In this document: positions 1 through 64,000 of the stretch, piece after piece | Numbering within the stretch: the first letter of the stretch is position 1 | Layout: each line of letters opens with the position of its first letter | Assembly (NCBI RefSeq): GCF_900112315.1 | Contig: NZ_FOLL01000004.1 | Location: 186,001 to 250,000, forward strand | Origin: Parapedobacter composti | GTDB lineage: Bacteria; Bacteroidota; Bacteroidia; Sphingobacteriales; Sphingobacteriaceae | DNA: 64,000 nt | Direction of reading: 5' to 3' | Made by a program: the position numbers and the translations under genes | Notes under the pieces: generated by a model | What the model saw: the letters and a program-made list of their open reading frames with translations, nothing else | Database searches by the model: none | What the model was told of the DNA's origin: nothing

Positions 1-67
1 CTTTTGGTGACGTAATAAAAATCCCAGCACGCACGCCTGCCTTTTGGCAGCCATCAATAATCCGGAA

Positions 68-1729
68 ATGAAACAGTTTGTCATCATCTTATTCCTTGCC
101 GCTGTATCAGCAACGAGCCACGCACAACTGTTTGTGCCCGCCAGCAAATTGTTCAGCCGCGCGGATTCGCTGCGCGGCCAGCTGACGCCACTGCGCACTT
201 GTTATGATATCAATTATTATCACCTTAACGTTGCCGTCGATCCGGACAAGCGCCACATCAATGGCTCCAACCTATTCCGGTTTACCGCAACAAGTGACTT
301 TTCACGCCTGCAGTTTGATCTCTTCGATAATCTGCGGATAGACAAGGTGGTATACCACGGGCAGGAACTACCCTTTAAACGCGAGTACCATGCAGTATTT
401 GTCGACTTTCCCCGTACCATTAAAGCGGGACAATTGGATTCGTTCACCGTGTATTATCAAGGGCATCCCGTACAAGCTAAACGGGCACCCTGGGATGGCG
501 GCTTTGATTTTAAAAAAGACAGTAACGGCAAGCACTGGATTGCCACAGCCTGCCAGGGACTTGGCGCAAGTGTTTGGTGGCCGAATAAAGACCACCTGTC
601 GGACGAGGTTGACAGCATGCTTATCAGCATCAGCGTCCCCACCGGGCTGACTAATGTATCAAACGGACGGTTCCGGGGCCAAACCGCTCTGGACAACGGC
701 TATACACGGTTTGACTGGTTCGTAAGCAACCCCATCAACAACTATAATGTAGCCGTGAACATTGGTGACTACGTGCATTTTGCCGATACCTTCCACGGAG
801 AAAACGGTGTGCTCGATCTCGACTATTGGGTGCTCCGAGAAAACGAGGCCAAAGCCAGGCCGCATTTCGATGCAAATATTAAGCCTATGCTGCGTGCCTT
901 TGAATATTGGTTCGGCCCGTACCCGTTTTATGAAGACGGTTTCAAGCTCGTAGAGACGGCCCACCTTGGCATGGAACACCAGAGCGCCATCGCTTATGGC
1001 AACAGGTACCAGAACGGCTATCTCGGCACGGATGGCTCGGGCACCGGCTGGGGCAACAAATGGGATTTCATCATTATCCACGAGGCGGGGCACGAATGGT
1101 TCGGCAACAGCATCACCTCCAAGGACCTTGCGGATATGTGGATACATGAGAGTTTCACGAACTATTCCGAATCGTTATACATCGATTATCATTTCGGTAA
1201 ACAGGCCGGACAGGAGTATATCCACGGCAACCGCCGGGGTATACAGAACCTCGCCCCCATCATCGGCAACTACCATGTCAATAACGAAGGATCCGGCGAC
1301 ATGTACAATAAAGGCGGCGTGTTGCATAACATGGTACGCACCATCATTGACGACGATGAAAAATGGCGGCAGATACTCCGGGGCCTCAATAAAGAGTTTT
1401 ATCACCGCACGGTTGACTACGAGGACGTGGTCAACTACATCAGCAAGCATTCCGGCAAAGATCTGTCCAGTGTTTACGCACAGTACGTTCGGCATGCCAA
1501 CATCCCGACCTTGGAATTTTATTTCAACGCGGACGGGAGGGCGTTTTGCAGGTGGACAGCAGATGAACCCAGGTTCGACATGCCGGTGCGTATCCGCGCG
1601 GGGGGTGGTAAATACCACGTTATCCAACCCACGCGGCGCCTGACACCCGTCGCCATACCCGGACTAACGCGTGACAATCTTGAGGTAGACACCTTTAACT
1701 TTTATATCGGCGTGCTCGTGAACGAATAA
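68..1729 (+). CDS. Exported M1 family zinc metallopeptidase
   Basis: Gluzincin aminopeptidase-like enzyme predicted to trim N-terminal residues from peptides outside the cytoplasm. From the Met at 68 (553 residues) a typical signal peptide MKQFVIILFLAAVSATSHAQ is followed by the M1 N-terminal beta domain, then the catalytic domain. The zinc motif HEAGH is at about residues 338-342 with the third ligand in HES (E361). The exopeptidase motif reads GMEH (301-304) rather than the classical GAMEN. The protein lacks the long C-terminal ARM domain of full aminopeptidase N, so it is a short M1 protein. A TTG at 44 in the same frame would add eight residues in front of the signal peptide and is not preferred. 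It converges with the DUF3857 gene, whose stop is 9 bases away. Confidence 0.88.
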   Translation: MKQFVIILFLAAVSATSHAQLFVPASKLFSRADSLRGQLTPLRTCYDINYYHLNVAVDPDKRHINGSNLFRFTATSDFSRLQFDLFDNLRIDKVVYHGQELPFKREYHAVFVDFPRTIKAGQLDSFTVYYQGHPVQAKRAPWDGGFDFKKDSNGKHWIATACQGLGASVWWPNKDHLSDEVDSMLISISVPTGLTNVSNGRFRGQTALDNGYTRFDWFVSNPINNYNVAVNIGDYVHFADTFHGENGVLDLDYWVLRENEAKARPHFDANIKPMLRAFEYWFGPYPFYEDGFKLVETAHLGMEHQSAIAYGNRYQNGYLGTDGSGTGWGNKWDFIIIHEAGHEWFGNSITSKDLADMWIHESFTNYSESLYIDYHFGKQAGQEYIHGNRRGIQNLAPIIGNYHVNNEGSGDMYNKGGVLHNMVRTIIDDDEKWRQILRGLNKEFYHRTVDYEDVVNYISKHSGKDLSSVYAQYVRHANIPTLEFYFNADGRAFCRWTADEPRFDMPVRIRAGGGKYHVIQPTRRLTPVAIPGLTRDNLEVDTFNFYIGVLVNE

Positions 1730-1737
1730 TATCCCCG

Positions 1738-3636
1738 TTACCTTCTGGCCAATACCGATTTCTGATTATCCAGCACCGCAATACGGTTCATAAATTCGCG
1801 GAACGCCTCATACTTTTCGGAAGCAAACGTCCCCCCGTAGACCGTGAGCCTGCGGTAAACCAGCAGTTGGTTCCCTTCCTGCCGAACGGTGGTTTCGTAC
1901 CGGCCGAACGGACTGTCTAACTCCATGGCCGTTGGCCCCGATATAAGCAGGTATCCTTCAGGCAGTGTATAGTTTAGCTGATCTTCATCGGTGTATCCTC
2001 GGTTGATATACAGCGGCAACGTCCGGTTTTTCACTTCTGGCACCATGCCACGGCGATTAAACACGTTGGTCACGAGAAACACCTGGCCATCGTTTTCCGG
2101 CGCATACCGATCCAGGTTTACCTCAAAGGTTTCTTCCAGTTCGGGTTGCCCGTCCAACCGTTTGTCATATGCGATATTGCTGAAGGTGATATGATCGATG
2201 TCATAAGCTTCTTTAAGCAGCTTCAGCTGCTCTTGGCCGCTGGTCCCCGCAATTTCCAAGTGATTATCATATTGTCCTGCAGAAAAAACCGTTTTCACGC
2301 TCCCTGCAACAGTGCCGTCGGCACCCAGCGTCAGTACCGCTTGGCGGACCTGGGTACTTTCTTCTGCGTTAAAGCCGGGAGTGCGTAGTACCCTCCCTCC
2401 TTCAGGGGTGCACGCCCAAACGGTTCGGTCATCTGTAAAAGTGCCCAGGTAACCAAACGGAATCCGTTGGCTGGTGCATTCCAGCCAGGTGGTATCGTTG
2501 GCAAAAGGTATGCACAAAATCACATGATTGCCCTGTTCCATGCCCGCGAAGTCGGCCTGGATATCGCGTTTCGCGTTACCAGCCTGCACAACGCAATAAT
2601 AAGAGGGAATGTCTACGACATCCAATAACGCCTGCATGTAATTAACCAGCGCTTTGCAATCGCCATATCCCAGTCTATCCACTTCGCTGGCCGGCATCGG
2701 CTTGAACCCGCCGATACCAATCTGCACGCTGACGTAACGTGTCTTACGTTGCAGGTAATCATAAAGAATGCGTGCTTTTTCCTTGTCTGACGCTGCTTCG
2801 GCCACCAGAGACCGCACCTCCTGCACCGTAGGCGCAGGCAGTGTACGGCCGTCGGAAAGCAATGCGCCATACATCCAATGCCCCAATTCATTCCAGTCGG
2901 TATAACGTCCTTTGTGTTTATAATAAGAAAACTCCACCGGCGCTATCCGCACCGTAGTAACGTAGGTTTCCGGATCGGGGCCATAAGGCTCTTGGCGGCG
3001 GGCGGGCATATTGTTAACCCGCCATGAAAGCACTTTCCGCCCGTCCACCATACCGGATTCAGGTGCCCCTTCATAGTTGGCCGTCCGGATACGCACCTGT
3101 TCGGCCGGATCATAAACAAAGGTGTATTCGCTGTGTTCTACGGCAACATCGGAATGGGCGTTTGGCCGCCATGCGGGGATAATCAGGTTTTGTTTAAGCT
3201 CCACTTCAAAGTCATATTCCACCGTAAACGGATAACTCGTCACCGACGGCAGGAAATGTTTCCTGCGGCTGTCTTCATATAAGGAGACGCTGCTTACCGC
3301 GCTTTCGTCACGAAAATCACGTTGGGAAAATTTTCCCGTTTGGAATCCGTTGGCGTCGAACACCCGGCCGGCGATGCGCTTAATAGCTGTGCTTTTGTCG
3401 TAATGAAGCACCAGCCGGGCCTTCGCTTCGCCCGCCCGGTTGAATACCGTTATCGCTCGCTTCACCGCATACCGCACGCGGGTCGGCGATTGCATGTCTA
3501 CGTTAATCGTTTCATGGCGCACCACCGCATCGGCCCGGTTTTTCAGCACATCTGTAAGATGGCCAACGGCATAATCGGACTGTCCCCGGGCTTGGCTTAC
3601 CAAAAGCAGCGCAAGCAGGCAAATCATGTTTCTCAT
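1738..3636 (-). CDS. Exported DUF3857 / transglutaminase-like protein
   Basis: 632 residues. A signal peptide (about residues 1-18) is followed by a DUF3857 beta-rich domain (about 30-220) and a transglutaminase-like cysteine protease fold (about 260-390). The catalytic-type cysteine is in YGDCKALVNY (C327) and the histidine in GNHVILC (H371). The third position reads WLEC, so Glu386 may replace the usual Asp. The family is widespread in Bacteroidota; substrates are generally unknown and function cannot be assigned. Its ATG overlaps the TGA of the upstream paralogue (shared ATGA at 3633-3636), so the two are translationally coupled. Confidence 0.85.
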   Translation of the reverse strand: MRNMICLLALLLVSQARGQSDYAVGHLTDVLKNRADAVVRHETINVDMQSPTRVRYAVKRAITVFNRAGEAKARLVLHYDKSTAIKRIAGRVFDANGFQTGKFSQRDFRDESAVSSVSLYEDSRRKHFLPSVTSYPFTVEYDFEVELKQNLIIPAWRPNAHSDVAVEHSEYTFVYDPAEQVRIRTANYEGAPESGMVDGRKVLSWRVNNMPARRQEPYGPDPETYVTTVRIAPVEFSYYKHKGRYTDWNELGHWMYGALLSDGRTLPAPTVQEVRSLVAEAASDKEKARILYDYLQRKTRYVSVQIGIGGFKPMPASEVDRLGYGDCKALVNYMQALLDVVDIPSYYCVVQAGNAKRDIQADFAGMEQGNHVILCIPFANDTTWLECTSQRIPFGYLGTFTDDRTVWACTPEGGRVLRTPGFNAEESTQVRQAVLTLGADGTVAGSVKTVFSAGQYDNHLEIAGTSGQEQLKLLKEAYDIDHITFSNIAYDKRLDGQPELEETFEVNLDRYAPENDGQVFLVTNVFNRRGMVPEVKNRTLPLYINRGYTDEDQLNYTLPEGYLLISGPTAMELDSPFGRYETTVRQEGNQLLVYRRLTVYGGTFASEKYEAFREFMNRIAVLDNQKSVLARR

Positions 3637-5618
3637 CGTGCCTCCACCTTACGTAACACAACATCCACTTTTTCGTGCTGGATAATCCTGCCAAAAAACT
3701 CTTTTAACGAAAAATAATGCTCCGGCGTATACATCGGCCGGTTCAGCGACAACAGCTGCTGGAAGCTAAGCATATTGCCATCACGCCTGATCTGACCGAT
3801 GTACCTCCCTCCATTATCCTCCAGAGCCATATTGCGGTCGTCTGGCATAGACACTACTTCATAGTTGTCAGGCAATCTGATGTTCATGACTACCCGGTCT
3901 TCGCGTGCGGCCCCCATGTCAACGGGGTATGTCCGTTCGTCCAGGTTAAACGGATTTTTACCGACCCGGTTCAGAAAAAAGGGGTTAAAAAAAAGCGTCG
4001 GTTGCCCTGTTTCGTCGTATAACTTCATTTCGATATCATAAATTTCGGTCAGCAACTGGTCCAAGCTGTCAACGCCACGGATATCACCATGGGTAATACT
4101 GATGTTCGGCCACCGTTCGTCAACCATTTCAATATACTCATCCACCGTATTGTAATGAGCCAGCTCGCGGCGCTTATGGAGCGCGGCGTATCCGGATGCC
4201 GAGGCAGTCAAATTCCCTTTCAGCACCCCGTCGGGCTGCAGTTCAGCCGAAAGCGTATACTGTGTCCGCGATGGCTGGGCGGCAACCAGATCTATCCAAT
4301 AGGAAGGCCTTTTGAGCGGTACCGCCCGCCCCTGTCCATTGATGCAATGCAAGGGAAGCAGTCCGAACGGCAGCAGGGGATCCGAAGCATCCAGCAGGTA
4401 ATATGCGTTACCGATGTTCACTTTAGCCACCACATAGTTGAAATCACTCAATACCGGGTGCAGGCTATTTACCAGCCCGTTGTCGCGGGTAGACAGCATC
4501 ACCGCTTCCGCTTCCAGTCCGGCGGCCGTGAGACCGGTCACCAACGCCAGATTGATGTCGCCGATATTCCCTGAACGGCGCTCCAGGGCGTTCTTTATCC
4601 CATTTTCGCTATACTTCCCGAGGTAACGGTTCCACCTGATATGCTGTTGAATGTACCGGTATACCGCTTTGGCCCTGTCCAACTCGTTGGCAGTTCCGGC
4701 CAAGACAGCCGGCAGCACATCCTTAAACACTTGCTCCCGTTTAAGCTGGCCACCAAAGTCCGTATTGGTTGTCAGTTCCCGGTCTACATCCTTCCAGTCT
4801 TTAGTTATTTTTATATTGGAACCATTGAGGCGGTATATATCAGACAACTCAAAATAAATAGCTGATTTGAAATTGCTTGCCGCCGTCATATAATCTTCCG
4901 CTACAAAAGCGGGGATGTGCTGCATCCCCCAGGTCATTTGCGAGCAATCGATGTCCTTTCCAGCTATCCGGAATCCTCCCCGATTAACCTTGGCGTTATT
5001 GGTCGTAAGCGGATACGGTCCGCGCAGAATCACATTGTAATTATACATGCTTGGGATAACGGCCACATAGGTACTGTTCACCTTGGGGATATCCTCCTGC
5101 AGCTGCCATGTTCTGAAATTGAAGATATGGGGTGATAGCAAGCGGTAAGAATACTCCACGATACTTCCCTCCTGCAAGTCGGGAAACGTGAATTTAACGT
5201 CTGTCCGGTATTTGCTCACATTTTCTTTAAACACCTGGTTTTTGTCCAACGGCACAGATACGATACGGCCATCCACCACATTGAGGGTCACCGCCTGCAA
5301 ATCCGAGATGGTTTCCACGTGTTCTCCGGTTTCATTTTTATAAATGGGTATTACCACCTCGGCATGCTTATAGCCGTCGCGGTTAAACAACTTGATGCGC
5401 ACGTGGTGTTCAAACATAATTTCCGTCATTCCCTTGGTGTCATTATACACCATAAACGCCCGGCCATATTCGTTCAAGACGGCCGCGTTGGAAAAACTGT
5501 CGAGGTCATACTTGGCCAGCTTGATATCTTCCGGCATCAGGGAGCCGAATTTGAAGTCCTGGGCAAGCAAACTAAATGGGAATAAAGCCCAAAAAGCAAT
5601 GGTTAAGCAGGTTTTCAT
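3633..5618 (-). CDS. Exported DUF3857 protein with degenerate transglutaminase site
   Basis: 661 residues with a signal peptide ending near ...FSLLAQ (residue 20), a DUF3857 domain and a transglutaminase-like fold. Where the catalytic cysteine should be the sequence reads SGNIGDINLALV, so Ile352 sits in the Cys position. The His position reads DFNYVVA (Asn394). The Asp (YYLLDASDP, D410) is kept. This is therefore probably a non-catalytic paralogue of its downstream neighbour, with which it overlaps by 4 bases. A paired arrangement of active and inactive copies suggests they act together, but that is inference. It is the first gene of the leftward pair and is divergent from mreB. Confidence 0.82.
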   Translation of the reverse strand: MKTCLTIAFWALFPFSLLAQDFKFGSLMPEDIKLAKYDLDSFSNAAVLNEYGRAFMVYNDTKGMTEIMFEHHVRIKLFNRDGYKHAEVVIPIYKNETGEHVETISDLQAVTLNVVDGRIVSVPLDKNQVFKENVSKYRTDVKFTFPDLQEGSIVEYSYRLLSPHIFNFRTWQLQEDIPKVNSTYVAVIPSMYNYNVILRGPYPLTTNNAKVNRGGFRIAGKDIDCSQMTWGMQHIPAFVAEDYMTAASNFKSAIYFELSDIYRLNGSNIKITKDWKDVDRELTTNTDFGGQLKREQVFKDVLPAVLAGTANELDRAKAVYRYIQQHIRWNRYLGKYSENGIKNALERRSGNIGDINLALVTGLTAAGLEAEAVMLSTRDNGLVNSLHPVLSDFNYVVAKVNIGNAYYLLDASDPLLPFGLLPLHCINGQGRAVPLKRPSYWIDLVAAQPSRTQYTLSAELQPDGVLKGNLTASASGYAALHKRRELAHYNTVDEYIEMVDERWPNISITHGDIRGVDSLDQLLTEIYDIEMKLYDETGQPTLFFNPFFLNRVGKNPFNLDERTYPVDMGAAREDRVVMNIRLPDNYEVVSMPDDRNMALEDNGGRYIGQIRRDGNMLSFQQLLSLNRPMYTPEHYFSLKEFFGRIIQHEKVDVVLRKVEAR

Positions 5619-5701
5619 TGTTGGTTAGGTAAATAAACCGGTGTTTCAATATAAAACAGAATAAATCAATTAATGCTGGCTAAAGTTATCGGTTTTTTTG
5701 G

Positions 5702-5709
5702 TAGGTTTG
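5702..5709 (+). promoter_or_regulatory. Bacteroidota -7 box upstream of mreB
   Basis: TAGGTTTG matches the consensus TAnnTTTG. It lies 35 bases before the mreB start, in the 126-base gap between mreB and the divergent DUF3857 gene. No clear TTTG -33 box is seen at the right distance. Confidence 0.5.
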
Positions 5710-5744
5710 CACATTAATTGAAAAACATCATATTGAGTTAGCAC

Positions 5745-6767
5745 ATGGGGTTGTTTAACTGGTTTACACAGGAAGTTGCTATTGATTTAGGTACGGCCAA
5801 TACATTGATCATCCATAACGATAAGGTGGTGGTAGACGAGCCTTCTATCGTCGCGTTCGATCGCACCACGAACAAAGTAATAGCCATCGGCCGGCAGGCC
5901 ATGCAAATGGAGGGCAAAACACACGATAATATCCGTACGGTGAGGCCATTAAAAGACGGGGTTATCGCGGATTTCAATGCAGCCGAACACATGATACGGG
6001 GTATGATTAAGATGGTCAACAACGGCAAGGGATGGTTTTTTCCCTCTTTGCGTATGGTCATCTGCATCCCATCGGGGATAACCGAAGTCGAAAAGCGCGC
6101 CGTGCGCGACTCTGCCGAAATAGCGGGTGCCAAAGAAGTGTACCTGGTGCATGAGCCCATGGCCGCCGCGGTGGGCATTGGCATTGATGTGGAGGAACCC
6201 ATGGGCAACATGGTCATCGATATCGGCGGAGGTACAACCGAAATTGCTGTGATTGCCCTATCCGGCATTGTGTGCGACCAGTCTATCCGTGTAGCCGGCG
6301 ACAACTTCGATTCTGACATCGTGCAGTATATCCGGAGGCAGCATAATATTATGATAGGCGATCGGACAGCCGAAAAGATCAAGATTGAAGTTGGTTCTGC
6401 CTTGCCCGAACTGCAGGACCCTCCGGCGGACTTCGCCGTGCAGGGGCGCGACCTGATGACGGGTGTGCCAAAACAGATTACGGTGTCTTATACCGAGATT
6501 GCCCATTGCCTCGACAAATCCATTTCCAAAATCGAAGAAGCTATTTTAAAAGCACTGGAAATCACGCCACCTGAACTTTCAGCCGATATTTACCAGACCG
6601 GCATTTACCTCACCGGAGGCGGGGCTTTACTGCGCGGGCTGGATAAGCGTATCCAGGCAAAAACCAAGTTGCCCGTCCATGTTGCGGAAGATCCCCTACG
6701 CGCCGTGGTCAGAGGCACCGGCATTGCACTGAAAAACATCGGCACGTTTAAATTTTTGATGCAGTAG
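5745..6767 (+). CDS. mreB: Rod shape-determining actin-like protein MreB
   Basis: 340 residues, normal length for MreB. It is a cytoplasmic ATP-binding actin homologue that forms membrane-associated filaments guiding lateral wall synthesis. Visible motifs are phosphate-1 DLGTANTLI near the N-terminus, phosphate-2 DIGGGTTEIAVI in the middle and the adenosine motif LTGGGALLRGLDK near the C-terminus. The start is ATG 36 bases after a TAnnTTTG box. It heads the operon mreB-mreC-mreD-mrdA-rodA, the full elongasome set except RodZ. A 123-base spacer separates it from mreC. Confidence 0.97.
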   Translation: MGLFNWFTQEVAIDLGTANTLIIHNDKVVVDEPSIVAFDRTTNKVIAIGRQAMQMEGKTHDNIRTVRPLKDGVIADFNAAEHMIRGMIKMVNNGKGWFFPSLRMVICIPSGITEVEKRAVRDSAEIAGAKEVYLVHEPMAAAVGIGIDVEEPMGNMVIDIGGGTTEIAVIALSGIVCDQSIRVAGDNFDSDIVQYIRRQHNIMIGDRTAEKIKIEVGSALPELQDPPADFAVQGRDLMTGVPKQITVSYTEIAHCLDKSISKIEEAILKALEITPPELSADIYQTGIYLTGGGALLRGLDKRIQAKTKLPVHVAEDPLRAVVRGTGIALKNIGTFKFLMQ

Positions 6768-6890
6768 GGGCGATATAACAACAGGCTGCAAGCAATAGGC
6801 TGCAGACCTACGACATAACGCGCGTACCGCATAAAACGCATAACGTAGCAGGCAGCTTTAGCGCATAAGCACCAAGCAAAAGACCCGGGT
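6768..6890. repeat. mreB-mreC spacer with short repeats
   Basis: No gene. GCATAA occurs three times (6829-6834, 6838-6843, 6863-6868) and AGGCTGCA twice (about 6783-6799). CTACG and CGTAG with flanking CTGC/GCAG could pair over a loop of roughly 30 bases. It may be a processing or attenuation site inside the operon, or simply low-complexity sequence. Confidence 0.3.
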
Positions 6891-7724
6891 ATGAAGAACC
6901 TTTGGCTAATTCTCCATAAGTACAATGCATTTTTCCTTTTCATCGTATTTTTCGGGGTGGCCTTCTACCTGGTGGTACAGAACAACACCTTTCAGCGTGC
7001 CTCAGCAATCAATTCATCCAACCAGCTAATCGGTGGCGCGTATGCAGAAATCAATGGGTGGAGAAGTTACCTTCACCTGGCTGAAGAAAACGCCCTGCTG
7101 GCCAAAGAAAATGCAGCGCTGCGCAAAAAATTGCAGTATTATATCACACCCGATAGCGTGGAGCGCGGGATGACCAGCGATACATTGCGCGATGTGCAAT
7201 ACCATTATATCGTCGCCAAGGTAACTAACAACAGCATTCATCAGAAGAACAACTATATTACGCTAGACAAAGGAACAAGGCATGGCGTAAAAAAAGGCAT
7301 GGGCGTCATATCGGCCAATGGAATAGTCGGCATTGTGCTCAATGTATCGCCGCACTTTTCAACCGTGCAGTCGCTTTTGCACAGCGAAACCCGCATTAGC
7401 GCTTCCCTGGAAGACAGCCAGACGTTCGGTTCGTTGGTGTGGGGCGACAACTACGATGCGCGCAAGGCCATGCTCAAAGACATCCCCAACCATGTGAAAG
7501 TACGAAAGGGCGAACGCGTATATACCTCCGGATACTCCCTATTTCCTCCCGGCATCCTGATAGGCCGGGTCATTGAAACCGGAATCTCAGGAGGAGACAG
7601 CTTTCTTGACATTAAAATCGAATTGAGCACCCCATTCCATAACCTGCAGCACGTTTATGTCGTGGAAGATTATTTTGCTGACGAAAAAACGGAGCTGGAA
7701 TCCCTGAATGACGATAATGGCTAG
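6891..7724 (+). CDS. mreC: Rod shape-determining protein MreC
   Basis: 277 residues. A short cytoplasmic N-terminus and one membrane segment (about residues 11-30, FFLFIVFFGVAFYLVV) lead into a periplasmic coiled coil (HLAEENALLAKENAALRKKL, about 62-83) and the MreC beta domain with GVKKGMGVIS and the later segment with FPPGILIGRV. MreC links MreB/MreD to PBP2 in the periplasm. It overlaps mreD by 17 bases, which fits translational coupling. Confidence 0.95.
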   Translation: MKNLWLILHKYNAFFLFIVFFGVAFYLVVQNNTFQRASAINSSNQLIGGAYAEINGWRSYLHLAEENALLAKENAALRKKLQYYITPDSVERGMTSDTLRDVQYHYIVAKVTNNSIHQKNNYITLDKGTRHGVKKGMGVISANGIVGIVLNVSPHFSTVQSLLHSETRISASLEDSQTFGSLVWGDNYDARKAMLKDIPNHVKVRKGERVYTSGYSLFPPGILIGRVIETGISGGDSFLDIKIELSTPFHNLQHVYVVEDYFADEKTELESLNDDNG

Positions 7725-8232
7725 GCTTTTGGTATTCAATATCGCCCGTTTCATTGTGCTGCTGATGCTGCAGGTTTTCCTGTTCAAAAACATCGGATAT
7801 TACAACCTGGCTACCCCTTTTCCCTATATCCTGTTCATCCTCCTTCTTCCCGTCGGCATGTCCAATTTCATGCTGTATTGCCTGGCCTTTGTCATGGGCA
7901 TCTCGGTAGATGCGTTTTACGACACCCTGGGGGTCAATGCAGCGGCGTCCGCAGCACTTGCCTGGGCGCGCATCGCCTTCATCCGTATCACCCTGCAAAC
8001 GGACCACTATGAAAACTACATGACACCGCTTTGGGGCAATGTACCGTTCAGGTGGTTTTTCCTTTATACCGTATTACTCACCCTAATCCATCATTCCGTG
8101 TTGTTCATGGTGGAAGCCTTCTCTTTCCATCAATTCCATTACACATTAATCCGTATTTTATTAAGTTGTATATTTACAGTCGTTATCATCATGTTGTTCA
8201 GCTTGCTGTTTTACCGGAGAAAACAGCGTTGA
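7708..8232 (+). CDS. mreD: Rod shape-determining membrane protein MreD
   Basis: 174 residues, hydrophobic throughout with about five membrane segments. It belongs to the MreD family and bridges MreC and the wall-synthesis enzymes in the inner membrane. The sequence alone is weakly conserved, so the call leans on its position between mreC and the PBP2 gene and on its hydropathy. The start at 7708 overlaps mreC; an alternative Met at 7717 would still overlap by 8 bases. The C-terminus ends in a basic RRKQR tail. Confidence 0.9.
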   Translation: MTIMARLLVFNIARFIVLLMLQVFLFKNIGYYNLATPFPYILFILLLPVGMSNFMLYCLAFVMGISVDAFYDTLGVNAAASAALAWARIAFIRITLQTDHYENYMTPLWGNVPFRWFFLYTVLLTLIHHSVLFMVEAFSFHQFHYTLIRILLSCIFTVVIIMLFSLLFYRRKQR

Positions 8233-8263
8233 AAGCAGGGTCACCGAAACATCTTCCGCGTAA

Positions 8264-10231
8264 ATGAACGGTCTTTTCGAACGGAAATATATTATTCAGG
8301 GCATCTTCATTGCCGTAGCGGTCATCATAACGGCACGGCTGTTTTATCTGCAGGTCGTAGATGATTCATACCTGCTATCCGCCAACAATAATGTGTTGCG
8401 TAAGATGATTATTTATCCGGCCCGGGGAGTAATTCTGGATCGAAACGGCGAGGTGCTGGTGCAGAATGAACCGGTTTACGACCTGCTGGTAACGCCCAGG
8501 GAGGTTAAGAATATCGATACGGCACTGCTTTGCGAGCTGGTGGGAATAGACATGGAGGGGTTCAAACGCCGCATGGAAAAGGCAAGGAGTTATTCGCCGT
8601 ACAAAGCATCACAGTTTGAAAAGCAGATTCCCGCAACAGCCTACGCCAAACTTCAGGAGCATTTATACAAGTTCCGGGGCTTCTACGTGCAGAACCGGAC
8701 GGTACGGAGTTACCCGGACAGTATCGCCGCCCAATTTTTAGGGTACATCCAGGAAGTGAATGATCGCGACATCGAGCGTTCGAATGGGTTTTACCGCCCC
8801 GGGGATTACATCGGCGCCAGTGGTGTCGAGAGCGCTTATGAAGAGTTGCTGCGGGGACAGCGGGGCGTGAAGAATGTGATGGTCGACGTGTTTAACCGGC
8901 CCCAGGGCGTATTTGCCGACGGCAAATACGACACACTGGCCGTGGCGGGCGAAGGATTGGTATCATCGCTGGACAGGGACTTGCAACTGCTGGCCGAAAA
9001 ACTGATGCACAATAAAATCGGCAGTGTGGTAGCCATAGAGCCTTCCACCGGCGAGATCCTGACGTTTGTCAGCAGCCCAAGCTATGATCCCAACATGATG
9101 GTGGGGCGCGAGCGGGGCAACAACTACATGAAGTTGTTGCATGACCCCTATAAACCCATGTTTATCCGGCCAATACAGGCACAATACCCCCCGGGTTCGG
9201 TATTTAAGGTTGTTGCTGCGCTTATCGCCCAGCAAGCGGGCGTTATCAACGCAAACACGGTATTCCACTGTCCGGGAGGATACCGATATGGCGGCGGACG
9301 GGCGTTTATGCGTTGTACCCATGTGGACGGCTCCATCCCGCTTGTGCCGGCCATCCAGCGTTCCTGTAACACCTATTTCGGCTACACCTATGCCCGGATG
9401 ATTGATCACCGCGGCATGCCATCGGCCAAGGCGTATGAACACTGGCGGGAAGCCGTGATGAAATTCGGTATCGGGCACCCACTGGGTATAGACCTGCCTG
9501 GCGAAAAAAGCGGCCTCCTGCCTTCAGCAGATTATTACACGAAACGATACGGAAATACCAAGTGGGGCTCGAGCTTCAACATCTCCTTATCTATCGGCCA
9601 GGGAGAAATGGGTATAACCCCGCTTCAGATGGCCAATATCATGGCCATTGTAGCCAACCGGGGCTTTTACTACCGCCCCCATCTTATCAAAGCCATCGGG
9701 GAGAAAAAAATCATCAAACCCGAGTTTACCGAACGGATATCGGCCGGTGTGGATCCCGCCTATTACGAACCCGTTATTGAAGGGCTGAGCCGTGCGGTGA
9801 ATATGCCCGGAGGAACGGCATATTCCGTCCGGATTGCCGATATCGAGATGTGTGGAAAAACCGGCACCGCCCAGAACCCTCACGGTGAGAACCATGCGGT
9901 ATTCTTTGCGTTCGCCCCGCGCGAAAACCCCAAGATTGCTATCGCCGTGTTCGTGGAAAACGCCGGTTACGGAGGCACATGGGCCGGCCCCATTGCCAGT
10001 ATGCTTGTGGAAAAGTACCTGAAAGACACCATCACCCTGCCGAAATATATACAAGACCGGATATATAACGCTAACTTGCTGCCCAAACTGAAAACAACGG
10101 AAAAGAAAGCCCCTGATACGGCCGGGTCAACGCAGAAACAGGCAAGCGTCAACCGGGCGGAAAGCAATAAAGAAGAAAATGTCGCGTTTGTTCACCACAG
10201 TGCTGTCGTAAATAGGTTTAGGCATGAGTAA
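8264..10231 (+). CDS. mrdA: Penicillin-binding protein 2, rod-complex transpeptidase
   Basis: 655 residues. One N-terminal membrane anchor (about 11-29) precedes the PBP dimerisation domain and a class B transpeptidase domain. Active-site motifs are SVFK (Ser312), SCN (S367) and KTGT (K532). It cross-links peptidoglycan during elongation together with the RodA glycosyltransferase encoded next. It carries a C-terminal tail of about 50 polar residues (KTTEKKAPDTAGSTQKQA and on) beyond the transpeptidase fold, which looks disordered. The end overlaps rodA by 8 bases. Confidence 0.95.
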   Translation: MNGLFERKYIIQGIFIAVAVIITARLFYLQVVDDSYLLSANNNVLRKMIIYPARGVILDRNGEVLVQNEPVYDLLVTPREVKNIDTALLCELVGIDMEGFKRRMEKARSYSPYKASQFEKQIPATAYAKLQEHLYKFRGFYVQNRTVRSYPDSIAAQFLGYIQEVNDRDIERSNGFYRPGDYIGASGVESAYEELLRGQRGVKNVMVDVFNRPQGVFADGKYDTLAVAGEGLVSSLDRDLQLLAEKLMHNKIGSVVAIEPSTGEILTFVSSPSYDPNMMVGRERGNNYMKLLHDPYKPMFIRPIQAQYPPGSVFKVVAALIAQQAGVINANTVFHCPGGYRYGGGRAFMRCTHVDGSIPLVPAIQRSCNTYFGYTYARMIDHRGMPSAKAYEHWREAVMKFGIGHPLGIDLPGEKSGLLPSADYYTKRYGNTKWGSSFNISLSIGQGEMGITPLQMANIMAIVANRGFYYRPHLIKAIGEKKIIKPEFTERISAGVDPAYYEPVIEGLSRAVNMPGGTAYSVRIADIEMCGKTGTAQNPHGENHAVFFAFAPRENPKIAIAVFVENAGYGGTWAGPIASMLVEKYLKDTITLPKYIQDRIYNANLLPKLKTTEKKAPDTAGSTQKQASVNRAESNKEENVAFVHHSAVVNRFRHE

Positions 10232-11495
10232 CCCGAATCGGAATAGGCTATTTGGCGGGCACGTTGATTGGTTTACCGTGCTATTATGGCTACTGCTATG
10301 CATTATTGGCTGGTTTAATATCCATGCGGCCGTTTTTGATCCGGAGTACCCGGGCCTGTTCAGCATGAACACCAACTATGGCAAGCAATCAATTTACATT
10401 TTCTCGGCCATGATTATTGCTTTGGCCATACTTATCGTAGACGCCAAGTTTTACAGTTCCGCCGCACCCCTCCTATACGCCCTTACCATTGTGCTGCTGG
10501 TCGTTGTGCTGGCCGTGGGACGTAATGTAGGCGGCAATCAATCATGGATTCCCATGGGCAACTTCCGCTTGCAGCCTTCCGAATTTGCCAAACTGGCCAC
10601 CTGTCTTTTGCTGGCAAGGTACCTCAGTACGCAAAGCAATAAAACGCCGACGTTCAGAAACCTCCTTGTTGGGGCGTCCATTGCTTTGCTGCCGGTTGTA
10701 TTGGTATTGCTTCAACGCGATACGGGCTCGGCACTGGTATTTTTCTCTCTTGTGTTTGTATTCTACCGGGAGGGCTATATCTCCGGCCAATGGATGCTTA
10801 TAGGCGGTCTGTCCATCCTGTTGTTTGTGCTCACATTGGCCTTCAATCAATGGCCCATTATCATTGCCCTCGCCATTGTAACGGGTTTCGGGATTTACAT
10901 TTTCCGGAAAAGACGAAAAGTAATCGCTTCGCTTGCGGTGCTGTTCGTTATTGCCGCAACCTATGTGTTTTGTGTTGAGTTTGTCTATCAAAATGTACTC
11001 CAGCCGCATCAACGTACACGTATAGACGTTGTATTGGGAAAAATTGACGACCCGCGTGGCGAAGGCTACAACCTTAACCAGTCCATTATAGCTATTGGGT
11101 CGGGGCAATTCTGGGGCAAAGGCTATCTACAGGGAACGCAGACCAAATTCAATTTCGTGCCCGAGCAGAGTACCGATTTTATCTTTTGCACCATCGGCGA
11201 AGAATGGGGTTTTGTAGGCTGTATGGTCATCATCGGCATCTACCTCACCCTGCTCCTGCGCATCGTCAATATTGCGGAACGCCAACGGACGGCCTTTGCG
11301 CGCATCTATGCCTACGGCGTTGCGTGCATCCTCTTTTTCCACTTCGCCATCAATATCGGGATGACCATCGGCATCGTACCCATTATTGGCATTCCACTGC
11401 CCTTTTTAAGCTATGGTGGCTCCTCTCTTTGGAGCTTTACTATCCTGCTATTCATTATGTTGAAATTCGATTCGAACCGGAAAGGAATTGTCTGA
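10224..11495 (+). CDS. rodA: Rod shape peptidoglycan glycosyltransferase RodA
   Basis: 423 residues, SEDS family, about ten membrane segments. Conserved stretches include LQPSEFAKLA, RDTGSALVF, GEGYNLNQSIIAIGSG, FVPEQSTDFIF and PFLSYGGSS near the C-terminus. It polymerises lipid II into glycan strands in partnership with PBP2. It is the last gene of the mre operon and is followed by a strong hairpin. Confidence 0.95.
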   Translation: MSNPNRNRLFGGHVDWFTVLLWLLLCIIGWFNIHAAVFDPEYPGLFSMNTNYGKQSIYIFSAMIIALAILIVDAKFYSSAAPLLYALTIVLLVVVLAVGRNVGGNQSWIPMGNFRLQPSEFAKLATCLLLARYLSTQSNKTPTFRNLLVGASIALLPVVLVLLQRDTGSALVFFSLVFVFYREGYISGQWMLIGGLSILLFVLTLAFNQWPIIIALAIVTGFGIYIFRKRRKVIASLAVLFVIAATYVFCVEFVYQNVLQPHQRTRIDVVLGKIDDPRGEGYNLNQSIIAIGSGQFWGKGYLQGTQTKFNFVPEQSTDFIFCTIGEEWGFVGCMVIIGIYLTLLLRIVNIAERQRTAFARIYAYGVACILFFHFAINIGMTIGIVPIIGIPLPFLSYGGSSLWSFTILLFIMLKFDSNRKGIV

Positions 11496-11513
11496 GGTGG
11501 TAGAAGTACCAAA

Positions 11514-11548
11514 TGCGTGGCCCTGCAAGGGGTGCAGGGCACTACGCA
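11514..11548 (+). terminator. Hairpin closing the mre-rodA operon
   Basis: GCCCTGCA (11520-11527) and TGCAGGGC (11533-11540) form an 8-base stem with a five-base loop. An outer stem TGCGT/ACGCA (11514-11518 / 11544-11548) adds five pairs. There is no immediate T-run, though the DNA downstream is very AT-rich. It sits 18 bases after the rodA stop and before the converging rsmD gene, so it could serve both strands. Confidence 0.55.
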
Positions 11549-11670
11549 AATGGCTGCACACATGAATGACGACAAAATTAATAGATTTTTAATAAAAATC
11601 TAAAAAAATTAAAATTATTTTATTGCTTTCTCCAAACCCTTGAAAAGTCGCCAAAAAAGGCGCTTATCGC

Positions 11671-12204
11671 TTACGCCTGATAAAAGGAGAATGACGAGTA
11701 ACCGTATTTGCGGGTCTCTACCCAGTTGGGATGGGCTGCTATTTTCCGGGTAGACGCATGTTCGAGCACCAGCAGTGCACCGGCTTTCAGTAACCCATAA
11801 TGGAAAATCAGTTGGGGAAGCTGCGGAAGCTGGGCCAGGTCATAGGGCGGATCCGCAAAAATAAAATCAAAGGTTTCCCTGCATGAGGTAATAAATTTCA
11901 ATACGTCGGCCTTAACCGCTTTAACGGCATCCATGGTCAGTTTTCCCGCGGTTGAGTTAATATACTGCACACATTTGAAATGCGCGTCTACCGCAAGCAC
12001 ATGCGCTGCGCCCCGGGAAGCCAGTTCAAAAGAAATGTTACCGGTGCCCGCAAACAGATCCAGCGCATGTATCTCCGTCAGATCCATGCGGTTTTGCAAG
12101 GTGTTAAACAATGCTTCCTTGGCCATATCGGTCGTCGGCCGCACAGGAAGATTTGCCGGTGGATGCAGCCGCAGACCTGCGTGGTGCCCCCCGATTATCC
12201 GCAT
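11671..12204 (-). CDS. rsmD: 16S rRNA (guanine(966)-N(2))-methyltransferase RsmD
   Basis: 177 residues, typical length. It is a class I SAM methyltransferase that modifies G966 of 16S rRNA. The N-terminal MRIIGGHHAGLRL and RPTTDMAKEALFNTL are family signatures; the SAM loop is DLFAGTGNISFE (49-60) and the catalytic motif is DPPY (118-121). It overlaps the upstream DUF3822 gene by 10 bases, so the two form one transcription unit. Confidence 0.93.
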   Translation of the reverse strand: MRIIGGHHAGLRLHPPANLPVRPTTDMAKEALFNTLQNRMDLTEIHALDLFAGTGNISFELASRGAAHVLAVDAHFKCVQYINSTAGKLTMDAVKAVKADVLKFITSCRETFDFIFADPPYDLAQLPQLPQLIFHYGLLKAGALLVLEHASTRKIAAHPNWVETRKYGYSSFSFYQA

Positions 12205-12998
12205 AAATACAACCCAAAAAGCGTTAAAAAACGATGCCGGGAAGCAACGCTTCCTGCCGCTGCGGTAATCCCCGCAGCGTCCAAGGGGTCGGCAAACTCA
12301 ACCCGGTTGCTATATTTCAATAAGCGCTGGTGGTAATCGTCGCCCTCTTCAACCTGGCCTGACAGGTAATACGCTGGCTGCCGGTCTACTGCAAAACGTT
12401 GTAGCAACAGGAGCAAGTAATAATTCAAGTCATCTGCATGATGTATCTCAAAATCATTACCGTAAATAAAATCACCAGAATCAAAAATGCAAATGCTGGT
12501 CGACTCGGACTGTTTATCGACCGCAATGGTCAAGCCCTCCGTTTTCCGGCCATAATCAAGAAGTACGCCCAACAATACTTCCACGGCAGGGTATACACGC
12601 GCTTGGGAAAAACGCGCTTGCCAGGCCTCCAAGCCAATGTGTGCGGTTTGGTGCACAAGCTTAATGGCCAGCTCCGGAACATCCGCAACAACAGATTCCG
12701 TCAGGTCATCAGACGGGAGATAATATTGATAGGCATTCAAACGGCTGCTATCATACACTTCGGCCGGCACAAACGCATAGCGCCCATTAGGAACCGCTAT
12801 TTTCACCTCCCTGAAATCCAACCGCATAATGTCTGCCACTTTCTGCGGAACGGCGGTGGTACTGTATTCCATAAGGAATTGCAGCCGCTTTTCGCTGTCA
12901 ATGATGGCTACGGCGCTGCCATGGTCGCCCGCGCGGACCAATAACGTGCTGTCCGCCGATTGGTTCCTGTCAAAATCTGCCGAAGTATACGTCATCAT
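12195..12998 (-). CDS. DUF3822 family protein
   Basis: 267 residues from the ATG at 12998. It resembles the Bacteroidota-specific DUF3822 family, often found next to rsmD, with an actin/ASKHA-like fold suggested by segments such as GLTIAVDKQSESTSICIFD. The function is unknown. An in-frame TTG at 13016 would start inside the promoter -7 box (13014-13021), so the ATG pair at 12998/12995 is preferred; the transcript would have a leader of about 10 bases. Coupling to rsmD by overlap suggests a link to ribosome assembly, but this is inference. Confidence 0.8.
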   Translation of the reverse strand: MMTYTSADFDRNQSADSTLLVRAGDHGSAVAIIDSEKRLQFLMEYSTTAVPQKVADIMRLDFREVKIAVPNGRYAFVPAEVYDSSRLNAYQYYLPSDDLTESVVADVPELAIKLVHQTAHIGLEAWQARFSQARVYPAVEVLLGVLLDYGRKTEGLTIAVDKQSESTSICIFDSGDFIYGNDFEIHHADDLNYYLLLLLQRFAVDRQPAYYLSGQVEEGDDYHQRLLKYSNRVEFADPLDAAGITAAAGSVASRHRFLTLFGLYLCG

Positions 12999-13013
12999 TG
13001 TCCTTTCGTTGGG

Positions 13014-13045
13014 CAAACATACTCAGATAAATCATTTTGACCAAA
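13014..13045 (-). promoter_or_regulatory. Promoter of DUF3822-rsmD
   Basis: On the minus strand TTTG (13045-13042), a 20-base spacer, then TATGTTTG (13021-13014) match the Bacteroidota -33/-7 consensus well. The ATG at 12998 is 15 bases beyond the -7 box. It is interleaved with the -7 box of the divergent helicase gene. Confidence 0.7.
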
Positions 13046-13053
13046 CTTTTGGG

Positions 13054-13061
13054 TACCTTTG
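13054..13061 (+). promoter_or_regulatory. -7 box abutting the helicase start
   Basis: TACCTTTG matches TAnnTTTG. The nearest TTTG upstream (13036-13039) is only 14 bases away, shorter than usual. The box overlaps the first possible TTG start (13059), so translation must begin downstream, at GTG 13065 or TTG 13080. Confidence 0.5.
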
Positions 13062-13064
13062 GCT

Positions 13065-14483
13065 GTGCGTATCGCAGAATTGATCTCCAGCCGTTTCCCC
13101 ATACAGCCCACGGAACAGCAACAGCAAGCGTTCCATCAGCTGGCTGATTTCCTGACGTGTACAGACACCGGAAGCTGTTTTGTACTACGCGGTTACGCGG
13201 GCACCGGCAAAACCACCATCATCAGCACGCTGGTGAACGTGCTTCCATCCCTGCACATGCGTGCGGTCTTGCTGGCTCCCACCGGCCGGGCGGCAAAAGT
13301 AATGAGCAGCTATGCCGGCAGGAAGGCATCAACCATCCATAAGAAAATATACCGGAAAAAAGTGGCGTTGTCGCCCGATATGGCGTTCGGCCTTGCAGAC
13401 AACCCACATACCGACACGCTTTTCATCGTAGACGAGGCCTCTATGATTTCCAATGAGCGGTTTGCATTCAACGGAAAGAGCCTGCTTGAAGATCTGGTTG
13501 AATATGTCAACAATGGCGAAAACTGCCGGTTGCTGTTCGTGGGCGACACCGCACAGCTTCCGCCGGTAGGCTTGCAACAGAGTCCGGCCCTGGATGCGCG
13601 CTGGCTTGCCGGTGCCTTCGGGATGCAGGTATTCACGCACGAACTCACCGACGTTGTCCGCCAGGAAAAGGATTCGGGCATCCTCTTCAACGCCACGGCC
13701 ATACGGCAGCAGATACAGCATGCGAAACGCGATGCCGTATCTCCCGCATTCCCGCATTTCAAGGTAGCAGGTTATCCCGATATCTACCGCATGACCGGTG
13801 AACGGCTCATAGAAGGCCTGCATTATGCCTACGAAAAATACGGCATTGAAAACACCATCGTTATTTGCCGGTCAAACAAAAACGCAAACCTGTATAATCA
13901 GCATATCCGCAACCGCATCCTGTTCAGGGAAGAAGAACTGACCGGGGGCGACCGCATCATGGTGGTACGCAACAATTACTACTGGCTTACCGCCGATTCA
14001 GACCGGAGCGGCTTCATTGCCAACGGTGATATGGCTCAGGTGCGCCGCGTACGCAACGTCCATGAGCAGCACGGATTCCGCTTTGCCGATGTAAGCCTGG
14101 AATTTATGGATTCAGATGAAATAGAGCCCGTTGACTGCCGGGTTATGCTCGATACGCTGTATGCCGATTCCGCTAACCTTGCCCATGCCGACCAGCAGCG
14201 GCTGTTTGAAGCGGTAATGGCGGATTACGCCGACATCCCCGATAAGAAAGAACGTATGGCAGTCATGAAAACCGACCCCTATTACAACGCGCTGCAAATC
14301 AAGTTTGCCATGGCCATCACCTGCCACAAAGCCCAGGGCGGACAATGGCAGGCCGTTTTTGTTGACCAAGGGTACCTCACGGAAGAGCTCCTTGACCTGG
14401 AGTTTCTCCGTTGGCTTTACACCGCATGTACCCGGGCCACCAAAGAACTGTTCCTGGTTAACTTTCACGAGCGCTTCTTTTGA
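13065..14483 (+). CDS. SF1 helicase, Dda/RecD-like AAA ATPase
   Basis: About 472 residues. A Walker A motif GYAGTGKTT lies near residue 45, Walker B is FIVDEASMIS, and the C-terminal UvrD_C_2-like motif is ITCHKAQGGQW. This is the compact superfamily 1B layout of phage Dda and the helicase half of RecD2, likely acting 5' to 3' in DNA repair or replication-fork processing. No ATG lies near the N-terminus. The first conserved residues (SSRFPIQPTEQQ) begin right after TTG 13080, so start codons GTG 13065 and TTG 13080 are both possible. It is divergent from DUF3822-rsmD. Confidence 0.85.
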   Translation: MRIAELISSRFPIQPTEQQQQAFHQLADFLTCTDTGSCFVLRGYAGTGKTTIISTLVNVLPSLHMRAVLLAPTGRAAKVMSSYAGRKASTIHKKIYRKKVALSPDMAFGLADNPHTDTLFIVDEASMISNERFAFNGKSLLEDLVEYVNNGENCRLLFVGDTAQLPPVGLQQSPALDARWLAGAFGMQVFTHELTDVVRQEKDSGILFNATAIRQQIQHAKRDAVSPAFPHFKVAGYPDIYRMTGERLIEGLHYAYEKYGIENTIVICRSNKNANLYNQHIRNRILFREEELTGGDRIMVVRNNYYWLTADSDRSGFIANGDMAQVRRVRNVHEQHGFRFADVSLEFMDSDEIEPVDCRVMLDTLYADSANLAHADQQRLFEAVMADYADIPDKKERMAVMKTDPYYNALQIKFAMAITCHKAQGGQWQAVFVDQGYLTEELLDLEFLRWLYTACTRATKELFLVNFHERFF

Positions 14484-14592
14484 CCAACCTCGAATCACCA
14501 ACCACCAACCACCACAAAAATATTACACGTCCCCAAAAAACAAAGGGCCACTTCACTTGTATCTTACGTACACCAATCGTAGTAAAGCGCTT

Positions 14593-16002
14593 ATGAAAGA
14601 AAGCACGCCTGTCCGTCCCTTCCCCCCTGTCTCCGCGAATGGCAACGCAACAACTCCAGCACAACATCATGCAGCACACACTGGTGGCGAACCCAGGCCG
14701 CTCATCCGGGTTATTGATGCCGTGGCGCTCATTGTCGGCATTGTTGTGGGTGCTGGTATTTTCCGCACACCGTCACTGGTAGCGGCCAATACGGGTAGTC
14801 CCGAACTATTCTTCTCCGCTTGGCTGCTGGGCGGCGCCGTCTCCCTTGTAGGGGCGTTATGCTACGCGGAGCTGAGCACCACATTTCCGCATACGGGGGG
14901 TGATTATCATTTCCTCATGCGTTCATTTGGCAAACGGATGGCCTTTCTGTTTGCTTGGGCCCGGATGAGTATTATACAAACCGGCTCCATTGCATTACTT
15001 GCTTATATTGTTGGCGACTACCTCTCGCAGATTTACGCGATAGGCCCCTACTCATCGGCGGTGTTCGCTGCGCTGGTTGTAGCCTCGCTCACGGCAGTTA
15101 ACATCCTCGGTGTTCATTTCGGAACAGGAACACAGAACATACTTTTTGCTATTGAACTCATCGGCATCTTATGTGTGGTCGTTGTTGGCCTGTCTATATC
15201 GCCCTCCCCCGCAGCATTGGAAGCGCTCCCCGCTGCAGCATCAGGCAATACCGGTGCGATGGGATTGGCCATGGTGTTCGTGCTGCTCACCTTCGGTGGT
15301 TGGAACGAAGCCGGCTACATCTCCGCCGAACTGCGGTCGGGAAGCCGTAAGATGGTCCATGTGCTGGTCTTCAGCATCATCATTATTACGACGCTGTATC
15401 TGCTGGTCAATTGGGCGTTCCTGAAAACACTGAGCATCGAACGCATGGCCGCTTCAGAGGCGGTGGGCATAGACCTCATGCGGGTAACCTGGGGCGAAAC
15501 CGGCGTATTGTTCATCGGCCTGCTTGTGGTGATGGCAGCACTTACCTCCGTTAATGCGACCATTTTTACCGGAGCGCGCACCAATTATGCCCTTGGGCGG
15601 GACTTCACGGTCTTCGCATGGCTGGGCCGATGGAACAAAAAAACATCTGCCCCGGTCAACGCGTTGCTGACGCAGGGGATTATCGCCATGGCATTAATTG
15701 GGCTCGGGGCCATCACACGGAACGGATTCCAATCGATTGTAGACTTCACGGCCCCTGTTTTCTGGTTCTTTTTTCTGGCCACGGGCCTGGCGCTGTTTGT
15801 ACTCCGCGTAAAAGAACCCAACATCCGCCGACCCTTTAGGGTTCCGTGGTATCCCGTTACCCCCATCATATTCTGCGGTTCCTGTGCATACCTATTGTAT
15901 TCCAGTCTGGCCTATACCGGTGTCGGCGCGCTGGTGGGGGTAGGTGTACTGTTGTCGGGCATGCTATTTTTACTGATAGCCAAGCCCAAGCAGAAACAAT
16001 AG
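14593..16002 (+). CDS. APC family amino acid permease
   Basis: 469 residues from the ATG at 14593, with about twelve membrane segments. The first segment carries the family pattern VGIVVGAGIFRTPSLVAA, and FTFGGW-like LLTFGGWNEAGYISAE occurs mid-protein. It is predicted to import amino acids through the inner membrane; the substrate cannot be read from sequence. The N-terminal 40 residues are polar and low in complexity (rich in Pro, Thr and His). The frame extends upstream into the helicase gene, but that part is a shadow. It stands alone, 110 bases after the helicase. Confidence 0.87.
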   Translation: MKESTPVRPFPPVSANGNATTPAQHHAAHTGGEPRPLIRVIDAVALIVGIVVGAGIFRTPSLVAANTGSPELFFSAWLLGGAVSLVGALCYAELSTTFPHTGGDYHFLMRSFGKRMAFLFAWARMSIIQTGSIALLAYIVGDYLSQIYAIGPYSSAVFAALVVASLTAVNILGVHFGTGTQNILFAIELIGILCVVVVGLSISPSPAALEALPAAASGNTGAMGLAMVFVLLTFGGWNEAGYISAELRSGSRKMVHVLVFSIIIITTLYLLVNWAFLKTLSIERMAASEAVGIDLMRVTWGETGVLFIGLLVVMAALTSVNATIFTGARTNYALGRDFTVFAWLGRWNKKTSAPVNALLTQGIIAMALIGLGAITRNGFQSIVDFTAPVFWFFFLATGLALFVLRVKEPNIRRPFRVPWYPVTPIIFCGSCAYLLYSSLAYTGVGALVGVGVLLSGMLFLLIAKPKQKQ

Positions 16003-16086
16003 ATACACTTGACTGTTTAAGCTATGGCTTATTTAAACAATGCTATAAATGACAAAACAACAAATAAAAATGGTGTAACCCTAAAA

Positions 16087-16620
16087 ATGAACATGATGAA
16101 CACTTTTAAAAACTGGTTAATGGTGCTATTCGTTGCCGTATGCACGGGTGCATACGCACAAGAACCCTCACTGGACGTACCCTATGTGCCAACCAATCAA
16201 GAAACCGTAGAGAAAATGCTCGAATTGGCGGGTGTCAAAGCGGGCGACGTAGTGTACGACCTGGGCTGCGGCGACGGCCGCATCGTGATTACCGCCGCAA
16301 AAAAATTCGGTGCTACCGGTGTGGGGGTCGATCTCAATCCACAGCGCATTAAAGAAGCGAAAGAAAATGCCAAAGCAGCGGGCGTAGAAGATAAGGTAAG
16401 GTTTGTAGAAGGTAATCTTTTCGACTTTGACTTCAGCAAAGCCAACGTGGTAACCCTCTACCTCTTGCCTTCAGTAAACCTGAAATTGCGTCCGAAACTA
16501 CAGAAGGAGCTGAAACCCGGCAGCCGTATTGTATCCCATGATTTCGACATGGGCGACTGGAAGGCCGACAAGGAAATCGAAGTAGGCAACGACACCATCT
16601 ATTTATGGACCATCCGATAA
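16087..16620 (+). CDS. Exported class I SAM-dependent methyltransferase
   Basis: 177 residues from the Met at 16087. A convincing signal peptide (NWLMVLFVAVCTGAYAQ, cleavage near residue 25) precedes a complete Rossmann methyltransferase core: motif I VVYDLGCGDGRIVITAA (about 55-71), then GVGVDLNPQRIKEA, then the segment with ANVVTLYLLPSVN. The first in-frame ATG (16024) would place a polar 21-residue stretch before the signal and is less likely. The substrate is unknown. Export of a SAM enzyme is odd because SAM is cytoplasmic. It is followed by a strong terminator, so it is monocistronic. Confidence 0.8.
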   Translation: MNMMNTFKNWLMVLFVAVCTGAYAQEPSLDVPYVPTNQETVEKMLELAGVKAGDVVYDLGCGDGRIVITAAKKFGATGVGVDLNPQRIKEAKENAKAAGVEDKVRFVEGNLFDFDFSKANVVTLYLLPSVNLKLRPKLQKELKPGSRIVSHDFDMGDWKADKEIEVGNDTIYLWTIR

Positions 16621-16622
16621 CG

Positions 16623-16653
16623 GAAAGGGGGGCGCTAATGCCCCCTTTTCTTT
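16623..16653 (+). terminator. Rho-independent terminator after the methyltransferase
   Basis: An 11-base stem (16623-16633 with 16640-16650; core GGGGGC/GCCCCC, one G-T pair), six-base loop GCTAAT, followed by TTT. Confidence 0.85.
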
Positions 16654-16767
16654 GATACCTGACCGAATTATCCAGTCTGCCTAAATCAGCCTTCCTCTCC
16701 GAATGCCGGCTTATCATTTCGCTTTTCAACCGCCTCCTTGACTTGCCGACGAAATCGTGCAAATAAA

Positions 16768-16798
16768 TTTGATTATTGCAATAAGCATCTTATTTTTG
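16768..16798 (+). promoter_or_regulatory. Promoter of hppA
   Basis: TTTG (16768-16771), a 19-base spacer, then TATTTTTG (16791-16798): a full match to the Bacteroidota housekeeping consensus. The hppA start is 62 bases downstream. Confidence 0.78.
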
Positions 16799-16860
16799 GC
16801 GACTCCCTTTGGAGACCTATTTTAGAAATGTAACAATTTATAAACTATTGATCGGTTATA

Positions 16861-19107
16861 ATGGAATTTCTACAAGACAACTTGATTTACCTGATTCCTG
16901 TACTGGGCCTCGTCGGCATTTTTGTAATGATTGCCAAGTCAGCATGGGTAAGCCGGCAGGATGCCGGTGATGACAATATGCGGTCGCTTGCGGGCCATAT
17001 TGCCGAAGGAGCCATGGCCTTCCTCAAAGCAGAGTGGAAGGTGCTCTCCTATTTTGTGATCATTTCGGCCATCCTGTTGGCTTGGTCGGGCACGCTCGTG
17101 GAAACGTCCAGCTGGGTGATTGCCATATCGTTTATCATCGGTGCGGTCACTTCCGCGTTTGCGGGGTACATCGGCATGAATATCGCCACCAAAGCCAACG
17201 TGCGTACCACCCAGGCCGCGCGCACCAGCCTTGCCAAGGCCCTGAAGGTATCGTTTACCGGAGGTACGGTAATGGGCCTCGGCGTAGCCGGACTCGCCGT
17301 ATTGGGTTTGGGCGCCTTATTTATCATATTCTACCAGTTATACGTGGTAAGCACCGGATCCAGCGTTAATGGCGTTGAAATGGAGAAAGCCCTTGAAGTA
17401 CTGGCGGGATTCTCGTTGGGTGCTGAGTCCATTGCCCTGTTCGCCCGTGTGGGCGGCGGTATCTATACCAAAGCCGCTGACGTGGGGGCCGACTTGGTTG
17501 GCAAGGTTGAGGCCGGTATTCCTGAAGACGATGTACGTAACCCAGCGACCATCGCAGACAACGTAGGTGACAACGTGGGCGACGTAGCCGGTATGGGCGC
17601 CGATTTATTCGGTTCATACGTGGCCACCATCTTGGCAACCATGGTGCTGGGCAGGGAAATCGTTTCCGCCGACAATTTCGGAGGCATCGCCCCCATCCTG
17701 CTTCCTATCCTCATTGCAGGGCTCGGACTGATTTTCTCCATCCTCGGTGCCGCATTGGTCAAGGTTAGCAACGACCAGGGAGACGTACAGCAAGCATTAA
17801 ACCTGGGCAACTGGTCTTCCATCGTATTTACTGCCATCGCCTCCTACTTTGTGGTAGGTTGGTTGTTACCGGAACAGTTGGAATTACGGGGTGTACCTTT
17901 CAGTTCCCTTGACGTGTTCTTCGCCATCGTTGTGGGCCTTATTGTCGGCGCACTGATGAGTATTGTTACGGAATATTATACCGCCATGGGTAAACGCCCG
18001 GTCAGCTCCATCGTTAAACAGTCGTCCACCGGCCATGCCACCAACATCATCGGCGGACTGTCCGTCGGCATGGAATCCACGGCTGTACCCACTATCATCC
18101 TTGCTGCGGGTATCATCAGCTCCTACGCATTTGCCGGCCTGTATGGCGTGGCCATCGCGGCCGCCGGAATGATGGCCACCACGGCCATGCAGCTCGCTAT
18201 CGATGCCTTCGGTCCAATCGCAGACAACGCGGGCGGCATTGCAGAAATGAGCGGACTGCCCAAGGAGGTCCGCGAACGTACCGATAAGCTGGATGCCGTA
18301 GGCAATACCACCGCTGCCACAGGCAAAGGCTTTGCCATCGCTTCGGCGGCGTTAACCGCACTGGCACTCTTTGCTGCCTTTGTGGGCATTGCAGGGATAG
18401 ACTCCATCGATCTCTATAAAGCCCCGGTATTGGGTGCCCTCTTTATCGGAGCCATGATTCCCTTTATTTTCTCCTCGCTGGCCATCGCGGCCGTTGGGCG
18501 TGCAGCCATGGCCATGGTTGAAGAAGTCCGCCGCCAATTCCGCGAAATCCCAGGAATCATGGAATACAAAGCAAAGCCAGAATATGATAAGTGTGTAGCC
18601 ATATCCACCAAAGCATCCATCCGGGAAATGATTTTCCCGGGAGCGATAGCCCTCATTGTACCAATCCTGGTGGGTTTCGGCTTCAAAGGCGTATTTGCCG
18701 ACACTTCCTCGGCAGAAATCCTTGGCGGCCTGCTCGCCGGTGTAACGGTATCCGGCGTATTGCTCGGTATGTTCCAGAACAACGCAGGCGGAGCTTGGGA
18801 CAATGCCAAGAAGTCGTTTGAAGCCGGCGTGGAAATCAATGGCAAAATGGAATACAAAGGTTCAGACGCGCATAAGGCATCGGTAACCGGCGATACCGTC
18901 GGCGATCCGTTCAAAGACACGTCCGGCCCATCCATGAACATCCTGATTAAACTGATGTCCATCGTATCACTCGTTATCGCACCGCATATCAGTGTAACGG
19001 AAGGCCTTCAAGCTAAAGCGGACGTAAAACAACAAACAGAACACGTAGCCGCAACAACTCCGTCAAGCCAAACCACTGCCAATCCATCCAGTACACTGAC
19101 ATATTAA
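16861..19107 (+). CDS. hppA: Membrane-bound ion-pumping pyrophosphatase
   Basis: 748 residues, about 16 membrane helices. It hydrolyses pyrophosphate and pumps H+ or Na+ out of the cytoplasm. Substrate motifs DVGADLVGKVEAG (about 207-219), EDDVRNPATIADNVGDNVGD and the C-terminal DTVGDPFKDTSGPSMN are intact. GNTTAATGKG (481-490) has Ala at the position typical of K+-dependent enzymes. The helix-6 glutamate normally found in DLFESY/DLLESF is missing (DLFGSYV, Gly251), while helix 5 has GAESIAL (Glu189) where Ser is usual. A polar tail of about 35 residues after the last helix (KADVKQQTEHVAATTPSSQ and on) is an extra. It has its own promoter and terminator. Confidence 0.95.
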   Translation: MEFLQDNLIYLIPVLGLVGIFVMIAKSAWVSRQDAGDDNMRSLAGHIAEGAMAFLKAEWKVLSYFVIISAILLAWSGTLVETSSWVIAISFIIGAVTSAFAGYIGMNIATKANVRTTQAARTSLAKALKVSFTGGTVMGLGVAGLAVLGLGALFIIFYQLYVVSTGSSVNGVEMEKALEVLAGFSLGAESIALFARVGGGIYTKAADVGADLVGKVEAGIPEDDVRNPATIADNVGDNVGDVAGMGADLFGSYVATILATMVLGREIVSADNFGGIAPILLPILIAGLGLIFSILGAALVKVSNDQGDVQQALNLGNWSSIVFTAIASYFVVGWLLPEQLELRGVPFSSLDVFFAIVVGLIVGALMSIVTEYYTAMGKRPVSSIVKQSSTGHATNIIGGLSVGMESTAVPTIILAAGIISSYAFAGLYGVAIAAAGMMATTAMQLAIDAFGPIADNAGGIAEMSGLPKEVRERTDKLDAVGNTTAATGKGFAIASAALTALALFAAFVGIAGIDSIDLYKAPVLGALFIGAMIPFIFSSLAIAAVGRAAMAMVEEVRRQFREIPGIMEYKAKPEYDKCVAISTKASIREMIFPGAIALIVPILVGFGFKGVFADTSSAEILGGLLAGVTVSGVLLGMFQNNAGGAWDNAKKSFEAGVEINGKMEYKGSDAHKASVTGDTVGDPFKDTSGPSMNILIKLMSIVSLVIAPHISVTEGLQAKADVKQQTEHVAATTPSSQTTANPSSTLTY

Positions 19108-19133
19108 TTTACTTGAAGCCGATTCAACAATAC

Positions 19134-19168
19134 AAAAAGGGGATTTGCACCAGCGAATCCCCTTTTTT
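19134..19168 (+). terminator. Rho-independent terminator after hppA
   Basis: A stem of about 14-15 bases (19134-19148 with 19153-19167, core GGGGATT/AATCCCC), four-base loop ACCA, ending in a run of six T. Confidence 0.9.
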
Positions 19169-19222
19169 GTGTACTTTCCAAGCTGTAAATAAAAAATTAC
19201 GCGTTTAAAACCAAAAAATTTG

Positions 19223-19230
19223 TAGGTTTG
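19223..19230 (+). promoter_or_regulatory. -7 box upstream of the second permease
   Basis: TAGGTTTG fits TAnnTTTG and lies 48 bases before the start codon at 19279. A -33 box is not clear; TTTA at 19204 is only 15 bases upstream. Confidence 0.5.
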
Positions 19231-19278
19231 GCCGTTACTAACTGGCAAGACCTGAATTTGTATTAAGAAAAGAGCGAT

Positions 19279-20766
19279 ATGTTATTTAAAAAATCGATTC
19301 CTACATTGATTGCCGAAGCCGCTGAAAGTGGTGAAGGTACGCTTAAACGGACATTATCAAGCGGAGGACTGGTAGCGTTGGGCGTTGGCGCCATCATTGG
19401 TGCAGGTCTTTTCTCTTTGACAGGCATTGCAGCGGCAGAAAATGCCGGACCTGCGGTGACCCTTTCCTTTATCGTGGCAGCTTTAGGCTGTGCATTTGCA
19501 GGGCTATGCTATGCTGAGTTCGCCGCCATGATTCCGGTTGCAGGGAGTGCCTATACCTATTCTTACGCCACCATGGGTGAGTTTGTTGCCTGGATTATCG
19601 GATGGGACCTGGTACTCGAATACGCGTTGGGCGCTGCAACCGTCGCCTCCAGTTGGTCGCAGTATTTCAACCAATTACTCCTTGTATTTGGCATCCATCT
19701 CCCCGAAAGTTTGCTCCATGGCCCTTGGGAAGGCGGCATTGTCAATGTCCCTGCCATCATCATTGTATGCCTGCTTTCGCTTTTGCTGATGCGGGGTACG
19801 CGCGAATCGTCGTTGGTCAACAACGTCCTTGTCGTCGTCAAGGTTGCAGTTGTACTGGTGTTCATTGCCTTGGGCTGGAGTTTCATCAACCCGGAAAACC
19901 ACGTTCCCTTTATTCCCGCAAACGAGGGCGAACAGTTGGTGAAGTCAGGCCAGATGGGCTTTTTTGACTTTTTCAACAGTGACTATTTCGGCCATTTCGG
20001 CATCAGCGGCATCATGCGCGGCGCTGGCGTCGTCTTTTTCGCCTTCATAGGGTTTGATGCCGTCAGTACGGCGGCGCAGGAAGCCAAAAACCCACAGAAA
20101 GGTATGCCCATAGGAATTATCGGATCGTTGCTGGTATGTACCGTGCTCTATGTGCTTTTTTCTTATGTGATGACCGGCCTTGAGCATTACACCATGTTCG
20201 CCGGCGATGCCAAGCCTGTAGCTACAGCATTTGAAAAGACCGGATACACCTTTCTGAATACCGCCTTGATTATCGCTATCCTTACGGGTTACACATCCGT
20301 GATGCTCGTGATGCTGCTCGGCCAAAGCCGCGTTTTCTATACCATGAGTAAAGACGGTTTACTGCCTAAATTCTTCTCCGACTTATCTAAACGCCAAACG
20401 CCATGGAAAACCAATGTGATATTCATGGTATTCGTAAGCATTTTCACGGGCTTCGTTCCAGTGTCAGATCTGGGCCATATGGTAAGCATCGGCACCTTAT
20501 TCGCATTTGTTCTGGTATGCATAGGCATTTTAGTGCTCCGGAAAACAAATCCTGAAGCCCCTCGGCCGTTCCGTACCCCGTTGGTGCCGCTGGTGCCGGT
20601 TTTGGGCGTGGTGGTCTGCGTCGCTATGATGGCTTCTTTGCCGGTACAAAGCTGGGAGCGGCTGGCCATTTGGATGGCCCTTGGCGTAGGGGTTTACTTC
20701 TTGTATGGTAAACGGCATAGCAAAATCAGAAAGGTGGCTGCCCAGAAGAACGGTTCGCCGCAATAG
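19279..20766 (+). CDS. APC family (CAT-like) amino acid permease
   Basis: 495 residues with 12 or more membrane segments. The N-terminus carries GVGAIIGAGLFSLTGIAA, the usual first-helix signature of the cationic amino acid transporter branch, and FFAFIGFDAVSTAAQEAKNP mid-protein is also characteristic. It is expected to be an inner-membrane amino acid symporter or exchanger; the substrate is not deducible. It is more similar to YfnA-type permeases than to the permease at 14593. It stands alone between the hppA terminator and a strong bidirectional terminator. Confidence 0.9.
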   Translation: MLFKKSIPTLIAEAAESGEGTLKRTLSSGGLVALGVGAIIGAGLFSLTGIAAAENAGPAVTLSFIVAALGCAFAGLCYAEFAAMIPVAGSAYTYSYATMGEFVAWIIGWDLVLEYALGAATVASSWSQYFNQLLLVFGIHLPESLLHGPWEGGIVNVPAIIIVCLLSLLLMRGTRESSLVNNVLVVVKVAVVLVFIALGWSFINPENHVPFIPANEGEQLVKSGQMGFFDFFNSDYFGHFGISGIMRGAGVVFFAFIGFDAVSTAAQEAKNPQKGMPIGIIGSLLVCTVLYVLFSYVMTGLEHYTMFAGDAKPVATAFEKTGYTFLNTALIIAILTGYTSVMLVMLLGQSRVFYTMSKDGLLPKFFSDLSKRQTPWKTNVIFMVFVSIFTGFVPVSDLGHMVSIGTLFAFVLVCIGILVLRKTNPEAPRPFRTPLVPLVPVLGVVVCVAMMASLPVQSWERLAIWMALGVGVYFLYGKRHSKIRKVAAQKNGSPQ

Positions 20767-20970
20767 TATCCAATACAGCACATCCAGTTACCCTCCGTGT
20801 CCGTTCGCTTGATCGGTCGCAGGGGGTAACATCACCTTACTTGTTATGTTTGCCGGATTACGGTCCCATGCTCATGGGAAGCCGTCGAATCGCCCGCTAA
20901 AACCGTTCTGAAATACGTAAAACCACAAGTGCTGGACAACCTTTCGGAAGGTGATTTCTGGATGGTAGCA
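20767..20970. other. Gap with a possible decayed coding fragment
   Basis: About 200 bases between the permease and the terminator at 20971. In one forward frame the stretch from roughly 20886 on reads as plausible protein (KTVLKYVKPQVLDNL, then SEGDFWMVA) and runs into the terminator hairpin, without a start codon. A TAnnTTTG match (TATGTTTG, 20845-20852) has no partner box or ORF. I do not recognise the fragment. Confidence 0.25.
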
Positions 20971-21010
20971 ATAAAAGAAACGACGGCCTTTTGGTCGTCG
21001 TTTCTTTTAT
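20971..21010. terminator. Bidirectional rho-independent terminator
   Basis: An 18-base stem (20971-20988 with 20993-21010; core GACGGCC/GGTCGTC, with AAAAGAAA/TTTCTTTT flanks) and a TTTT loop. The A-rich left arm and T-rich right arm let it work for both the permease (+) and the TonB receptor (-). Confidence 0.88.
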
Positions 21011-21025
21011 TTATTAATGCTCGGA

Positions 21026-24000
21026 TCAGTTAAAAATATATCTCAAGCCTAACTGAATCTGATATCTAGAATCTATCGAAGTATTGTTTCTGAAGGTCGA
21101 CGCTTCCAAATTTTGATTGACAGTATATGTAGGAGTACTGCTCTGCACTCCCCTGAATTGCAAGAAATTCGTCATGTTCGGCATTTGAACGACTCCCCAG
21201 CTGCTATTGAGTAGGTTTCCGACATTGATAATATCTAATGACACCTGAAGACGATGAGTATTTTTACCACTAATAACGCCGGTCAATTCTTGTATATACC
21301 TAATATCAAAACGATTCATCCAGGGATACTCACCTCCATTCCTTTCCGCATAATTTCCCCTCCTTGTTTTCAAATAGTCATCTTGCTCAATGTATGCATC
21401 TAACCTTTGCCATTGCGCATCCGCAGACTCCGGATTATCTCCTGTTATATCGACTAAAACAATATCATTTCTATCTCTTGGGACATATATCAGGCTGTTT
21501 GAGAATCTGCCACCAGTATTCAGAATATCGCCAGCCACAACGTAGTTGAACCTTGTATTACCAAAATTGTCGCCTGCAGGCCTTCCTTCATAGAACAATC
21601 CAATTTTTGAAGGAAGGTTACGGGTGATATTGAAGTTTATATTTATTCCGGCAACTACTCGATTTCTTACCAGAAAACTTGAATATGCCAGAACAGGGTT
21701 ATTGGGGTCATTTACTATGGCGTTGCCAACGTACGCAGAATTCGCCTGTGAACCGGGGTTAGACGTTATATCCCGAGCGTCACTGTATGTATAAGCAAGC
21801 ATTGCATCACCATACCTGCCAAATTGTTTCTGCAATTGAGCGGTGATATTGTAGGCATAGCCTTGATTCGTATTATCCATAACAATAGCGTTCGTGATAT
21901 TTTCGTTAATACGAGATGCCGTTCCCCCACCTTGAAAATAATCCCTATTATCCCCTGTTCCTGAATACTGACCTGCGGGAGTACGCAAATTAGCATCGCG
22001 ATGGAAAACCTCATTAATTGATTTGGTGTATATACCTTCCAATGATGCCCGTATTCCAGCCGGCAGTAAATATTCAACAGCCAGGTTAGACCTCCAAATT
22101 TGAGGTAGCCTGAAATCGTTAGCCGTCATATTAATCGCGAAGGTCGATGGAACTGTTGGGTTAGACGGGATGTAAGCTGACGGGTCAGGATCAAATGGAC
22201 GATTTGCTGGGTTGTTCAAAAAGTCCTGCCCGAATGTCAGCCCGGTATTTCCAGCTTGATTGGTCAACCAAACCCCAGGCAACCCTCCTGTAAACACACC
22301 ACTACCGCCTCTAACGATCAATGACCTATCTTGATAAACATCCCAATCGAAACCTACCCTTGGCGACATCAAGACCCGCGTTTTAGGTAATTGACCGACA
22401 TCTAACCGCTCACCGTCTCTGAATGTCATGGCATTAACTATCGGATTGGAAGATATCTTAGCGGTATAAACCGGTATATCGGCTCGTATACCATAACTTA
22501 ATTTAAAATTAGGCTTCACGAACCATTCATCCTGCGCATATAAGGCTATAGGCATCATACTGAACTCAGCAAAGGGCCGGCTGACTCCCTCCACAGCAGA
22601 ATATGTCAACTGATACAGCAGCGGCGTTACAGAACCGTCACCATTTGCCGCAGCTATAAAATCATCAACTGTGTTGTATCTGAACTGACCATTAAAAAAC
22701 TGAGCGAATGCATTCGCATATTTTTGATAACCTAAAGAACCACCAAACGTGAAGGTATGGTTGCCAGAAAATAGGTTAAAATTGTTAGTCAACGTAAAGA
22801 TATCTTGATTTAGCTCATTGAGTCCACTAAACGGCTCAGACCCGAACGAAATGTAGTTTGCGCCGGCACCATCCTCAATATCTACCAACGGGAATGCACC
22901 ACTTATAGGTTCTCGATAATCCCTAAATGCCGTATAAACTATCTGCAGATTATTGGCTGTACGGCTGTTGAAACTGGAATTCAACTCGGCAGTAATGGAA
23001 TTGATGTTGTTATACTGCCTGTACCTCAATCCATCATATATCATGGATGTCAAACTTGGCCCCCTTCCTCCCCGTGAGTTAGATGTACTTGGGTTGATAT
23101 CCCTGAAAGAACTGAGGTAATTATACCGCAATGTCATCTTATGCTGCGCGTCAATGTTCCAGTCAAAGCGTGCCGTCAAGTTATCAGCCTGTTGTAGATT
23201 ATCATATCCCTCGTACACTCCAGGGTTATAACCAAAATTATTAATTAATACGTCCCTAACCCGATCTAAATCTGAGGCTAACACCCTTGAAATATTCGGA
23301 CCCTCGGTTCCCCGGTTAGCCAATATCGTTGTGCCCGGCGTTGTCCTCCTTGTTATTTCACCGTTAACAAAGAAAAACAACTTGTCCTTGATTATCGGTC
23401 CACCTATTCGAACACCGAACTGTCTATTCGTATAACTTTCATTTTTAGGTAACTTGACGCCATCCACGGTATAACCCTGTAGATCTTGGTTCTTATAATA
23501 TGTATAAACGGAACCTGACAATGTATTGTTACCGCTTTTTGTAACAGCGTTAACACCCGCTCCTGTAAAACCGCCTTGCTTGACATCATAAGGCGACAAA
23601 TTAATCTGAATGGTTTCTATAGCATCTAAAGAGAAAGGCTGTGCACCTGTTTGCCCGCCTGGCAAAGCCGACAAACCAAACGCATTGTTCATTTGAGCGC
23701 CATCCAATGTTAGCGAGTTAAATAGACTATTGCGCCCTACAAACGAAAAACCGTCACCTTGCGAATTTGCCTGTGGTGTTAGCTTAGTCAAATCTGTGAT
23801 ACTTCTTGAGATCGCAGGCATTTCCTCTATTTTTTGCCGTGAGACTATCGTTGAAACGCCAGTTTTAACGCCTTGTTGCCTATCCGCACTGACCGTAACC
23901 TCATCCAACGCGGTAGTTCCGTCAGACATCAGCGCGTTCAACACATACGGCTGCCCCAATTGCAGGTGTATGTCTTCATAGACTTCCGGTGATTGGCCAA

Positions 24001-24247
24001 CATAGGTGACTTCAACGCGGTAAGGGCCGCCCACGCGCAGATTCGCTAAGTTGAAACGGCCGCTTTCATTGGTTGTTGTGCTGTACACCGTGCCGCTGGG
24101 TACGTGCGTTGCCTTTACGGTAGCGCCAGCAAATGCTTGTCCGTTTGCTTGCAATACGGAACCGGTCATGCTACTTGTGGTCACTTGTGCATGCGTTGCA
24201 CCAACTGTAACCCAAAACACGACCATGATAAGTAAAAACTTCTTCAT
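21026..24247 (-). CDS. Oar-like TonB-dependent outer membrane receptor
   Basis: 1073 residues. A signal peptide (1-21, ending ATHAQ) is followed by a carboxypeptidase-regulatory-like beta-sandwich (about 25-110; GSVLQANGQAFAGATVKATH), a plug domain (about 125-250; FVGRNSLFNSLTLDG, GGFTGAGVNAVTKSG) and a large beta-barrel ending in LGLRYIFN with a terminal Asn. This is the Oar-type TonB receptor seen in Bacteroidota and Myxococcus, with no SusD partner. The ligand is unknown. The first 350 bases of the gene look GC-richer than the barrel part. It is monocistronic, ending at the terminator at 20971-21010. Confidence 0.92.
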   Translation of the reverse strand: MKKFLLIMVVFWVTVGATHAQVTTSSMTGSVLQANGQAFAGATVKATHVPSGTVYSTTTNESGRFNLANLRVGGPYRVEVTYVGQSPEVYEDIHLQLGQPYVLNALMSDGTTALDEVTVSADRQQGVKTGVSTIVSRQKIEEMPAISRSITDLTKLTPQANSQGDGFSFVGRNSLFNSLTLDGAQMNNAFGLSALPGGQTGAQPFSLDAIETIQINLSPYDVKQGGFTGAGVNAVTKSGNNTLSGSVYTYYKNQDLQGYTVDGVKLPKNESYTNRQFGVRIGGPIIKDKLFFFVNGEITRRTTPGTTILANRGTEGPNISRVLASDLDRVRDVLINNFGYNPGVYEGYDNLQQADNLTARFDWNIDAQHKMTLRYNYLSSFRDINPSTSNSRGGRGPSLTSMIYDGLRYRQYNNINSITAELNSSFNSRTANNLQIVYTAFRDYREPISGAFPLVDIEDGAGANYISFGSEPFSGLNELNQDIFTLTNNFNLFSGNHTFTFGGSLGYQKYANAFAQFFNGQFRYNTVDDFIAAANGDGSVTPLLYQLTYSAVEGVSRPFAEFSMMPIALYAQDEWFVKPNFKLSYGIRADIPVYTAKISSNPIVNAMTFRDGERLDVGQLPKTRVLMSPRVGFDWDVYQDRSLIVRGGSGVFTGGLPGVWLTNQAGNTGLTFGQDFLNNPANRPFDPDPSAYIPSNPTVPSTFAINMTANDFRLPQIWRSNLAVEYLLPAGIRASLEGIYTKSINEVFHRDANLRTPAGQYSGTGDNRDYFQGGGTASRINENITNAIVMDNTNQGYAYNITAQLQKQFGRYGDAMLAYTYSDARDITSNPGSQANSAYVGNAIVNDPNNPVLAYSSFLVRNRVVAGININFNITRNLPSKIGLFYEGRPAGDNFGNTRFNYVVAGDILNTGGRFSNSLIYVPRDRNDIVLVDITGDNPESADAQWQRLDAYIEQDDYLKTRRGNYAERNGGEYPWMNRFDIRYIQELTGVISGKNTHRLQVSLDIINVGNLLNSSWGVVQMPNMTNFLQFRGVQSSTPTYTVNQNLEASTFRNNTSIDSRYQIQLGLRYIFN

Positions 24248-24336
24248 GTTGCTTTGATTTTTGTGAAATATTTTGTTTTCGTTACAAAAATAGGAGGCAA
24301 CAATCAGTTTTTTGATTAACTTTAAATAAGTTAATG

Positions 24337-24371
24337 CAAACTTAATTAAAAATAAACATCAGTAAATCAAA
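24337..24371 (-). promoter_or_regulatory. Candidate promoter of the Oar-like receptor
   Basis: On the minus strand TTTG (24371-24368), 23-base spacer, TAAGTTTG (24344-24337). A second -7 match TATTTTTG (24292-24285) lies closer to the start at 24247 but has no -33 partner. The region 24248-24417 is AT-rich and holds no gene. Confidence 0.4.
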
Positions 24372-24417
24372 AAAGTAACACAAAATTAAAGAAGAATACA
24401 AAGCGATATACTATAAT

Positions 24418-25065
24418 TTAAGAATTATAGTAAAACTCCTCCACATACATCAACGTCATCATTTCATTATTGAACTGCTGCAGGCTTTTCCGGTCGCCGT
24501 TCAATTCAAACACGACTGATAGTTGGCGTGCACGCTTGCTAACGGTCTTCCGCACGTATTTTAGATGATGCCTATCCATCACTTCCTTCAGTTTCTCCAA
24601 ATTACCCACATCCACATCTTGGAAAACGACAAAAAGCGTTCGCGTCAAAAACAGCTTTTCCATCGAAATTTCCACTTTACTAAAAAGGGATAATACGGCC
24701 ACCGTAATGAAGGATAACGATAAAGCGAGCCCATAATAGCCTAATCCCGCAGCCATACCGATACCGGCAACCACCCAGATGACCGCCGCGGTGGTAAGTC
24801 CCATCACGGAAAATTTGTCCTTGAAAATCACACCTGCCCCGATAAAACCTATCCCGGTAATGATGTTCGCTGCAATGCGGTCATCGCTGCCCGCACCAAA
24901 GCGCGAAGCTATCGTAAACGCGGTAGCTCCCAGGCAAATGAGCACGATGGTGCGGAAACCTGCCGACTTGTTCTTGTATTCGCGTTCGAGGCCGACAAGG
25001 CTGCCCGCCAATATGGAGATGCCTATGGAAATCAAATCTTGCTGTTCGGGCAAAAAATCCATCAT
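24418..25065 (-). CDS. MgtC/SapB family inner membrane protein
   Basis: 215 residues. The N-terminal part has about four to five membrane segments with the family signatures GSLVGLEREYKNKSAGFRT and NIITGIGFIGAGVIFKD. The C-terminal 70 residues form a soluble ACT-like domain. MgtC-family proteins are linked to magnesium homeostasis and membrane potential; the role here is inferred from family. It lies 35 bases downstream of mutS2 on the same strand and is probably the last gene of the DUF4296-mutS2-mgtC unit. Confidence 0.88.
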   Translation of the reverse strand: MMDFLPEQQDLISIGISILAGSLVGLEREYKNKSAGFRTIVLICLGATAFTIASRFGAGSDDRIAANIITGIGFIGAGVIFKDKFSVMGLTTAAVIWVVAGIGMAAGLGYYGLALSLSFITVAVLSLFSKVEISMEKLFLTRTLFVVFQDVDVGNLEKLKEVMDRHHLKYVRKTVSKRARQLSVVFELNGDRKSLQQFNNEMMTLMYVEEFYYNS

Positions 25066-25100
25066 TTCTCTATTTAGTTGACCAAACGCGATGCAAAGCG

Positions 25101-27479
25101 CTATTCGAAATAGGCGTAAGTGATGCCTTCGCCCCCCCTATCCGGATGCTCGTCTTCCATCCGCGTTATTTCACTGTACTTCCGGAGGTAATCCCGGATA
25201 AATTTACGTAAGATCCCATCTCCTTTGCCGTGCACGATCTTCAGGCTTGGAAAACCCATCATCACCGCTCTGTCCAGGTATTTTTCAATTTCATAGAGCG
25301 CTGCCTCGGTACGCATGCCGCGAACATCCACTTCTGGACGGAAGTTACTCACCTCGTCCATTAACCGTGCCTGGTGGCTTTGGCGCCCGCGCGATTGCGG
25401 TGTTTTCTTATTGATGCGCACCACATCGCCGCGCTTTTGGACCGTGCGGAGCTCGCCTAAGGCCAGCACCAGGTTGTTTTTCGCTACGCTAATCACCTGG
25501 GCTTCGTTTCCGGTACTCACAATCTTCACCCAATCCCCCACCTGAATGTCAACCGTTTCCGCCTGATTTTGTTTGACGGCATGCTGCGCCTTCTTCGGTT
25601 CGGCGGTATGCCGGTCCAGTTCAGCGCCCAGTTGCTTCCGCAGCGCCCTCGTCTTCTCTTTATCGGCCTGGCTTTCCTTAATGCCCGCTATGGTATTTTC
25701 AACCAATCGGTTGGCATTGCGGATGATGTCGCTGGCCTGCTCTTTGGCTTTATTGAGGATTGACCGCTTGTTCTCTTCGAGGTACGCCTGCAACCGCTCG
25801 TTTTCTTCCTGGAGCTGGGCTAATTTCTTTTCTTTTTGGGCAATAGCCACCTGCGCCTCATGTATGGTTTTTTTCTCCCGTTCAAGGTCTACCAACAACG
25901 TGTCAACACGCTTCTGCTGTGCGCCGATTTTCTGTTTGGCAACGTGGAGGATATCTTGGCCAAGCCCGATTTTCTGGGCGATTTCAAAGGCGTACGAACT
26001 TCCCGGTTTGCCGGTTTGCAAAATATACAACGGCCGCATGGCTGCGTTGTCAAACAGCATCGAAGCGTTTTCCAGCCCTTCCGTATTGCTGGCAAAAACC
26101 TTAAGGTTGGAGTAATGGGTGGTTACTACTCCGCGCACTTGCTTACGGTTGAGCACGTCCAGCACCGCTTCGGCAATCGGCCCGCCAAAAAGAGGATCGG
26201 TGCCCGTGCCGAATTCATCGATGAGCACGAGTGTCTTGGCGTCGGCGTGCTCGGAAAAGTGCTTCATTTTGGAAAGATGGGCACTGTAGGTGCTTAGGTC
26301 GCTCTCTATCGACTGGTCGTCGCCGATGTCTGCAAATACCTGCCTGAATATCCCTATTTTCGACGTGGCGTCAGCCGGAATAAGCAGTCCGGCCTGTGCC
26401 ATCAGTTGCAGCAGACCGACAGTTTTCATGCACACGGATTTACCTCCTGCATTGGGGCCTGACACCACGATAATCCGCTGTTCCTTATCAATGGCGATGT
26501 TAAGTGGCACCACCGCGTGCCCGCTGTCTTTGAAATTAAGCAACAACAGCGGGTGCCGCGCGTTTACCAGCGATATCGATGCTTCCTTGCTTAGCTCCGG
26601 CATATCGGCGTCGATGTCGATGGCAAATAAGGCTTTGGCTCGCACAAAATCGACCTTGCTCAACAGGTTATGATAGTCCAGCAGCAACGGTATATGGGGG
26701 CGCAATTCATCGGTCAGGGCTGTCAGTATGCGGATAATTTCGCGCCGTTTATCGAATTCCAGATCGCGCACCTTATTGTTCAGGTGGAATACTTCTTCCG
26801 GTTCGATATAAGCAGTTTGTCCGGTGGCCGACTCGTCGTGAATCCAGCCCTTGACCTTTCTTTTGTTTTCGGCCAGCACGGGGATACACAGCCTGCCGTC
26901 ACGGATGGTTAGGTTGCCGTCGGCTGTCCACCCGTTCTGCTGCGCCGTCCGGAATACCTGGTCTATGCGTTTTCTGGCTTCCTGTTCCGTCTTGGCAATG
27001 CCGGCAATAATTTCGGCCAATAGCGGCGATGCATTGGGTTTCACCTTACCTTTGGCGTCAATAACCTGTTCGATAGCGGTTACCAACTGCTTTTCTATGG
27101 GAAGGTGTTCAAACAGTGCTTCGAGATTGGGATATTGCCCGTCACGCTCGTTAAAATACCGGATAATCGCAAATACGGTTTTCAGAGAAAGCAGTATGCT
27201 GAAGAACTCCTCCTCCGCAAGAAACGCCCCCATCACCCGGGCTTTTTCTGCCAGCGGTTTAATGGGATACAAATGATCGACCGGCAACGGCGCGTCGTTG
27301 AGCAGCAGTTCCTTGAATTCGTATGCCTGTCTGAGGAACTTGTCGATTTGGTCGAATCGGGTCTGGGGCTGTATTTTGGCCACCATCTCTTTCCCCGGTT
27401 CGCTCAGGCATTTCGATTTAATAAGTTCCTTGATGTCCGTGAAACCCAGTTTGTCCACGGCATTATCGGGATATATCAT
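25101..27479 (-). CDS. mutS2: Endonuclease MutS2
   Basis: 792 residues, normal for MutS2. The MutS core and clamp are followed by the ATPase with Walker A GPNAGGKS (341-348) and Walker B LVLIDEFGTGTDP, a long coiled coil (about 510-620, rich in Glu, Lys and Gln), a KOW-like segment (VGDWVKIVSTGNEAQVI), and a C-terminal Smr nuclease domain (EVDVRGMRTEAALYEIEKYL, then LKIVHGKGDGILRKFI). Family members suppress recombination and act on collided ribosomes. The start is 3 bases after the DUF4296 stop. Confidence 0.95.
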   Translation of the reverse strand: MIYPDNAVDKLGFTDIKELIKSKCLSEPGKEMVAKIQPQTRFDQIDKFLRQAYEFKELLLNDAPLPVDHLYPIKPLAEKARVMGAFLAEEEFFSILLSLKTVFAIIRYFNERDGQYPNLEALFEHLPIEKQLVTAIEQVIDAKGKVKPNASPLLAEIIAGIAKTEQEARKRIDQVFRTAQQNGWTADGNLTIRDGRLCIPVLAENKRKVKGWIHDESATGQTAYIEPEEVFHLNNKVRDLEFDKRREIIRILTALTDELRPHIPLLLDYHNLLSKVDFVRAKALFAIDIDADMPELSKEASISLVNARHPLLLLNFKDSGHAVVPLNIAIDKEQRIIVVSGPNAGGKSVCMKTVGLLQLMAQAGLLIPADATSKIGIFRQVFADIGDDQSIESDLSTYSAHLSKMKHFSEHADAKTLVLIDEFGTGTDPLFGGPIAEAVLDVLNRKQVRGVVTTHYSNLKVFASNTEGLENASMLFDNAAMRPLYILQTGKPGSSYAFEIAQKIGLGQDILHVAKQKIGAQQKRVDTLLVDLEREKKTIHEAQVAIAQKEKKLAQLQEENERLQAYLEENKRSILNKAKEQASDIIRNANRLVENTIAGIKESQADKEKTRALRKQLGAELDRHTAEPKKAQHAVKQNQAETVDIQVGDWVKIVSTGNEAQVISVAKNNLVLALGELRTVQKRGDVVRINKKTPQSRGRQSHQARLMDEVSNFRPEVDVRGMRTEAALYEIEKYLDRAVMMGFPSLKIVHGKGDGILRKFIRDYLRKYSEITRMEDEHPDRGGEGITYAYFE

Positions 27480-27482
27480 AAG

Positions 27483-28169
27483 TTATTTTATCCTTTCCGA
27501 TGGCCTCGCCGTTGGTGGCTTTATGCCTTTTGGCGGCGGTGCGGGTGTTGGCGTTGGCTGCCGCGAAGGTGGTATCGCCGGGGGAGCCGGATGCCGCGGT
27601 TCCGCCTCGTCTGCCAATCGCAGCACTTCCATCATCCGCCTGCGCAGCCGCTCATGCGTCACCGGTACTGCCTTGCTTTCTGCAAAAGTGGTGTCGGGTA
27701 CCTCCACGTAAAGGAGATAGCGCTTCCGCTTGAAATCCAGCGAATCCCGCGTTATCCTGTTCAGGCTGTCCACACGGCGGGCGTTCCGGATGGAGTCTTC
27801 GCGGTGCCGCGCCTTGTACTCCTCTTCCATGGCCTTTTGCTCAGCCATATTCAGCTCCTGCAAACGCTTTTCAACCACGGAATACAGCTCATCGAAAAGG
27901 TATGGCCGCGTGGAGTAAAAGGCGATGCTCTGTATGAGCGCCGCAGAATCGATACCATAACGGTCAAAGATGGCCGAGTAATACGCCTGGCGGTAAATGC
28001 GGGCAGAATCAATGGGCATCGATGTCAATTGCCCATCAGCCAGATGCACATCCAGCAGCACATCGGGCATCTTCTTTGGCGAGATAACCCCTTCGGGTAT
28101 CTTTTCTCCGCAAGAACCCAATAAAACCATAATCACCAATCCGGTCAACAGCCGCTGCATTTTATTCAT
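27483..28169 (-). CDS. DUF4296 lipoprotein
   Basis: 228 residues from the ATG at 28169. A lipoprotein signal with lipobox VLLGSC (Cys at about residue 19) is followed by a DUF4296 region (PKKMPDVLLDVHLADGQL), a charged helical stretch (about 120-150) and a Pro-rich low-complexity tail ending PPTARPSERIK. An upstream in-frame ATG at 28217 would put 16 polar residues before the signal peptide. The function is unknown. It is first in the unit with mutS2 and mgtC and is divergent from yggS; a TATTTTTG box on this strand lies at 28263-28256. Confidence 0.75.
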   Translation of the reverse strand: MNKMQRLLTGLVIMVLLGSCGEKIPEGVISPKKMPDVLLDVHLADGQLTSMPIDSARIYRQAYYSAIFDRYGIDSAALIQSIAFYSTRPYLFDELYSVVEKRLQELNMAEQKAMEEEYKARHREDSIRNARRVDSLNRITRDSLDFKRKRYLLYVEVPDTTFAESKAVPVTHERLRRRMMEVLRLADEAEPRHPAPPAIPPSRQPTPTPAPPPKGIKPPTARPSERIK

Positions 28170-28223
28170 CTGTTTTTCCCGCGCACATTGTCCATTCGGC
28201 AAAGGCCCACGAGGCAAGCAACG

Positions 28224-28255
28224 CTTGGTGGATAGCCGCGGGTTTCGTAGTTTTG
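28224..28255 (+). promoter_or_regulatory. Promoter of the yggS run
   Basis: CTTG (28224-28227), a 20-base spacer and TAGTTTTG (28248-28255). The yggS start follows 28 bases later. The -7 boxes of both divergent genes sit side by side (minus-strand TATTTTTG at 28263-28256, repeated at 28271-28264). Confidence 0.6.
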
Positions 28256-28283
28256 CAAAAATACAAAAATAGCGCCGTTATTT

Positions 28284-28949
28284 ATGCATGTTGCCAACCG
28301 TATCCAAGCCCTGAAAGAAGAGTTAGACCGCATGGGTGTTAAACTCATCGCGGTATCGAAAACGAAGTCGCCCGAAGACATCTTGGAAGCGTACCAGGCT
28401 GGTCAACGTGCCTTCGGCGAGAATGTTGTACAGGAGCTAATCGGAAAACAGGAAGTGCTCCCCAAAGACATCGAGTGGCACCTCGTCGGCCACCTCCAGA
28501 CAAACAAGGTAAAATACATAGCCCCCTTTATTTCCTTAATCCATTCGGCAGACAGCCTGAAATTACTTAAGGAGATCAACAAACATGCGCAAAAGCACCA
28601 GCGGATGATAGATTGCCTCCTGCAGGTGCACATTGCTTCGGAAGACACAAAATTCGGCCTTGATCACGTGGAATTGATCGAATTGCTCCGAACAGACGAG
28701 CTCGCTGCATTGCGCCACGTACGCATCCGGGGCCTGATGGGCATCGCTACCAATACGCCAAACCAAAAGGAGATAAAAGAAGAATTCCGCGAACTCAAAA
28801 CATTGTTCGATGGGATTAAGGCGAGCTTTTTTAACGATGCGCCCTATTTTGATACGCTTTCCATGGGCATGTCTGCCGATTATAAAATCGCTGTTGAGCA
28901 GGGAAGCAACATGGTGCGCCTCGGCAGCACCATCTTCGGCGAACGATAA
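28284..28949 (+). CDS. YggS/PLPBP family PLP-binding protein
   Basis: 221 residues, a single-domain alanine racemase-like TIM barrel that binds pyridoxal phosphate and helps vitamin B6 and amino acid homeostasis. The PLP lysine is in LIAVSKTKS (K26); other family motifs are FGENVVQEL, WHLVGHLQTNK, and MGMSADYKIAVEQGSNMVR followed by LGSTIFG. It starts a rightward run of closely spaced genes (gap of 8 bases to the GNAT gene). Confidence 0.94.
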   Translation: MHVANRIQALKEELDRMGVKLIAVSKTKSPEDILEAYQAGQRAFGENVVQELIGKQEVLPKDIEWHLVGHLQTNKVKYIAPFISLIHSADSLKLLKEINKHAQKHQRMIDCLLQVHIASEDTKFGLDHVELIELLRTDELAALRHVRIRGLMGIATNTPNQKEIKEEFRELKTLFDGIKASFFNDAPYFDTLSMGMSADYKIAVEQGSNMVRLGSTIFGER

Positions 28950-28957
28950 CGCGCAAT

Positions 28958-29416
28958 ATGAACATCACCATACGCAAGGCCGTAGCGGCAGATTGCCCGC
29001 AAATGCTTCAATTGATTAAAGAGCTCGCGCTATATGAAAAAGCACCGGAGGAAGTTACTGTATCCATGGATGAGTTTGTGGATGCCGGCTTCGGAAGCAC
29101 GCCCGTATGGGAGGCGTTTGTAGCCGAGCTCGACGGACGCATTGTGGGCATATCGCTGTTTTACATCCGCTACTCCACTTGGAAAGGCCGGCGCCTTTAC
29201 CTGGAAGACATTGTGGTCACAGCATCCCTGCGGGGGCAGGGTATCGGCAAAAGGCTTTTTGACGCCACCCTCCACCTGTGCAAAGAACGGCAATACAGCG
29301 GTTTGGTATGGCAGGTACTGGAATGGAACACGCCGGCCATCCGTTTTTACGAAAAATATGGAGCAACTTTTGATGGAGCTTGGCTAAATGCTTCTTTGAC
29401 CACAAAAAATCAGTGA
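28958..29416 (+). CDS. GNAT family N-acetyltransferase
   Basis: 152 residues, one GNAT domain. The acetyl-CoA pyrophosphate loop is VTASLRGQGIGKRLF (about residues 87-101), preceded by the beta-4 strand LYLEDIVV and followed by VLEWNTPAIRFYEKYGA. It resembles the diamine/thialysine acetyltransferase branch (MNITIRKAVAADCPQMLQLI, then YEKAPEEVTVS), so small polyamines or lysine analogues are possible substrates; this is a family-level guess. It sits between yggS and the DUF3298 lipoprotein. Confidence 0.9.
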   Translation: MNITIRKAVAADCPQMLQLIKELALYEKAPEEVTVSMDEFVDAGFGSTPVWEAFVAELDGRIVGISLFYIRYSTWKGRRLYLEDIVVTASLRGQGIGKRLFDATLHLCKERQYSGLVWQVLEWNTPAIRFYEKYGATFDGAWLNASLTTKNQ

Positions 29417-29436
29417 TAACCAAACAACAATATCGC

Positions 29437-30234
29437 ATGAAAATAAAACGGTACACCCCCTATTTCATAGCCGCCCTGCTTGCCGGGGCTTGCCAGTCCA
29501 ATCCGGGTACCGGCAACGGAGACGAAGCGGATAAACGCGCCGATACTTTGGTTTATGAGTACAAAGACTACATCAAGTACAGCCAGCACATCATCCAGAC
29601 CAGCGAAACAACAGACACCTCATTTTTCTCGGTATCATACCCCGAGTTCCGGGATTCGGCGGTCAACCGTTTCGTCATGACCTCGTTGCTCGGCAACGAC
29701 ACGGCCACGGTGGAGGCATCAGCCCAGGCGTTCATCGGCGATTTTGACCAATTCTGGCAATCCGACCCTTACCCGCGGGTGTGGACTTCCCAATCGCACG
29801 CCAAAGTATACCGCATCACCCCTTCTTATCTGGCGCTCTCCATTGATGCTTATTCATATACCGGCGGTGCGCATGGCAATTACGCCACCGTGTTCCGGCA
29901 TTATGATTTGCTCAATAACGTGCCCCTTACGATGAACGATATCGTTACTGAACCCTACCAAAACGAGCTGGCCGCGGTAGCCGAGCGCTATTTCCGGAAG
30001 CAGGAAAACCTCTCGGTCAATGAACCGCTCGAAGAAAAATACTTCTTCGAAGGGGGGCAATTCAGTCTGCCGGAAAATTTTGCACTGGAACGCGACAGCA
30101 TGCTCTTTCTGTATAACATCTATGAAATCAAGCCCTATGTCGATGGCCAGACCGAACTTCGTGTTCCTTATTCGGAATTCAACCGGCTGCTGACCGATCG
30201 GGCAAAGCGTATTGTCTCGGAATTGAACCTATAA
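29437..30234 (+). CDS. DUF3298 (PdaC/RsiV-like) lipoprotein
   Basis: 265 residues from the ATG at 29437. The lipobox LLAGAC (Cys at about residue 18) marks a lipoprotein. A DUF4163-like N-terminal region is followed by a DUF3298 domain with YTGGAHGNYATVFRHYDLL mid-protein and PYVDGQTELRVPYSEF near the end. This fold occurs in RsiV anti-sigma factors and PdaC deacetylase accessory regions, but neither a membrane-spanning anti-sigma part nor a deacetylase is present. The function is unknown. An ORF start at 29380 inside the GNAT gene is rejected because it would precede the lipoprotein signal. Confidence 0.82.
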   Translation: MKIKRYTPYFIAALLAGACQSNPGTGNGDEADKRADTLVYEYKDYIKYSQHIIQTSETTDTSFFSVSYPEFRDSAVNRFVMTSLLGNDTATVEASAQAFIGDFDQFWQSDPYPRVWTSQSHAKVYRITPSYLALSIDAYSYTGGAHGNYATVFRHYDLLNNVPLTMNDIVTEPYQNELAAVAERYFRKQENLSVNEPLEEKYFFEGGQFSLPENFALERDSMLFLYNIYEIKPYVDGQTELRVPYSEFNRLLTDRAKRIVSELNL

Positions 30235-30247
30235 AGCTTAACCTTGG

Positions 30248-31516
30248 ATGCAGATATTTAAATTTGGCGGAGCATCGGTTAAAGATGCCGAAGGTGTGAT
30301 AAATCTGGGCCGCATTGTCTCGAAGCATCAGGGCAACCCCTTGCTGGTTGTTATTTCCGCAATGGGCAAAACCACCAACCTGCTGGAAGAACTGGTATTC
30401 GCCTACGCCAAACATGGAGGTAACGCTTTTGATCTGCTCGACCGGGCCAAACAATATCATCATGGGATAATGGAAGCGCTGTTCCCAGACAGCAGCCATC
30501 CCGTTTATAATGACGTGGCCAATCGTTTCGTCGAAATCGAATGGATACTGGAGGACGAACCGATGGATCCCCTCGATTACCTGTATGATCAGATTGTCGC
30601 TGTCGGCGAGCTGGTATCTACCACCATTGTATCGCATTACCTGAACACCATCGGGCTTCAAAATGCCTGGGTAGACGCCCGCGGGCTCATCCTCACCGAC
30701 AATACGTACCGGGAAGCCCGTGTTGACTGGACGGCTACCGAATCCAGGATACAAAGCGAGCTGCCGGGCATATTGGCTAACCAGTTGGTCGTTACCCAAG
30801 GCTTCATCGGCTCCACTTCCGAGAATTTCACCACTACCCTCGGGCGGGAAGGTTCAGACTATTCGGCCGCCATTTTTGCTTCCTGCCTCGGTGCCGAAAG
30901 TGTCACCATCTGGAAAGACGTTCCCGGCGTGCTGAACGCCGATCCGAAATGGTTCGACCAGACCGAGCTCATCCCGGAACTCTCCTATCTCGATGCCATC
31001 GAACTTACGTACTACGGGGCCACGGTCATCCATCCCAAAACCATCAAGCCGCTGCAGAACAAGAACATCACCCTCCACGTCAAATCGTTTATCGATATCG
31101 ACAACGGAGGCACGCAAATCCGGGCCACTCAAGAGTCACTCCCGGTGCCTTCGTTTATCTTCAAGGTAAACCAGGTGCTGATATCCATACTGCCCAAGGA
31201 TTTTTCCTTTATCGTGGAAGATAACCTGAGCGACATTTTCAGTCGTTTCCACCAGCATAAAATCAAGGTCAATATGATGCACAACAGCGCCGTGAGTTTC
31301 TCCGTCAGCGTTGATAATACCGGTGAAAATGTGCAGGGATTACTTGACGACCTGAAAACACGCTACGATGTACAGCACCAGAACGGTCTGGAACTCATCA
31401 CCATCCGCCACTACAACCAACAGACAATAGACCGCGTGCTGATAGAGAAGGCCATTATCATGGAACTTAAAGACAGCTATACCTGTCAACTGCTGGTTCG
31501 GAAACTAACGGCATAA
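30248..31516 (+). CDS. Aspartate kinase
   Basis: 422 residues, monofunctional aspartokinase: it phosphorylates L-aspartate, the first step to lysine, methionine, threonine and diaminopimelate. The N-terminal KFGGAS (variant of KFGGTS), then GSTSENFTTTLGREGSDYSA and TIWKDVPGVLNADP, cover the kinase core. The C-terminal ~120 residues are two ACT regulatory domains, so feedback control is expected. It is not fused to homoserine dehydrogenase. It lies 13 bases after the DUF3298 gene and before a lipoprotein that has its own promoter. Confidence 0.93.
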   Translation: MQIFKFGGASVKDAEGVINLGRIVSKHQGNPLLVVISAMGKTTNLLEELVFAYAKHGGNAFDLLDRAKQYHHGIMEALFPDSSHPVYNDVANRFVEIEWILEDEPMDPLDYLYDQIVAVGELVSTTIVSHYLNTIGLQNAWVDARGLILTDNTYREARVDWTATESRIQSELPGILANQLVVTQGFIGSTSENFTTTLGREGSDYSAAIFASCLGAESVTIWKDVPGVLNADPKWFDQTELIPELSYLDAIELTYYGATVIHPKTIKPLQNKNITLHVKSFIDIDNGGTQIRATQESLPVPSFIFKVNQVLISILPKDFSFIVEDNLSDIFSRFHQHKIKVNMMHNSAVSFSVSVDNTGENVQGLLDDLKTRYDVQHQNGLELITIRHYNQQTIDRVLIEKAIIMELKDSYTCQLLVRKLTA

Positions 31517-31528
31517 TCACTATCTTTG
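31497..31528 (+). promoter_or_regulatory. Promoter with -7 box touching the start codon
   Basis: TTCG (31497-31500), a 20-base spacer, TATCTTTG (31521-31528). Only five bases separate the box from the ATG at 31534, so the transcript should be leaderless or nearly so. The -33 box overlaps the end of the aspartate kinase gene. Confidence 0.6.
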
Positions 31529-31533
31529 CCGTC

Positions 31534-32121
31534 ATGACAATGCAAAGAACAATCCTGCAAGCCGCAGTGGGTGTGGCACTATGGGCGTCCATGGCCTCCT
31601 GCAACCAGCAAGCGAATACAACGCAGGCTGACGCCGCGGCAACCGGAACTCCCCCTACGTCGGCCAGCGCATCCCAGCAGGCGCCACAAACACCCGAGCC
31701 GGCTAAGGTAATCCCTGAATTTACGTTTTATATCCTCAAGAGCGGCATCCGTTTTACCAAGGCTGATTTGGCTAAAACCGGCAATCAGGTGTTCATCCTT
31801 TTTGACCCAACCTGTGGCCACTGCCAGGACGAAGCCAAACACATCGGTGAACATTACGACAAGGTAAAAACTGCAAACTTTTATTTCGTTTCGATGAACG
31901 ACCCTGCCCTGATGAGCACTTTTCTGGAAACGTACGCTAAGCCGCTTGTGGGCCGTCCCAACGTCGAATTGCTATACGACCGGAACGCCGAATTCATCAA
32001 CAGGTTCCATGTTCCGTCACAATACCCCGCAACCTACGTTTATGGCAATGACGGTCAGCTCAAAGACTATTGGAATGGCGAGCGCGACATCAAACAGATC
32101 ATAGCTTCCATCCAGCGGTAG
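31534..32121 (+). CDS. Thioredoxin-like lipoprotein
   Basis: 195 residues. A lipoprotein signal with Cys at residue 23 (ASMASC) is followed by a low-complexity linker (residues 24-58; Ala, Thr, Gln and Pro rich) and a thioredoxin-fold domain with the redox motif CGHC (94-97) in FILFDPTCGHC. The cis-Pro loop is probably SQYPATYVYG. It is expected to act as a thiol oxidoreductase at the envelope. The partner is unknown. Confidence 0.83.
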   Translation: MTMQRTILQAAVGVALWASMASCNQQANTTQADAAATGTPPTSASASQQAPQTPEPAKVIPEFTFYILKSGIRFTKADLAKTGNQVFILFDPTCGHCQDEAKHIGEHYDKVKTANFYFVSMNDPALMSTFLETYAKPLVGRPNVELLYDRNAEFINRFHVPSQYPATYVYGNDGQLKDYWNGERDIKQIIASIQR

Positions 32122-32167
32122 CCTATCGGCAACAGTAAAGCATCGACGGCGATCGCACGCCTACCGG

Positions 32168-32347
32168 TCAGGGTTTCGCATTCCGTTGCGTAGGCGGCTG
32201 TTCGCTGTATTTCCTGCGCTTGGCGGGGTCAGCCAAATCGGCTTCCTCCTGCCGGTAACGTTTGTCGGCGGCTCGCTTCACCACCTGCCCATCATCCTTA
32301 CGGTCACGCACGGAGTCCCGCGGTTCAAATTTTTCATCTTTTCCCAT
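32168..32347 (-). CDS. Small highly charged hypothetical protein
   Basis: 59 residues, starting MGKDEKFEPRDSVRDRKDDG. It is almost entirely hydrophilic, rich in Lys, Arg, Asp, Glu and Gln, and probably disordered. It fills most of the 296-base gap between the thioredoxin-like lipoprotein and gapA, on the opposite strand. The amino acid content looks like a real small protein rather than a random reading frame, but no promoter box was seen and I recognise no family. The same frame runs on into antisense of gapA, which is not coding. Confidence 0.45.
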   Translation of the reverse strand: MGKDEKFEPRDSVRDRKDDGQVVKRAADKRYRQEEADLADPAKRRKYSEQPPTQRNAKP

Positions 32348-32376
32348 ACCGTAACAACCCCCGCCCCGGCAAAATG

Positions 32377-32410
32377 TTTCGTCCACGTTCCACCTAAATG
32401 CGTAACTTTG
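32377..32410 (+). promoter_or_regulatory. Promoter of gapA
   Basis: TTTC (32377-32380, TTTCG in context), a 22-base spacer, TAACTTTG (32403-32410). The ATG is 7 bases after the box, again implying a leaderless message. Confidence 0.6.
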
Positions 32411-32417
32411 GCTGCAA

Positions 32418-33422
32418 ATGCTGAATATCGCGATCAACGGGTTCGGCCGCATCGGCCGGAATACCCTCCGTAACCTGCTCCGCCATGCGGATAGCTCCAT
32501 TAAGATTGTCGCCATCAATGACATGGCAGACACGGCCACGCTGGCCCATCTGTTGAAGTACGATACCGTGCACGGCCCGTATCCCGGAACGGTAGCGGCA
32601 ACGGCCCATACATTAATCGTCGACGGCCATACCATTGCGGTATGCAGGGAACAGGAACCCGAAAACCTGCCTTGGAACGCACTCTGCATCGACGTCGTCA
32701 TCGAATCCACAGGTCGGTTCACCGCATCAGCGAAGGCTGCCGGCCACCTCCGGGCCGGGGCAAAGCAGGTGATCATTTCCGCACCCTCGCCCGACAGGGA
32801 AGTCCCCACAATCGTGCTGGGCGTTAACGATGCAGCCATCGACCTGCACGCCCCCATCCTCTCCAATGCCTCATGCACAACCAACAACGTGGCCCCATTG
32901 GTCAAGGTGCTCGATGAAAACTGGGGTATCACCGATGGTTATATCACCACGGTGCACAGCATGACAGGCGATCAGAACCTTCACGATGCACCGCACCGCG
33001 ACCTCCGCCGGGCGAGAGCCGCTGTGGCGTCCATCATCCCCACCACCACGGGTGCGGCGAAAGCCATCACCAATGTCTTCCCGCATCTCGACGGTAAACT
33101 GGGCGGCGCAGGTATCCGGGTGCCCGTGCTTAACGGGTCGCTCACCGACTTCACTTGCACATTACGCCGGCAGCCCACCGTGGCCGAGATCAACGCGGCC
33201 TTCAAACACGCCGCTGAAAACGAACTCAGAAACGTACTGCTATACACCGAAGATCCCATCGTTTCCATTGACATCGTCAACAGCCCCTATTCCTGTGTGT
33301 TCGACGCCCAGCTGACTTCCGTGGTGGGCGGCCTGGTCAAAGTCGTCGGCTGGTATGACAACGAATACGGCTACTCCAACCGGCTGGTGGATATACTTAT
33401 CAGGCTCGCTGCCGATCACTGA
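32418..33422 (+). CDS. gapA: Glyceraldehyde-3-phosphate dehydrogenase
   Basis: 334 residues, standard length. It converts glyceraldehyde 3-phosphate to 1,3-bisphosphoglycerate with NAD+. The dinucleotide fold starts INGFGRIGRN; the acidic residue after strand 2 (VAINDMAD) fits NAD preference. The active site is NASCTTNN (Cys153) with His180 in TTVHSMTGDQ. WYDNEYGYSNRLVD closes the catalytic domain. It is monocistronic between its own promoter and a bidirectional terminator. Confidence 0.96.
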   Translation: MLNIAINGFGRIGRNTLRNLLRHADSSIKIVAINDMADTATLAHLLKYDTVHGPYPGTVAATAHTLIVDGHTIAVCREQEPENLPWNALCIDVVIESTGRFTASAKAAGHLRAGAKQVIISAPSPDREVPTIVLGVNDAAIDLHAPILSNASCTTNNVAPLVKVLDENWGITDGYITTVHSMTGDQNLHDAPHRDLRRARAAVASIIPTTTGAAKAITNVFPHLDGKLGGAGIRVPVLNGSLTDFTCTLRRQPTVAEINAAFKHAAENELRNVLLYTEDPIVSIDIVNSPYSCVFDAQLTSVVGGLVKVVGWYDNEYGYSNRLVDILIRLAADH

Positions 33423-33465
33423 CCGGGCGCCACGGGCAAAAGCCGCCATTTGCCACGTCACAATA

Positions 33466-33496
33466 AAAAAGGGAAGCCAGATGGCCTCCCTTTTCC
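33466..33496. terminator. Bidirectional terminator between gapA and rplT
   Basis: A stem of about 11 pairs (33467-33478 with 33483-33494) with one A-C mismatch, core GGGA/TCCC, loop AGAT, flanked by A6 and T4. It is placed to stop both gapA (+) and rplT (-). Confidence 0.8.
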
Positions 33497-33526
33497 TAAC
33501 AGAATCGATATCGGGTTTTACAACGT

Positions 33527-33871
33527 TTATTTTACGGCGTCAATGACAGCCTTGAAAGCCTCCGGATTGTTCATCGCCAAATCGGCGAGCACCTTACGGT
33601 TCAATCCGATGTTTTTGGCGTTCAACTTGCCGATGAGCTGGGAATACGAAATTCCATGCTCGCGGGCACCGGCATTGATACGCTGTATCCATAAAGCCCT
33701 GAATTCCCTCTTTTTGGTCTTGCGGTCGCGATAAGCATACTGCAAGCCTTTTTCTACTGTATTTTTCGCAACGGTATATACCTTGCTGCGTGCCCCATAA
33801 TAGCCCTTGGCTAATTTGAGGATCTTTTTGCGTCTTCTTCTTGACGCTACTGCGTTAACCGAACGTGGCAT
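33527..33871 (-). CDS. rplT: Large ribosomal subunit protein bL20
   Basis: 114 residues. It starts [20 protein letters not shown] and contains [20 protein letters not shown], standard bL20. It is needed for early 50S assembly. It is last in thrS-infC-rpmI-rplT; the 79-base gap to rpmI is the longest in the operon. Confidence 0.97.
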
Positions 33872-33950
33872 AATCTTCAGATTTTTTGGTAGCAGGCGCC
33901 GTGTCTTCCAACGGTCTTACAACCCGATACCCGGTTTAAAATATATTTAA

Positions 33951-34151
33951 TTACTTTCCTAAAGCGAGCATACGCTTCACATTACCCATATCTGCTTCAG
34001 ACACTAAACCGGAGTGGGTAAGGTTCCGTTTGCGTTTCGTGCTTTTCTTGGTCAGGATGTGACTTTTGAAAGCATGCTTCCGCGCAATCTTACCTGTTCC
34101 AGTCAGCTTGAAGCGCTTCTTCGCACTGGAATTGGTTTTTACTTTTGGCAT
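33951..34151 (-). CDS. rpmI: Large ribosomal subunit protein bL35
   Basis: 66 residues. [20 protein letters not shown] and [14 protein letters not shown] are the usual bL35 signatures. It is encoded between infC and rplT as in most bacteria. Confidence 0.97.
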
Positions 34152-34185
34152 GATCTATTAATTTTATATCGATTTGTTATTTACA

Positions 34186-34755
34186 CTATTTCTTGCCCAC
34201 TGATTTAGGCGCTACGGTAAGGAACATGCGCTTACCTTCCAGTTTCGGAAGCAGCTCCACCTTCCCGTATTCTTCCAGCGCCTGGGCAAAACGCAGCAAC
34301 AGAATTTCCCCCTGCTCCTTATACACAATGGCGCGGCCCTTGAAATGCACATAAGCCCTTACCTTCTCTCCCGCTTCCAGGAATTTGATGGCGTGCTTAA
34401 GCTTAAATTCAAAGTCATGGTCACTGGTATTCGGGCCGAAGCGTATTTCCTTGATAACCGTTTGCTTGGCATTGGCCTTAATTTCCTTTTGCTTCTTTTT
34501 CTGCTCGTAGATAAACTTGCTGTAATCTATGATTTTGCAAACGGGCGGGTTAGCATTCGGCGAAATTTCCACTAAATCCAACTCCAGCTCATCGGCCAGC
34601 TCCAATGCTTTGCGCGTGGGGTAAATTCCCGGCTCCACATTGTCACCCACCAGACGTACCTCAGGCACCCTGATATTCTCGTTGATCCGGTGTTCCGGCT
34701 CCTTCTTTTTAAATGGAGGCCTCGGGCCTCTGAAACCTGGTCTGTTTAATGCCAA
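34186..34755 (-). CDS. infC: Translation initiation factor IF-3
   Basis: 189 residues. The N-domain ([16 protein letters not shown], then [20 protein letters not shown]) is joined by a lysine-rich linker to the C-domain ([20 protein letters not shown]). IF-3 prevents premature subunit joining and checks the start codon. A 15-residue Pro/Arg/Lys-rich N-terminal extension precedes the usual start of the fold. The gene starts with ATG, unlike the ATT start of E. coli infC, and lies 13 bases after thrS. Confidence 0.96.
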
Positions 34756-34768
34756 ATGTCTAAAATAA

Positions 34769-36694
34769 TTAAACGGTTATCTCTTTAATTAACTGCGCGC
34801 TAAATTCGTCCACCGTCACGGATCCCATATCTCCCTGGCCGTGTTTCCGCACAGAAACCATGCCACTTTCCACCTCTTTTTCCCCCACAATCAGCATGTA
34901 CGGTATTTTTTTGATTTCCGCGTCACGGATTTTCCGTCCCACCTTCTCATCGCGCAAATCTATTAGGCCGCGAATATCGGAATTATTGAGCGATTCTAAA
35001 AGTTTTTTTGCATATTCCTCGTATTTCTCGGACACCGGGAGTACGATGAACTGTTCCGGTGCGAGCCACAGCGGGAACTGCCCGGCGCAGTGCTCAATCA
35101 ACACAGCCACAAAGCGCTCCAGCGAGCCAAACGGCGCCCGGTGAATCATCACCGGACGGTGCTTGCTGTTGTCGCTGCCGGTATATTCCAATTCAAACCG
35201 CTCGGGCAGGTTATAATCTACCTGAATGGTACCCAGCTGCCATTTACGGCCCAGCGCGTCCTTCACCATAAAATCCAGTTTCGGTCCGTAGAATGCCGCT
35301 TCACCATATTCCACCACAGTCTTCAGACCCTTTTCTGCTGCAGCCTCAATGATGTCCTTTTCTGCCCGGTCCCAGTTTTCGTCGGTACCGATATATTTGC
35401 TCCGGTTTTCCGGATCCCGCAACGATACCTGGGCAGTATAGTCTTCAAAACCCAACGCGTTGAACACATACAGCACCAAATCGATGACCTTTTTAAACTC
35501 GTCCTTCACCTGGTCCGGCCGGCAGAACAGGTGGGCATCATCCTGCGTAAAGCCCCTCACCCGGGTAAGTCCGTGCAATTCCCCACTTTGCTCATAGCGG
35601 TACACCGTACCGAATTCAGCAAAACGGATAGGCAAATCCTTGTATGAGCGGGGTTTCGTTTTGTATATCTCACAATGGTGCGGGCAGTTCATCGGCTTCA
35701 GCAGAAACTCCTCCCCTTCTTGCGGCGTATGGATGGGCTGGAAAGAATCCGCTCCGTATTTCTCGTAATGCCCCGACGTTACATATAGGTTTTTATGCCC
35801 GATGTGCGGGGTAATCACCGGTTCATACCCTGCCTTTAACTGCGCGCGTTGCAAAAAGTCAACCAGTTTCTGGCGCAGCCGCGCGCCTTTAGGCAACCAC
35901 AGGGGCAGCCCCATCCCCACCTTTTCTGAAAAAGCAAACAGTTCCAGTTCACGGCCCAGCTTGCGGTGGTCGCGCTTTTTGGCTTCCTCTATCATGTGCA
36001 GGTAATCGGCCAGTTCGCTGGCCTTCGGAAACGTCACCCCGTAAATGCGGGTAAGCTGCTTCCGCGTCTCGTCGCCCCGCCAGTACGCTCCCGCCACGTT
36101 AGTCAGCTTCACCGCCTTGATGAATCCCGTGTTGGGGATGTGCGGGCCGCGGCACAGGTCGGTAAAATTACCCTGCGTATAAAAGGTGATGCTGCCATCG
36201 GGCAGGTCCTTAATCAAATCCAGCTTATACTCGTCGCCTTTCTGCGTAAAATAAGATTCGGCCTCCGCTTTGCTCACCGGTTTGCGCACGTATTCCGATT
36301 TCGTACGGGCCAGTTCCAGCATCTTTTCCTCAATCAGCTTGAAGTCGTCCGAAGAAAATTCGCGGTCGCCGAAATCCACGTCATAATAAAAACCTGTTTC
36401 TATAGCCGGCCCGATACCGAACTTGATACCCGGATACAGCGCCTCCAGCGCCTCAGCCATCAGGTGTGCAGACGAGTGCCAAAACGTGGCCTTGCCGTCA
36501 TGGTCGTTCCAAGTAAGCAGGCGTACCGCAGCATCGTGGTCAATGGGGCGCGAGGCGTCCCAGACTTCGCCGTTTACTTCCGCCGCCAGTACGTTGCGGG
36601 CCAGACCTTCTGAAATGGATTTCGCGATGTCCATCGCTGTGGCGCCGGGGGCATACTGCCTGACGGAACCATCTGGTAGGGTAATGTTAATCAC
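34769..36694 (-). CDS. thrS: Threonine--tRNA ligase
   Basis: 641 residues, normal length. A TGS domain (1-62), the editing domain with [11 protein letters not shown], the class II catalytic core ([10 protein letters not shown] with the zinc Cys; [30 protein letters not shown] motif 3) and a C-terminal anticodon-binding domain are all present. It charges tRNA-Thr and hydrolyses mischarged Ser-tRNA. It leads the operon with infC, rpmI and rplT. The leader of about 70 bases contains a hairpin followed by a T-run. Confidence 0.97.
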
Positions 36695-36719
36695 TTACAA
36701 CTATGATTTTGTGTTATCT

Positions 36720-36757
36720 AAAAAAAAATGCCTAAATCACGGTACAAACGTGATTCA
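36720..36757 (-). promoter_or_regulatory. Hairpin plus T-run in the thrS leader
   Basis: On the minus strand AATCACG (36755-36749), a seven-base loop, then CGTGATT (36741-36735) form a 7-base stem, extendable to nine with a G-T and a T-A pair. It is followed within about six bases by nine T (36728-36720). The arrangement resembles an attenuator between promoter and start codon. No upstream leader peptide was identified. Confidence 0.45.
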
Positions 36758-36767
36758 TTGTTCGGCG

Positions 36768-36798
36768 CAAAGGTACGGAATCGAATCGGAACAACGAA
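36768..36798 (-). promoter_or_regulatory. Promoter of thrS-infC-rpmI-rplT
   Basis: On the minus strand TTCG (36798-36795), a 19-base spacer, TACCTTTG (36775-36768). The thrS ATG lies 73 bases downstream. Confidence 0.6.
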
Positions 36799-36842
36799 TA
36801 GCTAAATCATGCCGGATATACCGATCTCCAATAGCCATGGTT

Positions 36843-39020
36843 CTACCATGCTAGCTTCACGGAGATCCCGTCCGGACTGTTTTCAAACTTTAGAAAGGCC
36901 GTTCCGCTTTCCTCATCCCAAGAGAAGCTGTGTTCAACAGCTTGTCCGGTACTGCTGGTTACTTCCCATCGGGTAGCCCTCGCTGGTAAGAGAATGCGCA
37001 TCACGTTGGTGGTATACAGCGGACTTTTTGCGATGAAGGTAAAACCGTTGCCTTCCGCTTTCTCCTTGCTGACGCGCGCAGCTGTGGCCAATACACGAGG
37101 TCTCATCCTGTCTTTTATGGAACTGATGTCATAAAGCAGGGCCTGTTCGCCAGGATTCACCACTTTCGTCTTAAGCACCGGTATCTCGGGGTCGAAAAGA
37201 TCAATGAAGCTGCCAGCAGCCACATATGGCGACCGATCAGGAGATTCGTCCAGAACGGAAATAACCCGATAAGGTCCCCTATTTAAACTGAAATAATTTT
37301 TAAAATGAAGCTCGTCATGTGTCAGTTCTTTGTAGACTCTTTGCAGCAAATCCATAAAACGGGCATCGCCATTTTCGGCGAGAACGAATTCCTTGGGATC
37401 GTTTCGCAGAATACATAGTTTTCCCTTACCGACCACATGTTCCCCCTCTTCGAACGGCCTGTCCAAGCCCAACGTTTTAAAAAGATGCTCGGAGGCCGTT
37501 GCAAAATTATGTTCCCCGCTGTTCCACCATTCCGGAACATTCTGAAACGGATCGTTATCCCTCCCGCAATAGACCAACACCCCGCCGCCCCTGACCCATT
37601 CGGCAAGATAACCATGTGACTGTTCATCCATCGGCTTCATCCCAGAATAGGATGCAATCAGGATTTTTATATCTTTCAGTGTTTCGTTGTAAGAGAGATT
37701 TTCCATGTGGACGGTTTGCACCGGCACCCCCCGCTTTAGCAGCGGAAGTGCCTGACCGTAAAAATTGGACAACTGGGGATCATTATAACCGTTATGTTCG
37801 GGAAAACGTTGAAACATCAAGGAGTTCGACATCAGCACGCCAATACCGTCGGATCCGTTCAGCCGATTATCCGTTCGTGGCATATGGTTCAACGTATTGA
37901 TCATTACCTGAACCTGTGTGGAATAATGTCTCGGTATTTGTTCTTTTTTATCGCTATCGGGACTGGTTTTGTATAATCCTTCATAGATCCGCTCCGGCCA
38001 AGGCATTACCTCAAACTTGTCGATACTCGGATAAAGCAATTGGGCCGCAAATGTCGCCTCATAATTCTTCTTATAATCGACCCAATCACGTGGCCAATCT
38101 TCAATAGGGTCCGTGAGGAAAAACATTTCCCTCCCCGTAGGGGCCGTCATGGACTCCATTGAGCCGTATTCCAGAAATGCCGTCTCAAAGACCCGTTCTT
38201 TCCTCGTCCCGTTGAAATAATTGGGCTCGCGGGCGGTACCTGTCCATACCTGAGCGATGTACCCATCCACTGACGGGAGTGAGGCAAGACTTGCTTCCGG
38301 ACTGACAATCTTCCATTGCGCGTAATTTACCAGCGAGTGCGTGGGTACATAACATTTCACATCCATCCCTTTGCTTTTTCCATATTGCTTCGCAAAGGAG
38401 AAGATCTCATCAAGGGCGTTATAATAGAGGTGATATTTCAGTTTATTGGACAGGTAAGTGTTCTCCGGCGATTCGTGCTGGGGTCTCCAATCAAATCCGT
38501 AATACGTCTTCCATTCTCGTTTAAACGCCTCGCTATAACCGGCCCTAGCCCAGAACTCGGGTTCTTCCATAAAAATAACGTCAATTCCTGCATCAATAAC
38601 CCGTTTGATGTGCCGTTCCTTCAGGTAGTTCAGAAAATTTTCCGTAGGCACGATATAAGGCACCATGCGCCCATGCCAAATGGTATCGCCGTTTTGTTGC
38701 ACCTGCCCCTCATCGAGATGCATCTTCCCGTCCCATTCTCCCGTAAAATAATCCTGGTATTGCCCCCAGGCGATGCCAGTCATGAAATGGGTAACATATC
38801 CCCTTTCTCTCCAAGATTTCACCCGCTCTTCGAAAGGCACTCTCCCTGACCGATCAGACGGGTTACCTCCAACCCCGTATACCATCACCGCATCCGATCG
38901 CACGTCAATGGTGGGCCTCCACTCCCTCGAGGTCTGAAAAGTAGTACGGATTTGTTGTTCAGTTTGGGCGAAAAGCTGAAGCGCCAGTCCAACCAAAATT
39001 GCGGTCATTAACGTTCTCAT
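36843..39020 (-). CDS. Exported TIM-barrel hydrolase-like protein, family unassigned
   Basis: 725 residues. A signal peptide (about 1-18, LALQLFA) is followed by a region of about 350 residues with alternating strands and helices suited to a TIM barrel, including AGIDVIFMEEPEFWARAGYS (E152, E153, E155) and FEVMPWPERIYEGLY (E337, E343) as candidate catalytic segments. Residues about 390-540 look like a Rossmann/glutaminase-like domain (GIGVLMSNSLMFQRFPEHN, IKILIASYSGMKPMDE, WVRGGGVLVYCGRDNDPF), and about 600-725 like a C-terminal beta domain. That three-part layout resembles GH42 beta-galactosidases, but I cannot assign a CAZy family. It is the last gene of the PUL and probably processes the imported or surface-bound glycan. 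Confidence 0.72.
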   Translation of the reverse strand: MRTLMTAILVGLALQLFAQTEQQIRTTFQTSREWRPTIDVRSDAVMVYGVGGNPSDRSGRVPFEERVKSWRERGYVTHFMTGIAWGQYQDYFTGEWDGKMHLDEGQVQQNGDTIWHGRMVPYIVPTENFLNYLKERHIKRVIDAGIDVIFMEEPEFWARAGYSEAFKREWKTYYGFDWRPQHESPENTYLSNKLKYHLYYNALDEIFSFAKQYGKSKGMDVKCYVPTHSLVNYAQWKIVSPEASLASLPSVDGYIAQVWTGTAREPNYFNGTRKERVFETAFLEYGSMESMTAPTGREMFFLTDPIEDWPRDWVDYKKNYEATFAAQLLYPSIDKFEVMPWPERIYEGLYKTSPDSDKKEQIPRHYSTQVQVMINTLNHMPRTDNRLNGSDGIGVLMSNSLMFQRFPEHNGYNDPQLSNFYGQALPLLKRGVPVQTVHMENLSYNETLKDIKILIASYSGMKPMDEQSHGYLAEWVRGGGVLVYCGRDNDPFQNVPEWWNSGEHNFATASEHLFKTLGLDRPFEEGEHVVGKGKLCILRNDPKEFVLAENGDARFMDLLQRVYKELTHDELHFKNYFSLNRGPYRVISVLDESPDRSPYVAAGSFIDLFDPEIPVLKTKVVNPGEQALLYDISSIKDRMRPRVLATAARVSKEKAEGNGFTFIAKSPLYTTNVMRILLPARATRWEVTSSTGQAVEHSFSWDEESGTAFLKFENSPDGISVKLAW

Positions 39021-39035
39021 AAGCGTTTTTTGAAG

Positions 39036-39851
39036 TTACGGCACCATCACCTCTATCGGTTCACTATAATTCCATCGTCTGGTTCCGCTGCCCCTGGGTG
39101 TATCGTAATTGATACGGGCTGCCGCACGGATAAAAACGATGCGTCCGGACGGGATGGTCCCATTGGACTCGATGGTGATTGCCTCGCCGAACAGACTGTT
39201 GAAAGATGAACCGGAATATTCAATTGCGCTCGACCAACGTTCATCCCGTGCACGATATCCAACCGTAGCAGAATAGCTTACAAAAAGCTGAATATCCGTC
39301 ATGTTTTGAAAGCTGCTGCTATACCCACCCATCGGTTCTATTTTCTCACGGAATTCACTTTCCGAAACCGCACGGGTTACTCGCACCTTCGCCTGAATCT
39401 TGCCGTTGCTCACGCGCGGTTCTTCCACCCACTCTACTTTAAGGAACGGTTGCACTTCAAACCGGACTTTCGTCACTCCTTCGATGTCGATGTCCTTTGT
39501 TTCGTCGGCGAGCGGAACACCGCGTTCATCTTCCCTCAATAAGGGAATGAACGGTCCATCTACTTGGACATTATATCTTCCTTTGAACAGTTTTGTGTGC
39601 TGGAACGTTCCGTCGGGCATACAGAAAAAATCGGGATTAGGTACCACGTTGTCTCCCCAACTGGTTTCAATGAGACGTACCCTGATCCCTTCACTTCCCT
39701 GGTCAGTCAGCACCCGTTCACCGGTAGCCACATCCACCACTTCGCCCCATAATGTTTCGGCGGGAGCATCATAGTTGTCCAACTCGAACAAACTACAGGA
39801 AGCCAAAAAGAAAGAAGATATCAACAAAATAAAAAAGGTTAACTGTTTCAT
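39036..39851 (-). CDS. DUF3823 lipoprotein, PUL accessory protein
   Basis: 271 residues with a lipoprotein signal (FFLASC, Cys19). A DUF3823-type N-terminal beta-sandwich (ETLWGEVVDVATGERVLTDQ, then FKGRYNVQVDGPFIPLL) is followed by a second beta domain. Proteins of this family accompany SusC/SusD pairs and are thought to sit on the cell surface and bind glycan; direct evidence is scarce. It lies immediately downstream of susD. Confidence 0.82.
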   Translation of the reverse strand: MKQLTFFILLISSFFLASCSLFELDNYDAPAETLWGEVVDVATGERVLTDQGSEGIRVRLIETSWGDNVVPNPDFFCMPDGTFQHTKLFKGRYNVQVDGPFIPLLREDERGVPLADETKDIDIEGVTKVRFEVQPFLKVEWVEEPRVSNGKIQAKVRVTRAVSESEFREKIEPMGGYSSSFQNMTDIQLFVSYSATVGYRARDERWSSAIEYSGSSFNSLFGEAITIESNGTIPSGRIVFIRAAARINYDTPRGSGTRRWNYSEPIEVMVP

Positions 39852-39878
39852 GTGATTAGTGCTATTTTAAACGATTCA

Positions 39879-41939
39879 TTACCTGTTGGGTTGCTGATCT
39901 ATGACGGGGCTCTTCGACACTTCCCCACCAGGGATGGCAAAATAGTAGTCCACGATATTGTATTCGAAAGTCTTCAAGCTAACCCATTGGAACCGGGCGT
40001 CGAAAAAATACTTCCCGCTTTCGGTAGAGAAGAATGGGTAGAGTCCGCGGAAACGATAACGCGTGTTGTTACTGAAGGCGTCTTTGTTTCTGTATTCACC
40101 CCAGAAGCCGTCCCTGCCTTCATAGTGCTGTACTCGCCATCGGCGGATATCCCATTTGGATTTATGTTCCAGTGCCAACTCCTTGCGCCGCTCCTTCCTT
40201 ACAATATTCCGGCCGTTCTCGTCCGGTGTAATTGCGCCGGAAAGTAAGGATGCACCTGCTCGCTCCCTGATATCGTTGATCGCCTGGGTAGCCACTTGCA
40301 TCAGGTCCGCTCCATCGGGGGACGGCTCACCGGCAAGCGCGAGCTCAACGGCAGCTTCGGCAGCATTCAAAAGCACTTCGGCATACCGCATCAGCACAAA
40401 ATGTTGGTCCGATCTTCCTTCACCTGCCTCGAAAGATGGATCAGGGTTCAGCCATTTTCGGCCATAAAGACCGGTCAAACACCCTTCACCGTTATCAAAG
40501 AACGGCCCGTTAGCACCGGCAGCAGTCATCTGCGTCCCGTTGTACGTAACCACCTCTTGGCTGCTCCCTTCCCTGGGGCTGAGGTAAAGGGTTTTAGGAT
40601 TCGCCCTATAGGCATTTAGGTGCTGATACCTCGTTTCAGCTGCTTGGTAAGAATAGTCATTAAACAGGGGCTGTATCGGCTCGGCACCTGTATAGACGCC
40701 TGCCCGTATTTCGATGTCCGTCCCTTTGAATCGGTCGCCCGGGAAAATCACATAGGCACGTAAACGCGGCTCTGCATCCTTGAAAAAATCGAGCGGCGTG
40801 TCATATAATAGGTACTGCCCTTGCGTGTTGGAGTTGCCGGTAGTCACCTTGATTGTTCCGTCGGGATACCGGTCAAACCCTTCAAACAGCTCCAAAAAAT
40901 CGAGCGTGGGGCATGTTCCTGACGCGAGTGGGGCTTTAAAGATAAACGGTGCACTATAGGCATCATACCCATGCGTAGCCACGGGGAAAGAATATTCCTT
41001 CACATAGATATTCTCGGGGCTTTCCAAATCGCTGAACATATCCACCATGTTCTGGTATTGAGCCTCCCGATCATTCGCGACCCATCTTTTCTTATAAAGG
41101 GAATAGTTTCTGCTTTTTATAATTTCCTGGGCAGCGTTATAGGCCTCTCTGAAATATTTTATCGATGCCGCCCGCCATGAGTTTTCCGCAAAGCCGATTA
41201 CCCGTACCCCGGTTTTTTCCCCCAATCCGGTGAGACGGCCCGGGACCGTTTCATTGTATTTGGCCACACTTCCGGCATACAGCATTGCTTCCGACTTAAA
41301 CGCCAGGGCAACGTACCGGTTTGCATAACCTCTTTTTGGGCTTGTCGGCAGCAACAGTTCAACGGCTTGGTCAAAATCGGCAAGTACCTGATTCCAGGTC
41401 TCCTCTTCGCTGGCCCGCGGTACCTCCAGCGCTTCCGGATCTGCAGGATAATTGATAACCCTCGTCACCAGCGGTACACCTCCAAATCGCCTGGCCATAG
41501 CGCTGAACACGAATGCCCTTACAAAGTATGCTTCACCAAGATAGTGGTTATACCTGCTCTCGGGGAATGCATCTTCGTGGAGCGGAAGGTTTTCAATCAA
41601 GTAGTTGGCATCCCTCAAAAGTGTCATGGCCATACTCCAGTAAGGTGTCCGTTCCCCGGTAAAAGCCGTGCTTATCCCATCGCGGTTCAGGGCCTCGCCC
41701 GTTCCCTCAATACCCATCGCGCCCAGCCACGAATTAAATTCCACCCCCCATTGGGCCATGTACTTGAAATCTTCGAAGGGCATATGGCTATACATCCGTG
41801 CCAGGTAGACTTCCATACCTGATTCGTTGGTCAACAGGTCTTCATCACCGATAATGTTCGTCGGTGGGATATCCAAATCCACACATGAGGTGGATAAAAC
41901 GGAAATAACCAGCGCAAGTCTATATACTTTTTTCATCAT
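39879..41939 (-). CDS. RagB/SusD family surface glycan-binding lipoprotein
   Basis: 686 residues, longer than most SusD proteins (500-600). The lipoprotein Cys is at residue 19 (VLSTSC), followed by the usual VDLDIPPTNIIGDEDLLTNE. Helical TPR-like segments such as YFVRAFVFSAMARRFGGVPL and the C-terminal RNIVRKERRKELALEHKSKWD are SusD hallmarks. It forms a lid over the SusC barrel encoded 11 bases upstream and captures oligosaccharide at the surface. Confidence 0.93.
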   Translation of the reverse strand: MMKKVYRLALVISVLSTSCVDLDIPPTNIIGDEDLLTNESGMEVYLARMYSHMPFEDFKYMAQWGVEFNSWLGAMGIEGTGEALNRDGISTAFTGERTPYWSMAMTLLRDANYLIENLPLHEDAFPESRYNHYLGEAYFVRAFVFSAMARRFGGVPLVTRVINYPADPEALEVPRASEEETWNQVLADFDQAVELLLPTSPKRGYANRYVALAFKSEAMLYAGSVAKYNETVPGRLTGLGEKTGVRVIGFAENSWRAASIKYFREAYNAAQEIIKSRNYSLYKKRWVANDREAQYQNMVDMFSDLESPENIYVKEYSFPVATHGYDAYSAPFIFKAPLASGTCPTLDFLELFEGFDRYPDGTIKVTTGNSNTQGQYLLYDTPLDFFKDAEPRLRAYVIFPGDRFKGTDIEIRAGVYTGAEPIQPLFNDYSYQAAETRYQHLNAYRANPKTLYLSPREGSSQEVVTYNGTQMTAAGANGPFFDNGEGCLTGLYGRKWLNPDPSFEAGEGRSDQHFVLMRYAEVLLNAAEAAVELALAGEPSPDGADLMQVATQAINDIRERAGASLLSGAITPDENGRNIVRKERRKELALEHKSKWDIRRWRVQHYEGRDGFWGEYRNKDAFSNNTRYRFRGLYPFFSTESGKYFFDARFQWVSLKTFEYNIVDYYFAIPGGEVSKSPVIDQQPNR

Positions 41940-41950
41940 TGTTTCTGGAA

Positions 41951-44900
41951 CTAAAAGTTGAGTGAAAGCCCGGCCGTAAATGTTTTGTTCAACGGGTACA
42001 TCCGTCCTAAATCATCATCGGGGTGCTCAGGGTCAACAAATTTAACATTCGTAATGGTCAACAAATTATAGGCGTTGGCGAATACCCTCAGGTCCATCGA
42101 TGGAAGTGCCCGAAATTTCGGGAGGGTATACCCCAATTCGATGCTTTTGAGCCGAAGATAGGCCGTGCTCACGCGGTTAAACGTAGAGTTTGCAAACGGA
42201 TAGTTGCCTGTGAATCCGTAATAACCGCTGATCCATTCCAGAGAAGGATCCCAAGGGTCGGCCAGTGGATCAACCGGGCGCCACCTGTCTACATATTGTT
42301 CGAGTGTCCCACCGCCATTGGTTCCCCAGATTGAATAAAGCGGTTCCTTGTATTCCATGGAGCCGAGAGCCGAACCCTGCAGCAGGAAACTGATATCGAA
42401 CTTCTTATAGTTGGCATCAAACACGAGACTATAATTTAACCATGGCGTTTGGTCAAACGCAATGGGATGTACATCCAAACCGTTGATTTCCCCGTCGCCA
42501 TTCCAGTCGAGGTATTTATAATCACCCGGCAAGATCGTGCGATCTTTGTATATTGGGTAGCTCCATATGTCCTGCCAGCTCTCGAAGCGTCCCACCCCTT
42601 GATAACCGAACTGCATCCCCTGGAAACGGTTGTTCAGGTTATCATTCCGCCATTTATCATAGGAATTTCCGTATGGCCCGTTTTCAGACGCGACAAGATA
42701 TTTCTGACGAGTAATTGTTCCGATTGCTTTCACCCGGTAGGATAGCTCGCCTACCCTGTTCCGGTGTGAAATTTCGACATCCATCCCGAAATGTTTGTCA
42801 CTGTCGAGATTTTCCCGGGGGGCGGTAGCACCCACAACGGTCGGAAGGTCACCCGTGCGGCGCGCAAAACGTCCTTTCCTTTCTCTTTCGAAATAATCTA
42901 CTGAAAAACCAAAAAGGCCGTTCCATCCTTCAAAATCAATCCCGACGTTTAACGTGTGGGCGGTAAACCACGTGATCATCTGGTTAGGGAGTGCCAGCGT
43001 TGAAACGCCATACACGAATTCGTTTCCGAAAATATATCCGGGAGCATACTGGTTGTAATATCCCTGTGCCGCATTTCCCGACGTGGCGGGATATACATAG
43101 CCGGTGGCCCAGTCGAATTGCAGTTCGCCGTCATCTCCCAACACGCCATAGCTTGCACGTAGCTTCAACTGGTCTACGAATGATGTCAGCGCCCAATTTC
43201 TGAAGAAAGGCTCTTCCGAGATACGCCAACCAACCGATGCAGAAGGAAAGAATCCCCATTGATGACCAGGGGCAAACTTCGATGAGCCGTCGTAGCGGAA
43301 CTGCGCTTCAGCTATATACCGGTCGCTGAACGTATAGTTAGCCCGTCCGAAAAGCGCGGCGTTAGCCAGTTGGTAAACGTCATTCAATGAGCTGCTCATG
43401 CCTCCCAACTGGTTCTCATCAACCCCGCCAAAGAGATAGTCCATGCCGAAGGCAAGATCGCGTTGCGCATAAAAATTATCGCCGGTATGTTTTTGTACTT
43501 CCCAGCCCAGTAACCCGGTCACCTGATGCTTACTGCTGAACGTCCGGTCGTAATTTGCAATGAACTGTCCCAGAACCTGCCGCCTATTGAACATCTCCCT
43601 CCGGATCTGGTTGGGAGAACTGTTGTTATACAATTTCGCTTCATACGAGTCGGTCAAAGCATTATATGCATACTGGTAATACTCTCTCCGGTTTATATGG
43701 TTATCATCCGTCCGGTAATCATAGCTTACCAACGCCTTTGCTGATAAGCCTTGCAGGACATCCGTTAGTGCGCCGAAATCGTAATTGAGGCTGGCAGAAG
43801 ATTGAAAATGTTTCTGGCCATGCTTGCGATACCCCGAAATGTCGGAAGTCATCTTCGCCACAGTATTCTCCTCAAGGTCCAGTCCCTCGTGGTTGAGCAT
43901 CGTATTTTCTGGATCGGCATACGCGGGGAAGAGCACACCCTGTCGCCAATAGTTCCGGATAATATCCACCGAACTGGAGTATGGGCTATTCCGTTGGTCC
44001 ACCACTCCGCTCAGGTTAAGATCAAAGGTCAGGCCATTAGAAATCTCCGTACTGATGTTCGACCGGAGATTCACTTTGCTGTAATTTAAATCCCCTGATT
44101 TGAAGAAACCTTCCTGGTAAAGATGGCCAAACCCGATATAATACTGGGTTTTATCGCTTCCTCCCGTGATACTCAGGTCCTGCTGGGCTTGCGGCGCATA
44201 ATCCGAAAAGATAAGAGACGTCCAGTCCGTCGTGCGGCGTGCACCCGTACGAAAGGCCTCAAAATCGTTCTCGGTGAACACGATATTACCCCCGTTTATA
44301 TTGTTCATTGCCATTTCATTGTAGATGGTCATCGTTTCATAAGGGTCAGCCAGCACCGGCAATCCCGACGGCCGTTGAAAGGTGTAAGAGGTATTGACAG
44401 CCACGTTTGTCCGTCCCTCCCTCGTTCCTCTTTTCGTAGTTACAAGCACTACCCCATTAGCGGCCCGCACGCCGTAGATGGCGGCAGAGGCGTCTTTCAA
44501 TACCGATACATCTTCGATATCATTGGGGTTAAGCCGCTGGAAGTCTGCCGTAGTGCGCGGCACCCCGTCAATAACCACCAACGGACTGCCCAAACCCCGG
44601 ATATCGAAGTTGGCGGCGAAAGATCCAGGTTCCGCACTTCGTTGCCAAACCCTTACACCGGGGACACGACCGGTGAGCATATTCTGAGGGTTCTCGTTTC
44701 TCGTCTGCATCATCTCGGCGCCCTTTATTCCCGATACCGCACCCGTTAGGGTAACCTTTCGTTGTGTGGAATAACCCACCAGCACCACCTCGTCGAGCGT
44801 CTGGTGTTCATACTCCAGTGTTACATTAATCACGGTGCGACCGTTCACGGGTTCCTCCTTCATGACAAACCCCAGGTAGTGGAATTGCAACACGGCGTCC

Positions 44901-45121
44901 TGCGTTGTATTAATGGTGTACCTGCCATTACTATCCGTTCCGGTTTTCGCCGTGCCGTCTTTTACCGTCACGGTGGCGCCCACAAGCGGTTCATTATCGC
45001 TACTGATAACAATCCCTGTCACGGTGATCTCTTGTGCCAGCGATACAGCCGGGATAAGAAGAAGCGCAAACACGATTGCATGCGGAAAAATTTTCTTTTC
45101 AATACTTAGATTCTTAATCAT
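41951..45121 (-). CDS. SusC/RagA family TonB-linked outer membrane transporter
   Basis: 1056 residues. A signal peptide ending VSLAQ (about residue 30) is followed by a carboxypeptidase-regulatory-like domain (GIVISSDNEPLVGATVTVKD), a plug with SVLKDASAAIYGVRAANGVV then LVTTKRG, and a 22-strand-type barrel ending in AGLSLNF. It imports oligosaccharide across the outer membrane using TonB energy, with the SusD lipoprotein. It follows the GH76 gene by 28 bases. Confidence 0.95.
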   Translation of the reverse strand: MIKNLSIEKKIFPHAIVFALLLIPAVSLAQEITVTGIVISSDNEPLVGATVTVKDGTAKTGTDSNGRYTINTTQDAVLQFHYLGFVMKEEPVNGRTVINVTLEYEHQTLDEVVLVGYSTQRKVTLTGAVSGIKGAEMMQTRNENPQNMLTGRVPGVRVWQRSAEPGSFAANFDIRGLGSPLVVIDGVPRTTADFQRLNPNDIEDVSVLKDASAAIYGVRAANGVVLVTTKRGTREGRTNVAVNTSYTFQRPSGLPVLADPYETMTIYNEMAMNNINGGNIVFTENDFEAFRTGARRTTDWTSLIFSDYAPQAQQDLSITGGSDKTQYYIGFGHLYQEGFFKSGDLNYSKVNLRSNISTEISNGLTFDLNLSGVVDQRNSPYSSSVDIIRNYWRQGVLFPAYADPENTMLNHEGLDLEENTVAKMTSDISGYRKHGQKHFQSSASLNYDFGALTDVLQGLSAKALVSYDYRTDDNHINRREYYQYAYNALTDSYEAKLYNNSSPNQIRREMFNRRQVLGQFIANYDRTFSSKHQVTGLLGWEVQKHTGDNFYAQRDLAFGMDYLFGGVDENQLGGMSSSLNDVYQLANAALFGRANYTFSDRYIAEAQFRYDGSSKFAPGHQWGFFPSASVGWRISEEPFFRNWALTSFVDQLKLRASYGVLGDDGELQFDWATGYVYPATSGNAAQGYYNQYAPGYIFGNEFVYGVSTLALPNQMITWFTAHTLNVGIDFEGWNGLFGFSVDYFERERKGRFARRTGDLPTVVGATAPRENLDSDKHFGMDVEISHRNRVGELSYRVKAIGTITRQKYLVASENGPYGNSYDKWRNDNLNNRFQGMQFGYQGVGRFESWQDIWSYPIYKDRTILPGDYKYLDWNGDGEINGLDVHPIAFDQTPWLNYSLVFDANYKKFDISFLLQGSALGSMEYKEPLYSIWGTNGGGTLEQYVDRWRPVDPLADPWDPSLEWISGYYGFTGNYPFANSTFNRVSTAYLRLKSIELGYTLPKFRALPSMDLRVFANAYNLLTITNVKFVDPEHPDDDLGRMYPLNKTFTAGLSLNF

Positions 45122-45149
45122 AACGGTTCTTTTTAACGCTATTGATTTT

Positions 45150-46589
45150 TTATTTGGTCAGTTCATACCGCGACAAAACCGCGTATTCTGCCGCAAAAGC
45201 GAAAGTAAACATCCCCTCGGTATCGTTTTTACCCCTATCCCGATTCCATCCCACCAACAGGTTTGTGGGCAGGAATCCGTTGTGGAGAAAATGTTCATAC
45301 GCGTAATCAAGATTTTTCTGAAAAGCGTCGATATATGTTTCCGTACCTTGATAGGCCGGATAAAAATCAACGTATCCCCGCATCAGCACGCCGTTGAACC
45401 AGTTCCTGAACCCGCTGATGTCGAAGGTATAATAATCAGGCAGGTTTGCCCCTTTCTTTGCAAAGTAGGAGAAGCTGGCGTCCGCCAATACAGAACCATC
45501 CGCACGGTATTTATCATTTCCCGTGGCCCGGTACAGGTCGGCTGCACCCGACAGCATCGTACCGCTATTGTAGGTGATGGCCGGCCCCACTCGGTCGCGG
45601 CACGTGATTCCCCTGCGGTAATTAACACCGTCGATTTGCTCCAACTGGGGGCTTCCCGGAGTGCAGCCACCCATCATATCATCATACACGCCGTCATTAC
45701 GGAGAAGGTGTTGTTTCTGCCATTCATAGATTTTTTCCGCGAACATGAGGTAATATTCGCCTTTGCTCATCTGCACGGCCTTCCTGGTTCTCCGATCTGC
45801 TGGATCGATGTAATGATGGGTTACCTCATCGCTTTTCCCTTTGTAGAGTTCATGCAGCCAAACCAACGGACTCACCATTGGGCCGTTGCTGCAAGCATGC
45901 TTGGTAACATATCCGGGGCCCCATGGAATCCCCCCTATCTCGTTCCCGTTCGCATCAAACGTGCAGTCCCAGCCATCGAGCACATACGCTGTGAGGTATT
46001 CCGCTTTTTCGAGAAACAAGTTATTGCCGGTTACCTTATACGCCTGGAGAAATTCGCGGATCAGCCACATCTGATCATCGTAAACGTTTTCAACTCCTTC
46101 TACCCTAGCCGCACCTTTGGAGTTTGCGCGATGCACGCCGTACACCGTCCACTCGTTCGTGCCGGTATAGGAAGTTAGCGTAAAGGTTCCAAGGTAGAAA
46201 TCGGCCGCATCGTAAAGTTTCATCAATTCTGCCTCATATCGGTCGAAATGCGCATTATAACGCGAAGCGTCGCCATGCTCCTTTTCCGCTTCCAACGCGT
46301 GAAGGATTGCTGTAACAGCCTCGATGGCGCTTGTATACATCCATATACTTCCTATTTCATCCGACCGTCTGTTGGTATGCGGGTTATAATACCTTGCCAT
46401 TGTCATCCCACTTCCCGTAAAATAAGCGCCGAGTGCGCTATCGGTAATCTCCATGGCACGGGTCAGCGACCTTGCGGCAAGATGCTCTTCCACCGGAGGC
46501 CGTATGTCATCATCATCTTTCATTTTATTACAGGCATAGGAAAAGAAACACAAAAGGCTTCCGATCGCGATAATCATACTTTTTTTCAT
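45150..46589 (-). CDS. Glycoside hydrolase family 76 lipoprotein (alpha-1,6-mannanase type)
   Basis: 479 residues. The lipobox FFSYAC gives Cys20, followed by Asp-rich KMKDDDD, a pattern seen in surface-exposed Bacteroidota lipoproteins. The body is an (alpha/alpha)6-barrel protein with the GH76 catalytic Asp pair in NVYDDQMWLI (D171, D172) and other family segments YNSGTMLSGAADLYRATGND and RGYVDFYPAY. The family cleaves alpha-1,6-mannose linkages in the mannan backbone. It is encoded upstream of susC, so it is probably the surface endo-enzyme that creates fragments for import. Confidence 0.88.
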   Translation of the reverse strand: MKKSMIIAIGSLLCFFSYACNKMKDDDDIRPPVEEHLAARSLTRAMEITDSALGAYFTGSGMTMARYYNPHTNRRSDEIGSIWMYTSAIEAVTAILHALEAEKEHGDASRYNAHFDRYEAELMKLYDAADFYLGTFTLTSYTGTNEWTVYGVHRANSKGAARVEGVENVYDDQMWLIREFLQAYKVTGNNLFLEKAEYLTAYVLDGWDCTFDANGNEIGGIPWGPGYVTKHACSNGPMVSPLVWLHELYKGKSDEVTHHYIDPADRRTRKAVQMSKGEYYLMFAEKIYEWQKQHLLRNDGVYDDMMGGCTPGSPQLEQIDGVNYRRGITCRDRVGPAITYNSGTMLSGAADLYRATGNDKYRADGSVLADASFSYFAKKGANLPDYYTFDISGFRNWFNGVLMRGYVDFYPAYQGTETYIDAFQKNLDYAYEHFLHNGFLPTNLLVGWNRDRGKNDTEGMFTFAFAAEYAVLSRYELTK

Positions 46590-46609
46590 CCCGTTAAATT
46601 TTATTTGAA

Positions 46610-48421
46610 TTAATCCAATCTAATACTGTGTATTGCTAGCTTATTCTCTCCGGTATTGGCTTCCCCGTTATACACACCCAACACCAAGGTCACATCGGAG
46701 CCGTTGAATTGCGAAAGGTCGTAGCTAAACAAGGCGTATCCCTCAGGGTCACTCGCTCCGCCACTACCATGCTTAAACTTCCAACAACCATCGCTCGCCG
46801 GTTCCGCTTCATCGGCCGTATTGGAGGCTGGCGCAAGGTGGGTCACCGTTCCATTGTTTTCAATTGCGGTAAGCTTAAAATACGTAAAGTTGCTTCCGAA
46901 ATTGCGGGCACTAAGCGTTAACCGGTTATTTCCGGGCGCAATTGAAAATTTAGAATAGAGGTATGCTTCCGGCACTTCGGTGTCCACCTCGGGGGTGTTC
47001 CGGGTCTTGATGATGTATCCTTCAGAAGGGAACACTTCCGGATCTTTCCTCAATGGCATGAACATCCACTCCGCAGCAACGTGACCTATCCCCCTCCATG
47101 CCCGGTATGCGCCGACATAGTTGTCGCGATTACCACTTACCGGACTGATTCCGGTAAACGATTTCTTCGTGTGCGGCATGGTTGATCTCACGGTTTCATG
47201 AGAAAGTTTCCAACCGCTGACAACCTCGGTTCCCGGCAACCAGTCCCAGTTTTCCACTTTTCTGTCGGCAAACCGGATGGCACGTAAAACAAGCTGCTTC
47301 CAATAATCGCCGGTAGATTGCCTATAGATTCCAATGGCAATGATAACCTCTTTGTCTACATACGCACTCAGGTCGAAATCAAAATCGGCATAGCTTCCAG
47401 AGCCGTAGGTACGGGTTGAGCCTACTTTCTCCGCCTTCGGCTGGGGGGCATTAAGGTCAATGACCTGTACACCGAAATAGGCCGGCGCAGCCGCATCTGC
47501 ATTATGGGTTTGAACCCTCAACGAGAGAATCCTGTTTTCTTGGGTAATTAATTTGCTGCCGTATACGAACGAATCAAACATGTCCATATCCGCAGGATTA
47601 TTCCGGTCATCGCCATTGTTGCGAATCTGCAGTGTGGTCCCTTCGTTCTGTTCCTCCCAAGCACCCCTAAAATCAAGCGCGCACATGTAGTTACATGCCC
47701 AGTCCCAATGCGGGTATGCATCAGCATTCCTTCCTCCCCGGTATTCATTATAATACCATTTATCTGCATTTCGAAGGTCGAGGGCGGTCAAGCCGCGGAG
47801 CAGTTCTTCACTTCCAATCTGGACGTCTACGGTTGCAATACCATCGGTAAAATCAGTGCTTGAAACGGCACGAACAAGGGTCACATACCCTTCTTTGCTA
47901 AAGCTAATATTGTAATCACCTTCAACCAGGTTGCTTATTTCGTATGTCCCGTCATCTCCGGTGGTAACAGCCCTTGTGGCACCGCCAACGGAGACCGTTA
48001 CCCCAGACAGCGGTTCACCATCATTCTGGGCATCCACTACCGTACCCACAATCTTTGCGGAGGCATTAACCAGCTCCACATCAACGGTGGCTAAACCCGC
48101 GTCGTCGAACCTGTTTGCCGTAACCGTCAGGCTAACCGCCAACCATCCATCTTTCGAGAAAGTGACCGCCCAAGTCTTATAAGCTACATTTTCGAAGATA
48201 TACCTCCCATCACTCCCGCTCGTGGTTACCTTATCCTCTTCGTTTATCCCTGACAGCGTGACCTGTACTCCTGAAATGGGTTCACCATTGCCATCCTTGA
48301 CAATGCCGGCAACATTACCTATCCGGATTTCTTCGCGATCTATGTTTTTTTTACAGCAGACCAGGAAGGCGAGCATTAATCCGCTCAACGCAAAATGGTA
48401 GAGGTTTTTCAAATTTTTCAT
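46610..48421 (-). CDS. PUL lipoprotein, putative surface glycan-binding protein
   Basis: 603 residues. Lipoprotein signal (MLAFLVCC, Cys at 22 or 23), then two carboxypeptidase-regulatory-like sandwiches (about 37-108 and 113-195: GNVAGIVKDGNGEPISGVQV and KIVGTVVDAQNDGEPLSGVT). The rest is beta-rich with two similar modules: one contains YADFDFDLSAYVDKEVIIAI then GIYR, the other YALFSYDLSQFNGSDVTLVL then GVYN, each ending in a similar IRF/IRL strand. They look like jelly-roll carbohydrate-binding domains. There is no catalytic motif. It is first in the PUL operon, nearest the operators. Function is inferred from layout and context. Confidence 0.75.
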   Translation of the reverse strand: MKNLKNLYHFALSGLMLAFLVCCKKNIDREEIRIGNVAGIVKDGNGEPISGVQVTLSGINEEDKVTTSGSDGRYIFENVAYKTWAVTFSKDGWLAVSLTVTANRFDDAGLATVDVELVNASAKIVGTVVDAQNDGEPLSGVTVSVGGATRAVTTGDDGTYEISNLVEGDYNISFSKEGYVTLVRAVSSTDFTDGIATVDVQIGSEELLRGLTALDLRNADKWYYNEYRGGRNADAYPHWDWACNYMCALDFRGAWEEQNEGTTLQIRNNGDDRNNPADMDMFDSFVYGSKLITQENRILSLRVQTHNADAAAPAYFGVQVIDLNAPQPKAEKVGSTRTYGSGSYADFDFDLSAYVDKEVIIAIGIYRQSTGDYWKQLVLRAIRFADRKVENWDWLPGTEVVSGWKLSHETVRSTMPHTKKSFTGISPVSGNRDNYVGAYRAWRGIGHVAAEWMFMPLRKDPEVFPSEGYIIKTRNTPEVDTEVPEAYLYSKFSIAPGNNRLTLSARNFGSNFTYFKLTAIENNGTVTHLAPASNTADEAEPASDGCWKFKHGSGGASDPEGYALFSYDLSQFNGSDVTLVLGVYNGEANTGENKLAIHSIRLD

Positions 48422-48627
48422 TTGGTTTATGAATTTACATTTCCTTTAATTTTGATACTATGACGTTTTAGTTTTTTGCTATCGCAAACTTCAAACCTCA
48501 TCTCTCCCATAACCCGGAAATGGCGAGGTATAGATTGGATTGTAATTGTATTAGGTTTATCCCGTAACATATCATCGGTATATTGGCACATCATCGATGG
48601 TCTATTCGGAAACTTCTTTGGGCTACA

Positions 48628-48659
48628 TAAAACGTTTTAGTTTTTAGCGAAAACGTTTT
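48628..48659. promoter_or_regulatory. Tandem LacI-family-like operators
   Basis: TAAAACGTTTTA (48628-48639) is a perfect 12-base palindrome; AAAACGTTTT recurs at 48650-48659 followed by the same TAG. Centres are 21 bases apart, two helical turns. The central CG flanked by A/T is the pattern of LacI-family sites. A half-copy ACGTTTTAG occurs at 48463-48471. Confidence 0.6.
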
Positions 48660-48729
48660 AGTAAACTACCAAAAATTTAACGAAAGACTTAATTCCCTAT
48701 CCGCGATAACGGTTCTATTTTTGAAATAG

Positions 48730-48749
48730 ATTAATGTATATTAATGTAT
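48730..48749. repeat. Tandem 10-base direct repeat
   Basis: ATTAATGTAT occurs twice without spacing. One helical turn per copy could suit side-by-side protein binding. Confidence 0.6.
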
Positions 48750-48767
48750 TTGCAATTTAAAATTGGT

Positions 48768-48792
48768 TAACGTAGTCTTCAAGACAACGTTA
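48768..48792. promoter_or_regulatory. 25-base near-perfect palindrome
   Basis: Arms 48768-48779 and 48781-48792 are complementary at 11 of 12 positions around the central C48780 (inner arms GTCTT/AAGAC, outer arms TAACGT/ACGTTA; the A48774/A48786 pair is the only mismatch). It lies about 350 bases upstream of the PUL and 200 upstream of queE. It is a good candidate for a dimeric regulator site. Confidence 0.55.
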
Positions 48793-48965
48793 TTGCAAAC
48801 ATAACTATACTATAGCATAAAAAAAAATAGTAATGGATTTTTTTTATCCGCAGCTTTTAAACCGCGTCCATTTGCATAAACAACTATTCACCCCAATCGA
48901 GTAGCCTTTCTGCAAATTATTGATGGGCAATCCATGAAAAAACCGCTATCGTCAGCCAAATTCCG

Positions 48966-48973
48966 TACCTTTG
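48966..48973 (+). promoter_or_regulatory. -7 box of queE
   Basis: TACCTTTG matches TAnnTTTG and lies 17 bases before the ATG at 48991. It falls inside the longer reading frame that begins at 48934, which argues for the downstream start. Confidence 0.5.
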
Positions 48974-48990
48974 TACCCTTAAAAAAACAC

Positions 48991-49614
48991 ATGGCACACC
49001 AGATTCCCGACGATGGCACCCGATTACCGCTGATGGAAGCTTTTTACACCATCCAGGGCGAAGGCTACCACACCGGCAAGGCCGCCTATTTCATCCGCCT
49101 GGGCGGATGCGATGTGGGCTGCCACTGGTGCGACGTCAAGGAAAGCTGGGACGCCGAACTGCACCCCCTTACCGCGGCTGATGCTATAGTCGAGCAGGCA
49201 AAGCAATACCCGTCCAAGGCCGTGGTGGTCACCGGCGGCGAGCCGCTGCTGTATAACCTGGATTACCTGACCCGCGGACTGCAAGCGGCCGGAATCAAAA
49301 CGTTCATCGAAACATCCGGAGCCTATCCCTTGAGCGGGCACTGGGACTGGATCTGCCTTTCACCCAAAAAATTCAAGTGGCCCCTGCCGGACGTCATTGC
49401 CGCGGCCGGCGAACTGAAGGTGATTGTTTTTAACAAGAGCGATTTTGAATGGGCAGAAAAGCACGCCGCGCTGGTGCCGCCGTCGTGCCGCCTGTACCTC
49501 CAGCCGGAATGGTCGCGCGAAAAGGAAATGACACCGCTTATCGTCGAGTACGTGAAGGCGCACCCCAAGTGGGAAATCTCATTGCAGACCCATAAGTACC
49601 TGAATATTCCGTAG
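48991..49614 (+). CDS. queE: 7-carboxy-7-deazaguanine synthase QueE
   Basis: 207 residues from the ATG at 48991. It is a radical SAM enzyme that converts carboxytetrahydropterin to 7-carboxy-7-deazaguanine for queuosine. The cluster cysteines are in LGGCDVGCHWCDVK (C40, C44, C47); MEAFYTIQGEGYHTGKAAYF and VVVTGGEPLLYNL are further signatures. The frame is open upstream to 48934 but the -7 box lies within that extension. No other queuosine gene is in the window. Confidence 0.93.
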   Translation: MAHQIPDDGTRLPLMEAFYTIQGEGYHTGKAAYFIRLGGCDVGCHWCDVKESWDAELHPLTAADAIVEQAKQYPSKAVVVTGGEPLLYNLDYLTRGLQAAGIKTFIETSGAYPLSGHWDWICLSPKKFKWPLPDVIAAAGELKVIVFNKSDFEWAEKHAALVPPSCRLYLQPEWSREKEMTPLIVEYVKAHPKWEISLQTHKYLNIP

Positions 49615-49720
49615 GGCGGCGATCATGCATCCGCAATCACCGCTTGTCGTTACGGGCTGGGTGCTGGCCTATGCCATGCGAATGGTTTGGCAGGTCGGTG
49701 CAGGACCACGTACCTGACTA

Positions 49721-51004
49721 TTAACCGGTGGGCTTTCGCTTTATCATACGGTTCGGGTAGATGATGAGTTGGATGAAATTAAACTCTAAATTGTTAAACG
49801 ACATTTTAGTATTTGGTTCAACTTCAAGAAAAAGATGGGGATACCACCTTAGGTTTGTCCTCAAAATCCAGGATTGTATCCTGTTCGGTCGGATATCCCA
49901 CCCCAGGGTCATACCATAGCCAATTTTGTTTTCTTTAACATCATAAGTTTTTGTGCCTTCAAAGTCTTCGTAAAAAGAAAGGTTTTCATAACTAATGGCC
50001 GGCCCAATAAATGGGACAAATCCGTGATAATCAAACAGCGATTTGGTCGCTTCAATCAAAAATGATCTTCTTGCTAATTGCTGTGCCGTGCCGTAGGTGT
50101 CCGTAGATGCTCCATATCCTCTGTATCCCGCCGCCAAATTCACGTCTGGTTTATGCAGATAATAACCCATTGTAAAATCCGGCATGAGGGATATACCGTA
50201 TGTACCGATATAAGGTCGCTGGTTTTTATTATAACCGCTTTGCGTTAGCCAAAATGCCGACGAAATACCTACACCTAAATAGAATCCGTTTAACCTGCCT
50301 TTATCAGCTAATATGTCTGTAATTTCCTTGGTTCTTCCTGATTCCCAGTCCTTTTCCGCACTTATGGTGGTTTCAAGCATATACCGATAAGACAGCGTTG
50401 CATAGACGGGCGGCGTATTTACAGTCGTTACCTGTTCTTTTGAAATATAGTAGTCCTGTCTATTCCGATAATTCCACGCCAAACCCAACTCTAACAGATG
50501 ATTTTTTGAACTGTAGGTTATGCCGGTCAGTAATGGGAAGCTCGTATGGCTTAACTCGGGGCCATTTGGATATTCGAAGTTGTTGTTTTTCTGCTCAAAG
50601 AAAAAAGGGGCAAGTGAGGTACCGATAAACGGTCTGACTTTATGGTTTTCTATTCGCCGGGGATAATACTTGAATACGGTTTCTACTCCCCGGATGGCGG
50701 TAACTTCCTGGTTTTCTTTTTCAACGGTCTGCCTATATAGAGGAATAGCGATGTAAAAATCAGCGTATCCCCAAAAGTGTGTCCCGCCAATTAGGAATCT
50801 TGGGGAGTAGTTATTGCCTAAGCTGAGGGACTGTATATTGCCTTGTGTGTCAAAATACCGGGTCGAGCCTCCCAAACCTGATTGGACATCAAGTCCAAGA
50901 TTCAGTTGGGCAAATCGGTGCCTGGTTTGCTTTTCAGTATAGATTTGTGAGTAACCTGTTTGGGCAATAACCACAATTGTTATGAGTGATAAAAATTTGA
51001 TCAT
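49721..51004 (-). CDS. Exported outer membrane beta-barrel-like protein
   Basis: 427 residues from the ATG at 51004. Signal peptide MIKFLSLITIVVIAQTGYSQ; the rest is beta-rich with alternating aromatic residues (FLIGGTHFWGYADFYIAIPL; VRPFIGTSLAPFFFEQ; LLELGLAWNYRNRQDYYI) typical of outer membrane barrels. I recognise no family. An in-frame start at 51076 would add 24 polar residues (GGGPDGRGAKEKG) read from a GC-rich hairpin region and is rejected. Codon usage looks AT-richer than the neighbours, which may indicate acquisition. It converges with queE. Confidence 0.7.
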   Translation of the reverse strand: MIKFLSLITIVVIAQTGYSQIYTEKQTRHRFAQLNLGLDVQSGLGGSTRYFDTQGNIQSLSLGNNYSPRFLIGGTHFWGYADFYIAIPLYRQTVEKENQEVTAIRGVETVFKYYPRRIENHKVRPFIGTSLAPFFFEQKNNNFEYPNGPELSHTSFPLLTGITYSSKNHLLELGLAWNYRNRQDYYISKEQVTTVNTPPVYATLSYRYMLETTISAEKDWESGRTKEITDILADKGRLNGFYLGVGISSAFWLTQSGYNKNQRPYIGTYGISLMPDFTMGYYLHKPDVNLAAGYRGYGASTDTYGTAQQLARRSFLIEATKSLFDYHGFVPFIGPAISYENLSFYEDFEGTKTYDVKENKIGYGMTLGWDIRPNRIQSWILRTNLRWYPHLFLEVEPNTKMSFNNLEFNFIQLIIYPNRMIKRKPTG

Positions 51005-51404
51005 ACCTTTTTCTTTTGCCCCCCTCCCATCGGGTCCGCCGCCCCTAAACCTGTGGCCGTTTAGGCAATACCCCAACGGGCGGCTTTGTGCCTATGCCGG
51101 TTGATGTCAACGTAATGCTTATTTTTGTTTTTCGTGTTTCTCGCCTCTAATATAAAGACAATCCGAATATAGCGGCAAATCCAAGTCCCGTTTATGTCCA
51201 GCCTGCTGCATAGCAAGCCTTCAGGCACCAGCAAAGCGCAGCGGACCCAAGCTTACGGACAGCAGACCGACACCGGCAAAGCCTGTCCGCAATTCCTGCC
51301 TTTGTAGCAAATCCGTTGCAAGCCGTCAGTTTTTGGAACATTTTTTGACCCTCTCATTCTAAAACAGTAAATTTGTATATCATTTACTGAAACAAGAAAG
51401 AAAG
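51005..51404. other. Structured GC-rich leader and gap
   Basis: 400 bases without a gene. Next to the barrel gene CCTAAAC (51044-51050) and GTTTAGG (51059-51065) form a hairpin, enclosed by CCGCC/GGCGG (51036-51040 / 51079-51083). The stretch 51185-51330 is GC-rich, with GGACAG...CTGTCC near 51260-51290, and shows no reading frame of note. The DUF1573 promoter is at the right end. Confidence 0.45.
51344..51375 (+). promoter_or_regulatory. Promoter of the DUF1573 gene
   Basis: TTTG (51344-51347), a 20-base spacer, TAAATTTG (51368-51375): full consensus match. The ATG at 51405 follows after 29 bases. Confidence 0.78.
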
Positions 51405-51791
51405 ATGATGAAAAAGATTGCTACAATATGTGCCGTGCTGGTTGCGTTCACCTGCGCCACTGCATTGGCCCAGCAGAACAGTAAGGCAGAGTTCAAATTC
51501 GAGCAGGAAACCCATGATTTCGGTAAAATCCCGCAAAACAAGCCGGTTTCTTACGAGTTTGTATTCACGAACGTGGGTACGGAACCCATCATTATCAGTG
51601 AAGTAAAACCTTCATGCGGCTGTTCCGTGGCTGAATTCACTAAAACCCCGGTAAAACCCGGCGATAAAGGCACCATCAAGGTCACTTATGACGCCAAGGT
51701 CAAACAGCCGTTCACCAAGAACTTCACCGTGCGGTCAAACACCAAAACACCGGTTAAAACCCTTTACATCAAAGGTGAAGTAACAGATTAG
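51405..51791 (+). CDS. DUF1573 exported protein
   Basis: 128 residues. A signal peptide (about 1-22, ...CATALAQ) is followed by a single Ig-like beta-sandwich with the family pattern HDFGKIPQNKPVSYEFVFTN and SEVKPSCGCSVAEFTKTPVK. DUF1573 proteins are abundant in Bacteroidota envelopes; the role is unknown. Two adjacent ATG codons (51405 and 51408) are equally possible starts. It is monocistronic, with a strong promoter and terminator. Confidence 0.9.
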   Translation: MMKKIATICAVLVAFTCATALAQQNSKAEFKFEQETHDFGKIPQNKPVSYEFVFTNVGTEPIIISEVKPSCGCSVAEFTKTPVKPGDKGTIKVTYDAKVKQPFTKNFTVRSNTKTPVKTLYIKGEVTD

Positions 51792-51815
51792 AAAGCCGCA
51801 TTCACGGAAATAAAG

Positions 51816-51843
51816 AAACCGCTATCCGTTTAGCGGTTTTTTT
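51816..51843 (+). terminator. Rho-independent terminator after the DUF1573 gene
   Basis: AAACCGCTA (51816-51824) and TAGCGGTTT (51831-51839) form a 9-base stem with loop TCCGTT, followed directly by TTTT. Confidence 0.9.
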
Positions 51844-51897
51844 ATGCCCTTAAATCAAAAGCTATGCTTAATATTGCAGCAAAAATCACATAACACT

Positions 51898-53097
51898 ATG
51901 CCGTCTATATCCATTAAAGGCCGGGAAATGCCGGCGTCTCCCATCCGCAAGCTCACGCCTTACGCTGATAAAGCCAAACAGGAGGGCAAGCATGTTTACC
52001 ACCTTAACATCGGTCAGCCCGATATCGAAACCCCTCAGGTCATGCTGGACGCCATCAGGCATATCGATTTCAAGGTGTGGGCGTATACCCCGTCTGAAGG
52101 CACAGCGAACTATCGCGCCAGATTAAGCAACTACTATAATGCGCTGGGCTACGGCATTACCGCCCGCGATATCCTGGTCACCAACGGTGGCTCAGAGGCC
52201 ATCACCATTGCCATGCAGGCTTGCCTCAACCCCGGTGAGGAGATCATCATCCCCGAGCCGTTCTACGCCAACTACAACGGCTTTGCCTGTTCGGCGGGCA
52301 TTACCATCAAGCCTATCCTCGCTCATATCGACAACGGCTTTGCACTGCCGCCGATTGCGGCTTTTGAGGAGCTGATTACAGCAAAGACCAAGGCCATCGC
52401 CATCTGTAATCCGAACAACCCCACTGGATATCTCTATTCGCGGCAGGAGCTGGAAGCCCTGCGCGACCTGTGCCTCAAGCACGACCTGTTCCTGCTGTCT
52501 GACGAAGCTTACCGGGAGTTCTGTTACGACGGACGGGAATTCGTGTCGCCCATGCACCTCGAGGGGCTCGAAGAGCACGTCGTCATATTGGATACCGTTT
52601 CCAAGCGGTACAGCGCTTGCGGTGCGCGCCTGGGCTGCATGATTACAAAAAACAAGGCCTTATGGAATGCCGCACTGAAGTTTGCCCAGGCGCGGCTCAG
52701 TCCGCCTGCCGTGGCACAGATTGCCGCGGAAGCCGCACTGGATACACCCCAGTCTTATTTTGATGCCGTCAAAGAAGAATATACGGCCCGGCGGAATGCA
52801 CTCGTCGAAGGGCTTAACCGGATAGACGGCGTATATTGCCCCAACCCCGGCGGTGCATTCTACGTGGTGGCCCGCCTCCCCATCGATGATGGCGACAGGT
52901 TCTGCCAGTGGATGCTGGAGCACTTTTCCTACAACAACGCCACGGTGATGATGGCGCCGGCAAGTGGCTTTTACAGCTCGCCGGACGCGCCCAAGAATGA
53001 AGTTAGGTTGGCTTATGTGCTAAACATCAATGATTTGGAAGCAGCGTTAACCTGCCTGCAGAAAGGGCTGGAAGCTTACCCGGGGCGGCAGAAGTAA
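51898..53097 (+). CDS. PLP-dependent class I/II aminotransferase
   Basis: 399 residues from the ATG at 51898. Fold-type I aminotransferase, aspartate-aminotransferase-like subgroup I-gamma. Motifs: NIGQPDIETP near the N-terminus, NPNNPTGYLYSRQEL, SDEAYREF, and the PLP lysine K236 in DTVSKRYSACGARLG. It transfers amino groups between an amino acid and a 2-oxo acid; the specificity (aspartate, aromatic or other) cannot be read. The frame is open to 51844, but that start would abut the terminator T-run, so it is rejected. Confidence 0.9.
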   Translation: MPSISIKGREMPASPIRKLTPYADKAKQEGKHVYHLNIGQPDIETPQVMLDAIRHIDFKVWAYTPSEGTANYRARLSNYYNALGYGITARDILVTNGGSEAITIAMQACLNPGEEIIIPEPFYANYNGFACSAGITIKPILAHIDNGFALPPIAAFEELITAKTKAIAICNPNNPTGYLYSRQELEALRDLCLKHDLFLLSDEAYREFCYDGREFVSPMHLEGLEEHVVILDTVSKRYSACGARLGCMITKNKALWNAALKFAQARLSPPAVAQIAAEAALDTPQSYFDAVKEEYTARRNALVEGLNRIDGVYCPNPGGAFYVVARLPIDDGDRFCQWMLEHFSYNNATVMMAPASGFYSSPDAPKNEVRLAYVLNINDLEAALTCLQKGLEAYPGRQK

Positions 53098-53121
53098 ACC
53101 GGAGTATTTCAGCGGGGGCAG

Positions 53122-53784
53122 TTACAGCCGGTCAAGCACAAACTGTAACTGCTCCTGCTCATTCAGGTCGGTATTGTCCAACACGATGGCATCGGCCGCA
53201 CGCACCAGCGGACTTTCCTGCCGCGTGGTATCGATGTAGTCCCGGTGGGCCAGGTTCTCGAACACTTCCTCCAACGTTATGTTCTCGCCCTTGCGTTCCA
53301 GCTCCAGGAAACGGCGCTCGGCACGCACCTTCGGGTCGGCCGTCATGAAGAGCTTTAGGTCGGCATCCGGAAACACGGTGGTCCCGATGTCCCGCCCATC
53401 CATCACGATGTCCTTGTCAGCCCCCATGCGCTGCTGTTGCGCCACCATGGCTTTGCGCACCGCGCGGAGCGCACTGACCTCACTTACAAAATCGGAAACA
53501 TACATCTGCCGGATTTCGTCGGATACGTCTTCCCCGTTCAGGGATATCCAGGTCCTGTCTGGTTCGATATGGAAGTCGATGTGGATGTCATCCAACGCTT
53601 CGGCAACCCTGCGGCCGTCGTCCAGGGGAACCCCGTTGCGGATAAAATACAGGGTAACCGCTCGGTACATGGCACCGCTGTCTACATAAAGATAGCCCAG
53701 CTTTTTGGCCAGCGCTTTGGCCAGCGTGCTTTTCCCGCAGGAAGAGTACCCGTCAATGGCTATGATTTTGTTTGTCCTGGCCAT
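53122..53784 (-). CDS. cmk: Cytidylate kinase
   Basis: 220 residues. It phosphorylates CMP and dCMP. The P-loop GYSSCGKST (12-20), the DSGAMYRAVTLYF segment, MDGRDIGTTVFPDA and the C-terminal RADPKVRAERRFLEL-like TADPKVRAERR are standard. It is last in the leftward unit engB-ubiA-topA-unknown-cmk, 4 bases after the preceding gene. Confidence 0.94.
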   Translation of the reverse strand: MARTNKIIAIDGYSSCGKSTLAKALAKKLGYLYVDSGAMYRAVTLYFIRNGVPLDDGRRVAEALDDIHIDFHIEPDRTWISLNGEDVSDEIRQMYVSDFVSEVSALRAVRKAMVAQQQRMGADKDIVMDGRDIGTTVFPDADLKLFMTADPKVRAERRFLELERKGENITLEEVFENLAHRDYIDTTRQESPLVRAADAIVLDNTDLNEQEQLQFVLDRL

Positions 53785-53788
53785 GGCA

Positions 53789-54202
53789 TCATTTGTTTCC
53801 CCCTATCAGCACACCCGGCTTGTTCAATACCGGCACCTTCACCAGGTTTTCATCGATGATGCTCTCCGGGAGGAAAATATATTTTTTGTCATAAATGGTC
53901 CCGTCGATGTAATAGCTTAGCCAATACTCATTGGTGAGCCCGAACACCTGCTCGTCTATGGCCTCAATCCGGGCATAGTCATGCGGATCGATATCGCCGA
54001 TGAAATGCCGTAACACAGACGTTTTGACTTCCTTTTCATCTTTTACGCCATACCCCTTGGAGCTCACCATCACGTTATTGATGGTAACCGTCTTGTCATT
54101 GATAAGGTATACGTTCCACACTTTCCCCGCCGGCGATTCACTTTCCAGCACCACGGCGATGAAGATATCGCGGACGATGTTTTCAGGCAAATCCTTTTTC
54201 AT
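53789..54202 (-). CDS. Conserved hypothetical protein between topA and cmk
   Basis: 137 residues, soluble and mixed alpha/beta, with no signal peptide or membrane segment. Notable stretches are GKVWNVYLINDKTVTINNVM near the middle and YDKKYIFLPESIIDENLVKV near the end. I do not recognise a named family, but the tight packing (6 bases after topA, 4 before cmk) shows it is a real co-transcribed gene. Confidence 0.75.
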   Translation of the reverse strand: MKKDLPENIVRDIFIAVVLESESPAGKVWNVYLINDKTVTINNVMVSSKGYGVKDEKEVKTSVLRHFIGDIDPHDYARIEAIDEQVFGLTNEYWLSYYIDGTIYDKKYIFLPESIIDENLVKVPVLNKPGVLIGGNK

Positions 54203-54208
54203 ACACTC

Positions 54209-56533
54209 TTACTTTCTCCCGCGTTTTTTGGGCTTTTTCTCATCCGCTTCGGCCCACTGGAGCACATCGGCATACGTAATGGCCTGCGCATCGGTACCTT
54301 TTGGTATTTTGATGTTCTGCTTGCCGAAACGGATGAACGGCCCCCAACGCCCGTTTTCGATGCGTGCTTCGGGGTTTTCATCAAACACCTTGATGATTTT
54401 CTCGCTGTCTTTCTTCCGTTTGTCCTGGATAATCTGGATGGCCGCTTCGGTGGTCACGTCGTGCGGATCCATATCTTTGGGCAACGAATAAAACGCATTA
54501 TTATGGCGGATGTATGGCCCGAACCGGCCAATGGCCACCGTCATCTCCTTACCCTCAAACTCTCCTACTTTTTTAGGCAGCTTGAACAGGTCGAGCGCCT
54601 CCTCGAAGGTCAGCGTCTCTATCATCTGTCCGGGCCGGAGGCTCGCAAACCGGGGTTTTTCCTCATCGTCCGGCGAGCCAATCTGCACCATCGGGCCGAA
54701 GCGGCCAATGCGAACGCTTACCCGTTTGCCCGTTTCGGGGTCAATGCCAAGCTCACGCTCATTGGTGGCGCGGTCGGCATGCTTGATGGTGCTCTCCACC
54801 TCATTGTGGAACGGCCCGTAGAAGCTGTGGAGCATATCGGTCCACTCCTTCATGCCCTGGGCTATTTCGTCAAACTCCTTCTCCACCTTGGCGGTAAAGT
54901 TGAAATCAACAATGCCTTTGAAATGCTCCACCAAAAAGTCATTCACCACTACGCCGATGTCCGTAGGGAACAGCTTGGCCTTTTCGGCCCCCGTAATTTC
55001 CGTTTTCGTAGAGGTAGCCACCTTTCCGGATTCGAGCTCCAGCACCCGGTAATCGCGGGATTTTCCGTCGCGGTCTTCCTTAACTACGTAGCCGCGGTTC
55101 TGGATGGTAGAAATGGTAGGCGCATAGGTAGACGGCCTGCCGATGCCCAGTTCTTCCAGCTTTTTAACCAAACTGGCTTCCGTATACCGCGCAGGCGGCC
55201 GCGAAAAGCGTTCCGTGGCCGTCATCTGCTTCAGCTGCACCTGCTGGTCTTTCCGCAGCGGCGGCAGCAACGCATTGTCTGTGTCGTCGTCCAACGTCCG
55301 GTCCTGCTCGTCATCCGTAGATTCAAAATAAACCTTCAGAAATCCATCGAAACGCATTACCTCGCCGTTGGCCACCAATTCTTCGCTGCGCGTAGAAATG
55401 CCTATCCGGGCGGTGGTCTTTTCAAATTCCGCCTCACTCATCTGCGAGGCGATGGCCCGTTTCCAAATCAGTTCATACAGCCGTCGCTCCGCATTGTCGC
55501 CTTCAATGGTGTGCTGTTCGAAATAGGTTGGCCTGATGGCCTCGTGCGCTTCCTGAGCGCCCGCGGCCTTGGTTTTATATTGGCGGCGCTTGTGGTATTT
55601 TTCACCATAGGCCGCCTTGATTTCCTGCTCGGCCCCCCTTAGGGCCGTATCGCTCAGGTTCACTGAGTCGGTACGCATGTACGTGATGCGGCCGGACTCG
55701 TACAGCCGTTGGGCAACGGTCATGGTGCGCGCCACGGAAAATCCCAGTTTCCGGCTGGCCTCCTGCTGTAGTGTCGACGTGGTAAACGGCGCGGCCGGAC
55801 TGCGCTTGGAAGGCTTGGTCTCCAGGCTGGCCACCCGGAATTCCGCCTGCGCGCAGTCTGCCAAAAAACGTTCTGCTGCCGCCATGTCCGGAAAACGTTG
55901 GGGCAGCTCGGCCTTGAACGATTCCTTCGGGTTGCCCGTATGGAAAATGGCGACGATGCGGAAGGCCGCTTCCGGCTGGAAACGGTTAATCTCCCGCTCA
56001 CGGTCAACAATCAGGCGAACCGCTACCGACTGCACACGCCCGGCAGAAAGAGACGGCTTCACTTTCTTCCACAAGACCGGCGAAAGCTCAAAACCCACCA
56101 GCCTGTCAAGCACCCGCCGTGCCTGCTGGGCGTTCACCAGGTTGAAATCAATACTCCGGGGGCTTTCAATGGCCTTCAGTATGGCCGGCTTGGTAATCTC
56201 ATGAAAAACTATCCGCCTGGTCTTGTCGTCCTTAAGGCCGAGGGTTTCATACAGGTGCCACGAGATGGCCTCCCCCTCGCGGTCCTCGTCAGACGCCAGC
56301 CACACGGTCTCTGCTTCTTTAGCTAACTTCTTTAATTCGCTGACTACAGCTTTCTTATCAGCCGGAACCTCATATTTTTGTTTAAAGTTATTGGCGGTAT
56401 CAATTGCATCATCCGTTTTTACCAAATCGCGTATATGTCCATAGCTTGACTTCACCAAAAAGTCTTTGCCCAGGTACCCTTCTATTGTTTTCGCTTTTGC
56501 CGGAGATTCTACAATCAGTAAATTTTTCGCCAT
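54209..56533 (-). CDS. topA: DNA topoisomerase I
   Basis: 774 residues, type IA topoisomerase relaxing negative supercoils. TOPRIM motifs LLIVESPAKAKTIEGYLG and SDEDREGEAISWH lie in the first 95 residues; the active-site tyrosine is Y285 in GRITYMRTDSVNLS. In place of the zinc fingers of E. coli TopA the C-terminus has three topoisomerase C-terminal repeats (RIGRFGPMVQIGS, AIGRFGPYIRHN, RWGPFIRFGKQN) and a Lys-rich end. It follows ubiA by 51 bases; a near-match -7 box (minus-strand TTTATTTG at 56561-56554) may give it its own promoter. Confidence 0.96.
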   Translation of the reverse strand: MAKNLLIVESPAKAKTIEGYLGKDFLVKSSYGHIRDLVKTDDAIDTANNFKQKYEVPADKKAVVSELKKLAKEAETVWLASDEDREGEAISWHLYETLGLKDDKTRRIVFHEITKPAILKAIESPRSIDFNLVNAQQARRVLDRLVGFELSPVLWKKVKPSLSAGRVQSVAVRLIVDREREINRFQPEAAFRIVAIFHTGNPKESFKAELPQRFPDMAAAERFLADCAQAEFRVASLETKPSKRSPAAPFTTSTLQQEASRKLGFSVARTMTVAQRLYESGRITYMRTDSVNLSDTALRGAEQEIKAAYGEKYHKRRQYKTKAAGAQEAHEAIRPTYFEQHTIEGDNAERRLYELIWKRAIASQMSEAEFEKTTARIGISTRSEELVANGEVMRFDGFLKVYFESTDDEQDRTLDDDTDNALLPPLRKDQQVQLKQMTATERFSRPPARYTEASLVKKLEELGIGRPSTYAPTISTIQNRGYVVKEDRDGKSRDYRVLELESGKVATSTKTEITGAEKAKLFPTDIGVVVNDFLVEHFKGIVDFNFTAKVEKEFDEIAQGMKEWTDMLHSFYGPFHNEVESTIKHADRATNERELGIDPETGKRVSVRIGRFGPMVQIGSPDDEEKPRFASLRPGQMIETLTFEEALDLFKLPKKVGEFEGKEMTVAIGRFGPYIRHNNAFYSLPKDMDPHDVTTEAAIQIIQDKRKKDSEKIIKVFDENPEARIENGRWGPFIRFGKQNIKIPKGTDAQAITYADVLQWAEADEKKPKKRGRK

Positions 56534-56584
56534 TGATTTTTTCAGATTTTTGCAAATAAAGGGATTTATTCAGGGATTGGCAAA

Positions 56585-57433
56585 TCAAAAAACCACGTCC
56601 AGCAAGAAAAAGCAGGCAAACACCACCGAGGCAATACCGTTGGTGGTCATGAAGGCCCGGTTTACCCGGCTCAGATCCGAAGGGCTCACAATCCGGTGCT
56701 GGTAGATGAGCAGCAAACTATAGAAAATCACCCCGATGATGTAAAATACGCCCAGCGGAACAAAGAACATCGGCGCTATCACGAGCAGCGCAGACAGCAC
56801 ATGCAGGCCTTCCGATACCCGTAATGCCCTGCGCTTCCCCAGCCAGGCGGGGATGGAATTCAGGCCATGTGCCCGATCAAATTCCTCGTCTTGCAGCGCA
56901 TAGATAATGTCAAACCCGGCCACCCACGTCAGCACGGCCAGCGCGTACAGTACCGGTACAATATGGAATGTTCCGGTCACCACAAGGTATGCGCCCAATG
57001 GTGCCAGCCCCAACCCCAACCCCAGGATCAGGTGACACAAGGGGGTAAACCGCTTGGTATAGCTGTACCCGAGCACCACGGCCAGCGCCACCGGCGAAAG
57101 GTAAAAGCAAATCCGGTTGATGAACCAGGTGGCTGCAATAAACAGGATGCCGTTCAGAATGGTGAAGAGCAGTGCCTGCCTGGCACTGATACGGCCCGCG
57201 GGGATGTCGCGCATGGCCGTGCGCGGGTTGGCGGCATCGATATCGCGGTCAAGGTACCGGTTAAACGCCATCGCCGCATTGCGCGCAAACACCATGCACG
57301 CCAGCATCAATAAGAGTTTCAACCCGTCAAAGCCATGGCCGGTAGTGTTCACGGCGAGGAAAAAACCGATGATGGCAAAAGGCAGGGCAAAAATACTGTG
57401 GGCAAACAGAACAAGGGAAAAGTACTTACGCAT
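56585..57433 (-). CDS. UbiA family prenyltransferase
   Basis: 282 residues, about eight to nine membrane helices. The two Asp-rich motifs are NRYLDRDID (N58, D62, D66) and DIIYALQDEEFD. Enzymes of this type attach a polyprenyl chain to an aromatic acid in quinone synthesis. In Bacteroidota the likely pathway is menaquinone (MenA-like or the futalosine-route MqnP), so the traditional label 4-hydroxybenzoate polyprenyltransferase may be wrong; specificity is not visible. It is 3 bases after engB. Confidence 0.9.
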   Translation of the reverse strand: MRKYFSLVLFAHSIFALPFAIIGFFLAVNTTGHGFDGLKLLLMLACMVFARNAAMAFNRYLDRDIDAANPRTAMRDIPAGRISARQALLFTILNGILFIAATWFINRICFYLSPVALAVVLGYSYTKRFTPLCHLILGLGLGLAPLGAYLVVTGTFHIVPVLYALAVLTWVAGFDIIYALQDEEFDRAHGLNSIPAWLGKRRALRVSEGLHVLSALLVIAPMFFVPLGVFYIIGVIFYSLLLIYQHRIVSPSDLSRVNRAFMTTNGIASVVFACFFLLDVVF

Positions 57434-57436
57434 AGG

Positions 57437-58060
57437 CTATCGGCGGTCGGTATTGTCAATCGGTTGGAACTTGGCATTGATTTCATCGATGGCCGTCAGC
57501 AACTCCGCACATCCCAGCCGGCTCTCGGCCGATGTCAGGAAATGCGGCGGCGTTTCCTCAAACCATTGCAGCAGGGCTTTCCGGAATTTGCCGATGTTGG
57601 CGTCTGATTGGGCCTGTGATTGCTTATCGGCTTTGGTAAACACCAGCATGAAGGGCACGCGCTGTTCCCCCAGCCAATAACAGAAATCAAGATCTATCTT
57701 CTGCGGCTCGTGGCGGCTGTCTATCAACACAAAAACGCATTGCAGGTTTTCACGCAGCAACAGGTACCGCCGGATGAACTTCTCCCAGGCTGCACGGCTG
57801 GATTTGGAAACTTTCGCGAAGCCATACCCGGGCAGGTCTACGATATACCACTCTTCATTAATCAAAAAATGGTTAATCAATTGCGTTTTCCCGGGGGTCT
57901 GCGATGTCTTGGCCAGGTGGCGGTTGCCCGTAAGGGCGTTAATCAGCGAAGATTTCCCCACGTTCGAACGGCCTATAAAGGCATATTCCGGCAGCGCGGG
58001 CGCCGGCAGTTTGTCTACGCGGTTATTGCTGCTGACGAATGTCGCTGATTTGATGATCAT
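57437..58060 (-). CDS. engB: Ribosome biogenesis GTPase YsxC/EngB
   Basis: 207 residues from the ATG at 58060. P-loop GTPase with G1 GRSNVGKSS, G3 DLPGYG and G4 TKAD, needed for 50S subunit assembly. TPGKTQLINHF covers G2. An in-frame start at 58075 lies beyond the -7 box at 58072-58065 and is rejected. It leads the leftward unit with ubiA, topA and cmk. Confidence 0.95.
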   Translation of the reverse strand: MIIKSATFVSSNNRVDKLPAPALPEYAFIGRSNVGKSSLINALTGNRHLAKTSQTPGKTQLINHFLINEEWYIVDLPGYGFAKVSKSSRAAWEKFIRRYLLLRENLQCVFVLIDSRHEPQKIDLDFCYWLGEQRVPFMLVFTKADKQSQAQSDANIGKFRKALLQWFEETPPHFLTSAESRLGCAELLTAIDEINAKFQPIDNTDRR

Positions 58061-58064
58061 GCTG

Positions 58065-58072
58065 CAAAAATA
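58065..58072 (-). promoter_or_regulatory. -7 box abutting engB start
   Basis: Minus-strand TATTTTTG ends 4 bases before the ATG at 58060, so the message should be leaderless. A second box TAAATTTG lies at 58110-58103. No -33 TTTG at normal spacing was found for either. Confidence 0.5.
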
Positions 58073-58178
58073 CATAAACTATGGTTAATGCGGGCATGGC
58101 ACCAAATTTATAGCCGAAGCGTTCGGTAATTTCGTACGCAATTGCTAACTTGGCCGCCAGTTAACACACCTTTTGCCA

Positions 58179-59222
58179 ATGATACTTACCACAACCGCTA
58201 CTTCCGCCAAAACGGGCGTTATTTTGTCACTTTTGCTGTTATTAGCTGCCCTCTCTTTTGCGCAGGGCAACCGCTACGTGCTGGTTATCCATGGCGGAGC
58301 GGGTACCATCCTCAAAGAAAACATGACCGCCGAACGGGAAGAAGCCTACCGCACGGCGCTCACCGAAGCGCTCCAGGCGGGTTATACACAGCTGAAAGCC
58401 GGCAAGAGCAGTCTTGATGCCGTGGAGGCCGCCATCGTGGTGATGGAAAACAGCCCGCTGTTCAATGCTGGCAAAGGAGCGGTTTTCACCCATGAGGGCC
58501 GGAACGAACTGGATGCTTCGGTGATGTGGGGCCCCACACGCGCCGCCGGGGCGGTTGCCGGGGTAACCACCATACGCAACCCCATACGGGGCGCGCGTGC
58601 CGTCATGGAGCAATCCGAACATGTGATGCTCACCGGCAAGGGGGCGGAGGCGTTTGCGGCATCCGCCGGACTGGAGCTGGTCGATCCCTCCTATTTCCAT
58701 ACGGAAGGCCGGTGGAAAGCCCTGCAACGCGTGCTGCAAAGGGATTCGCTCCGGACGCAGCTCGACCATGATGCCGGTAAGCAAACCGCCAACCCGGCCA
58801 TGGACAACGACTATAAATACGGTACGGTAGGCGCCGTGGCGCTCGACCGGAACGGCCACCTGGCCGCCGGAACTTCCACGGGGGGCATGACGAATAAGCG
58901 ATACGGCCGTGTGGGCGACTCGCCCATCATCGGTGCGGGCACCTATGCCAATGCGCAGGTGGCCGTATCCTGCACGGGGTGGGGCGAATATTTCATCCGC
59001 GGAATCGCTGCTTATGACGTGGCCGCGCAGATGGCCTACGGCCAGGCGTCACTGGCAAACGCGGCGGCAAATGTCATCAAAAACATCGGCGATATGGGAG
59101 GTAACGGCGGCATTATCGCGCTGGATAACCGCGGCAACGTGGCCATGCCGTTCAACACGGCAGGTATGTACCGCGGGGCGATAACCGAATCGGGCGACGT
59201 CGAAATAGCCATTTATAAGTAA
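58179..59222 (+). CDS. Exported isoaspartyl peptidase / L-asparaginase (Ntn hydrolase)
   Basis: 347 residues from the ATG at 58179. A signal peptide (about 1-29, LLLLLAALSFAQ) is followed by the asparaginase_2 fold. The precursor cleaves itself before the nucleophile Thr216 (KYGTVGAVALD); the substrate loop GTSTGGMTNKRYGRVGDSP and the later GAGTYANAQVAVSCTGWGE are intact. It probably hydrolyses asparagine, isoaspartyl dipeptides or glycosylasparagine in the periplasm. It is followed after 10 bases by the NlpC/P60 gene. Confidence 0.92.
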   Translation: MILTTTATSAKTGVILSLLLLLAALSFAQGNRYVLVIHGGAGTILKENMTAEREEAYRTALTEALQAGYTQLKAGKSSLDAVEAAIVVMENSPLFNAGKGAVFTHEGRNELDASVMWGPTRAAGAVAGVTTIRNPIRGARAVMEQSEHVMLTGKGAEAFAASAGLELVDPSYFHTEGRWKALQRVLQRDSLRTQLDHDAGKQTANPAMDNDYKYGTVGAVALDRNGHLAAGTSTGGMTNKRYGRVGDSPIIGAGTYANAQVAVSCTGWGEYFIRGIAAYDVAAQMAYGQASLANAAANVIKNIGDMGGNGGIIALDNRGNVAMPFNTAGMYRGAITESGDVEIAIYK

Positions 59223-59232
59223 ACACATTGGC

Positions 59233-59823
59233 ATGCGAACAAGGGTTGGCTTTTCCCTCTGGTTGGTATTGGGCAGCCTCCTGCTCAGCGGATGCCTCAC
59301 CCGCAAAAACGCCCTGCCCACGCACCGTCCCAACCGTACGGCCGCCAAAGGTGTCATCGCAACCGATGCATCTTCGGCACCCAGGGGTATACACACGTCA
59401 CGGGCAGGCTTGCTTAACAGCTATGCGCAGGTGCTGGGCGTGCATCCGCGCGAACTGCAGAATGCGGCACTTTACCAATATATCGACGATTGGATGGGCG
59501 TGCCCCACCGTACGGGCGGCACCGACCGCCGCGGGGTGGATTGCTCGGCTTTCGTAGGCATGCTCATGCGCGAGGTATACGGCAAATCGCTGCCGCGGGT
59601 GTCGCGCGACATGGCAGAACAGGTCAAACGCAAATACGAACGGCAGCTGAGAGAAGGCGACCTGGTTTTCTTTTCGTTCAGCCGTAAAAATATCGACCAC
59701 GTGGGCATCTACTTGCATAACCGTAAGTTTGTCCATGTGTCCACCACCAAGGGCGTCATCATCAGCGACCTCCATGACACGTGGTATTACAAATACTTCA
59801 CCCGCGCAGGCAGCGTTAAGTAG
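59233..59823 (+). CDS. NlpC/P60 family lipoprotein, cell wall peptidase
   Basis: 196 residues. Lipobox LLLSGC gives Cys21. The NlpC/P60 domain (about 78-196) has catalytic Cys104 in RRGVDCSAFVG, His156 in IDHVGIYL and a third polar residue, probably His168 in KFVHVSTTKG. It is a Spr/MepS-like endopeptidase expected to cut peptide stems in peptidoglycan. It probably shares a transcript with the asparaginase gene. Confidence 0.92.
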   Translation: MRTRVGFSLWLVLGSLLLSGCLTRKNALPTHRPNRTAAKGVIATDASSAPRGIHTSRAGLLNSYAQVLGVHPRELQNAALYQYIDDWMGVPHRTGGTDRRGVDCSAFVGMLMREVYGKSLPRVSRDMAEQVKRKYERQLREGDLVFFSFSRKNIDHVGIYLHNRKFVHVSTTKGVIISDLHDTWYYKYFTRAGSVK

Positions 59824-59868
59824 TTCCATCGGATGAACCTTGGCAAGGTAACCGTTCGTCCTGCGCCT

Positions 59869-59900
59869 TTTGCAAAATCATGATAGTTTCCGTACCTTTA
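59869..59900 (+). promoter_or_regulatory. Promoter and leader of the TlpA-like gene
   Basis: TTTG (59869-59872), a 20-base spacer, TACCTTTA (59893-59900, last base off consensus). The leader of about 55 bases contains the palindrome CGGCTGCGCAGCCG (59923-59936) within outer arms CCTGCC/GGCAGG (59909-59914 / 59936-59941). Confidence 0.5.
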
Positions 59901-59961
59901 TCATCCAACCTGCCTATGGCAGCGGCTGCGCAGCCGGCAGGACGTAAAAACAGCGCAACGG

Positions 59962-60459
59962 ATGAAAAAGCCAGGAGTTATTCTTGCCGCCATCTTGCTG
60001 CTGTCTGCCGCCTTCGCGGGAGCACAGGAGCGGGTGCCCTTCATTACGTTGAACAGACTTGAACAACGGCTGGGCAACGGCGGCGATACCACGTTCGTGA
60101 TTAACCTCTGGGCCACCTGGTGTGCGCCATGCGTGTCAGAACTCCCGCATTTTGAGCGGCTGCAGCAAACCTACGCGTCCAAACCTTTACGCGTGCTACT
60201 TGTTAGTTTAGACAGAAAAGAAAAACACGATGCCGTTGTTAACTTCATCGAATCAAAGGGACTGAAGAGCGAGGTGCTTTTGCTCGACGAAAAAGACGAA
60301 CAGTATTTTATCCCGAAAATCAGCCAGCATTGGTCAGGCGCCATCCCCGCTACCCTGTTTGTGAATACGCAAAGGGGCATACAGGTCTTCCGGGAGCAGG
60401 AGTTTGATTACGAGCAGCTCGAAAATGACTACTTATCAATTGTTCACCAAAATAATTAA
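59962..60459 (+). CDS. TlpA-like exported thioredoxin
   Basis: 165 residues. Signal peptide (about 1-22, LLLSAAFAGAQ) then a thioredoxin fold with the redox motif WCAPC (C54, C57) and cis-Pro in GAIPATLFVNTQRG. It probably reduces disulfides in the periplasm, for example in cytochrome maturation. It is 3 bases from the next redoxin gene, so the two are co-transcribed. Confidence 0.9.
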   Translation: MKKPGVILAAILLLSAAFAGAQERVPFITLNRLEQRLGNGGDTTFVINLWATWCAPCVSELPHFERLQQTYASKPLRVLLVSLDRKEKHDAVVNFIESKGLKSEVLLLDEKDEQYFIPKISQHWSGAIPATLFVNTQRGIQVFREQEFDYEQLENDYLSIVHQNN

Positions 60460-60462
60460 GCC

Positions 60463-61077
60463 ATGAAAACAATACATGTCTTATGGATAGGGTTGGCCGT
60501 GTTGCTGTCGGCTGCCCGCCCCGTGTCCGACAACGGATACCAAATCGGCGATGCCGTGGAAGATTTCCGCCTGAAGAATATTAACGGCGAGTGGGTATCG
60601 ATGGCCAGCTATCCGGCCGCCAAGGGGTTCATCGTCATTTTTACGTGCAACACATGCCCGGTGGCCGTCGCTAATGAAGACCGCATCATCGCGCTGGACA
60701 ACACGTATAAGCCGCTGGGCTATCCCGTTATCGCCATCAACCCGAATGATGCTGGCGTAGAGCCGCGCGAATCTTATGAGCAGATGCAGCAGCGGGCCGG
60801 CGACAAAGGGTTTACGTTCCCGTACCTGCTGGATCCGGACCATGTGGTCACCCGCCGTTTCGGGGCCACGCATACGCCGCACGCTTTCCTGCTCCAGAAA
60901 GTTGACAATGTCCCGGTGGTACAATACATCGGTGCGATCGACAACGATAGCCGGGGCGGCAGCCCCGACACCAAGTTTATCGAAGACGCCATAGCAGCCC
61001 TTGAGCAGGGCAGCAAACCCGACCCGGATGTGACAAGGGCCGTAGGCTGTACCATCAAGTGGAAGAAAAGCACTTAA
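60463..61077 (+). CDS. Exported redoxin / AhpC-TSA-like protein
   Basis: 204 residues. Signal peptide (about 1-18), then a peroxiredoxin-like thioredoxin fold starting IGDAVEDFRLKNINGEW. The active site reads FTCNTCPVA (C62, C65), a CxxC form rather than the single peroxidatic Cys. THTPHAFLLQ holds the cis-Pro. It ends VGCTIKWKKST, typical of this Bacteroidota redoxin family. The substrate is unknown; pairing with the TlpA-like gene suggests an envelope redox relay. Confidence 0.88.
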   Translation: MKTIHVLWIGLAVLLSAARPVSDNGYQIGDAVEDFRLKNINGEWVSMASYPAAKGFIVIFTCNTCPVAVANEDRIIALDNTYKPLGYPVIAINPNDAGVEPRESYEQMQQRAGDKGFTFPYLLDPDHVVTRRFGATHTPHAFLLQKVDNVPVVQYIGAIDNDSRGGSPDTKFIEDAIAALEQGSKPDPDVTRAVGCTIKWKKST

Positions 61078-61182
61078 TTTAGAACGAATACAAATTGTTC
61101 GTCGCCCTTGCAGACGCAAACAGCAGATCGTTATTATCGCTAACTTTAGGCATTTTAACAGTACATCAAACCGCACCGCGTC

Positions 61183-62526
61183 ATGGACGATCTGATTGCA
61201 GCCCGGTCGCAGATGGCGATGTCCCTCGGCTTCCACATTATCTTTGCCTGCGTGGGCATGGTCATGCCGTTTTTCATGGCCATTGCACACTTTATTTACC
61301 TCAGAACCCGAAACGCCATTTACCTCGGGCTTACCAAAGCCTGGAGCAAAGGGGTAGCCATCCTGTTCGCCACCGGGGCCGTATCCGGCACGATGCTCTC
61401 CTTTGAGCTGGGGTTGCTGTGGCCTACCTTCATGGAACATGCCGGCCCCATCTTCGGCATGCCGTTTTCGCTGGAAGGCACGGCATTTTTCATTGAGGCC
61501 ATTGCACTGGGCTTTTTTCTCTACGGATGGGGGCGCCTGCGCCCCTGGTTCCACTGGTTTACGGGCCTGGTGGTCGGACTGAGCGGACTGGCCTCGGGCA
61601 TCCTGGTCGTTGCCGCAAACGCCTGGATGAACAGTCCGGCGGGCTTTGATTACGTCGATGGGCAGTACCTGAATGTCGACCCCATCGCGGCGATGTTCAA
61701 CGACGCCTGGTTTTCCCAGGCCCTGCACATGACCTTGGCGGCGTTCGTCGCTACGGGATTTGCCGTGGCCGGCATCCATGCGCTGATGATCCTCAAGCGC
61801 AAAAACGTCACCTTCCACACCACGGCGTTCCGCATTTCGGCGTTGTGTGCGTGCATTGCGGCACTGCTGCAACCCATCAGCGGCGATATTTCCGCCAAAG
61901 ACGTGGCTGAGCGGCAGCCCGCCAAGTTAGCTGCCATGGAGGCCCATTTCGAAACGGAGGCCCGGGCGCCGTTTATCATCGGCGGCATTCCCGATGAGCA
62001 AGAAGGGCGCGTGAAACATGCGTTGAAAATACCTGGCGTGCTGAGTTTCCTGGCCCACGGCGACGTGAATCAACCCGTAACCGGCTTGAACGATATCCCC
62101 CGGGAAAACTGGCCGCCCGTGGCCATCACGCATTACGCCTTCCAGGTGATGGTCGGGTTAGGCATGCTCATGGCCTTGCTTTCGCTCATTTATCTTTTCG
62201 CGCTCGCCCGGCGCAGGGCCTGGCTGGACCGCCGGTGGCTGCTCCGGCTGTTCGTTATCGCTACCCCCATGGGCTATATCGCGGTAGAGGCCGGATGGAT
62301 TGTTACCGAAGTGGGCCGCCAGCCCTGGATCATATACGGCATCATGCGCACGGCCGATGCCGTAACGCCCATGCCGGGCATCGTTTATTCGTTTTTCCTC
62401 TTTACCGCCGTATTCGTGTCGCTGGCCGCCATCGTGGTTTTCCTGCTTTACCGCCAGATGGCCATGGTAGGCCGGCTTTATGATGTAACCGATCCGGCCT
62501 ACCGCGGTAATTCCAAATCATCGTAG
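61183..62526 (+). CDS. cydA: Cytochrome bd oxidase subunit I
   Basis: 447 residues, about nine membrane helices. It carries haem b558, b595 and d and reduces oxygen using quinol. The axial His is in RSQMAMSLGFHIIFACVG, the GRQPW motif is present late (VTEVGRQPWIIYG), and the loop between helices 6 and 7 is short, which is the cyanide-insensitive (CIO) short Q-loop type. A weak -7 box TAACTTTA lies at 61141-61148. It is 2 bases upstream of cydB. Confidence 0.95.
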   Translation: MDDLIAARSQMAMSLGFHIIFACVGMVMPFFMAIAHFIYLRTRNAIYLGLTKAWSKGVAILFATGAVSGTMLSFELGLLWPTFMEHAGPIFGMPFSLEGTAFFIEAIALGFFLYGWGRLRPWFHWFTGLVVGLSGLASGILVVAANAWMNSPAGFDYVDGQYLNVDPIAAMFNDAWFSQALHMTLAAFVATGFAVAGIHALMILKRKNVTFHTTAFRISALCACIAALLQPISGDISAKDVAERQPAKLAAMEAHFETEARAPFIIGGIPDEQEGRVKHALKIPGVLSFLAHGDVNQPVTGLNDIPRENWPPVAITHYAFQVMVGLGMLMALLSLIYLFALARRRAWLDRRWLLRLFVIATPMGYIAVEAGWIVTEVGRQPWIIYGIMRTADAVTPMPGIVYSFFLFTAVFVSLAAIVVFLLYRQMAMVGRLYDVTDPAYRGNSKSS

Positions 62527-62528
62527 CC

Positions 62529-63542
62529 ATGCTGTACGTTGTCATTGTCTTCCTCTGGGCTTCCATCTGTTTATACCTGCTGCTGGGCGGGGCAGATTTC
62601 GGCGCGGGCATTGTCGAGCTGACGGTGCGCCGTAAGCATAAACTCAAAGTGCGTAAAATCATGTCGCGCGCCATCGGCCCCGTCTGGGAAGCCAACCACA
62701 TGTGGCTCATCATCGCTATCGTCATCCTGTTTGTCGGATTCCCCGAAATCTATACCCACATGTCCATCTACGTGCACATCCCGCTGGTAGCGATGCTGTT
62801 GGGCATCATCGCCCGCGGCACGGCATTTGTCTTCCGCAATTACGACGCCGTGTCTGACCAGTGGCAGCACCTCTACACCCGCATCTTCACCTGGTCGAGC
62901 GTGGTTACGCCCTTTTTTCTGGGCATCATCGCAGCCTCCACCGTTTCGCGTACCATTGATCCGGCGGCCACCCATTTCGTCTCGGCCTACATCCACAGCT
63001 GGCTAACGTGGTTCGGGGCGGCCATCGGCCTGTTTACCATCAGCATCTGCGGGTACCTGGCAGCCGCCTACGCCATCGGTTCGGTAGATGAGGCATATGA
63101 CCGGTTGTTGATGGCGCGCATCGCGCGGCGGTTTATCTACATCGTTGTTGTTGCGGGGGGGCTGGTTTTTCTGGCGGCCGCCTATTCCGATATTCCGTTG
63201 ATGGAGTGGATTTTCGGTGGTACTATCGGGCAGCTGGCCATTCTGCTGGCCACGGTGTCCCTGGCATTCACCTTCCCGGCCCTGCAACGCCGAAAGGCCT
63301 TCGCAGCCCGTGTGCTGGCCGGGTTCCAGGTCACCATGATTCTGCTCGCTGCCACTTACCAGCACTACCCCGAACTCGTCCTGTTCAAGCACGGCGGCGG
63401 ACTGTCATTGATTGACCACGCGGGAAACCACAGCACCATCACCGCGCTGGCCTGGGCGCTCCTGCTGGGCAGCGTGTTCATCCTGCCCTTCCTCTTTTAC
63501 CTCATGCGCGTCTTCAGCCGGTATACCCCGCCGCAAAAATGA
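62529..63542 (+). CDS. cydB: Cytochrome bd oxidase subunit II
   Basis: 337 residues, eight or more membrane helices. It starts MLYVVIVFLWASICLYLLLGGADFGAG-like, with the family segment AIGPVWEANHMWLI and FRNYDAVSDQWQHLY mid-protein. It completes the bd oxidase with CydA. No cydX-like small ORF or cydDC is seen. A 9-base inverted repeat follows 25 bases after the stop. Confidence 0.95.
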   Translation: MLYVVIVFLWASICLYLLLGGADFGAGIVELTVRRKHKLKVRKIMSRAIGPVWEANHMWLIIAIVILFVGFPEIYTHMSIYVHIPLVAMLLGIIARGTAFVFRNYDAVSDQWQHLYTRIFTWSSVVTPFFLGIIAASTVSRTIDPAATHFVSAYIHSWLTWFGAAIGLFTISICGYLAAAYAIGSVDEAYDRLLMARIARRFIYIVVVAGGLVFLAAAYSDIPLMEWIFGGTIGQLAILLATVSLAFTFPALQRRKAFAARVLAGFQVTMILLAATYQHYPELVLFKHGGGLSLIDHAGNHSTITALAWALLLGSVFILPFLFYLMRVFSRYTPPQK

Positions 63543-63567
63543 CATCCCCTTAACGCTCAGCTGTTGC

Positions 63568-63592
63568 AATATCGGCGGGTTATGCCGATATT
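63568..63592. terminator. Inverted repeat between cydB and the Fe-S carrier gene
   Basis: AATATCGGC (63568-63576) and GCCGATATT (63584-63592) pair perfectly over a seven-base loop. Only TTTG follows, so termination would be weak. It also overlaps a near-consensus -7 sequence GATATTTG (63587-63594), so it might instead be an operator for the next gene. Confidence 0.45.
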
Positions 63593-63613
63593 TGTATGAT
63601 TAACGGCAATAGC

Positions 63614-63940
63614 ATGGTAACAATAACGGATAAAGCAAAGCAACGTATCCTCAGCATTATGCGCGAGGAGAACTATGACGATACGTATTTTGTACGGGTG
63701 GCCGTGGAAAGCGGCGGTTGTTCCGGCTTGGCGTATAAGCTCAACTTTGATAACGAATCACGCAAGGGCGACCAGATTTTTGAAGATAAGGGCATTAAAA
63801 TCTGCCTTGACATCAAATCATACCTGTACCTGGCAGGTACTGAACTGGATTATTCAGACGGGCTTAACGGCAAAGGGTTTGAATTTCACAATCCCAACGC
63901 CTCGCGCACCTGCGCCTGCGGAGAAAGTTTCGCAGTTTAA
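63614..63940 (+). CDS. A-type iron-sulfur carrier (IscA/SufA/ErpA family)
   Basis: 108 residues from the ATG at 63614 (MVTITDKAKQRILSI). The three cluster cysteines are in ESGGCSGLAY and SRTCACGESF. It carries Fe-S clusters to target enzymes. An in-frame ATG at 63596 would add six residues but lies at the expected transcription start. In Bacteroidota this gene often precedes sufBCDS, but the next gene here is on the other strand. Confidence 0.93.
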   Translation: MVTITDKAKQRILSIMREENYDDTYFVRVAVESGGCSGLAYKLNFDNESRKGDQIFEDKGIKICLDIKSYLYLAGTELDYSDGLNGKGFEFHNPNASRTCACGESFAV

Positions 63941-63952
63941 CGGCCCCGCGCC

Positions 63953-64000
63953 CTATTTCAGGGCAAACAGATCGTCTACCCCGAGCAGCCTGCGGCAGGT
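63953..64000 (-). CDS. C-terminal end of a leftward gene, partial
   Basis: The last 48 bases read on the minus strand as TCRRLLGVDDLFALK followed by TAG. The sequence looks protein-like and open to the window edge. The gene itself lies outside the window and is not identifiable. Confidence 0.35.
   Translation of the reverse strand, partial: TCRRLLGVDDLFALK

Follow-up and report, generated by a model that had tools for sequence, protein, structure and literature searches.

The 64,000-nucleotide stretch of Parapedobacter composti DNA analyzed here (the window) carries six consecutive genes on the minus strand, the last of which, hereafter X, starts with ATG and encodes a protein of 725 amino acids (Table 1). 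In the order of transcription, these genes encode an SGBP-like protein, a GH76 enzyme, SusC, SusD, a DUF3823 protein, and X, and the gaps between them measure 20, 28, 11, 27, and 15 bp (range 11-28 bp). The neighbouring SusC/SusD pair is accompanied by degradative enzymes, as is characteristic of a SusCD-type PUL, and this same-strand cluster ends with X, as a preliminary description of the DNA had proposed when it called X the last gene of a GH76 PUL. The polysaccharide targeted by the cluster is probably mannose-rich and fungal.

Table 1. Coordinates of X, its gene cluster, and the predicted active-site codons in the window.
Feature	Position	Strand	Remarks
SGBP-like lipoprotein, SusC-N-like repeats	46610..48421	-	Weak NCBIfam matches, all far below cut-off; putative role; its cluster in 22/50 well-flanked loci
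Divergent GH76, lipoprotein-like start SYACNKMKDDDD, motif NVYDDQMWL	45150..46589	-	PF03663, E 4.3e-17, two stretches
SusC-like TonB-dependent transporter	41951..45121	-	PF07715 Plug, E 7.8e-20
SusD-like	39879..41939	-	PF07980, E 1.3e-33
DUF3823 lipoprotein-like partner, immediately upstream of X	39036..39851	-	PF12866, E 6.3e-09; its cluster in 36/50 well-flanked loci
X	36843..39020	-	Signal peptide at about 1-19, judged by eye; barrel, about 25-380; Rossmann-like domain starting near 393; then beta strands up to 725
Codons E152-E153-P154-E155, end of barrel strand 4	38556..38567	-	Strand 148-152; Glu at all three positions in 128/128; E153 predicted acid/base
Codon D304 (predicted position of nucleophile or base) at the end of barrel strand 7	38109..38111	-	128/128; strand 298-303; putative mapping from topology and motif
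Terminator-like hairpin downstream of X	36733..36757	-	Weak: 1 found vs mean 0.5 in shuffles

The GH76 of the window is divergent, with 63.1 bits in two stretches as compared to 142 and 132 bits for the GH76 genes on contig C37 of the same genome. The NVYDD motif is retained in 36 of the 40 members of its cluster, and 25 of these 40 display a crude lipobox. The window GH76 itself has a start of the lipoprotein type followed by an acidic run, which we take to be a surface export signal. For X, the N-terminus MRTLMTAILVGLALQLFAQ resembles a plain signal peptide by eye, in line with what had been noted before. A crude lipobox pattern was present in 15 of 86 X copies (a few due to over-long ORF starts), so some copies may be lipoproteins instead of free periplasmic proteins. 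Genome-wide, six GH76 rows (two being pieces of the window GH76 and one lying below the cut-off), eight GH92 matches, and one GH125 match were obtained. Enzymes of all three families act on α-mannosides. A role of X as the only exo-mannosidase was rejected, since its own genome holds GH92 and GH125.

Library searches left X without a family name. Up to an E-value of 10, no Pfam family matched X, including the GH42 barrel model PF02449, which was also absent from the ten Pfam families that were listed for 63 family members with a limit of E 1. NCBIfam returned nothing for X up to E 10, and the best PHROGs match had an E-value of only 0.24. DUF4350 was weakly matched by 20 of the 63 family members (best E 0.00018), matches that presumably correspond to the GATase-like middle domain. 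Among PDB sequences, phmmer and profile searches with X, A1, and A2 gave chance-level chains only, with no GH164 chain up to E 10. X is unmatched to any described family in Pfam, NCBIfam, and the PDB sequences, and the initial remark that it could not be placed in a known family was borne out within the first two. Among the open-access PMC papers listed, none was seen to describe X relatives, nor a clan GH-A enzyme with Asp as nucleophile.

A scan of the genome collection returned 159 stretches matching the pattern, 156 of which encode relatives of X. The best 80 of these 156 all belong to Bacteroidota and share 61-75% identity with X, over most or all of its length, which excludes a chance ORF; the 725-residue frame reported earlier is genuine. 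Judged from these sequences, X is a tight, widespread family. Whole-genome searches at E up to 0.001 found X in 4 of 395 genomes of the phylum. With the limit relaxed to E 10, matches were obtained in 4 of the 9 genus genomes, one of them a 54-residue fragment, and in 146 of the 400 order genomes, where at least 8 matches are weaker than E 0.01 and some are fragmentary. A single homologue was detected in 72,556 plasmid records, on a Paenibacillus cellulositrophicus plasmid. This homologue is nearly full length (42% identity), seems by eye to have no signal peptide, and is encoded directly after a regulator of the GntR/LacI type and a sugar ABC importer consisting of two permeases and a binding protein. 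Phage records (50,697) contained no X homologue. No sequence intermediates linking X to GH42 were found, and the weak order-genome matches at E 0.03-0.5 may include a bridge to other families. X is a common family that is nameless in the libraries searched, and a single assigned activity would annotate well over a hundred loci. Broken copies were also seen: a 54-residue remnant lies at G399:C22:372533-372694 (L118) in a genome of the window's genus, and in another genome X is broken into two ORFs (L161, 8672-10946).

The structure of full-length X was predicted with AlphaFold2 from 63 sequences, namely X itself and those of 62 of the 80 loci, giving a pLDDT of 86.4 and a pTM of 0.89. The model displays a TIM barrel followed by a Rossmann-like middle domain and β domains, i.e. 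the GH42-like three-domain layout that the preliminary description had anticipated; the TIM barrel, whose absence it had named as grounds for refutation, is present in the model. Foldseek's best matches to the full-length model were GlmA 8oug (E 1.2e-17, TM 0.52/0.49), IaSGT, GH42, and GH164. With VIA-align, the full-length model matched GH42 (Z 17.1, 4.4 Å, 525 aligned), GH164 (Z 15.1, 4.9 Å, 500 aligned), GlmA 5gsl (Z 14.9, 5.0 Å, 524 aligned), and a GH151 fucosidase (Z 12.3, 5.7 Å, 479 aligned). Matches of the GH42 type span residues 19-635 approximately, and a C-terminal stretch (about 636-725) lies outside them. A barrel-only model, for which 53 sequences of the 57-row alignment A2 were used, was weaker (pLDDT 74.4). 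Its VIA matches included GlmA 5gsl (Z 19.1, 4.2 Å, 329 aligned), GH42 1kwg (Z 18.5, model 6..371 vs chain 1..400), and likewise GH14 β-amylases; GlmA and GH42 rows are less than 1 Z apart in this list and hence tie, and GH42 leads with the full-length model. Foldseek ranked a GH191 α-galactosaminidase first for the barrel alone (E 5.8e-06). According to the models, X is a TIM-barrel glycosidase fold of the GH42 layout. The fold alone leaves α versus β specificity unsettled, because the barrel-only matches include both GH191 α-galactosaminidase and GH14 β-amylases.

Conservation was assessed in 128 X proteins longer than 600 residues, with shorter copies excluded and some genomes counted twice. 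E152, E153, E155, D304, D308, E337, W341, and R344 are invariant in all 128 homologues, E307 is found in 127, E347 in 90, and E343 in 83. DSSP places the barrel strands of the model at residues 26-30, 44-48, 76-82, 148-152, 222-227, 253-256, 298-303, and 336-338; residues 266-269 and 272-275 form a hairpin, and strand 393-397 opens the Rossmann-like domain. Because the alignment to 1kwg starts at residue 1 of that chain and residue 25 of X, strand 26-30 was taken as barrel strand 1, which would assign E152, E153, and E155 to strand 4, D304 to strand 7, and W341 to strand 8. By eye, the N-E-P of GH42 aligns with E152-E153-P154, the GH42 segment 'NEPSHYG..YSPAAQ.SFQKWL' with EEPEFWARAGYSEAFKREW, and 'VMELQPGQVNW' with FLTDPIEDWPRDW. 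The strand 7 position was read as D304 from topology and motif, with E307 close by. No invariant Asn-Glu pair, the acid/base pair of GH42, was found in the X barrel among 87 sequences. With hhalign, X aligned to GH42 proteins in the middle domain only (probability 6), and against six GH42 proteins the barrels stayed unaligned (probability 0.04 for the barrel part); as this profile-profile comparison left the barrels unmatched, residues were mapped from topology and from motifs read by hand. Local confidence is low at the active-site ends of the model, with a pLDDT of 68 for residues 151-160, 72 for 301-310, and under 50 for 111-121.

Under this mapping, Asp304 most likely occupies the strand 7 nucleophile position, and Glu152 would stand where the usual Asn is expected, so that both would deviate from the clan GH-A pattern. 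To our knowledge, an Asp nucleophile is unusual in clan GH-A. If Asp304 were the nucleophile, X would offer a natural test of why enzymes of this clan keep Glu there. The EEPE motif singled out previously is indeed found at 152-155, and the WPER motif is present as well, at 341-344 (P340-W341-P342-E343-R344) instead of the 340-344 given for it. As for the catalytic residues then proposed, E152/E153/E155 stand as invariant residues of strand 4, but E337 or E343 as nucleophile does not. E343 was rejected, being another residue in 45 of the 128 homologues, and is unlikely to be catalytic as only 83 keep Glu there; E337 was demoted, since it is invariant yet lies on strand 8 by topology, close to the Trp lying beneath the sugar in GH164.

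Comparison with characterized enzymes gave several partial likenesses. GH42 β-galactosidases (e.g. 1kwg and 4uzs) have the three-domain layout in common with X over about 515-530 aligned residues, with Z 16-17 for most rows. Unlike GH42, X fails to match PF02449, lacks the Asn-Glu pair of strand 4, carries an extra C-terminal stretch, and, by the putative mapping, has Asp where Glu is expected on strand 7. The GH164 β-mannosidase Bs164 resembles X in layout (Z 15.1), in its occurrence in Bacteroidota, and in its link to mannose-related PULs. The residue set of Bs164 is N159-E160, E297, W336, R341, and E346 (PMC7105311), so that E152-E153 and D304 of X face N159-E160 and E297; X has no sequence match to the PDB chains of Bs164. 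By eye, W341 and R344 on strand 8 of X resemble W336 and R341 of Bs164, and E347 is kept in only 90 of 128 X proteins. The two GH164 PULs described for this enzyme family come without α-mannose families (PMC7105311). Foldseek's best matches were GlmA, a GH35 exo-β-D-glucosaminidase, and IaSGT. In these two enzymes, the nucleophile is Glu, in contrast to the presumed Asp304 on strand 7 of X, and no sequence relation to either was detected. GlmA, like X, has an acid instead of Asn beside the acid/base, namely Asp178, to which the amino group is bound in GlmA. The GlmA review notes that catalytic residues predicted by sequence comparison alone proved unreliable there. In GH164 and GH35, an Asn contacts the sugar O2. 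Finally, the GH151 α-L-fucosidase ALfuk2 also combines a barrel, a Rossmann, and a C-terminal domain; its assigned catalytic residues are Asp154 (nucleophile, strand 4) and Glu235 (acid/base, strand 6), whereas X has Glu, not Asp, on strand 4. A GH151-like mechanism on strands 4 and 6 of X was rejected, as no invariant acid was seen at the end of strand 6. Further literature was drawn on (PMC6566704, PMC8861115, PMC10154630, PMC9213526).

Genomic context was evaluated in those 50 of the 80 loci where X is flanked by more than 9 kb in both directions; clusters were named from one or two scanned representatives. GH76 occurred in 33 of these well-flanked loci, GH92 in 30, a GtaA-type six-hairpin protein in 24, SusC together with SusD in 36, and DUF3823 in 36. 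Across homologues, GH92 and SusCD are therefore about as frequent partners of X as GH76. Some α-mannan enzyme was located near X in 40 of the 50; those without a labelled one are L019, L021, L023, L053, L064, L071, L072, L073, L076, and L077. A further set comprised 45 X-holding stretches out of 47 picked by hand, the other two being without X. Here, GH92 lay within five ORFs of X in 35 stretches and any α-mannan enzyme in 37, leaving L160, L162, L163, L170, L184, L194, L198, and L199 without a labelled one. By chance, about 4% would be expected from the enzyme counts of the window's own genome, and a binomial figure for the association would not be a true probability, because the loci are related. 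The GH76/mannan setting assigned to X in the preliminary description was supported by these counts (40/50 and 37/45).

Taken with the fold and the residues, this setting leads to a reading to which we give a probability of about 0.5: X would be an active, exo-acting glycoside hydrolase with a GH42-type three-domain fold that works downstream in an α-mannan utilization operon, with catalysis by E153 and D304 and likelier on a β linkage. The surface GH76 lipoprotein would free oligosaccharides from α-mannan, SusC/SusD would import them, and periplasmic X would take off a terminal or side-chain sugar beyond the reach of GH92 and GH76. In the proposed active site, Glu153 on strand 4 would serve as general acid/base, Asp304 on strand 7 would provide the nucleophile (or base) position, and Glu152 would replace the Asn that contacts O2 in GH164 and GH35. 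X most likely acts as an exo-enzyme on imported oligosaccharides, after GH76; it was placed after import because of the lipoprotein start of GH76, the plain signal peptide of X, and the Paenibacillus homologue that seemingly lacks a signal. A β-type linkage appears more likely than an α-type one by analogy, since the nearest full-length structural relatives (GH42, GH164, GlmA, and IaSGT) are mostly β-specific. The activity of X would point to an α-mannan linkage left out of current pathways.

The partners of X and its altered residues are the reason for which an α-acting or fucose-like activity was retained as an alternative. X might be an α-mannosidase or another α-acting enzyme on a repurposed GH42-type barrel, where Asp304 on the α face would be the general acid and Glu152, placed at O2, the base, proceeding by direct inversion or via a 1,2-anhydro intermediate as in GH99. 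GH76, GH92, and GH125 are all α-mannoside enzymes, both catalytic positions, as mapped, depart from the β-retaining pattern, the barrel alone brings GH191 to the top of the Foldseek list, and GH151 is an existing enzyme of GH42 layout for an α-L-linkage. Against this stand the mostly β-specific closest full-length folds and the eight GH92 matches and one GH125 match already in the genome, and we consider an α-acting X improbable, if the best placed of the alternatives. Equally speculative is a wider proposal, namely that X is the founder of a GH family with changes at both catalytic positions of the clan GH-A machinery (Glu for Asn, and Asp for the strand 7 nucleophile). Inversion or assistance from O2 would then allow its GH42-type barrel to cleave α-mannosidic or fucose-like linkages, and X would be the enzyme so far missing from a widespread GH76/GH92 α-mannan pathway.

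Somewhat more doubtful is a GH164-like β-mannosidase for β-capped mannans or the Man-β-1,4-GlcNAc core of N-glycans. The GH164 fold match, the partnership with GH92, the presence of GH20 at one locus of X (L159), and the Trp and Arg of strand 8, comparable by eye to those of Bs164, are consistent with such an activity, but Asn159-Glu160 and Glu297 of Bs164 contrast with Glu-Glu and Asp in X, and no endo-N-acetylglucosaminidase was seen among the selected annotated neighbours, which are a minority of all neighbours.

A release from decorated α-mannan of L-fucose, or of D-arabinose or L-galactose as sugars sharing its configuration, has a slightly smaller chance again. It is suggested mainly by one locus (L157; G531:C1:438000-457900, 355-11164), where an X paralogue and GH92 lie beside genes for L-fucose dehydrogenase, a fuconolactonase-like and a KDF-hydrolase-like protein, an SDR, FucP, and a LacI regulator. 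By family labels this is a complete L-fucose oxidation set, with L-fucose dehydrogenase and FucP over the NCBIfam cut-off and the fuconolactonase-like and KDF-hydrolase-like proteins below it. FucP-like genes also occur in L158 and L164 (78% to the FucP of L157; 6 and 5 ORFs from X, respectively) and in L191 (35%), and the GH151 fucosidase has the same layout as X. However, just 4 of the 45 stretches contain FucP-like genes, as do 2 of the first 80 loci (at 25-30%); moreover, L157, L158, and L164 look related, because they have one insertion near residue 404-420 in common. The residues of GH151 on strands 4 and 6 likewise differ from the strand 4 Glu of X and from its sixth strand, at whose end no invariant acid was seen. 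L058, L063, and L069 each contain two copies of X, the second of which carries an insertion near residue 404-420.

Least probable by a clear step is an action on an amino sugar as in archaeal GlmA (GH35), with Glu152 in the role of Asp178: GlmA 8oug and 5gsl top the Foldseek and barrel lists, respectively, GlmA also swaps the Asn before the acid/base for an amino-group-binding acid, and GH20 is near X in L159, but no amino-sugar enzyme was seen among the annotated recurrent neighbour clusters, GlmA retains its Glu nucleophile, and its lead in the barrel list is a tie with GH42, which is ahead for the full-length model.

Two further features of the loci were recorded. GtaA-type six-hairpin proteins (PF16335, 'glutaminase A'; e.g. 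L029, 15779-18277, and its cluster) recur in 24 of the 50 well-flanked mannan loci, and because of this recurrence they may be glycosidases rather than glutaminases. In L046 (12361-14795), the X PUL includes a 3-keto-disaccharide hydrolase (PF06439) and a GFO/IDH/MocA gene, which suggests a link of this PUL to oxidative glycoside cleavage.
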